Source: a virus | DNA length: 31,314 bases | Reading direction: 5' to 3' (one strand) | IMG/VR virus record: IMGVR_UViG_3300046450_000346 | Location: 1-31,314 of that record | In this document: positions 1-31,314 of the stretch, piece by piece | How the letters are laid out: each line of letters begins with the position of its first letter | How positions within the stretch are numbered: position 1 is the first letter of the stretch | The notes under the pieces: generated by a model | The model's input: the letters and a program-made list of their open reading frames with translations, nothing else | What the model was told of the DNA's origin: nothing | Databases searched by the model: none | Position numbers and translations under genes: made by a program

Positions 1-22
1 CTACGCTTACATTAACTGCCAT
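1..22 (-). CDS. Start of a truncated virion-type gene (N-terminus only)
   Basis: Only the first seven codons lie in the window (Met-Ala-Val-Asn-Val-Ser-Val). The start is supported by an AGGAG box at 30-34, seven bases upstream of the ATG, and by its position directly after the stop of the preceding minus-strand gene. The Met-Ala-Val opening resembles that of the upstream gene, so it may be another small structural protein of the same operon. The function cannot be judged from this fragment. Confidence 0.6.
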
Positions 23-34
23 TTGTATTCTCCT

Positions 35-364
35 TTAAGCTCTGGTAACATTTGGTGTTACTGTAACCAGGCCTTCCAAAACTCTTAAAGTCTCTGTCGA
101 ACTTGCTATCTCGACATCGTAAACGTATCGGCCTGCTTTAACTGCTGCCGTTTCCGTCGCCGTGAGTGATAAAGTAACTACGCCAGTCGCATCTACTTTT
201 GCTGTAGTAAAACTAGTAGCAGTTGTAGCATCGTATGACTTTCTCATTTGACTTGTTACTGTGTAGTAAGTCAGGTCTTTGGCTGATAAATCGTCGTTAG
301 TAAGGTTAACAGTCATATTGAATGTTGTACCTTGGTCTAAAACAATGTTTGTCATTACTGCCAT
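35..364 (-). CDS. Small Ig-like virion protein (BppU-N-terminal-like)
   Basis: A 109-residue protein, all beta by appearance, rich in Thr and Val. The pattern is a QGTTF start, a 'YYTVTSQMR' strand near residue 35, 'GVVTLSLTATETAAV' in the middle, 'AGRYVYDVEI' and 'LEGLVTVTP' at the end. This matches the widespread family of small phage structural proteins resembling the N-terminal domain of baseplate upper protein BppU; that is family knowledge, not proof of location in the virion. A second in-frame ATG exists at 355. Upstream is a T4-type late promoter box (397-404 on this strand), which fits a late virion gene. The gene diverges from the glycosyltransferase cluster. No catalytic residues are visible. 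Confidence 0.6.
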   Translation of the reverse strand: MAVMTNIVLDQGTTFNMTVNLTNDDLSAKDLTYYTVTSQMRKSYDATTATSFTTAKVDATGVVTLSLTATETAAVKAGRYVYDVEIASSTETLRVLEGLVTVTPNVTRA

Positions 365-396
365 TGGTGAGTTCTCTTTAAATTACTTGTTCTTCT

Positions 397-408
397 TATT
401 TATAAATA
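397..408. promoter_or_regulatory. Divergent T4-type late promoter pair in one palindrome
   Basis: The 12 bases TATTTATAAATA form a perfect inverted repeat. They contain TATAAATA on the plus strand (401-408) and TATAAATA on the minus strand (404-397), the two boxes sharing four bases. This octamer is the T4 late promoter element read by gp55 with sliding clamp gp45. It lies between two divergent genes. On the minus strand the predicted start leaves a leader of about 27 bases; on the plus strand it falls about 7 bases before the ATG at 421. AT-rich coincidence is possible. Confidence 0.6.
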
Positions 409-420
409 ATAATGATTACA

Positions 421-1089
421 ATGAAAACTATTTTAACTTTAAAATATGGCACCAAATATAGTGCTGAAGACGTGAATTCGATATACGAACATACCGATGG
501 TGTGTACGATTACATCTGTGTAACCGATGATCCCTCAGGGCTTAACCCTAACATTAAAGTTATTTATATAGAACACGAACCCGAAGGTAATATGGAGAAG
601 CTTAAACTTTTTCAGATTAAGGCTGATGAGGGGGAGACTATATTATATTTAGATCTTGATGTACGAATACAAAAGAATATAGATCATCTATTCGACTACT
701 GCCAGCACTATCCAGTAATCGCATACACTTGGTGGAAGGATAAGGGTATTGATGAAATGCCAATAGATGAGTTTCCATACCACGCCAGCGAACCTTTAAG
801 CAATTTTAACTCTAGTATTATGTTGTGGAAAGATGCAACGCATATTTGGAATCATTATTGTGAGAAACAAGACGAATATATAGTTAAGTATCCTCACGGA
901 GATGATACATTTTTATACCATGAGGGATTTACCTTTGAACACTTACCCGATAAAGAGGTGTATTCATACATGTTCTCAGGTAGAAAATACAGACCTGAAT
1001 ATACAATATGTCTACTAAATGGGCAAGACAGATACCCGGAGATTGAGAAAGAATATGATGAACTTTGTTTGCATAAAATGGGGCGATAA
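421..1089 (+). CDS. GT-A fold glycosyltransferase, paralogue 1
   Basis: A 222-residue protein. It has the N-terminal signature shared by the cluster (KYGTKY...VN, residues 9-19), then CVTDDPSGL near 33-41, and a DxD motif in ILYLDLDVRIQ (DLD at 78-80), which in GT-A enzymes binds the metal and nucleotide-sugar. Later NSSIMLW (about 130-136) and GDDTFL (about 160-165) match the acceptor-side pattern of the other copies. An ATG at 412 is in frame, but 421 is preferred: it aligns with the paralogues, and 412 would lie at or before the predicted late transcript start. No clear ribosome-binding site is seen. The end overlaps the next gene by 35 bases. Sugar donor and acceptor are unknown; a virion, DNA or host-surface target is equally open. 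Confidence 0.75.
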   Translation: MKTILTLKYGTKYSAEDVNSIYEHTDGVYDYICVTDDPSGLNPNIKVIYIEHEPEGNMEKLKLFQIKADEGETILYLDLDVRIQKNIDHLFDYCQHYPVIAYTWWKDKGIDEMPIDEFPYHASEPLSNFNSSIMLWKDATHIWNHYCEKQDEYIVKYPHGDDTFLYHEGFTFEHLPDKEVYSYMFSGRKYRPEYTICLLNGQDRYPEIEKEYDELCLHKMGR

Positions 1090-1816
1090 ATACGAGCCTG
1101 CATATGTAAATAACCTGTATCGTATGGTACAGAACAATTACAAGCATGACTTTACATTTACCTGCTTCACCGACGATCCCGTTGGATTGGATTGCGACAC
1201 AAAACCTATACCCGATATAGATCCTCTTCACCCTAAGTACTGGTTTGGAATAGAGAACTACTGCTGGGATAGATCCAAGTTCCTTGTATTCAACTCGCAT
1301 AACTGGTTGGGGTATAATGGAAAGTGGTGTTATATGGATCTTGATATAATAATTCATAATGATATATCAGATCTAAACGAACTAGCATTGAAACCTAGAA
1401 TAGCACACTCCAATTGGCAGGATCCTAAACAGTTACATGATAGGAAATTCATAGACATCAGAGGGACTTATCATAATTCTAGTCTCATGTGCTGGAACAG
1501 AGATCAATGTGAACACATATTCTGGGACGTAATTCAAGAAGAGCAACAAATATTCAGAACGTTCTTTAAGGGTACAGACAATTATCATTTCTGGAGACAG
1601 AGAGAGTTTTGGAATAACATACCTCACGATTGGTTGTACAGTTATAACCATGGTCTTAAATATCCAGATGATTTAGAGCGTTATAAATATAGAGAAGACT
1701 GTAAGATATGTATCTTTAATGTAAATAAGATTAAAGGCCAGACTCCACAGTATGAGATAAATGAAATAGATGATGAACAACTTTTGAGACATTGGCATGG
1801 TAACACTAATAGCTAA
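1055..1816 (+). CDS. GT-A fold glycosyltransferase, paralogue 2
   Basis: A 253-residue protein with the cluster's signature: CIKWGDKYEPAYVN (residues 6-19), CFTDDPVGL (37-45), then a DxD motif in YMDLDIIIHNDI (DLD at 95-97). The later KGTDNYHFW and a C-terminal RHWHG near the end are shared with paralogue 3 (KGTDNYH-like and LLRHW), placing these two closest to each other. Start choice: ATG codons at 1055 and 1058 fit the paralogue alignment; the open frame reaches back to 1019 but that extension has no family match. The gene begins inside paralogue 1 and ends inside the next gene by 20 bases, so the series is probably translationally coupled. It likely transfers a sugar from a nucleotide donor; the acceptor is unknown. 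Confidence 0.75.
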   Translation: MMNFVCIKWGDKYEPAYVNNLYRMVQNNYKHDFTFTCFTDDPVGLDCDTKPIPDIDPLHPKYWFGIENYCWDRSKFLVFNSHNWLGYNGKWCYMDLDIIIHNDISDLNELALKPRIAHSNWQDPKQLHDRKFIDIRGTYHNSSLMCWNRDQCEHIFWDVIQEEQQIFRTFFKGTDNYHFWRQREFWNNIPHDWLYSYNHGLKYPDDLERYKYREDCKICIFNVNKIKGQTPQYEINEIDDEQLLRHWHGNTNS

Positions 1817-3308
1817 TCAGCTAGACGCTAAATATAGTCAATCACATATAAATGCTTTTTATACACAAGCAAAAAAACTGATTGCTGATCCTTTTGACTT
1901 TGTTGTCTTTGTAAACCAAACAGAAATGAGTCTGCTAAACACAACCAAAAAGAAAGACGGGTACCTACAAGGGATTACATTCCATGTACCTAAGTACGGT
2001 AAAGACTGGATTGAAATTGATATTATCCAGCATACCAAACCAGGCGAGCGTAGTCTACTTGTAACACCAAACGTTATATTAAACAATCCTGAATCGTTCT
2101 TTAGTTATAAGTCAAAGGGTATTGACAAACTATATCTTGAAGACGGAAATCTGTGTTACTTCTGCCACCGTAATGAAAAGGTTGAAGGCATATTATCTAA
2201 GTGGAATGAGATGGAAGACTCAATGACGTTTGACAACCACTCCTTTGAAGATGCGTTCTTTAGTAACATTGTACCAGACTTTTCGTTTATACAAAATACA
2301 AATCACAACTACCCAGAAAAGACTGAGGGCGACATAGTTGTATTGCCTTATTGGTATTCAGATTTCTCTAAAGAACAATTAGAATTAAATTACAACAGAG
2401 AGGCAGATCTATATCCTTGGCTACCCGAAAGAGTAGAGATTGAAGCAATAGGACCTACTGGACATTTAACTACTGATATTGTTGAAGATGCTTTTACTGT
2501 AGACTTTTGTGAGAAGGCAAGACTAAAAAGAATTAAAATGGTAGGACTTACACAAGATCCTACTGATAACCCAGAGTTGTTTGACATAATACAATACCTA
2601 ATGGGTAACTGGGGCGTTGCAGTTGACCTTGAAACTGATGGTATTAATAACGACATGGGATGGTGGCGTACATTGGGTATGTTATACTTTACAATAACAA
2701 ATAATATAGCTAACATTACATTTAATATTAATACCTCACACCCAGACGAAAAGATACTACGACATGCAGACGAGTTACTTAAGCAGGGTTGCAGAGTCTT
2801 TTGGAGTTACACACAAACATCGTTGACGCAAGAGAATGATGTTGTAAGAGCTAAAGAGTTATCTAAAAGACATCTTTTTACAGGTTTTATATATAATGAT
2901 AAAATCGAACCAGAGAAAGTGGTTATAGAACCGAAGGAAACCAGTGAAATGCCAGACTATAATCTCATTACACTTGACACTCTACAGACAGTTAAACAAG
3001 ACGACATATATAAAGAGAGAAAGATAAAATTTGCTCCACATGTTAAATGTGAAGGTAAGATTAATAATCAATTTTATTTAAGTGCTAAAGGAAATGTATT
3101 TCCGTGTAAGCATGTAGCAAACAATATTATCTCAGCAGACAGATCTCCAGAACATAGGACGGAGTTGATGTATAGTTGGGACAAGAACAATATTTGTAAT
3201 TATACATTAGAAGATATTTTTACTAATGATTTTTACAAAGGGTATTTTAATAATTTATTAAAGTTGAACCCGATAGTTATTCATAATGAACAGGAAGGCA
3301 TATGTTAA
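1797..3308 (+). CDS. Fused degenerate glycosyltransferase / cluster-less radical-SAM-SPASM-like protein
   Basis: A 503-residue protein. Residues 1-150 follow the neighbours' glycosyltransferase layout (N-terminal strand, AKYSQSHINAFY, then DFVVFVN), but the place where they carry a DxD reads LVTPNVILNNPESFF (about 88-102), so metal binding is probably lost. Residues 210-410 look like a radical-SAM barrel: RIKMVGLTQDPTDNPELFDII (245-265) resembles the 'GGEPLLNPDLFEII' strand-helix, and VAVDLETDGI (274-283) the 'ETNG' strand. The canonical CxxxCxxC that holds the iron-sulfur cluster is absent. Residues 418-437 (C418, then GNVFPC437) resemble a SPASM auxiliary-cluster domain, with further Cys at 467 and 503; a CxxC lies at 120-123. 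It could be a binding or scaffold protein, or have gained another role. The fold assignments are my reading by pattern. Confidence 0.6.
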   Translation: MVTLIANQLDAKYSQSHINAFYTQAKKLIADPFDFVVFVNQTEMSLLNTTKKKDGYLQGITFHVPKYGKDWIEIDIIQHTKPGERSLLVTPNVILNNPESFFSYKSKGIDKLYLEDGNLCYFCHRNEKVEGILSKWNEMEDSMTFDNHSFEDAFFSNIVPDFSFIQNTNHNYPEKTEGDIVVLPYWYSDFSKEQLELNYNREADLYPWLPERVEIEAIGPTGHLTTDIVEDAFTVDFCEKARLKRIKMVGLTQDPTDNPELFDIIQYLMGNWGVAVDLETDGINNDMGWWRTLGMLYFTITNNIANITFNINTSHPDEKILRHADELLKQGCRVFWSYTQTSLTQENDVVRAKELSKRHLFTGFIYNDKIEPEKVVIEPKETSEMPDYNLITLDTLQTVKQDDIYKERKIKFAPHVKCEGKINNQFYLSAKGNVFPCKHVANNIISADRSPEHRTELMYSWDKNNICNYTLEDIFTNDFYKGYFNNLLKLNPIVIHNEQEGIC

Positions 3309-3520
3309 AAGTTAAAGATGGTACGGTGATTGAAGGTAGTTTTAATGATGAGGAATTCATTCCTATTGTAGTCAACTCAGAATTCTCCACACTATTAGTT
3401 CAAATAGATTTAGAAAATTTCGAACCAAAGTGTGTTGAAATTACAATGTTGCTTGCAGGTGAAGGCAAACAATACGGTACAGATTATGTTATTGTTAGGA
3501 GAGCAGTAAGTGAGAGTTAA
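3302..3520 (+). CDS. Small conserved-looking protein of unknown function
   Basis: A 72-residue acidic protein starting MLKVKDGTVIEGSF and ending near DYVIVRRAVSES. I do not recognise the family. It appears to be a beta-rich single domain without signal peptide, membrane segment or obvious catalytic motif. A purine-rich AGGAAGG sits just upstream of the ATG, and the start overlaps the end of the 503-residue fusion protein by 7 bases, so it is probably coupled to it. Its own end overlaps the next glycosyltransferase by 11 bases. The position between the SPASM-like protein and a glycosyltransferase suggests a partner or accessory role; that is inference only. Confidence 0.55.
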   Translation: MLKVKDGTVIEGSFNDEEFIPIVVNSEFSTLLVQIDLENFEPKCVEITMLLAGEGKQYGTDYVIVRRAVSES

Positions 3521-4322
3521 TATTGTATGTGCCAAGTGGGGGACAAAATATGGTCCTCACTTTGTAAACAAATTAAAGAATATGGCAAAAAGAAACTGTG
3601 ATCCAAAACACGATTTCCATTTCTATTGTTATACTGATGACTCCGAAGGCTTTGATGATGACATTAAGGTTATAGACTTCCCAGATATTCCAAACATACA
3701 CCCGAAGTATTGGTTCCAAAAAGACGAATTTAAATATGGCATGGCACGATGTTGGGATAGACCTAAAACATTTGTATTCAATACGCACAACTTTGCTGAA
3801 GATAAACCTACAGGACGTTTTGTTTTCTTTGACTTAGATGTAATCATACAGAATGACATAGAGCCTTTACTTACATACAACATGGAACGGCCTACTAAGT
3901 TAAGATCTTGGTGGCAAGATCCTCGTCCAATGAAGACTCGTAGATTTAAATTGGCACATGGTGCATACACAAATGGCAGTTGTCAAGTATGGAGCGACGA
4001 TCAGGCAGAATGTATATGGGACGATGTATTAAAACACCAGGAACAGATATGGTTTACATATACAGACGGTACAGACAATTATCACTCTTGGAGATGGGGA
4101 GACTGGGGTAAGAAACTATGGGATCACTTCCCGGCAGACTATGCTTACTCGTATAACCGAGGCCGTAGTTGGGACGATGACGATTTAGAAGTTGACATTT
4201 ACAGAGAGACTCCAATTGTATGTGTATTTAATATTGATCTACTACCGTTTGAGGATGCTAGTAGAGGACACACAAAACAAGATGAGTTAGCAGACCCTGC
4301 GTTATTGAGGCATTGGGTATAA
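3510..4322 (+). CDS. GT-A fold glycosyltransferase, paralogue 3
   Basis: A 270-residue protein with the signature CAKWGTKYGPHFVN (residues 7-20), CYTDDSEGF (40-48) and a DxD in FVFFDLDVIIQNDI (DLD at 108-110). It also has a YTDGTDNYHSW segment and a C-terminal ALLRHWV, close to paralogue 2. The start is a GTG at 3510; an AGGAG box at 3497-3501 with eight bases of spacing supports it clearly, and it matches the paralogue N-termini. It overlaps the small upstream gene by 11 bases, and its stop TAA shares one base with the next ATG (TAATG). Fold and metal site look intact, so I expect an active nucleotide-sugar transferase with unknown acceptor. Confidence 0.78.
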   Translation: MRVNIVCAKWGTKYGPHFVNKLKNMAKRNCDPKHDFHFYCYTDDSEGFDDDIKVIDFPDIPNIHPKYWFQKDEFKYGMARCWDRPKTFVFNTHNFAEDKPTGRFVFFDLDVIIQNDIEPLLTYNMERPTKLRSWWQDPRPMKTRRFKLAHGAYTNGSCQVWSDDQAECIWDDVLKHQEQIWFTYTDGTDNYHSWRWGDWGKKLWDHFPADYAYSYNRGRSWDDDDLEVDIYRETPIVCVFNIDLLPFEDASRGHTKQDELADPALLRHWV

Positions 4323-5011
4323 TGCACATAGAGTATTTAAATATCTATACGGTTAAACATGGTACCAAATACGGCTCCGCGCATGTTAACAAGATATTAG
4401 AATCCTGTAAGCAGAATTTGTCTTACAAGTTTACGTTTCATTGTTTAACTGAAAGTCCTAAAGGATTAGATGAAGACATAGTAGTCATTCCTCTTCCTAA
4501 AGATAACAAGTTAGAAAAATGGTGGAATAAGATGTACTTGTTTGATAGCAACGTTGTAAGACAGAAGGGTGAGAATCTTTTCTTTGACTTAGATGTTATC
4601 ATACAAAAAGACATAGATGATATAGCTAATTTCGATCCTGAGGATTGTTTAGCTTTTGGCCAAACACATTGGCATGATTTAGAAACTATGGCAAAGAACA
4701 CAGAGCATGTTCCTCATAGATTCACAGATTTAAATAGTAGTGTATTAAGATGGAACGATAACCTGGATACAGAAAATATATCGTTATATTTTAAAGCACA
4801 TTTGGAAAAGGTCCTATGGTACTATAGGGGGATAGATAACTTCTTCATGCACAAGGGTGTAGCAAGAATTAAATATTTTCCAATAGGGTGGTTTTATAGT
4901 TACAATCACGGGTACATATATCCGCATGATGTAGAAAAACAAGTGTACAGACAGATACCATATGTTTGTTTATTTGATTCAATGGGAAGAAAAGAAGATG
5001 TTAAATTTTAA
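4322..5011 (+). CDS. GT-A fold glycosyltransferase, paralogue 4
   Basis: A 229-residue protein: VKHGTKYGSAHVN (residues 11-23), CLTESPKGLDEDI (41-53) and a DxD in LFFDLDVIIQKDIDDI (DLD at 89-91), nearly the same motif as paralogue 3. The later RGIDNFFMHKG and the final segment YVCLFDSMGR follow paralogue 1 and 2 layout. The frame could start at a TTG at 4313, but the ATG at 4322, 11 bases after a GAGG box and overlapping the upstream stop by one base, is better. It lacks the C-terminal RHW segment of paralogues 2 and 3. The end overlaps the methyltransferase-like gene by 14 bases. Active glycosyltransferase expected; acceptor unknown. Confidence 0.77.
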   Translation: MHIEYLNIYTVKHGTKYGSAHVNKILESCKQNLSYKFTFHCLTESPKGLDEDIVVIPLPKDNKLEKWWNKMYLFDSNVVRQKGENLFFDLDVIIQKDIDDIANFDPEDCLAFGQTHWHDLETMAKNTEHVPHRFTDLNSSVLRWNDNLDTENISLYFKAHLEKVLWYYRGIDNFFMHKGVARIKYFPIGWFYSYNHGYIYPHDVEKQVYRQIPYVCLFDSMGRKEDVKF

Positions 5012-5666
5012 TTTTTTAAACAGTATGCAATATTGGGGAGAGGGTTTAGCCAAAGTCGAGCATGAAATGAAACACAAGCACGATGACTTTAGGCAGGCGC
5101 TTAATCCGAATACTATGGAAGGGGCTATTTGGTTAGTTGAAGAGCTAAAGAAAAGCCTAGACAATTACATGAAAGACGAGCAGTTTAATATTCTTATATT
5201 AAATAGCTGGTTAGGAGTTCCTTTAGTTCCACTGCTGTGTGAGAACTTGTCCGTAGGAGAAATGCACCTAGTTGACATCGATAAAGAAGCTTTAGAGCTC
5301 TCTAAGGTCTTTAACAAGCATTATAGCACTGAAGAATACATAAAATTAAATCATTGGAACTTAGATGTTCCCTTCGCTTTTGATGAACTTAATCAATTGA
5401 ATGTTGATATTGTAATTACAATGGGAGCAGAACAGATGTTTCCATTACAGGATTTAAAAACAGCAAACAAACATGCAGTATTTGCTTGTCAATCATCTAA
5501 TGTTATTGAAGAGATGTATGGTATCAACTGTGTGGATAGTGAGAAGGCTCTTATTGAGAACGTGGGTCTTAAAGATACCATGTACTCAGGTAAAACAAAA
5601 CAATTTTACTATGATTGGAATGGTAAAGTATACTTCGATAGGTTTATGGCAATTGGCACAAAATAA
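4998..5666 (+). CDS. Class I SAM-dependent methyltransferase-like protein
   Basis: A 222-residue protein. The pattern FNILILNSWLGVPLVPLL (about 63-80) occupies the place of methyltransferase motif I, although without the usual glycine-rich GxGxG; MHLVDIDKEALEL (89-101) fits motif II, with D93 or D95 as a likely ribose-binding residue; VDIVITMGAEQMFPLQDL (136-153) fits motif IV. The C-terminal half (VFACQSSNV, NCVDSEKAL, FDRFMAIGTK) agrees with a phage methyltransferase-like family that I recall beside glycosyltransferases. The ATG at 4998 follows a GGAAG box inside the previous gene. Placed at the end of the sugar cluster, it may methylate a sugar or the acceptor. Weak motif I leaves room for a non-catalytic relative. 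Confidence 0.6.
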   Translation: MLNFNFLNSMQYWGEGLAKVEHEMKHKHDDFRQALNPNTMEGAIWLVEELKKSLDNYMKDEQFNILILNSWLGVPLVPLLCENLSVGEMHLVDIDKEALELSKVFNKHYSTEEYIKLNHWNLDVPFAFDELNQLNVDIVITMGAEQMFPLQDLKTANKHAVFACQSSNVIEEMYGINCVDSEKALIENVGLKDTMYSGKTKQFYYDWNGKVYFDRFMAIGTK

Positions 5667-5886
5667 AAAACTGAACGCAGCTTTAAAAGAAGCATCCTTC
5701 GATACTTTTATAGGAGCAATAATAATGTTCCCTTTAAGTGTATTCATAATAAAAGTTTGTATAGAGTACGCTGAAACCACAGCATTTATGGCTGCGTTAA
5801 TTAACTTTATATCTTTAACTGGAGTAGCCATCGTGAGGAAAACCCTAGTGAGGCTAAGGTTCTCCAAGTACGATGTGTTTGATTAG
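5653..5886 (+). CDS. Small two-helix membrane protein (DUF7220-like)
   Basis: A 77-residue protein with two hydrophobic helices: roughly residues 18-36 (FIGAIIMFPLSVFIIKVCI) and 43-61 (AFMAALINFISLTGVAIV), followed by a basic tail VRKTLVRLRF. The FDTxIG...FPL...VAIVRKxxxRLRF layout is that of a small phage membrane protein family I recall as DUF7220-like; assignment moderate. The start is uncertain: TTG at 5653 (14-base overlap with the methyltransferase-like gene) is proposed; an ATG at 5620 would add eleven residues. No good ribosome-binding site was seen for either, so coupling to the upstream gene is likely. It is the last gene of the plus-strand cluster and its stop overlaps the stop of a convergent gene. 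Confidence 0.55.
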   Translation: MAQNKKLNAALKEASFDTFIGAIIMFPLSVFIIKVCIEYAETTAFMAALINFISLTGVAIVRKTLVRLRFSKYDVFD

Positions 5887-6062
5887 TCTCGTTCGCCGAT
5901 CTTTTTAAACTTACGTCTAGATTTACTAAACTGTTTTAAAGGACTCTTAAAGACTTTGTCATTGTATTGAACCAAGTGTCCAGTCTTTTTGTTAACGTGA
6001 TATATTCCATTTGTTATATTCACGCCATCCCAGTCAGTTACTTCTTGTAATATCTCAATCAT
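5883..6062 (-). CDS. 59-residue basic protein after DNA ligase
   Basis: Reading from the ATG at 6062 gives an intact 59-residue protein that begins MIEILQEVTDWDGVNITNG and ends with a strongly basic stretch (KQFSKSRRKFKKIGERD). An excellent AGGAG box at 6069-6073, six bases upstream, lies inside the 3' end of the ligase gene, and the start overlaps the ligase stop by eight bases. The basic tail suggests nucleic-acid or protein contact; no family recognised. It ends four bases into the convergent membrane-protein gene. It is probably the last gene of the early cassette. Confidence 0.65.
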   Translation of the reverse strand: MIEILQEVTDWDGVNITNGIYHVNKKTGHLVQYNDKVFKSPLKQFSKSRRKFKKIGERD

Positions 6063-7167
6063 TTCTATCTCCTATACCCCAGTCAATTACTACTGGGAAA
6101 CGTGGAACACCATCTGGTGTCTTCTCAAAATATCTAACAGTAACCCAAGTAGGTTTTACTTCCTGTTCAAGTAATGCTTTTAATACAGCCTGTTGTCCTC
6201 TAACTCCACTACCGAAAGTTCTACCATCGCCTAACTCTAGTTCAAAGTGTTTGGCATATCCCGCCCAGTTACCTGAACCCTCTAGTACTTTAACAACATT
6301 AAACTCTTCGGTAACAAACTCTTTTCGTTTAAGTAGATTCTTACTTCTTTTATTCTCATAAGGTGTGTCGTTACGAACCATTTGTCCTTCGTATCCTTGC
6401 TCTGTGTATTCTGAATATAAAGTATCTAGTTCGTCTTGGCTATCACACCATGTTGTTGTAACTAATTTAATACAATCACTGCTACGCCAAGCCATAAAGT
6501 CTTCATTAAGAAAGGCATCTCTATCTGAAAATGATTCGTTGTCTAAATCTACCATATCATATACATGATACTGAACAAGTTTTTCTGCCATTTCTTGTTC
6601 TTCCTGTGAAGGTTTTATTTTACGAACTAGACTTGTAATCTTGTTGAAGTCTGATTTTAGTGCGTGATTATAAAGTTCACCATCTAATATAACATCAGGC
6701 CACTCTTCAAAGAAAGCTTTTAGATCATTGTATATGTGATTACAAGTTGTAATCTCTTTTCCTGCTCTTGTATAAAGGCCGTCTTTTCTTGCAATACATC
6801 TAATACCATCTAACTTAGGTTGACTGAAACCATTAGACTGAGGTCTTTTAGTGTAGTCATGTGCTAGTTGGGGTTTAAACTTATCGTAAGAATCAACAAG
6901 TGAGATGTCTTCAAAGTATTCTTTTTCTACTTTCTTATCCCACATTGCTTGAGCTTCTTTTTGTGCTTGTTCAGCATCTGTAGTAGCATTTGCTTTACCT
7001 TCGTTCTTGCCGTAAGCATCTTTCCAACCACTAGTAACTAGTTTGCCGTCTTTAATGCCTGCAATAGTTCTAGTAGCATTCATCACACCATTAGAATATT
7101 CGACTGTTAGTTCACGAATGTTTCCGTTCGTGTCTCTTTTGTATAGTTTGTTTAAAGGAAATATCAT
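6055..7167 (-). CDS. ATP-dependent DNA ligase with WGR-like N-terminal region
   Basis: A 370-residue ligase that would seal DNA nicks during phage replication or repair. Nucleotidyltransferase motif I is QPKLDGIR (K118 the adenylated lysine), motif III LDGEL (161-165), motif IV YEGQMVR (259-265) and motif V LLKRK (278-282). Residues 285-365 form the OB-fold part, including GSGNWAGYAKHFEL and PRFPVVIDW. Residues 7-85 (LYKRDTNGNIRELTVEY ... DAEQAQKEAQAMWDKKV) resemble a WGR-like DNA-binding domain; this is a weaker call. An upstream TTG at 7203 is open, but the ATG at 7167 is chosen: GGAG eleven bases upstream, start overlapping the previous stop as ATGA, and N-terminus like other phage ligases. 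All catalytic residues look intact. Confidence 0.92.
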   Translation of the reverse strand: MIFPLNKLYKRDTNGNIRELTVEYSNGVMNATRTIAGIKDGKLVTSGWKDAYGKNEGKANATTDAEQAQKEAQAMWDKKVEKEYFEDISLVDSYDKFKPQLAHDYTKRPQSNGFSQPKLDGIRCIARKDGLYTRAGKEITTCNHIYNDLKAFFEEWPDVILDGELYNHALKSDFNKITSLVRKIKPSQEEQEMAEKLVQYHVYDMVDLDNESFSDRDAFLNEDFMAWRSSDCIKLVTTTWCDSQDELDTLYSEYTEQGYEGQMVRNDTPYENKRSKNLLKRKEFVTEEFNVVKVLEGSGNWAGYAKHFELELGDGRTFGSGVRGQQAVLKALLEQEVKPTWVTVRYFEKTPDGVPRFPVVIDWGIGDRND

Positions 7168-7325
7168 AGTATGTAGACTCCATTTGAAAATACTGTCTGC
7201 CAAACAGCTAGGGCTAGTAGTACTAGGATTCCTGCTGCAAGTAATTTAACTAAAAACATTAACATTCCTGGTAAAAATTTAAATGCCAAAAAGCCTATTG
7301 CTAACAATCCGATTAGTTCTAACAT
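7164..7325 (-). CDS. 53-residue membrane protein upstream of DNA ligase
   Basis: Reading from the ATG at 7325 gives 53 residues with long hydrophobic runs: MLELIGLLAIGFLAFKFLPG, then MLMFLVKLLAAGILVLLALAV, then a short polar end. Two membrane helices are likely. A GAGGTGG box precedes the ATG. The ATG shares one base with the stop of the 92-residue gene (TAATG), and its own stop overlaps the ligase ATG (ATGA), so this short gene is well supported by its position in a coupled series. No family recognised. It may anchor a replication or host-takeover function at the membrane, but that is speculation. Confidence 0.65.
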   Translation of the reverse strand: MLELIGLLAIGFLAFKFLPGMLMFLVKLLAAGILVLLALAVWQTVFSNGVYIL

Positions 7326-7603
7326 TAAGCCACCTCTAACATTGAGTAAGGAACATTGACTTTTGAAAGTCCTCTTCCTTGCCAGTTCATTTCAACAACA
7401 CATTTCTTAGGGTTCATCTTAACAATCACCGCAGAAGTAGATTTAGTCTTTTGAACTACATTTACTTTCTGTCCAACTGAAAATTGATGACACTTGTTCC
7501 ATGTCGTTGAGCCGCTTTTCAACTGATTTGCAAAGTTCACAATCTGAGTCAATTCATCTTGATTCATTGTTGACATTTCTATTTTTAAAGTTTGAATATT
7601 CAT
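7325..7603 (-). CDS. 92-residue small phage protein with SH3-like C-terminal half
   Basis: A helical N-terminal third (MNIQTLKIEMSTMNQDELTQ, then IVNFANQLKSG) is followed by a beta-rich part: FSVGQKVNVVQKTKSTSAVIVKMNPKKCVVEMNW and SKVNVPYSMLEV. The pattern 'VGxKVxxV...AxVxKxNxxxxxV...VPxSML' resembles KOW/SH3-like small proteins of marine T4-like phages; molecular role unknown. A GAGG box nine bases before the ATG supports the start. It is preceded by an 11-codon ORF whose stop overlaps its ATG, and by a strong sigma70 promoter, so it is probably expressed early. It heads the coupled series leading to DNA ligase. Confidence 0.6.
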   Translation of the reverse strand: MNIQTLKIEMSTMNQDELTQIVNFANQLKSGSTTWNKCHQFSVGQKVNVVQKTKSTSAVIVKMNPKKCVVEMNWQGRGLSKVNVPYSMLEVA

Positions 7604-7638
7604 TATTTAGTCCTCACTATTTTTGTTTGTTTCTTCAT
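7603..7638 (-). CDS. 11-residue leader ORF (MKKQTKIVRTK), possibly leaderless
   Basis: Directly after the promoter at 7650-7678 an ATG opens an 11-codon ORF whose TAA overlaps the ATG of the 92-residue gene by one base. The ATG is only about five bases from the expected transcript start, with no ribosome-binding site, so it would be read as a leaderless message. The first five codons (MKKQT) are repeated in the same position after the second promoter (ATG at 7965), where they run in frame into the 82-residue gene. It may be a leader peptide, a translation enhancer, or a transcribed relic of promoter duplication. Confidence 0.4.
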   Translation of the reverse strand: MKKQTKIVRTK

Positions 7639-7649
7639 TTTATACCGTT

Positions 7650-7678
7650 ATTATAGCACCCTAGGGACCATAAGTCAA
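7650..7678 (-). promoter_or_regulatory. Sigma70 promoter P1 (copy 1)
   Basis: On the minus strand: TTGACT (7678-7673), a 17-base spacer and a perfect TATAAT (7655-7650). The spacer holds the palindrome CCCTAGGG (7659-7666), a possible operator. A near-copy lies at 7975-8003, and similarity extends downstream (AACGGTATA then ATGAAGAAACAAACA). Such host-type promoters drive early genes in T4-like phages; here the series is the 92-residue gene, the membrane protein, ligase and the 59-residue gene. Confidence 0.85.
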
Positions 7679-7686
7679 GCATTATT

Positions 7687-7935
7687 TTAAAAGAGTTCCA
7701 ATTGAGTTGAAGTAACTTCTACCTTTAATTGGTTCATTGCGTTACTGTTTAGGTAAGCAGTTTTCCATCCACCTGACGGCCATTTAGCATAACCAATCAA
7801 GTAGTAATCTGCCTTAATAGTAGGGTGAGCGGTTGCTTTCCCAGCATCTATTTGTAACACTTCACCTGTTAAAACACCAGCTCCTGATGTCCATGTTATA
7901 GTTTGCCCTACATTCGCCCAATTACTTACTCTCAT
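7687..7935 (-). CDS. 82-residue small phage protein of unknown function
   Basis: A compact beta-looking protein: MRVSNWANVGQTITW, GAGVLTGEVLQIDAGKA, then YYLIGYAKWPSGGWKTAYLN and a C-terminal LELF. The early VGQTITW...GVLTGEVLQI part recalls the SH3-like layout of the 92-residue neighbour, although the sequences are not clearly homologous. Start at 7935: AAGGTGAG lies a few bases upstream. An in-frame ATG at 7965 would add MKKQTIKGEN, the segment that also forms the leader ORF of the next unit; it is the first ATG after the promoter and could be used without a leader. Early expression expected. No family name assigned. Confidence 0.55.
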   Translation of the reverse strand: MRVSNWANVGQTITWTSGAGVLTGEVLQIDAGKATAHPTIKADYYLIGYAKWPSGGWKTAYLNSNAMNQLKVEVTSTQLELF

Positions 7936-7974
7936 ATTCTCACCTTTTATTGTTTGTTTCTTCATTATACCGTT

Positions 7975-8003
7975 AGTATAGCAAGCATAGGACCAAAAGT
8001 CAA
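7975..8003 (-). promoter_or_regulatory. Sigma70 promoter P2 (copy 2)
   Basis: On the minus strand: TTGACT (8003-7998), a 17-base spacer and TATACT (7980-7975). It matches P1 in the -35 box, the spacer length, the first spacer half (GGTCC), the sequence after the -10 box (AACGGTATA) and the following ATGAAGAAACAAACA. A second TATAAT overlaps the downstream ATG (7969-7964). It drives the 82-residue gene and probably also reads into the downstream series. Confidence 0.82.
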
Positions 8004-8051
8004 GCACTTTATGAAAAGATTTCAACTCTTTTTAGGTGTTAAATCAGTAAC

Positions 8052-8711
8052 TTAGGAGAGATGATCTGCGGATTCGCCCGAGATATCCTCAATCATGTTG
8101 CGCCACATGTCGATTTGAGGGATAACATAGGCTAATGTGATGCGTGGTTCGTGTGTTCCAGCACAATGATAGTACACTTTCTCGGGTTCTCTGCCCTTGC
8201 CGTAGTATCCTACCTTACAAGACCAACCACCAGGATCATCCATAGTGACTATCTCATGTGTTTTGGCGTCCCTGTACTTAAAGAAGCCGCCTCCCTTCTC
8301 TGTATATGATAGAAGGATATTATAACCAGAGGCGTTCCAGTTATTGTGCCACCCCATATAACCATCAACTGGATAGTATACATGAACTGCCTCATTTCTA
8401 GCTCCTAGAAACTCCAATAGTGTAGATGACATTTGTTCGTGTTTAACTCTAAAGTTGTCAGGGCATAGGTGTTTTAGTCCCATTAGATCAAAGCTTCTAG
8501 AGATTTCGGGATAGCCTACATGTGCGCCATCCTTTTGTAATATCTTAGCTAAATACTCAGGTCCACAACAATACTCCATATCAACTTTAGTGTCGTTCTT
8601 TTCGTTTTCGTCTGATAACTTATTCAATGGTTCCAAGTCTTGACTAAAAAACCAATCGCTGTAGGGCGTAAGAATATCTAAGAGTTCATCACTTATATCG
8701 GTAAATATCAT
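8052..8711 (-). CDS. 2-oxoglutarate/Fe(II) oxygenase-like protein
   Basis: A 219-residue protein. The core is VYYPVDGYMGWHNNWNASGY (111-130), a double-stranded-beta-helix strand with the first metal histidine (H122), then NILLSYTEKGGGFFKYRD, and a distal YYHCAGTHEPRITLAYVI (180-197) with H182 or H187 as the second histidine and R190 as a likely 2-oxoglutarate arginine. The usual HxD is HxN here (N124). I recall similar GWHTN proteins in marine phages, so this may be a family trait. The start overlaps the stop of the 377-residue gene (ATGA, four bases). Placed behind a glycosyltransferase, it may hydroxylate a sugar, a protein side chain or a small metabolite; the substrate is unknown. Confidence 0.65.
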   Translation of the reverse strand: MIFTDISDELLDILTPYSDWFFSQDLEPLNKLSDENEKNDTKVDMEYCCGPEYLAKILQKDGAHVGYPEISRSFDLMGLKHLCPDNFRVKHEQMSSTLLEFLGARNEAVHVYYPVDGYMGWHNNWNASGYNILLSYTEKGGGFFKYRDAKTHEIVTMDDPGGWSCKVGYYGKGREPEKVYYHCAGTHEPRITLAYVIPQIDMWRNMIEDISGESADHLS

Positions 8712-9841
8712 AGTGGTGCACTCCTTGAATTGTGATCTTTACTAAACATTAATTTTTCTGCCGTATATTGTTCTTGCCATGTGTAATCATATCGTGTAGA
8801 TTTGTTCTCTATTATATTAAGATCGCTATCAACAAAGCCTACTGCTGTTATGTTATCACACTCTTTAATTATTATATCTAATGATTGCCAAGAGTCGTCT
8901 GGAAACAATTCAAAAGCTGGCATACCCATGACTGCATCTCCTACACCTGTTTTAGGATCATTGTAATCATAACCTTTATCTTCTAGCCACTTAGCAAAAC
9001 CTGATTCTTCATCCATCCTATATAAATCTAATTCATTGCCAGGACCTGTAAGACATATTTGTACTTCACCTGACATAATACAATGTTGTGATATATTACC
9101 ATCATCTATGTATTCGTCTCCATCGTCAAACACCTCTCTAAGTGTTTTTCCTGTTTGTGCATAGTATGGAACGAGTGCGCCCCATAGTATTCCTGACTTT
9201 CCCCAGTCATTACTATGTTTGTCTTCATAATAATATTTTATTCTCTCCTTGCGTTTAACTCCATCCCAACAGAAACTGTTGTAGCTTATTCCTGTCCAAC
9301 CATATGATTCAAAATCTCCATGCCCAGGTGATATGGCGTGTACATAACTTTCTATTTCATGGCAGGCATTATTAAGGCAATGTGTAGCCCAACGAGTATG
9401 GTTATCCATAATCTCATACCACTTACTTACACTCCATGTTTGTCCTATAAGTACCTCGAAGTGATGATGTAGTTGATTAAAATCATCACGAAATAAATCG
9501 GGAGTCCAACAACGCTCAGGTGTAAAGTGTTGTGTTATAGTAGGAAAGTCTGTTAGTCGGGTATTAATAACTTCAATAGCATCATTAAGTTCATCACATA
9601 TCTGTTGTACGTTACGACTCCATGGCTGATCTTTTGTTTTAGGAAAGCCTTTATTCATAAAACGTTTATCTAGAAGTGCGTATGATGTTTGATTATCTAT
9701 ACCTATATAGTTGGATATAAGTGTTTTCTTCCAAAACTGAGATATATGCTTATCATTAATATTCCAATACATGGTGAAAGCACTCTCACCATTAGAATAC
9801 TCTACAAAGAATCGTTCATTATCAAGTGTCTGTCCAATCAT
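8708..9841 (-). CDS. 377-residue protein of unknown function, His-rich centre
   Basis: I do not recognise a named family. The centre contains RDDFNQLHHHFEVL (118-131) and HCLNNACHEIESYVH (154-168), two probable helices with clustered His and Glu that could bind metal, in the manner of helical-bundle iron proteins; this is inference. The second half is acidic and Trp/Tyr-rich (ISYNSFCWDGVKRKERIKYY; AFELFPDDSWQSLDIIIKE). No signal peptide or membrane helix. It overlaps its upstream glycosyltransferase and downstream oxygenase-like gene by four bases each (ATGA), so the three proteins are made together and may act on the same substrate. Confidence 0.6.
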   Translation of the reverse strand: MIGQTLDNERFFVEYSNGESAFTMYWNINDKHISQFWKKTLISNYIGIDNQTSYALLDKRFMNKGFPKTKDQPWSRNVQQICDELNDAIEVINTRLTDFPTITQHFTPERCWTPDLFRDDFNQLHHHFEVLIGQTWSVSKWYEIMDNHTRWATHCLNNACHEIESYVHAISPGHGDFESYGWTGISYNSFCWDGVKRKERIKYYYEDKHSNDWGKSGILWGALVPYYAQTGKTLREVFDDGDEYIDDGNISQHCIMSGEVQICLTGPGNELDLYRMDEESGFAKWLEDKGYDYNDPKTGVGDAVMGMPAFELFPDDSWQSLDIIIKECDNITAVGFVDSDLNIIENKSTRYDYTWQEQYTAEKLMFSKDHNSRSAPL

Positions 9842-10584
9842 AGACGACCCTTTCTATTCCCAGCAGTTACTTCATGTTGAGGTATAGTGTAGTGATAGAA
9901 AACTATATCTTCGTCTTCTAACTCTTCCGGGTTGTGTCCGTTGATAAAGTTCCATTTAACATGTAAGTCTTCTCCCCATCTCACACCATGATCGCTATAA
10001 GTTAAAAGCTTCCACATGGTGAAGGTGTCCCACTTACGAGCTGCCTTAGGATAGTCTCCAATTGGAATTGTCTCGTCCTGCTGTTTAACATACTCTCCCC
10101 ACCAAGAATCCATTAGTCTAATTGTCTTTGGATTATTTCTGTATATAAACATGCCACAGTGCATTGTCATCTCTTCCGTATTAGAGAGTTTCGTTAGCGC
10201 TGCGTTGTATGGTCTAATCTTTGTGAACAACAAATCTAAATCATCTGGGAGTTGATCAAACACATCTGCAACTGCCTCATCCTGACATACCATATCGGCA
10301 TCCAAGTAACAAGTCTTACCCTTGTATGGTGTTTGTCCTAACGCCCATAGTTTAGCTCTTATATGTTTAGGAACTTCCCAATGTACAATATAGTCTGCGT
10401 GGTTCCAATCGCTTGGTTGTATCCAAGATTCATCATCTGTATAGACTGTAATGTGTGCTTCAGGCCAAAACAATTTAACTGACTCTGCACATTCAATAGC
10501 TGCTTTATAAAATCTAATAGACTTAGATGCTACTATAATAAATCCATTATCAGGGAAGTCCTCAGGCTTTCTTAGCATCTTCAC
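9838..10584 (-). CDS. GT-A fold glycosyltransferase (separate lineage from the plus-strand set)
   Basis: About 248 residues. Opening strand NGFIIVASKSIRFYKAAIEC, then AHITVYTDD, then a DxD in KTCYLDADMVCQDEAV (DAD near residue 96), MHCGMFIYRNNPKTIRLMD and late IVFYHYTIPQHEV. The order fits a nucleotide-sugar GT-A enzyme acting in the infected cell's cytoplasm. It lacks the KYGTKY...VN signature of the plus-strand copies, so it was probably gained independently. Start: GTG at 10584 is six bases after an AGGAG box (10591-10595); ATG at 10578 is an alternative. It overlaps the 180-residue gene by 23 bases and the 377-residue gene by four. Confidence 0.78.
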   Translation of the reverse strand: MKMLRKPEDFPDNGFIIVASKSIRFYKAAIECAESVKLFWPEAHITVYTDDESWIQPSDWNHADYIVHWEVPKHIRAKLWALGQTPYKGKTCYLDADMVCQDEAVADVFDQLPDDLDLLFTKIRPYNAALTKLSNTEEMTMHCGMFIYRNNPKTIRLMDSWWGEYVKQQDETIPIGDYPKAARKWDTFTMWKLLTYSDHGVRWGEDLHVKWNFINGHNPEELEDEDIVFYHYTIPQHEVTAGNRKGRL

Positions 10585-11104
10585 CAATAACTCCTATCAG
10601 CTTAAGTTCTTCGGCTAGTAGTATGCTAGTTAACGCTTGCACTTCTAAAGGCGTTTTAGCTTTACGAACTAGTTTCTTGAGGGTATTGTTTTTAGAGCTT
10701 TTAAGCATTGGTATTTCAAATGCTTCAAGCTTTACATTGAATAGTTGTTCTTGTTTGGCTCTTACAATTTCAGCTTCGCGTCTTTGTAAGCGTTTCTTGA
10801 TGTGTTCATCTCTACGCCTGACACCTTCTGCTGTATTAGCATCAATGACGTCTTCGCCATATTCTTCTAGTACTGCTGAGTAGTCTGGGTTTGTTCCATC
10901 TTTATCTTGTATTGATGCGGTAGCTTTTCTACCGTCTGGATACTCAATAGTAACGATGAGATGTTTGTGTTCCTTACTAGACCAGTAAGGATCTATAAAT
11001 TTGTATTTACGTTCTTTTGGTGCTTCGGGTTCAGACTCAATAAACTTCTTGTCGGTCTTAATAACCTTAGCTTCTAAAGGAATGCTCTTCTTCGGCTTTG
11101 CCAT
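10562..11104 (-). CDS. 180-residue charged phage protein downstream of the tail fibres
   Basis: A Lys/Glu-rich protein: basic N-terminus (MAKPKKSIPLEAKVIKTDKK), a central beta part (HKHLIVTIEYPDGRKATASI), then a long charged helix (RRRDEHIKKRLQRREAEIVR, about 95-115) and FNVKLEAFEIPMLKSSKNN, LEVQALTSILLAEEL. The last part matches a conserved hypothetical family I recall from T4-like marine phages, often near tail genes; its role is not known to me. The ATG follows a GGAG box, and a T4-type late promoter (11126-11133) lies upstream, so expression should be late. It opens the overlapping operon with the glycosyltransferase and oxygenase-like genes. Confidence 0.6.
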   Translation of the reverse strand: MAKPKKSIPLEAKVIKTDKKFIESEPEAPKERKYKFIDPYWSSKEHKHLIVTIEYPDGRKATASIQDKDGTNPDYSAVLEEYGEDVIDANTAEGVRRRDEHIKKRLQRREAEIVRAKQEQLFNVKLEAFEIPMLKSSKNNTLKKLVRKAKTPLEVQALTSILLAEELKLIGVIGEDAKKA

Positions 11105-11125
11105 AATATCTCCATAATGTAAACT

Positions 11126-11133
11126 TATTTATA
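11126..11133 (-). promoter_or_regulatory. T4-type late promoter before the glycosyltransferase/oxygenase operon
   Basis: Minus-strand AGTATAAATA lies in the 36-base gap between the tail-fibre stop (11141) and the ATG at 11104. The expected transcript start (about 11120) leaves a leader of about 16 bases containing GGAG. The same ten bases recur at the other late-promoter candidates 19654-19661, 21785-21792 and 26471-26478. Confidence 0.7.
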
Positions 11134-11140
11134 CTGCTAG

Positions 11141-12463
11141 TTAAGCAGTTCTCAACCACAGCCTTACCGTTCCTACCGTTGAACTAGAGCTTTGTATTGT
11201 ATCGCCTGCGTATGTGCCTGCGTATGCTCCAGTATAGTTACCTGCGTATGTACCTGAATAGTAACCTGTATATGTTCCGGCGTATGTACCTGCATAAGCA
11301 GATGTTCCTACATATGCTCCAGTATATGAACCTGAGTAAGCTCCTGCGTATGTTCCGGAATAACTCTTAGCACCTGTGTAATACCCTGTGTAATAACCTG
11401 TGTAATAACCTGTGTAAGAAGTACCTGCATAACCTGAGTAATCATGAGCATAAGAGCCTGCGTAAGCTCCCGCGTAAGCTCCTGCGTATGCTGAGGTTCC
11501 TACATATGCTCCAGTATAGTTACCAGTATAGCTGCCTGCGTATGCTCCTGAATAACTCTTAGCACCTGTATATGCTCCTGCATAGCTACCTGAGTATGTG
11601 CCTGCGTATGCTCCAGTATAGTTACCGGTATATGTACCTGAATAACTACCTGTGTAATTTTGTGATGTTACGTTTTTAGATGTATCTGTGAAACCACCTG
11701 CGTCTCCCATCTGTACCCATGTGCCTGAGCCAGGAGCAGATGATTGTAAAGTGTAAGTCCCTTTACCTTGTCCATCCATTATTCTGTTTCTAAAATTTGG
11801 AACTAGTTGTTCCATTTCGGCAACGGACATTTCTTTAATTCCGTTTGAACCTTCTACTTTAACTGGTTTGAAATTTGAAACTGCTGCTGTTGTAGCTGCT
11901 GTTTTCTGCCAAATATACATTGTTGCTGTTGTGCCGTCTACCTGAGTATCGTCTAATTGATATCTAGATGTCCACGTACCACCTGATGGTGTAGATGAAT
12001 TTAATGAATACTGTCCAACTGTATAGTCACTACCTGAAACCATTGAAGCTACAGTTTTGTCTATAATATCTGTATCTAGTTGTCCGTCTGTAAACTCGTT
12101 TAATCCCGTTGTACCTGATGTTAAGTAACCTATAGGCCTGTTGGTAACACTCTCTGATGCTGTTGCACTAACTTGTTTAGCTGTGTAAGTAGTTACAGTA
12201 GAAGATGCACCGTCTGTTGGATGTGTTCCAACTGCGTCATCTCTTTTAGTATCTGTAATTGAACCAATGGTTGTACCGGAGCCTGAGCCGTCTGTTGTTA
12301 CATTAAGTTCCCCTGTACCTGTTCCATTACTATTATCAGCAAAGTCCTTTGTCAGAATTGCTGAGAAATATTGTTCTATTTCATTATCTGACATTTCTTG
12401 CAGACCCTGGAAGTTTGAACTACTAACTGGATATGAAGATGCTTTGACTTTTAATGGGATCAT
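11141..12463 (-). CDS. Tail fibre with 38 Tyr-x-Gly-x repeats
   Basis: A 440-residue fibre. Residues 1-265 are a Thr/Ser/Gly-rich stalk and binding part (MIPLKVKASSYPVSSSNFQG, FKPVKVEGSNGIKEMSVAEM, YTLQSSAPGSGTWVQMGD; the YTLQSS and YSLNSS segments look like two copies of one unit). Residues 270-421 are tetrapeptide repeats such as YTGS, YAGT, YSGA and YTGN. The last 19 residues (QSSSSTVGTVRLWLRTA end) form a short cap. Virion role: receptor contact or fibre shaft, by analogy with glycine-rich phage fibres. No ribosome-binding site stands out at 12463. Dense Tyr, Ser and Thr make it a plausible acceptor for the nearby glycosyltransferases (inference). Confidence 0.75.
   Translation of the reverse strand: MIPLKVKASSYPVSSSNFQGLQEMSDNEIEQYFSAILTKDFADNSNGTGTGELNVTTDGSGSGTTIGSITDTKRDDAVGTHPTDGASSTVTTYTAKQVSATASESVTNRPIGYLTSGTTGLNEFTDGQLDTDIIDKTVASMVSGSDYTVGQYSLNSSTPSGGTWTSRYQLDDTQVDGTTATMYIWQKTAATTAAVSNFKPVKVEGSNGIKEMSVAEMEQLVPNFRNRIMDGQGKGTYTLQSSAPGSGTWVQMGDAGGFTDTSKNVTSQNYTGSYSGTYTGNYTGAYAGTYSGSYAGAYTGAKSYSGAYAGSYTGNYTGAYVGTSAYAGAYAGAYAGSYAHDYSGYAGTSYTGYYTGYYTGYYTGAKSYSGTYAGAYSGSYTGAYVGTSAYAGTYAGTYTGYYSGTYAGNYTGAYAGTYAGDTIQSSSSTVGTVRLWLRTA
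11201..11656 (-). repeat. 38 x 12-bp coding repeat with a 192-bp higher-order period
   Basis: The segment is exactly 456 bases, or 38 units of four codons. Most units are Tyr-(Thr/Ala/Ser)-Gly-x. Some units are altered (AKSYSG and YVGTSA variants), and these occur twice at a constant offset of 192 bases: the AATAACTCTT word starts at 11359 and 11551, and GTTCCTACAT at 11304 and 11496. This shows duplication of a 16-unit block. Confidence 0.85.
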
Positions 12464-12473
12464 TGTTGTTTCC

Positions 12474-13007
12474 TTAGTTTACTCTGGTGCCTGATGCGTC
12501 ATATACTACCACTGGAACTAATCTATTCCATTTGGTAGCAGCCACACCGACTAGTTTTAATGAGTGGCCTGATGCTAAATCAACGGAAGCGTTTGTTGCT
12601 CCTGCGTCAATAGATTCGCCAGTTGTTGGGTATATCTTAATAGTGTTTGCTGAGTCATTAAGTATTGTTATTTCTAACCCTGCTGCTGTATCAGGTAGTT
12701 TAACACCTTGATTTGCTGTTGCAGTGGTTACAATATTGTATGTTGATGTAAGGCCTGTGGCTGCTGCCTGATCTGTTCCAGCTGCTGAAACAGTGGCAGA
12801 AGTACTTAGAGTACTTGAACCCGCTACCGAAATATTCGAAGACAGTGCTGCTGTAGTGCCAGTAAAGGCGCCAGTAGCGGCTAACGTTCCTGCTGCTATG
12901 TTAGAGCCTGACTCGTATTTATCGGTATTAAGATTTGTAAAGTTACCGTCTACTTCGTTGTTGGTAAGTGGACTACCCTTTGCTGCTCTTAATGTTATAG
13001 TTGCCAT
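12474..13007 (-). CDS. Short tail-fibre or fibre-associated protein
   Basis: A 177-residue protein opening MATITLRAAKGSPLTNNEVDGNFTNLN, a start very common in fibre proteins of marine T4-like phages (the GSPLTNxEVDxNFxNLN pattern). The middle is Ala/Thr/Ser-rich and low in complexity (GTLAATGAFTGTTAALSSNI), as expected for a shaft, and the end (ITILNDSANTIKIYPTTGES to PVVVYDASGTRVN) is a small beta domain repeated in many phage fibres. It lies between the fibre with Tyr-x-Gly-x repeats and a small coiled-coil gene, with no room for a separate promoter except those inside the upstream gene. Probable role: outer fibre protein or trimeric adhesin head. Target unknown. Confidence 0.7.
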   Translation of the reverse strand: MATITLRAAKGSPLTNNEVDGNFTNLNTDKYESGSNIAAGTLAATGAFTGTTAALSSNISVAGSSTLSTSATVSAAGTDQAAATGLTSTYNIVTTATANQGVKLPDTAAGLEITILNDSANTIKIYPTTGESIDAGATNASVDLASGHSLKLVGVAATKWNRLVPVVVYDASGTRVN

Positions 13008-13256
13008 TTATGTTTCCTGCCTATTTGTTTTATTAACTAGAATATTAAGCATTTGCCTTATTTCAGTTATTTCTTTCTTTAAAGTATTTATATCATTCTC
13101 ATACTCTAGAATTTTATTATTTCGACTTCTTTGCATCTTGTATGCCTCCAAGCCTGTATAATTTCTACTAAGTATAGCCTTTGATTCCTTATCCCTTACG
13201 AGATCTCTTTCTCCGCTAATATTTATAACGTCTTTCTTAGGTTGTTCTTTTATCAT
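13008..13256 (-). CDS. Small coiled-coil virion-associated protein
   Basis: An 82-residue protein. The N-terminus (IKEQPKKDVINISGERDLVRD) is followed by KAILSRNYTGLEAYKMQRSR and a heptad-like helix ILEYENDINTLKKEITEIRQMLNILV (about residues 49-74), a clear coiled coil. I recall similar short proteins between the DUF4815 protein and fibre genes in marine T4-like phages; the function is not established to my knowledge. A trimerisation or attachment link between baseplate and fibre is plausible. The gene abuts the next one (stop at 13008, next start at 13007). Confidence 0.6.
   Translation of the reverse strand: MIKEQPKKDVINISGERDLVRDKESKAILSRNYTGLEAYKMQRSRNNKILEYENDINTLKKEITEIRQMLNILVNKTNRQET
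13085..13092 (-). promoter_or_regulatory. Possible late promoter inside the coiled-coil gene
   Basis: Minus-strand TATAAATA, about 78 bases before the fibre start at 13007. It is read as Asp-Ile-Asn-Thr in the host gene. The context (GATATAAATA) differs from the AGTATAAATA seen elsewhere. Plausible but could be chance. Confidence 0.35.
13220..13227 (-). promoter_or_regulatory. Possible late promoter near the start of the coiled-coil gene
   Basis: Minus-strand TATAAATA, read as Val-Ile-Asn-Ile in the coding sequence, about 30 bases after the coiled-coil ATG. It could serve the fibre genes downstream. Its context (GTTATAAATA) is not the common form, so confidence is low. Confidence 0.3.
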
Positions 13257-13261
13257 GTGTA

Positions 13262-16200
13262 TTATGCCTGAAGAGCTATAGCCCTTAAGTCTTTAAACTT
13301 AGGTACTTGTGCTGTATTGGATGATAATGGTACAATTTTAACTGCAAAGGTTTTAAAGCCTGAGTGTGTAACAGTAGCAGTTGCTCCTGTTGCCGTCGCT
13401 CCACTACCACCACCGCCTGTAATTGTTATAGTAGGTGTACTTGTATAACCTCTTCCAGGGTTTGTAATAGTAATTGAACTAACTGTTGTACCGCCGTTTA
13501 AATTTGCCTTTGCCGTCGCTCCAAAACCATTGCCGCCAGTTATAGAAACAGTTGGTACCGAGGAGTAACCAGAGCCTGCTGCTGTAACTGTTATTGCTGA
13601 AACAGTTTCTAAGTCGTATTCAAATTCTCCACTATTTAAACCATATGTACCGGAGCTTTTGATTGGTAAAGTGTACAAATATTCTGCAAAACCATCTGTT
13701 CTTTCGTATGGTGCTGTAGTTGATGATAGTTCTAACCAACTTAAATCTTCCTGGAAGTCTCCCTCATCTGCTGAGTTCATTAACTTACCATATACTTTAA
13801 TGCTTCCTTCACTTGGAATTGAGGCATCAATATATACATTAAGATCTTCTGCGTCCATTCCGTCTTCTAGTATTACACGTCTTGAAATGTACTTGGATTT
13901 AGCACTACCACCGGTCCTGCCGTCTTCACCTGTTGATACATTGTTAACATCATTTGCTACTAGTAGCATGTTTAACATATCCAAAGGAATCATTGGTGAG
14001 ATGTTTCTTTGAGGTGTACTCATTATTAACTTCAACATTGCTGAAGCTTTAGATGCGTATGTTGTTACTTCGTTTGAATAACTGTAAATAGTTTTTTCAT
14101 TTAATAGATTAAGTGTACTGTTAAATGTTAACGGTTCATACACTGGAGCTTGTTCTGCGTTACTAACAGCACCTGTTTTTGTTAGGGCTATGGATGCAAT
14201 ACATTGTGTTTCTGCGCCTGGCATTAATAGTGATGCGTTTAGCGCAATGTCATTAACTACCTTGTCTGTGAATTTTTCGATTGAAGTATATCCTCTAGCT
14301 GAGCCTATCTTCATACCTGTTGTAAACTGTCCTGATCTCCAACTAACCTCGGCATACTTATGTAGGCTATTCCAGCCTTGTACAACACCTTGGTTAAGAG
14401 ATACAGTTCCTGTTGCTTGTGTAGCTGAACCTGCTGAAATTGTTATAGTAGGTGCACTTAAATAACCTGATCCTGGATTAGTTACTGTTAATGCTGTTAT
14501 AACATCTCCTGTAACAGTTGCTGTCATTGCTAATCCTGTTCCGTTTGTGCCTGTGTTTGTTACTGTAACAGTAGGTGTAAGTCCGCTATAACCTGTGCCT
14601 GCGTTTGTAATTGCTGGAGTAAAGCCAACAACCATATCGCCTGGTGTTAGTTGAACCATTGATGTAGGAACATATGTTCCAACTTCAGGTGTAATCCAAT
14701 CAACTTTGGCATTTCTCACATACCCTGTTACTTTAGTATCTGTTTTAAAGTCTGCAACCTTAAGATTAAACATCATGTCTTTTGATTGCTCAGGACTCCA
14801 TGTTCTATCATTAGCCGAGCTAAACATCATACCAGCGTGTGGTTGTTTAGTTATTCTTTCTGATGTTCCGTATTGGTTTTCACCCAACTCTGAGATCCAC
14901 AATGTGTAATCTAGATTATCGTTCTCTGGTTTTGGAACAAAACAGTACTCTGTATCGTTTTGTAAATACACCATGTCTCGGAATTTAAATGTTGTTGGTG
15001 TAAATGTTGTAACACCATCTGTTTCAGATGAAATATTAATCGATGTTCTTTCTAAATATCTAGATCCGTTTGGAACTACTTTAGGTCCAGGGACTCCATT
15101 AATTACTTCTCTTAATTCTACTGTTACTCCATCAGTTCCTGATGTAGGTCTTCCCTTGAAGAACAAATCAATTTCAGTTACAAACAATCCTCCGGCCATT
15201 CCGCCTACTGAAAATGTTTGTGCTAACGGATCGCCTCCCATATTAAATCCCCAGAAGTCGAAGCCCCAATCAAAGTCCTCTCCAAAATCGAATTGGAAGT
15301 CGTCAATAACAGGTTCTGGATCTGGAATTGGATCTGGAATTGGAATGAATATTGGCCAATCTATAATTGGCCAGCCGAATATTGCAGGCGTAAATGTAAC
15401 TGGTGGCTCGGGAGGAGCTGTGAATGTTATAGGTGGCGCCGTGAATGTTACTGGCGTTATAATCTGTGTAAAGGTTACAACTTCAGTAAATGAAGCTACA
15501 TTAGTAAACGTTACTACCGGTGCTGGTACAGGTGTTACTGGTGCCGGTACTTCAACAAATACCGTCTCTGTTACTGTGTTGTCTATTATAGTAACAATAG
15601 GTGGGTTGTTTATAATAACCGGTGCCGGTGCTGGTGGGAGGGGTGACCCTGCTCCAATAGAAACACCTAAAGACACATCTGTTGTTACTCTATCATCTGA
15701 AAATTGAGATGTATTAACGTTAGCAGTTTTCATTGCAACAATAGTGTCTTGCTTTGTCTGTGTTAGTCCTGATGACTCATATATTGCTGTTGCTGATGTT
15801 ACCGAAATCTTATCGTTATTTGTGGGACTGTCTGTTAGTTTAAATACTCTAGCACCTGTTCTAAATACCCCTTGAGGTATTAGGAAGTTAACTGCTACAA
15901 CTCCAGCTGCGTCTGTCATAAGCACTTGGTTGCCAGTTGATAGTGTACAATTTGTCGTTACACTTTCACCATCGAAGAATGGATAAACTCTAGTATTAGG
16001 TTTCAATCTTCTTGCTTGAACTACAACCAATCTTGAACGCATAAATGGTGCAATGGCTGTATCAACTACCTTCTCTCCTAGGTTTTGTGTCTCAGTTGAT
16101 GCCGAAATGTCTAATGCAATACCCTGTCTAACTTGGGTTTGTTGTGTTGTAGTGGTGGTAAATAGTGAAGAACTTCCGTCTCCCCCGCCTGTTGAAAATG

Positions 16201-19200
16201 TATCTAAGGCCTGGGTTGTTGATGTAACATTTGCTACACCGGTGTCTTCCCAATCGCCCCATTGTGTGCCCCAAGCGTCTGCCATGTTTTCCCAAGCATC
16301 GTAGTTACCATCAAAGTTTACATTGACTGCTGGCCTAATAGCTGTGTCTACATAGTTATCTACGTTAGGATTGAGTGTTATATCTCCGAAATAGTTAAAT
16401 TGTAACTCTTTAGCTAAGTTCTCAAATTGACTTGCTTTGTTTTGTTCTATATAAATTCTTTGAGAATACGGGAGTGATAATGAACTACCAGTTCTAACTA
16501 GAGTTGATACTGTGTTACTAGTGGGATTAGTGATACCTGAATGTACAAGAGTCTCAATGTTTTCTGTAACAAAGAACGGCCTCGCATGTTTGGCTTTACC
16601 ATCAACTGCTATGTGGTAATCAGGATCTAATACTGCCCCTACGTTGTGGCCTGTGAAAGGATCCACTAATATGCCATTTTTAAATCTATCTGTTCCACTA
16701 GCATTAATAATTGTTTGATCTTTAGCATATGTCTCTAATAAGTTTAAAGATGCATAATACTCTAAGTTTTTAATCCTAGATTCTAATCCACCAATGTCTT
16801 GCATTGTGAATCTTTTATTAGCTGCTTGTTTTACTACTACACCATAATCAGGCCTGTTTACTGTCTTGGCTAATTGAGGTGAAACACATGGATATGGTGG
16901 CAATTTAATATTTGCCAAAGTCATTGATTGAGCAGGTTCAGGTGGTAACTTAGGCGTATTTGAATTTGCCCCTTCTACTATTCTGAAATTGCCGTCAAAG
17001 TCTAATACTACTCTAATATGTTTTCCAATGTAGTATTGTAAGTCTGTTGTAAATGTGCCTGTAGGTACTGGATTTGTTAATCCTGAACCGGGTCTGTTAA
17101 TTGTTTCAGATGCATCAGGGTTAACAGTAGCACCAGCTAACGTTGCTGAGGTTGCTGCTGTATTAATTGTTTTAGGTCTAAAGTCGATTGAATCTCTAAG
17201 ATCTATATCGCCATATTTATTTGATCTATAAAGTGGAATGTCCTCTGTTCTGATTGTGCCGGATGCTGGTGTTGCAGTATCATCTACAGGGTAACTATCT
17301 ACACTTGAGAACGTTGCTGTTGAAACTGTGTCCGTAAAGAACGACATCTTAACAACGATATATCTGTTTGTTGATAAATTAATAGTACTTGTTGAATGTT
17401 TAAATAGTTTAGCTTGGCCAAAGTAGTTGTCTTGTTGACCTGTTATAAATCTAAACTGATCTGTTACATCTACTTGTCCTGTTACATAGTCTGAATTGCT
17501 ACCAATTGTAATAGATGATATTTTATATCCATCACAAACACCTAGGTTATATTCACCTGATGTTGAATTTACATGTGTACCAGTATCAAGTTTAATGTAT
17601 TTGTCTACTTGTAAAGCTTTAGCAATTGGTTGTGCGTTTGCTATTTGAGTATTAACATATACTCTTACATCTGCCGAACCCGCTCCTACTGTAATTGCTC
17701 CGCCTAGATCTATTGTTATAGATGTTGAACTGTTAACAGTAACCGAAGCATTTGTATTTGTTGATGTTAAGTCTATATAATCGCCGGCCGCGATTGTTGC
17801 TACATTTTGTACGAATCCGTCTTTACTAACAACAATAAAGTTGCTAACAATTTGAGAATCTGTTAATGTCCCAGAGTATGGGAATGTCTCACTTCCGGAA
17901 GTTGTTATTGTAACGTTACCACCAGATGTATCTAGTGTTACATCATACTCTTTCATGTATGTGTATGTGTAGTCTAATGAGCCAGCATCGGCTTCTAATG
18001 TTTTAATATTTTTATATGGAAGTTTGTAAACTAATTTGTTTACTTTTGTTTCGCTTAGTACAGCTTTACTACTTACTAATACAGCATTTGCTATACCTGG
18101 GTTTGCTGTTTCTGATCTAAGGCCTCTGACTGCTGTAAAATCACCTGAAGACATTTTAACATCATATAAGTAAATTCTATATACTGCTGATGTTGCTCCG
18201 GCTGTTCCGCTAGTCCAACATATGTGTCTTGCTTTTGCTGTACCAACTTTTGTTCCTGCTGCTGAAGCAGCGCCGTCTTGTACTGCATTGTATAAGTCTA
18301 CAACTGTTCCACCATCTACATCAAATACACCGTGTGTATGATTTACGCTTATATAATTACCATAAGCAGTAGACAATGTTCTTGATTCTTCAGTCTCAAA
18401 TGCTAATGATTTGTATATTGGAATTCTTTTTGTGCTTGATAGTTCTCTTTTAAAACCACCAACATATGAAATACCTGGATCTATTCCAATAACAAGTGCT
18501 TTGTTTGTTCCGTTATTAGCAGCTGTATATAGGCCGCCATTTGTACCGTTATTAAGATGCTCTCTTATTGAAACAGTATTACCCTTAACTAAGTAGTTGC
18601 CTGATTCGTCATAAGTCCTTCCAGCTAGGATTTTACCTACGCCTGATAGTGGATTGTCTTTAAGATTAATCCTTTGAATTTCTCCGCCAGTCCAATTAAC
18701 ATATGTGTAAAAGTTTTCTGGTTTTGTAGCTGTATCATTATATGATGCTAGAGTAACTGTATACTCTAAACGATCTGCTCCAGGAGCATTAAAGTTAAAC
18801 GATCCCTGTGCCGGATCTAATAAGCTATTATCTGTTGATGATTGTTTTACTGCCTCGCCTATTAGGAAGCCAACATTTTTGGATTTCATTCCGTAGTATT
18901 TGTCGACTAAACAACTAATTTTATTTGTTTTAATAAATGCGCCACGTGCGTATATAACACCGGGTTCAAGTATAACTCTACTTGTTTGTCCTGAATAGCC
19001 TGTAGCTGAATTTACAACTAGCGTATCGCCGTTGTATAAAGCGTAACCATATCCTGTAGTTGTTCCGTCTGATGGAATGAGTGTTAGTGTTTCACTTGCC
19101 TGAAAAGTAGTCTTAGTAGATGTTGTACTGCTTGTATTATATACTAAATACAAAGTTTTCATGTTAGGTGCGCCAGCAACAGTTCCTGTTTCAACTGCTG

Positions 19201-19531
19201 TTATCGTAGCTCGCAAGCCTGTCGTTCCACCCTGGACATCCATACCAACATAACCTTTTAAAGCTGTGTCAGTAATTGCAGCTGAGGCTGCGTCGGTATC
19301 TTGTATTTTAATATATGATACTCTTTGTACTGTCTCAGCACAACCTGTTACAACTGCTCCCTCTTGTAACAAGAAACCAAATCCCTTAGAGAATTGATCC
19401 TGTAGAATAGTTTGTAGTTGTGTTAGTTCCCTTGCCTGTACAGCGACGCCGGGTTTAAAAAGAATCCTATGAAACTTTTTATCTTGACTAAAATCGTCGT
19501 AGTATGGTGATGCGTTTAAATTGAGTGCCAT
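13262..19531 (-). CDS. Giant DUF4815-family tail protein (baseplate periphery/fibre)
   Basis: A 2089-residue protein. The N-terminus has the DUF4815 signature: SPYYDDFSQDKKFHRILFKP, then VAVQARELTQLQTILQDQF. The middle is beta-rich. Residues about 1297-1430 are a Pro-rich linker (VFVEVPAPVTPVPAPVVTF; VTFTAPPITFTAPPEPPVTF; IPIPDPIPDPEPVIDDF) ending in an Asp/Trp/Phe-rich piece (EDFDWGFDFWGFNMGGD). Then DPLAQTF opens the jelly-roll-like domain common in large marine phage tail proteins. Two GSGY repeat blocks follow (about 1630-1710 and 1977-2053). It probably occupies the position of T4 gp10 or the fibre attachment proteins; direct homology to gp10 is not claimed. No ribosome-binding site is clear; an AGTATAAATA box lies 120 bases upstream. 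Confidence 0.85.
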   Translation of the reverse strand: MALNLNASPYYDDFSQDKKFHRILFKPGVAVQARELTQLQTILQDQFSKGFGFLLQEGAVVTGCAETVQRVSYIKIQDTDAASAAITDTALKGYVGMDVQGGTTGLRATITAVETGTVAGAPNMKTLYLVYNTSSTTSTKTTFQASETLTLIPSDGTTTGYGYALYNGDTLVVNSATGYSGQTSRVILEPGVIYARGAFIKTNKISCLVDKYYGMKSKNVGFLIGEAVKQSSTDNSLLDPAQGSFNFNAPGADRLEYTVTLASYNDTATKPENFYTYVNWTGGEIQRINLKDNPLSGVGKILAGRTYDESGNYLVKGNTVSIREHLNNGTNGGLYTAANNGTNKALVIGIDPGISYVGGFKRELSSTKRIPIYKSLAFETEESRTLSTAYGNYISVNHTHGVFDVDGGTVVDLYNAVQDGAASAAGTKVGTAKARHICWTSGTAGATSAVYRIYLYDVKMSSGDFTAVRGLRSETANPGIANAVLVSSKAVLSETKVNKLVYKLPYKNIKTLEADAGSLDYTYTYMKEYDVTLDTSGGNVTITTSGSETFPYSGTLTDSQIVSNFIVVSKDGFVQNVATIAAGDYIDLTSTNTNASVTVNSSTSITIDLGGAITVGAGSADVRVYVNTQIANAQPIAKALQVDKYIKLDTGTHVNSTSGEYNLGVCDGYKISSITIGSNSDYVTGQVDVTDQFRFITGQQDNYFGQAKLFKHSTSTINLSTNRYIVVKMSFFTDTVSTATFSSVDSYPVDDTATPASGTIRTEDIPLYRSNKYGDIDLRDSIDFRPKTINTAATSATLAGATVNPDASETINRPGSGLTNPVPTGTFTTDLQYYIGKHIRVVLDFDGNFRIVEGANSNTPKLPPEPAQSMTLANIKLPPYPCVSPQLAKTVNRPDYGVVVKQAANKRFTMQDIGGLESRIKNLEYYASLNLLETYAKDQTIINASGTDRFKNGILVDPFTGHNVGAVLDPDYHIAVDGKAKHARPFFVTENIETLVHSGITNPTSNTVSTLVRTGSSLSLPYSQRIYIEQNKASQFENLAKELQFNYFGDITLNPNVDNYVDTAIRPAVNVNFDGNYDAWENMADAWGTQWGDWEDTGVANVTSTTQALDTFSTGGGDGSSSLFTTTTTQQTQVRQGIALDISASTETQNLGEKVVDTAIAPFMRSRLVVVQARRLKPNTRVYPFFDGESVTTNCTLSTGNQVLMTDAAGVVAVNFLIPQGVFRTGARVFKLTDSPTNNDKISVTSATAIYESSGLTQTKQDTIVAMKTANVNTSQFSDDRVTTDVSLGVSIGAGSPLPPAPAPVIINNPPIVTIIDNTVTETVFVEVPAPVTPVPAPVVTFTNVASFTEVVTFTQIITPVTFTAPPITFTAPPEPPVTFTPAIFGWPIIDWPIFIPIPDPIPDPEPVIDDFQFDFGEDFDWGFDFWGFNMGGDPLAQTFSVGGMAGGLFVTEIDLFFKGRPTSGTDGVTVELREVINGVPGPKVVPNGSRYLERTSINISSETDGVTTFTPTTFKFRDMVYLQNDTEYCFVPKPENDNLDYTLWISELGENQYGTSERITKQPHAGMMFSSANDRTWSPEQSKDMMFNLKVADFKTDTKVTGYVRNAKVDWITPEVGTYVPTSMVQLTPGDMVVGFTPAITNAGTGYSGLTPTVTVTNTGTNGTGLAMTATVTGDVITALTVTNPGSGYLSAPTITISAGSATQATGTVSLNQGVVQGWNSLHKYAEVSWRSGQFTTGMKIGSARGYTSIEKFTDKVVNDIALNASLLMPGAETQCIASIALTKTGAVSNAEQAPVYEPLTFNSTLNLLNEKTIYSYSNEVTTYASKASAMLKLIMSTPQRNISPMIPLDMLNMLLVANDVNNVSTGEDGRTGGSAKSKYISRRVILEDGMDAEDLNVYIDASIPSEGSIKVYGKLMNSADEGDFQEDLSWLELSSTTAPYERTDGFAEYLYTLPIKSSGTYGLNSGEFEYDLETVSAITVTAAGSGYSSVPTVSITGGNGFGATAKANLNGGTTVSSITITNPGRGYTSTPTITITGGGGSGATATGATATVTHSGFKTFAVKIVPLSSNTAQVPKFKDLRAIALQA

Positions 19532-19534
19532 GTG

Positions 19535-21121
19535 TTAAAACCTAATCAGTGCCTTTATTTGTTCCACTTGTTCCGCAGATCTTAAAATTGGTGATCTGTT
19601 GTCTAAGTATATTACTTCGCCGGTTGCATTATCTACTTCCGGTGCTGTTAATGTATTTATACTCAGATCAGCCAAGTTCTGTGTAGTATTTGTTAATACT
19701 GAATTGACTGTTATTACGGGGTTTGTGGAGGTTAAATATATGTTTGTTCCTACTATTTGAATGACTTGGAAATTACCGCCATCATCACTAGTCAACAAAT
19801 CATCTATTGCATAACTTGAAGCACTAGGTACTCCAATAATATGGCATGTTGTTGCTGTGTTTGTTATATATGTAACTCCTGCTGGAGTTTTCATATTCTT
19901 AATTAATGCTATTTGTCTGAAGTCATTACCTAAAACTAAATCGTTGTTTGTATTGTCATCAAAAGATACTGTAATACCTATACTACTAGCAAATAATTCT
20001 CTTACTGGATTAGAACCATGTCCACCTTGAGGTGATACTATAGCTCTTGCAGCTCCAAGTTGTCCAGGTGAATCTGGTGCTGTGTTTGTAATAGTTATCG
20101 TAGCGTATGAGTATCCCGAACCAGGATTAGTAACTCTAATACCTGTAAGTGCTCCTGTTGCTGCGTTAACATATGATGAACACTCTGCGCCGGTGCCATC
20201 TCCTGACACGCTAATTTGAACATCGTTAGCTGCGTAATCTTTACCAGGTGCTGTAATTACAACTCTATCTAATGTGCCTTTAACTGAAGCACCCTCGACT
20301 GCACTCTGTAGTGCTGGAAGTGCGTCTGCATCTCCTAAGTTAACTGTGCCTGTTCCGCCGGCGCCACCGCCACCTGTAAATGCTACAAAGGCAAAACTAT
20401 AACCACTACCTGAAGAGTTTACTGTAACTCCTGTAATGGCGCCGCCTGTTAGCGTTGCTGTGCCTGAGAAAGTACCATCACCATCTCCTGATACAACTAC
20501 TGTTGGCGAGCTTGTATAACCCGAGCCGCCGGCTGTAATTGAGATGCTATCTATTTCCCCGTTAACATCATGGGTTGGACTGCCTGTTAATTTTCTAACA
20601 GGTATGTAGTCTGCGTCTAAAAACTTTGTTTGATCTGAAGCAGATATCTGAAACATAAATTTCCAGTTATAATTATCTGCGAGTTCAAATACCGATGTAC
20701 CAGTACTAGATGGTTTTACCGTTGAAGGACCATTACTGTTGTTACTAATACATTTATAAACTTTATATTCATCTGTCATAATGAAAAATTTTGCATCTGC
20801 TAAACTAGAGGCCCCGGTATATGATTGAGATGAAGAAGTATAATTATCATCATACTCATCATATACCGTGCCTGAAGTCCAGTCATATCGTTTTGCCAAT
20901 AGGCAAACGTCTGCTGAGTCAATTCTTTGGGTGAACATCATACCACGACGATATGTTGATATATATTTATCTGAATCAATAGGAGTTTCAGGTGACGTTT
21001 CATCGTCCCAAGAATTTGTCCTACCTACTGCAAAATGGAAATAGTCATTGTTGTTTCTTATATCTCTATAAAAAGAACGTGCTAGTTCTACTCTACCTAA
21101 TCGTCGTAATACAAGTGCCAT
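19535..21121 (-). CDS. 8: Baseplate wedge protein gp8, with inserted GSGY repeats
   Basis: A 528-residue protein; T4 gp8 has 334. Matching landmarks are the early RRLGRVELARSFYRDI and VGRTNSWDDE (like 'FYNSIG...FGRSEPW'), RYDWTSGTVYDEYDD, NYNWKFMFQI, NDFRQIALIKN (T4: FRQISIITN) and the end GEVIYLDNRSPI...EQVEQIKALIRF (T4: GEMIYMENRPPI...EEINILFTF). The extra length is mostly residues 187-345, three to four copies of the GSGY module. gp8 dimers are structural parts of the baseplate wedge with gp6, gp7 and gp10. It follows the small structural gene by 11 bases, with an AGGG box before the ATG. Position after gp7, as in T4, supports the call. Confidence 0.9.
   Translation of the reverse strand: MALVLRRLGRVELARSFYRDIRNNNDYFHFAVGRTNSWDDETSPETPIDSDKYISTYRRGMMFTQRIDSADVCLLAKRYDWTSGTVYDEYDDNYTSSSQSYTGASSLADAKFFIMTDEYKVYKCISNNSNGPSTVKPSSTGTSVFELADNYNWKFMFQISASDQTKFLDADYIPVRKLTGSPTHDVNGEIDSISITAGGSGYTSSPTVVVSGDGDGTFSGTATLTGGAITGVTVNSSGSGYSFAFVAFTGGGGAGGTGTVNLGDADALPALQSAVEGASVKGTLDRVVITAPGKDYAANDVQISVSGDGTGAECSSYVNAATGALTGIRVTNPGSGYSYATITITNTAPDSPGQLGAARAIVSPQGGHGSNPVRELFASSIGITVSFDDNTNNDLVLGNDFRQIALIKNMKTPAGVTYITNTATTCHIIGVPSASSYAIDDLLTSDDGGNFQVIQIVGTNIYLTSTNPVITVNSVLTNTTQNLADLSINTLTAPEVDNATGEVIYLDNRSPILRSAEQVEQIKALIRF
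19654..19661 (-). promoter_or_regulatory. Late promoter candidate inside gp8, before the giant tail gene
   Basis: Minus-strand AGTATAAATA, read as Ser-Ile-Asn-Thr in gp8, about 120 bases before the giant tail protein start at 19531. It shares ten bases with the candidates at 11126, 21785 and 26471. Confidence 0.55.
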
Positions 21122-21132
21122 TTATATCCCTA

Positions 21133-21576
21133 TTAAGATATTGTTACTGTCCAAGTAATTGTCATTGAATCCGTTACTGCTTTGTTAACAACGGAAAAAA
21201 CGGTTCTACATAACAACACACCACTAGAAGAGGCATTCAAAATACCTGCTTCTGTAACTGCGCCAGTGCCTGTGCCTGCTGCAAAACTAGCAACATAAGC
21301 AACTGCGTTAGCTGTAACTGTTGTTGATGTTAATGCAACTCTTGCTGCTTCTGTTCCTAATGTAGTGTCGCCAGCTGCTGCTGCTACTGCACCAGTACCA
21401 ATGCCCATATGGCTCATTGCTGTTGCTGTTGCGTCTTTCATTCTTCCCGCTATATATGCTAGTCCAGTATCAACCACTAAGTTATTAACTTCTCTGTGAT
21501 CGATTACTTTACCTGCTTCGTTTTTAATTTCAATAGTAAGCTTACCTGTAGCTTTACTTACGTCTTCTTTAAACAT
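21133..21576 (-). CDS. Small virion structural protein between gp7 and gp8
   Basis: A 147-residue protein. N-terminal part: GKLTIEIKNEAGKVIDHREV then NNLVVDTGLAYIAGRMKD; the rest is Ala/Thr/Gly-rich (MGIGTGAVAAAAGDTTLGTE, VALTSTTVTANAVAYVASF, VTEAGILNASSSGVLLCRTV) ending TWTVTIS. This 'GxLTI...REVxNLVVDTG' arrangement is a familiar small structural protein of marine phages, but its exact place in the virion is not known to me. An AGGAG box seven bases before the ATG and a CATAAATA element upstream support late expression. T4 has no gene at this place between 7 and 8, so it is a lineage-specific insertion. Confidence 0.65.
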   Translation of the reverse strand: MFKEDVSKATGKLTIEIKNEAGKVIDHREVNNLVVDTGLAYIAGRMKDATATAMSHMGIGTGAVAAAAGDTTLGTEAARVALTSTTVTANAVAYVASFAAGTGTGAVTEAGILNASSSGVLLCRTVFSVVNKAVTDSMTITWTVTIS

Positions 21577-21602
21577 GTTAATCTCCTAAATCTATTATGT
21601 TT

Positions 21603-21610
21603 TATTTATG
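21603..21610 (-). promoter_or_regulatory. Variant late promoter (CATAAATA) overlapping the gp7 stop
   Basis: Minus-strand CATAAATA, whose TAA is also the stop codon of the gp7-like gene. The expected start, about 21597, gives a leader with AGGAG seven bases before the ATG at 21576. This arrangement is tidy, but the first base differs from the consensus. Confidence 0.5.
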
Positions 21611-24149
21611 TAAACGTCCAACTAGTTCCAACAAGGTCCCCCGCTATATACGATGGGTCCATGTAGTCTTGGCTTACACCAAGTCCTGCGTCTGAAGTTG
21701 TTCCACTATCTACCACTGAGGGTAGGGTTAGTGCTTTAACAACCTGCTCTGTTGTCGCCGGTGTTTCTGTTATTCCTTTACTTGTATTTATACTACCAAG
21801 AGTATCAGTTGCTCCCAGTGCTTCATTTATATTCTTACCAAAAGATATAATTTCTGAAGTTGTCGCTGTAGCTGTGGTATCAAATGCACCACTGTCAAAT
21901 AGGCCTGATAGTATGATTGTTTTGGTGTAAGTTAAAGCATCGCTTACACTTACTCCGTCTTCTATTATCGGCCAGTACCCGAAGGCCAGACTGTCCGATG
22001 TAGTTGCTATGCTAGATAATACCTTACTATATTGTAACGTAAAGTTGTTATCTGTTGTAGCTGCTGTTTCTGATAGAGCTTTAGCCATGCTCCAGAAAAA
22101 TGCTGGGTTACCTCTATTATAATCATCTTCAAAATTACTATCTGATGAATCGTTCCAATAGCCTGTTAAGACATATGGTGAGGAGTCTGTATCAGCGGCT
22201 ACTGCCACTGAGGTGAACGCTCCAGGTGCAACGTGTTTTGCTATCGTTTCACTTGATGTTGCTGCGTCTGTATATGATGATGTAAATATAAACCCAAGAA
22301 CGTCTGATGTTGTTGCTTGGTCTGTAGACTTGAATACATAATACAATGTGCCTGCCGTCGTAACAGTAAATTCTACATTAAAATCAACATAACTTTTTAC
22401 TATTAAATCACCAAACACCTGCATCCCAGCTGGGTGAACGGCATTTTTAAGTGGTCGTTCCCAGGTTGTTTTTTCAATTCCTGATTTAATAACATAAGAA
22501 AATGGTTGGTATCTTTTATTATCTTGTAATACATTTACATCTGATAATTTACCTTGATCGTTTTTCCACTTACCCTCATACTCGAATAGATATCCTGTAG
22601 TAAGTGTTATGGTTGCTACTTCACCTGCAGGAGATGTTATATTAATATCTACTGATGCTTTGGTGAATGTTGAACCTGGGTTAATAACTGCAAAAGTACT
22701 CGGTAGTCCTGCTGTAGTTATTGATGTTACTCGTATATAGGCATCATTAGATCCGCCTATGAAGGTGTAATCATCATCAAAATATCCATTAACAGCATAT
22801 GATTTACCGTCATCGCCTGCTTCGTTAATTGCAAATATTTGTCCTATCTTAAATCCTGCGTTAATTTCTGAGCCTGAATAACTTTTATATGCTACACCTG
22901 TAAGTACTCTAACAACATAACCATATATGTCTGATTCGTTATTTGCCGCTCCGTCATCTACAACATATGTTTTTACGTCATCAATATCAAATTCAATGTT
23001 TGGGGCTGCTGAGTAACCAGTTCCTGCATTATCTATTACAATGCTTGTAAGTTTGCCACCTGAAACTAGAGCGTGTGCTGTAGCTCCTGTGCCTGCGTCG
23101 CCGGCTGCTGGAAAAATTTCTATTACCGGGGCACTATTATATCCACCGCCTTGATTGGTTACGGTTATAGCTGTTAAACTACCACTCGAAACTGTTGATG
23201 TTGCAACTGCTCCTGCACCTGGGCCCTCGACTTCTAGTGTACTAGGATCATCGAACGCACATATTAACTCGTAACGTTGTAACGTTAGGCCGTTTGTTTG
23301 GTATGTATTCTTTTCAACTCTGGTTACACTAGCGTTTAGAGTTTTAGTTACTGTAACAGTACCTGTGGTTTCCTTAAATCTAATGTCAATCTTTTTACCT
23401 TCCAAGTCCAAAGGTTCTAAACTGCCACCGCCGTGTTCTGATTCTTGTATCTTAATTGCTCGTTCAACACTATAGATACCGTCTGATGGTTTTAATGTAT
23501 ACTGATATGGATATATAATATCCACGTTCTCATCATACATAACTCTAAAGAATGTTTCTATTGATCGTTTACTACCTTTAGACTCATAAAAATCTTTGGC
23601 TCTTTTATAAAATAAAGATCTATCTACTTTTAAAAGCTTAGGAAAGTCTGATGTTAGTGCTCCCCTCCATTTATCTAAAAACTCTTCTGAAGCTAAATCT
23701 ATGTCTTGTGTATGATTGTGTATTTTACTTGATGGACTGGTTACTTCGTCCATAAACTGATAATATTTTTCTATGAACGTAGCAAATAACGGGTACTCAT
23801 TTTGTACAATTTCAGGTAGTTGGTCTTTCTTAAGATAAAATGTATTGTTATCTTCTACTGCCACCGAGTCGTTTGCTGCGTCTAATATAGCCGATGCTGT
23901 TGCACCTGTTGCTGTAGTGTCTAAAGCATTAGGAGTTATTACAATAGTCGGAGTGGAAGTAAATCCAGTACCTTTATTTGTTATAACATAACTTGTTATC
24001 GCACCACTAAATGTAGTAGCCGTTGCTGTAGCACCTGTACCACCGCCGCCAGTTATTGAAATTGTTGGGGTGTTATTATATCCAGTTCCACCTGCGGTAA
24101 CTGTTATAGACTTAACGAATCTATAAAATGAAGGGATATAATCTGCCAT
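21606..24149 (-). CDS. 7: Baseplate wedge protein, gp7-like (shortened core plus repeats)
   Basis: An 847-residue protein. Its core matches the C-terminal half of T4 gp7 (1032 residues): YPLFATFIEKYYQFMDE (about 116-132) like T4 'FEAFCEAYIQYLSDG', FYKRAKDFYESKGSKRS and IETFFRVMYDENVDI (about 192-220) like 'RFFESRSYDFYSTKGIEAS', and NAVHPAGMQVFGDLIV (about 570) like 'HPVGFGFIAITLL'. Residues 10-75 and about 320-380 are GSGY-type repeats, and residues about 610-835 are loose units of the form E-T-x-A-T-T-S-D. The T4 N-terminal region has no counterpart. It starts one base inside the gp6 stop (TAATG). Order gp6, gp7, gp8 agrees with T4. Role: large wedge protein linking gp6 and gp8. Confidence 0.8.
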   Translation of the reverse strand: MADYIPSFYRFVKSITVTAGGTGYNNTPTISITGGGGTGATATATTFSGAITSYVITNKGTGFTSTPTIVITPNALDTTATGATASAILDAANDSVAVEDNNTFYLKKDQLPEIVQNEYPLFATFIEKYYQFMDEVTSPSSKIHNHTQDIDLASEEFLDKWRGALTSDFPKLLKVDRSLFYKRAKDFYESKGSKRSIETFFRVMYDENVDIIYPYQYTLKPSDGIYSVERAIKIQESEHGGGSLEPLDLEGKKIDIRFKETTGTVTVTKTLNASVTRVEKNTYQTNGLTLQRYELICAFDDPSTLEVEGPGAGAVATSTVSSGSLTAITVTNQGGGYNSAPVIEIFPAAGDAGTGATAHALVSGGKLTSIVIDNAGTGYSAAPNIEFDIDDVKTYVVDDGAANNESDIYGYVVRVLTGVAYKSYSGSEINAGFKIGQIFAINEAGDDGKSYAVNGYFDDDYTFIGGSNDAYIRVTSITTAGLPSTFAVINPGSTFTKASVDINITSPAGEVATITLTTGYLFEYEGKWKNDQGKLSDVNVLQDNKRYQPFSYVIKSGIEKTTWERPLKNAVHPAGMQVFGDLIVKSYVDFNVEFTVTTAGTLYYVFKSTDQATTSDVLGFIFTSSYTDAATSSETIAKHVAPGAFTSVAVAADTDSSPYVLTGYWNDSSDSNFEDDYNRGNPAFFWSMAKALSETAATTDNNFTLQYSKVLSSIATTSDSLAFGYWPIIEDGVSVSDALTYTKTIILSGLFDSGAFDTTATATTSEIISFGKNINEALGATDTLGSINTSKGITETPATTEQVVKALTLPSVVDSGTTSDAGLGVSQDYMDPSYIAGDLVGTSWTFT
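21785..21792 (-). promoter_or_regulatory. Late promoter candidate inside the 3' end of gp7
   Basis: Minus-strand AGTATAAATA, read as Ser-Ile-Asn-Thr in gp7, about 210 bases before the start at 21576. Same ten-base form as three other candidates in this operon. Confidence 0.5.
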
Positions 24150-26053
24150 TAGATTTCTTCAACATCCTGAGTTGCTGTTATTGCCACACCTATGTCTGTA
24201 TTAATAAGTGATGAAGTCTTACTATCATCTAATATAAGAACTGTATTTCTAGATGGTTTTGCTACAACTGCTGCTGTAGATGTATCCGATGTTCTTATTA
24301 GAGCTTGTGTTGTTATATCCTTAATTGAATCATGAGGAGTAACGGTTATTCTTAAATGTGTTTCTGTTCCGTAAAGACTTGCCATTGTCATAGACGGTAA
24401 GGTTACTGTACCTGAATCGTAATCAATTGTTCCTACAGCTGATACAATATTACCCTCTGTATTAATTGCGTTTACTATACCTGTACCGGAATAAGTTGGA
24501 GCAATAACTGTTGCTGCTGGTGTATCAGATAAGTATACTTTGTGTATAACGTTGTTAACTGTTATATTAAAGTAGCTACTCTTAAGTTCCCTTGGTTGTA
24601 ATTTCTGATTAAACTTTGCTTCGTATAAGTAAGGGCTATTTAATTTCGGCTTGATTCTTTTTTGTAATCCTAATTGTATATTAATTGAAATTATAGAATC
24701 TGATACAGCTTTTATTCCATCGTGGAGTTTAGTGTAATAGAAACTCTTATTTAATTTGTTTAGACTTGTATTAAAATAATTGTTTACTGATGTTTTAGCA
24801 GCTACTTCCATTTCACCTTTTGTGAGTACGGTAATTTTAGGATCGTATGTAACGCCAATTCCAAGTTTAATATATGTGTACTCAGGATCAACGAACGTTG
24901 GCATAATTGCTATCGGTGTTTTAGGATCGATAATGGTAGATTTTATATTCTCTTTATCTTGCTCTGTAATAATTTGTCCTGCCACAGGATTTAACGAGAT
25001 GAAAACTCTACCATACATTGGGGGATCGTTCTTTTCGCCACCCCATACTGCACATGATTGTATGTTTGAGTTACTTGATAAGATTAGTGTTTTATAATCT
25101 TGCTCTGTTACTGCCCTGTCTCTTGTAGCATTAAACCTTGGCGCGTTGTGTCTGATCTCATCAATTTTTTCTGATGTGTTACCACCCGATGAGTTACTAA
25201 CTGTTGTTATGGATACGGTTTCACCGGCAACTGCTATTCTACTATTTGCTGAAAACGTCTTAGCGTTATTAGCCCCTGGGCCGGATGCTACAATATAATC
25301 TATAAGTATTAAATTTCCTGCGTCTAGTTTTTTACCTATAACACCGTCGCCGAATCTTAATTGAGATAGTGCGTCTATTCCTTCCTCTACCCAATATATT
25401 TTAGAATCATTTTTAACATCTAATATCTTGTCAGATTTTAACCATGTGGAAACTGTAAGATCTGATAATGACTCTTGTACCATTGCTCGTATAGTAGTCG
25501 TGTCTACTTTTGAGTTAGGAATAACATATGGTCCTTGAGGTTTTGCTGATGATACTGAAAACTTATTAGATACCCTCGTCCCTTCTCGTATAAGTAGGTT
25601 ATTCCAAACGAATTGTGTGTTACTACCTGACACCGATGCGTTAACTGTAACGTCTTCAACTGGTTGGAACGAATAAGATTTACCATCTACTGATGCTCCA
25701 AAAGATGCGTTTCTAGATAGTGTAACTGATGTGCCATTGAATGATGCAGGAACTGTAACAACTAAATTAATTGTTGCTGTTGATCCTAAATAAGATCTAG
25801 GTGTGTATCCTAATGACTTAGCAATTGATACAACAGACTCTCTTTTAATAGCCGTGTCAATAAAACTTTCGTTTGTTAACATGTGCGCCAACATACCATT
25901 GTAATGGGTGTTGTACGCTAACAAATCTATAAGCACTGACATGCCAGACCCTTCAAAATTATAATCTTGAAACTCTGTTTGAGCGCTTAGAAATGTTTTT
26001 AAATTTGTTTTTATTTGATCAAAATCTAATTCTGATACGTTTAATTGTGCCAT
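24149..26053 (-). CDS. 6: Baseplate wedge protein gp6
   Basis: A 634-residue protein, close to T4 gp6 (660). The N-terminus carries the well-known wedge pattern: LDFDQIKTNLKTFLSAQTEF, FEGSGMSVLIDLLAYNTHYN, ESFIDTAIKRESVVSIAKSL and GYTPRSYLGSTA. The central part includes KIDEIRHNAPRFNATRDRAV, as in gpJ/gp6 proteins. Six gp6 dimers form the inner ring of the baseplate with gp25 and gp53 and transmit the signal for sheath contraction. An AAGGA box precedes the ATG; the gene sits seven bases after gp25 and runs into gp7 with a one-base overlap. All parts seem intact. Confidence 0.93.
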   Translation of the reverse strand: MAQLNVSELDFDQIKTNLKTFLSAQTEFQDYNFEGSGMSVLIDLLAYNTHYNGMLAHMLTNESFIDTAIKRESVVSIAKSLGYTPRSYLGSTATINLVVTVPASFNGTSVTLSRNASFGASVDGKSYSFQPVEDVTVNASVSGSNTQFVWNNLLIREGTRVSNKFSVSSAKPQGPYVIPNSKVDTTTIRAMVQESLSDLTVSTWLKSDKILDVKNDSKIYWVEEGIDALSQLRFGDGVIGKKLDAGNLILIDYIVASGPGANNAKTFSANSRIAVAGETVSITTVSNSSGGNTSEKIDEIRHNAPRFNATRDRAVTEQDYKTLILSSNSNIQSCAVWGGEKNDPPMYGRVFISLNPVAGQIITEQDKENIKSTIIDPKTPIAIMPTFVDPEYTYIKLGIGVTYDPKITVLTKGEMEVAAKTSVNNYFNTSLNKLNKSFYYTKLHDGIKAVSDSIISINIQLGLQKRIKPKLNSPYLYEAKFNQKLQPRELKSSYFNITVNNVIHKVYLSDTPAATVIAPTYSGTGIVNAINTEGNIVSAVGTIDYDSGTVTLPSMTMASLYGTETHLRITVTPHDSIKDITTQALIRTSDTSTAAVVAKPSRNTVLILDDSKTSSLINTDIGVAITATQDVEEI

Positions 26054-26060
26054 AGTTCCT

Positions 26061-26465
26061 TTACCTTAACCTAGATAATGTTAGTGTTAATATTGCTGGT
26101 TCAGGTACACCGACAATTTTAAAATAGATACTTACTTCATAAACCTGTAAATCATAATTTGATGTAACAACTACGTCTTCAAGTTCTACTCTAGGTTCAA
26201 AGTTTTCTATTGTGTTATATATTCTTTTCTTAATAAGACCCGGTGTAAAAGCATCCATTGGTTCAAACAATGACTTATGAATATCAGAGCCTATCTCTGG
26301 GTGAAACGGCCTTTCATAAGGCATAGTAGACAACAATATTTTTATTGATTGCTTTACTGAATTGACGTCTATCTTTTTATCTATATCATCCGAGAAGAAG
26401 TTCTTGCCAAATGCAAGGTCTAAATCTGTGTATAGTCTCGATACTTTTCTTTTAACTAGTGCCAT
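26061..26465 (-). CDS. 25: Baseplate wedge protein gp25
   Basis: A 134-residue protein (T4 gp25: 132). It has the GPW/gp25 family pattern: SRLYTDLDLAFGKNFFSDDI, VKQSIKILLSTMPYERPFHP, EIGSDIHKSLFEPMDA and the conserved EPR segment NFEPRVELEDV. gp25 joins the gp6-gp7 core bundle and starts sheath assembly. The only good start is the ATG at 26465, yet no ribosome-binding site precedes it; a TATAAATA box ends six bases upstream. The message from that promoter would be nearly leaderless. Confidence 0.94.
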   Translation of the reverse strand: MALVKRKVSRLYTDLDLAFGKNFFSDDIDKKIDVNSVKQSIKILLSTMPYERPFHPEIGSDIHKSLFEPMDAFTPGLIKKRIYNTIENFEPRVELEDVVVTSNYDLQVYEVSIYFKIVGVPEPAILTLTLSRLR

Positions 26466-26470
26466 ATTAG

Positions 26471-26478
26471 TATTTATA
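26471..26478 (-). promoter_or_regulatory. T4-type late promoter immediately before gp25
   Basis: Minus-strand AGTATAAATA fills most of the 14-base gap between the upstream stop (26480) and the gp25 ATG (26465). The predicted transcript start would fall at or next to the ATG. Intergenic placement and the shared ten-base form make it a good candidate. Confidence 0.65.
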
Positions 26479-26479
26479 C

Positions 26480-27079
26480 TTAGAAATCAAAGGTTGGTAG
26501 CTCGACGTCTAAAAAATCTGCTCCTTGTTTTTTGGCGCCGGCAGCAATGTCTATTGTTATCTTTGGTTTAGACATAGGTGGTAACGGTACACCCTTTAAA
26601 AGTGATACAGGGTCTATGTCTGGAAACGAAGTTGGTGTTCCTTTAACAGTAACATTTATGCCATCAGTATCTAAATTTGGAACTAGTTTACATATATCAT
26701 CTAAGTCCATTGCTCCCATTCTAAGTTTGTCTGCCAGGTTATCTATGTTTATATTTGAACCTAACCCTCCCCACTTCTTTTTCATTTGATCTATTTTAAT
26801 TTTCATAAGGGGTGCTGCTAAAGCACCTAGAGCTACGAACGCTGCTACTTCTTTCATCTCATCTTGTAATGTTTTTAAATGATCTGGGACTGGAAACTTA
26901 ATACTAGGCACCATTGCTTCTAACTTACCCATTACGCCGTTGGCTGCGTCAGCTGCCATTGATTCTAGATCGCCTAGTTTACCTAGTGGTGATTCGTTAA
27001 CTAAAGACTCAGCCTTTTCGGTGAGCGCGTCTACTGAATCTGCTAATCCTTTTAATGCTTCACTTGGTCCACAACTCAT
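26480..27079 (-). CDS. 199-residue baseplate-operon protein of unknown role
   Basis: Found between the spike and gp25. The first part is helical (SEALKGLADSVDALTEKAES, MAADAANGVMGKLEAMVPSI), with a hydrophobic stretch EVAAFVALGALAAPLMKIKI (about 77-96) that is too interrupted by the surrounding charge to call a membrane helix firmly. The end is Pro/Asp-rich (TSFPDIDPVSLLKGVPLPPM). Marine T4-like phages seem to keep a small structural protein here; the T4 counterpart is not evident. It is not a typical PAAR tip protein: no regular His/Cys metal site is seen. Possibly an assembly partner of the spike. Confidence 0.55.
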   Translation of the reverse strand: MSCGPSEALKGLADSVDALTEKAESLVNESPLGKLGDLESMAADAANGVMGKLEAMVPSIKFPVPDHLKTLQDEMKEVAAFVALGALAAPLMKIKIDQMKKKWGGLGSNINIDNLADKLRMGAMDLDDICKLVPNLDTDGINVTVKGTPTSFPDIDPVSLLKGVPLPPMSKPKITIDIAAGAKKQGADFLDVELPTFDF

Positions 27080-27088
27080 TTCTTACTC

Positions 27089-28648
27089 CTAGTTAGGTGC
27101 ACTTGTAGTGCCTGCTGATGTACCTGCTGTATCAGTATGTGTATGTCCTTTGCCGGATATACCTGCTGAATCATGATCTACATCTGCGGTACTTGTTCCT
27201 GTTATATTAACATCGCCTGTTACATCTACTGTATTGTTTATGTCAGTATTAGCGGCTGTTGTTGATTGTTGTCCTGTTATAGTCTCAGTCATGTCTGCTT
27301 CTGTTGTAATAAGCATATTTCCTTTAGAACCAATTTCCATTATCTTACCTGTAGCAATAGCCATATTGCCGCCAGATACAGATTGAAGTGCGCCGCCTGT
27401 CATCTGTAAACGGTTCTTTGTAATAGTAGTGTTATGGCTTGCACCAAATGTCTCAACCACGTTGCCACTAACCACTTCTGTTTTTTGTTTAGCGACTGTT
27501 TCTGATTGTTTACCTACTATGTCCTGCGTATCATCCAGGGCTACACGGACAGTTCTGTTCCCTTTAATAGTCTCAGTGACGTCACTAACGACTGATTTGA
27601 TGTCATTGCCGTTGATTTTTGTAACTCTGTCACCTAGTATAGATAAAAAGTAATCGCCCTCTACTTCCTCATATTTATCGCCTTGGACCAAAACTTTAGC
27701 ATCTCCTACTATTGTTATGTTACATGAACCTCTTATAAGAACGTCTTTGTCGCCTGCTATAATTTCATAGTCAGATCCTTTAATTTTATTGACCCGGGTT
27801 CCATCAGATTGTATTTCGGTATAGTTTCCAATTGGGTGATATTCTGATATTCTTTCGTTACCACTTGTGCTGTCAACCTCAAATACGTGGCCTGCTTCTG
27901 TCTCTTTAACTTGATTAAAAGGATATTGAGATGTATATGTACCTGGTTCGGGTGGCTGTCCTGTCCCGCCTGCTTTTAAATCTGTTAATGGGTTGAAGTA
28001 CTTTGGTGTTTCGTGTCCTCTCGCATGAGGTTCGTCCCAAGTTTTACCTTCATAATCCTTACCTTCTTTGTCATCTAGTACACCATCACCTGTTGCTGCT
28101 GATACTGATGGTGCTTTAGCTGTTCTAACTTCTGTTGTTCTTTCTTCTCTTTTGTTAAGTAACGAATAGTGTGTCTCTGCTGATTCGTTCCTAGCTAAAC
28201 GAGATAAATCAGATTCGCCAACTCCACTGAACCCTTCAGGTATATCAGAGCCATCCATTCCTCTAGGCCAATTTTTTCCTGGATCGTTAAACCCATCCTC
28301 TCCTGGCATTTCATCGGTTGGGGCAGAAGGTTTTCCTGCAATTGATCCTATGATTACTGGCATCTGGCCTTCTTCGCCGTCTGCGAAAAATCCAACTACT
28401 GTTGACCCTGGTAATAAATTAGGAGTTTCCATAACACCAGATGTACTAGCGCTTGTAGGAGAGTTTATAACTGTTGCAAATGGTAGATCTTTTGTTGGTA
28501 GTGTATTTGTATTACCTGAGTGGTAGCCCATTATCCGTACTCTATATCTACCTGCCTCTGCTACATCTAGCCTTGATTCAATAACTCCTATCCACCAAAT
28601 CCAATCAGGTAGGTCTAGTTTTTTATTATTTTTTAATTTATTTGCCAT
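27089..28648 (-). CDS. 5: Baseplate hub spike, gp5-like without lysozyme domain
   Basis: A 519-residue protein. Residues 20-110 form the OB-fold domain (WWIGVIESRLDVAEAGRYRV; VVGFFADGEEGQMPVIIGSI). Residues 110-250 are a charged linker with no lysozyme motif, unlike T4 gp5. Residues about 260-480 are beta-helix repeats (DYEIIAGDKDVLIRGSCNI, DAKVLVQGDKYEEVEGDY). The end GKGHTHTD (about 499-506) matches the His-x-His iron site at the tip of gpV-type spikes. It would form the trimeric needle that pierces the cell envelope. Start overlaps the hub stop by one base. Peptidoglycan degradation must come from another protein, if needed. Confidence 0.86.
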   Translation of the reverse strand: MANKLKNNKKLDLPDWIWWIGVIESRLDVAEAGRYRVRIMGYHSGNTNTLPTKDLPFATVINSPTSASTSGVMETPNLLPGSTVVGFFADGEEGQMPVIIGSIAGKPSAPTDEMPGEDGFNDPGKNWPRGMDGSDIPEGFSGVGESDLSRLARNESAETHYSLLNKREERTTEVRTAKAPSVSAATGDGVLDDKEGKDYEGKTWDEPHARGHETPKYFNPLTDLKAGGTGQPPEPGTYTSQYPFNQVKETEAGHVFEVDSTSGNERISEYHPIGNYTEIQSDGTRVNKIKGSDYEIIAGDKDVLIRGSCNITIVGDAKVLVQGDKYEEVEGDYFLSILGDRVTKINGNDIKSVVSDVTETIKGNRTVRVALDDTQDIVGKQSETVAKQKTEVVSGNVVETFGASHNTTITKNRLQMTGGALQSVSGGNMAIATGKIMEIGSKGNMLITTEADMTETITGQQSTTAANTDINNTVDVTGDVNITGTSTADVDHDSAGISGKGHTHTDTAGTSAGTTSAPN

Positions 28649-30039
28649 TATATATCCTCTAAGACTCCATCATCTGCTGGGCCGGCATGTATAGCCAGTC
28701 CGTTTTTAACTACTTCCATTATCATTACATGGGTTTCCAAAGTAATTACATGCTTAATAGCTGTTATTAGAAACTTACCTGAAATTAATTTATCGTGTAT
28801 TTCGTCTGCCGTAGTATCTGCAGACTTATCTCCTGTAGCCGGAAACTTAATAACTATTAAGTTGCCAACAGCTATATCTGTTCTACCTGGCACCGTTATT
28901 TCAAACGTGTAATCTTTGAATGAATTTAAATAATTGTCTCTGTACAAGGTATTATATACCACTGCTTCGTTTGTAGACTTTGCTTTACCACCTGGTATAG
29001 ACATTGGCTTTACATAAGCAAAACTGTTTAATATCTTCACTGATGTCCTTGACATAGGGTGACGTTGTATGCCTGCTGGTATTGGAATTCCAGGATCGGT
29101 GTGGACAAAGTCTCCAAAAGAGTCTCTTATATCTATATACGCTTCAACTCTTTCTTTTGTAAATAAATCATATGCTCTTGCCGCTTGTGAATAATAACCT
29201 GATTGTTGGCCGTCTAAAATATCTATTGTTCTAGGCAGCTTAATGTCTGAAATCTGTGTAAACTTTGGATCTAAATCAGCGCCTGCAAAATTATATTCTA
29301 CCGATCGAGTTGTTGGTGATGTTATACCAGGAGCATCGTATCTGTATTGATCGAATATAGCGTCTTCCTGTTTCTTAATAAGGTTTTGTATTGATGTAAA
29401 GAAAAAGTTTTTATTACTTTCAAAAAATACATAATCAGAACCTCGAAACTCTGCCCCGTTGCAATACTTTGCAATGTAGTTTAGATTTTGAATAGGTGTC
29501 CAAAAATTAGATATGTAGTTTATCTCAGATGAGTGTGGTGTGTCGCCGATAATTAAATCTGAAAACTTTTTCCCAGTAAGGACACGTTTCTCTTTCATGT
29601 AGTCGATATATATGTCGTTAACCATATCGTGTGTGTAACCAGTAAATCTTTGAGATAAAGGTTTAGAAGCATCTGTTGTTCCTTCTAGCGACATAAAGTG
29701 AAGTACATACCTTTGCTCTCTGTCATTGAGAACTGATCTATCTGTTATAGCATATACTTGGAAACATTTTTCAATTATATTATCTGGATCGTCATCAAAT
29801 ATAGGTGAGCGAAATTTTATTGTTATTACTTCACCACCGATAATTGGAAAATTACCTATTGCGTTTGTGGCGTCTGCCATAAATATATCACCCGACATTA
29901 CCTGCCCAAACATATCTTCCACTAAACGAAACTCAATCATATATGATTGTAGGTCGTAAGTCACATTATCATTACTAGTAATATCAATACGTTCTATTAC
30001 TATATCGCCTGCTTTATTAGATTCACTAACCTCAGTCAT
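28648..30039 (-). CDS. 27: Baseplate hub protein, gp27-like
   Basis: A 463-residue protein between gp53 and the spike. Recognisable segments are QSYMIEFRLVEDMFGQVMSG, DIFMADATNAIG, VITIKFRSPIFD, VLHFMSLEGTTDASKPLSQR and the later FEITVPGRTDIAVGNLIVIK with SGKFLITAIKHVI, as in hub proteins that make the gp27/gpD torus under the tail tube. T4 gp27 is 391 residues. The position directly before the spike gene, with a one-base overlap, fits the gp27-gp5 partnership. I rely on layout and these segments; direct homology to T4 gp27 is likely but not certain, and it could be named as a gpD-like hub. Confidence 0.75.
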   Translation of the reverse strand: MTEVSESNKAGDIVIERIDITSNDNVTYDLQSYMIEFRLVEDMFGQVMSGDIFMADATNAIGNFPIIGGEVITIKFRSPIFDDDPDNIIEKCFQVYAITDRSVLNDREQRYVLHFMSLEGTTDASKPLSQRFTGYTHDMVNDIYIDYMKEKRVLTGKKFSDLIIGDTPHSSEINYISNFWTPIQNLNYIAKYCNGAEFRGSDYVFFESNKNFFFTSIQNLIKKQEDAIFDQYRYDAPGITSPTTRSVEYNFAGADLDPKFTQISDIKLPRTIDILDGQQSGYYSQAARAYDLFTKERVEAYIDIRDSFGDFVHTDPGIPIPAGIQRHPMSRTSVKILNSFAYVKPMSIPGGKAKSTNEAVVYNTLYRDNYLNSFKDYTFEITVPGRTDIAVGNLIVIKFPATGDKSADTTADEIHDKLISGKFLITAIKHVITLETHVMIMEVVKNGLAIHAGPADDGVLEDI

Positions 30040-30048
30040 ATTTTAAAC

Positions 30049-30576
30049 TCATTTTACCAAGGACTTATATTGTAGTACTATCTCACCTAAGTATTTAGGA
30101 TCAAGTAAAAATATTTGTCGCTTGTTATTATTTATTTCTTCTTCGTATTCTCTGTGTGTAACTGCTTGTATTTCACTAGCTGCTAATCTAGTAGCATCCC
30201 AGTCGCATATTATATCGTTATCATCTGTTAATACATAGTGATGAACTGAGCCTGAGTTATTAACTCCATATTTGTCATCGCAATATAACGATAGTTGCTC
30301 ATTAGACAATGGCCATTCTCTTGACACATCAATAATATCGTTTGCAATTAAAACTATCCAATGATATGTTGTATTGCCATAAATTTTATGTGCAACCATT
30401 TCTGGTGCTTCACCGTCTCCAATATAGTACGATAAAAGACTTTGTTTAAATTTAAAAAATCTATCTAGTTGAACTCTACGAAATATATCTGGAACAACTG
30501 TTCGTGTAACTTTACCGTTGCGGGTGTATGGATAAAACATTTTTGGGAGTGCTTTAAAATACATATTATAATCCAT
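30049..30576 (-). CDS. 53: Baseplate wedge protein gp53
   Basis: A 175-residue protein (T4 gp53: 196). It has the typical N-terminus YFKALPKMFYPY, then IFRRVQLDRFFKFK, SYYIGDGEAPEMVAHKIYGN, and TYHWIVLIANDIIDVSREWP, the LysM-like segment conserved in gp53. The C-terminal NKRQIFLLDPKYLGEIVLQ is also characteristic. gp53 clamps neighbouring wedges together in the inner baseplate. It starts 11 bases before the end of the gp48-like gene, so translation is coupled. Confidence 0.93.
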   Translation of the reverse strand: MDYNMYFKALPKMFYPYTRNGKVTRTVVPDIFRRVQLDRFFKFKQSLLSYYIGDGEAPEMVAHKIYGNTTYHWIVLIANDIIDVSREWPLSNEQLSLYCDDKYGVNNSGSVHHYVLTDDNDIICDWDATRLAASEIQAVTHREYEEEINNNKRQIFLLDPKYLGEIVLQYKSLVK

Positions 30577-31314
30577 CCTCTATTCTATTTGCTGTTAATG
30601 TTTCTAGTTCTGTAAACTGTAGTTCCAAACCATATTCTGTTGCAGCGCCTGTATCTATGAATGTATTAAAATTTCCGTCTGGGCCATAAGTAACTTTAGC
30701 ACTAGTAAGAACACAAGATGATACTTTTGGTAATTCTGGATTAATTGCCATAATACCATCAATAAGTGAATGAAACTCTATACTAAATTCTGATGGGTAC
30801 ACTAAAAACAATTCGCCTTTTGATGCCTCTGGGTGCATATGATATTTAAACAATGAAATTATTGCTTGTACCTCTGCTAACTCATTTTTATTTCTCGGTG
30901 CAAAGGCGTAGTTAAAGGAAAACTTTCTGAAACCCATTGATTTAAATAACTGTTCTTTGTATGGGTTGTTTACTTTCTTACTTGTAGATTCAATTAGAGA
31001 TGCAAAGTCTCCACTACCTCCAAGCTCTTTAGGTAAATTGGCAGCTGCTCCGATCATGCCTCTTCCTATATACTCAGGAAGTTCTGCTGCATCTGTCATG
31101 TTAAGTCTACCTGAACCAAGCGTTCCTGCAATACCTAACTGTGCCTCTTCCCAATTTGCTGAGTATGATGTCATAATTGATGCTGGAACATATAGTTGTA
31201 TGCTTGCTAATAATCTCACCAAGCTAGTATTCGTTGTAAGCAAAGCCTGAGCTCCGCCTGCTGCTACTGCTATAGCTGAACCTGCTATCGCCGTGCCCAA
31301 CGCTGATGCATCTG
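30566..31314 (-). CDS. 48: Tail-tube cap baseplate protein, gp48/gp54 family (5' end outside window)
   Basis: The frame is open to the right edge, so the real start lies outside and at least 248 residues are seen. The C-terminal part follows T4 gp48: FRKFSFNYAFAPRNKNELAE, IISLFKYHMHPEASKGELF, then SSCVLTSAKVTYGPDGNFNT and LELQFTELETLTANR (T4: PNGNFNGLAIAP... and TLEITMREIITLNRASL). The TTG at 31300 is not taken as the start. gp48 and gp54 are paralogues that cap the baseplate and nucleate the tube; which of the two it is cannot be settled from the fragment. Confidence 0.8.
   Translation of the reverse strand, partial: DASALGTAIAGSAIAVAAGGAQALLTTNTSLVRLLASIQLYVPASIMTSYSANWEEAQLGIAGTLGSGRLNMTDAAELPEYIGRGMIGAAANLPKELGGSGDFASLIESTSKKVNNPYKEQLFKSMGFRKFSFNYAFAPRNKNELAEVQAIISLFKYHMHPEASKGELFLVYPSEFSIEFHSLIDGIMAINPELPKVSSCVLTSAKVTYGPDGNFNTFIDTGAATEYGLELQFTELETLTANRIEDGL

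Follow-up and report, generated by a model that had tools for sequence, protein, structure and literature searches.

In a window of 31,314 bases from a marine, T4-like phage (the whole stretch of DNA analysed here), the Tyr/Gly-rich repeat of a putative tail-fibre gene shows a pattern that is far beyond chance, and what chiefly orders it is mirror symmetry rather than tandem repetition. The repeat is probably an antiparallel needle that runs out and back with its tip in mid-chain, making up the shaft and tip of the tail-fibre end. One rule holds in about 60 distinct metagenomic relatives: residue i stands opposite residue j with i+j fixed, so that Tyr meets Gly and two-residue insertions of the xK type meet insertions of the TS type (hereafter keys).

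Genomic context and modular architecture

The window carries T4-like tail genes on its minus strand, with gp6-like, gp8-like and wedge-protein matches; the gp8-like product shares about 31% identity with cyanophage gp8. These baseplate genes lie upstream of an ORF of 440 codons. From this gene position and from the architecture of the product we infer that it is a tail-fibre protein, in support of the earlier note, which had called it a fibre gene. Several proteins of the baseplate region (13262-24149, minus strand) share a Gly-rich motif, GxGYxxxPTxxITGGGGxGATA, apparently a small mobile domain. Against Pfam and PHROG the fibre protein gave sub-threshold Gly-zipper matches alone, judged to be compositional, and the family profile found no match among PDB sequences. 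The gene and its predicted modules are as follows.

11141-12463, minus strand: putative fibre protein gene, 440 aa, three tandem modules, the third with the repeat (ORF; 78 related loci, N- and C-terminal parts conserved)
12113-12424, minus strand: module copy 1, aa 14-117, predicted helix and strands with a short hairpin at about aa 64-74 / 87-97 (hhalign against copy 2, E 4e-7; AlphaFold2 pLDDT ~92)
11849-12115, minus strand: module copy 2, aa 117-205, predicted short hairpin GTWTSRYQL...TATMYIWQKTA (hhalign against copy 3, E 1.7e-13; AlphaFold2 strands 163-173 / 179-189)
11660-11848, minus strand: module copy 3, outgoing half, aa 206-268, ending GTWVQMGD... (AlphaFold2, hhalign)
11144-11206, minus strand: module copy 3, returning strand, aa 420-440, GDTIQ...TVRLWLRTA, resembling YIWQKTA of copy 2 (always 20 aa past the last Gly; AlphaFold2 pLDDT 81-95; hhalign)

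For the hhalign comparison with copy 2, the outgoing half of copy 3 was joined by hand to the C-terminal 20 aa, and these last 20 aa then matched strand two of the copy 2 hairpin (YIWQKTA / RLWLRTA). By these alignments the repeat is an insert within the predicted beta-hairpin of module 3, the last of the tandem series. AlphaFold2 models of the monomer are confident for the modules and the C-terminal strand, and copy 3 appears in them as two strands leading into and out of the repeat; a relative with a repeat of only 50 aa (L054) was modelled with the same hairpin base. Foldseek against viral models returned no match with E < 0.19. VIA-align against the PDB gave top Z scores of 5.9 and 6.8 (perforin-2 P2 domain, MABP domain), in a range that the tool calls common, and these candidates were set aside.

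Period and DNA repeats of the Tyr-x-Gly-x region

The Tyr/Gly-rich repeat described earlier at 11201-11656 was confirmed, and lies within the 440-aa minus-strand ORF. Its features, in the order of the protein chain, are listed below.

11204-11656, minus strand: mirror-symmetric Tyr-x-Gly-x region, the proposed needle, aa 270-420 (151 aa), residue i opposite 690-i (sequence, mirror pairing)
11555-11563, minus strand: key 1, AKS, aa 301-303, K302 opposite S388 (sequence, pairing)
11489-11497, minus strand: key 2, TSA, aa 323-325, S324 opposite K366 (sequence, pairing)
11408-11452, minus strand: conserved central element, aa 338-352, YAHDYSGYAGTSYTG, at the exact repeat midpoint, putative receptor-binding tip (position of the motif Gly)
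11363-11371, minus strand: key 3, AKS, aa 365-367, partner of key 2 (sequence, pairing)
11297-11305, minus strand: key 4, TSA, aa 387-389, partner of key 1 (sequence, pairing)

Tyr residues are mostly 4 aa apart, with a spacing of 6 aa at four sites (GAKSY, GTSAY, GAKSY, GTSAY) and an irregular run (4, 3, 5, then 3+1) around YAHDYSGYAGTSYTGYY. Gly makes up 23% of the repeat, one per four residues, and there are no polyglycine runs. An exact repeat in which all units keep the 12-base period, as had been proposed, is thus broken by the four 2-aa insertions and by the irregular centre, and the proposed 38 units are an arithmetic figure (456/12), the four insertions together amounting to two units. 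TRF recognised short stretches alone within the segment, 65-94% matching. A perfect 12-bp repeat does occur elsewhere in the window (TGGATCTGGAAT, 2.3 copies, 15317-15344), in the gene of a 2089-aa DUF4815 protein, where it codes for the Pro-rich IPDPIPDP.

The segment overlaps itself best at an offset of 192 bases (63% identity) and then at 12 (57%). Two words, AATAACTCTT (11359, 11551) and GTTCCTACAT (11304, 11496), have two occurrences each in the entire window, separated by exactly 192 bases, as the earlier note had observed. They code for the two key types, and recur at this distance because the keys follow one another in the order K, T, K, T. The duplicated 192-bp block that had been proposed from them was not confirmed at the DNA level: the two copies are 59% identical in amino acids, and their identical residues share codons in slight excess (31 against 23.5 expected, p 0.02). 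The longest exact DNA repeat, of 33 bp, lies at an offset of 384 bp rather than 192. As a sign of recent 192-bp duplication the shared codons are weak, and simple DNA duplication was set aside as the origin of the 192-bp recurrence.

Mirror rule and key pairing

The mirror rule arose from a side-by-side reading of the relatives, in which the xK insertions of one half match the TS insertions of the other in reversed order. The natural axis places the first Tyr of the repeat opposite the last Gly, and the mid-residue Lys of an xK key opposite the mid-residue Ser of a TS key. In the window both key pairs have the same sum (K302+S388 = S324+K366 = 690). Tyr stands opposite Gly in 74% of cases at the exact mirror. 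Displacing the axis by four residues lowers this to 64% (-4) or 62% (+4), and displacing it by one or two residues in either direction leaves 2-13%. Literature text searches, of partial coverage, found no description of such a type of repeat.

Of the 138 keys in the discovery proteins, 130 were paired, where 20.7 were expected. The rule was then fixed and counted out of sample in 34 new family members, after removal of discovery proteins that merely recurred with another start. The non-R members of this new set had 138 of 149 keys paired (27.0 expected from the density of sites), and its typed pairs were K opposite T/S in 69 out of 69 cases, with K in the first arm in 35 and in the second arm in 34. 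The sequences are mutually related, so that these pairing counts are not independent; in 28 of 30 distinct layouts, every key beyond the central 28 aa had its partner. Key rungs were Lys-Ser in 128 of 138 instances, and keys were spaced 22 or 10 aa apart. Two relatives were paired throughout (14/14 keys in L016, 8/8 in L004).

In the R-rich subgroup (GTRTY/GSRTY; L034-L059, L071, L074), exact mirror pairing of the marks was looked for and not found (14/224), which counts against the needle reading. In this subgroup the outgoing arm seems to gain one residue per unit over the returning arm, as bulges would give. More generally, the region cautions that a tandem-repeat reading can conceal a mirror.

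Central motif and length variation among relatives

A first scan of viral contigs recovered 78 loci related to the fibre gene, and a second, profile-based scan recovered 80 more, overlapping in part with the first. The N-terminal part is common to all relatives, and in all of them the C-terminus lies exactly 20 aa past the last Gly. Bacterial and archaeal genomes were searched and yielded no relative. Among isolate and reference phages, the sole relative was found in Phage C48C1 (Kyanoviridae), and this far relative has no simple symmetry, which counts against the mirror-needle reading. It is a protein of 3347 aa (L080 / L162; OQ984149, record 141011-151054) with the same N- and C-terminal parts, in which the Tyr/Phe-x-Gly/Arg repeat is very long and is accompanied by several globular inserts; a stretch of 80 aa (KTRHRSYLYYS...) is present twice, perhaps through assembly duplication. 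Two other loci (L024, 2375-5950, and L025) hold two tandem fibre-gene paralogues, of 663 aa and then 528 or 511 aa, whose repeat types differ.

Evidence independent of key pairing comes from the centre of the repeat. In 42 of 49 members, spanning 16 different lengths (87-363 aa), the Gly of a conserved motif (for example DYSGYAGTSY or YYAGYAHATY) precedes the midpoint by exactly one residue, and in the R-rich subgroup the motif lies within 2.5 aa of the centre. This motif is probably the site of contact with the host receptor.

The repeat measures 50-384 aa across the relatives, so that the variation in fibre length that had been predicted is real between them, yet it does not proceed by single 12-bp steps, because changes are matched in the two arms and lengths fall on multiples of 4 aa (49 of 58 main-group members). 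Two relatives with N-terminal parts 97% identical (L026 and L033) differ by 4 aa in each arm, and another two, 96% identical (L013 and L015), by 22 aa in each arm. Two further loci (L002 and L003) encode a fibre protein identical to that of the window and of the same length; being assembled contigs, these cannot show variation within a population.

The earlier note had proposed that such repeats can gain and lose units by recombination, altering the length of the fibre; the corresponding rival to the needle is a freely expanding 12-bp tandem repeat with no long-range order. The range of lengths fits such a process, as does a known precedent, the 12-bp repeat of mycobacteriophage Tweety gp54, present in 48, 26 and 15 copies in relatives (PMC2884959). 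Exact DNA repeats of up to 33 bp could recombine, and the small excess of shared codons between the 192-bp copies points the same way. Against free gain and loss of 12-bp or 192-bp units stand the mirror-paired keys, a tip that stays central as the length varies, and the matched +4/+4 and +22/+22 changes between close relatives. We consider this explanation unlikely and, as a full account, strongly disfavoured. The slippery repeat would instead be a length-adjustable needle with a conserved central tip.

Conserved neighbouring genes

Three genes downstream of the fibre gene keep their order (180-aa, 249-aa, 219-aa) in nearly all loci that reach far enough, divergent ones included.

10562-11104, minus strand: conserved 180-aa gene directly downstream, in the position of a fibre chaperone (present where the locus reaches far enough; alignment)
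9838-10587, minus strand: conserved 249-aa protein with a D-A-D motif, putatively glycosyltransferase-like (conserved beside the fibre gene; alignment)
8052-8711, minus strand: conserved 219-aa protein, putatively 2-oxoglutarate/Fe(II) oxygenase-like from its H...H...R pattern (conserved beside the fibre gene; alignment)

The 180-aa protein showed no similarity to T4 gp38 (hhalign E 0.44). The 249-aa protein had no Pfam or PHROG match, the 219-aa protein no Pfam family above the cut-off, and PDB profile searches gave no relative of either. These two proteins may modify the fibre. In two relatives (L012/L014, 5326 to 6757), about 1.4 kb of extra DNA, missing from most relatives, separates the fibre gene from the 180-aa gene. 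At 412-5011 of the window, opposite the tail genes, the plus strand encodes four glycosyltransferase-like proteins (GT8-like D-x-D), together with a protein of 503 aa that weakly matches radical SAM/SPASM; homologues of the proteins of this stretch occur at the same place in most relatives.

Proposed architecture of the needle

In the architecture that we propose, the hairpin turn of the third module would be drawn out to about 150 residues. The chain would leave module 3, run outward for some 75 residues, turn at the conserved tip motif and come straight back, its last 20 residues completing the module. The two arms would pair in antiparallel beta structure, with one face presenting Tyr against Gly of the other arm and the other face filled by Thr, Ser, Ala and Asn. 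A ladder of Tyr, as the earlier note had imagined, is plausible in that Tyr faces Gly across the mirror. A Tyr-Gly ladder of period 4 could slip by one unit, and the keys, 2-residue xK insertions facing TS insertions of the opposite arm, would prevent this by supplying a Lys-Ser rung to hold the register. As in T4 gp37, the needle is probably a trimer, with the central motif meeting the host, and the facing arms could come from one chain or from neighbours in the trimer; either arrangement fits.

AlphaFold2 gave the repeat a pLDDT of ~33, and the beta-needle was without confident prediction. The low-confidence strands that it drew there are symmetric about residue 343, near the sequence axis at 345, which is not evidence alone, and their register sum of 686 is 4 off the sequence mirror of 690.

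A beta-solenoid, or a fibrous shaft running in one direction with a ladder of Tyr, would account for the regular 4-residue period with one aromatic residue and one Gly per unit. Such a fibre would not call for a mirror, for a tip at the centre or for a C-terminus that comes back to the module, features that are all seen, and we regard it as very unlikely; the beta-solenoid or polyglycine fibre that had been suggested accommodates an out-and-back mirror with a tip in the middle less well than an antiparallel needle does. A disordered, sugar-decorated brush, its Tyr/Ser/Thr-rich tract modified by the adjacent glycosyltransferase-like and oxygenase-like proteins, would suit the low pLDDT and the conservation of those two genes beside the fibre gene, but disorder would hold neither i+j constant over 14 keys nor the tip at the exact midpoint, which makes it most improbable. 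Modification is itself compatible with a folded needle.

A more elaborate form of the needle model is tentative, and we hold it to be somewhat unlikely. Here the Lys-Ser keys would constitute a pairing code (mirror-placed K opposite S/T, in either arm) that sets the register of a degenerate Tyr-Gly beta-ladder; the needle would be lengthened by a keyed 22-aa segment or by unkeyed units in both arms at once, and would then undergo modification by the two putative enzymes, glycosyltransferase-like and oxygenase-like, that are conserved beside it.

The proposed antiparallel needle is a fold-back architecture read from sequence alone, in a protein of low complexity that AlphaFold fails to place, and its rule is simple to test in any relative. 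Lys-Ser pairing also offers a way to ask how proteins of degenerate repeats find their register, and could serve as a design rule for long antiparallel fibres.

Comparison with known systems

Tweety gp54 resembles the window repeat in its 12-bp/4-aa units, whose number varies between relatives (PMC2884959), but the units are Ala-Ala-x-x, no mirror has been described and the two are not homologous as far as known. Unit-by-unit unconstrained change, as in freely variable tandem repeats of the Tweety gp54 / BMP-1 VR2 type, was not observed in the window family. The adhesin gp38 of Salmonella phage S16, a polyglycine sandwich, is likewise a Gly-rich distal part of a fibre; in the window, Gly instead recurs at every fourth residue within Tyr-x-Gly-x, and the polyglycine runs of PGII helices are absent. 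Collar, needle and head domains occur in protein C24 of a Bizionia argentinensis phage (PDB 6OV6) and in a Vibrio phage receptor-binding protein (PMC12028318). The needles related to C24, likened here by description only, hold metal ions, whereas that of the window is expected to be without metal.

Large inserts within a common 'flower' or collar motif are known from T4 gp10, gp11 and gp12 (PMC3004832). The hairpin module weakly resembles the C-terminal part of gp11 (KPGYGTW...VFYHFERT), both in structure (VIA-align Z 2.4 with 1el6, 2.2 with 5iv5 and 2.0 with 9f4b) and in profile (hhalign E 0.03; 0.017-0.063 over the comparisons with gp11), a likeness that lacks significance of its own and is to be taken as a lead, not as proof. 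It differs from the T4 motif in being present in three tandem copies and in that the insert would be a Tyr/Gly needle, not a finger domain.

The closest parallel is with the tip of T4 gp37, a six-stranded antiparallel needle with a broad head domain that holds a putative receptor-binding region (PMC9659904); its collar has a fold common to gp12 and to parts of gp10 and gp11 (PMC6957217). At the level of sequence, hhalign of module copies 1-3 against gp37 801-1026 was not significant (E 0.37-0.64), nor was anything significant found between T4 gp37, gp38, gp9, gp10 or gp12 and the modules or the 180-aa neighbour. Seven HxH motifs follow residue 800 in gp37, while the window repeat has one His and no HxH; the Tyr-x-Gly-x ladder and the Lys-Ser keys would replace the histidine-iron layers, giving marine T4-like phages a fibre end seemingly without need of metal. 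The exact mirror symmetry, and arms of about 25 to 180 residues, also set the window family apart. The gp37 chain runs out and back, with a mid-chain tip and the C-terminus returned to the base module, as the window chain would (here deduced from sequence); both belong to T4-like phages, and the place of gp38 is taken in the window family by the conserved 180-aa gene. Contacts of aromatic residues with Gly between outgoing and returning strands would also be common to both, gp37 having His-Gly contacts as well: between subunits of its needle, Gly921 packs on Phe970 and Gly964 on His929 (PMC6957217). These pairs sum to 1891 and 1893, nearly constant, as in the mirror of the window. The proposed mirror-folded needle, free of metal motifs and of any sequence link to gp37-like fibre tips, is best read as a variant of them.
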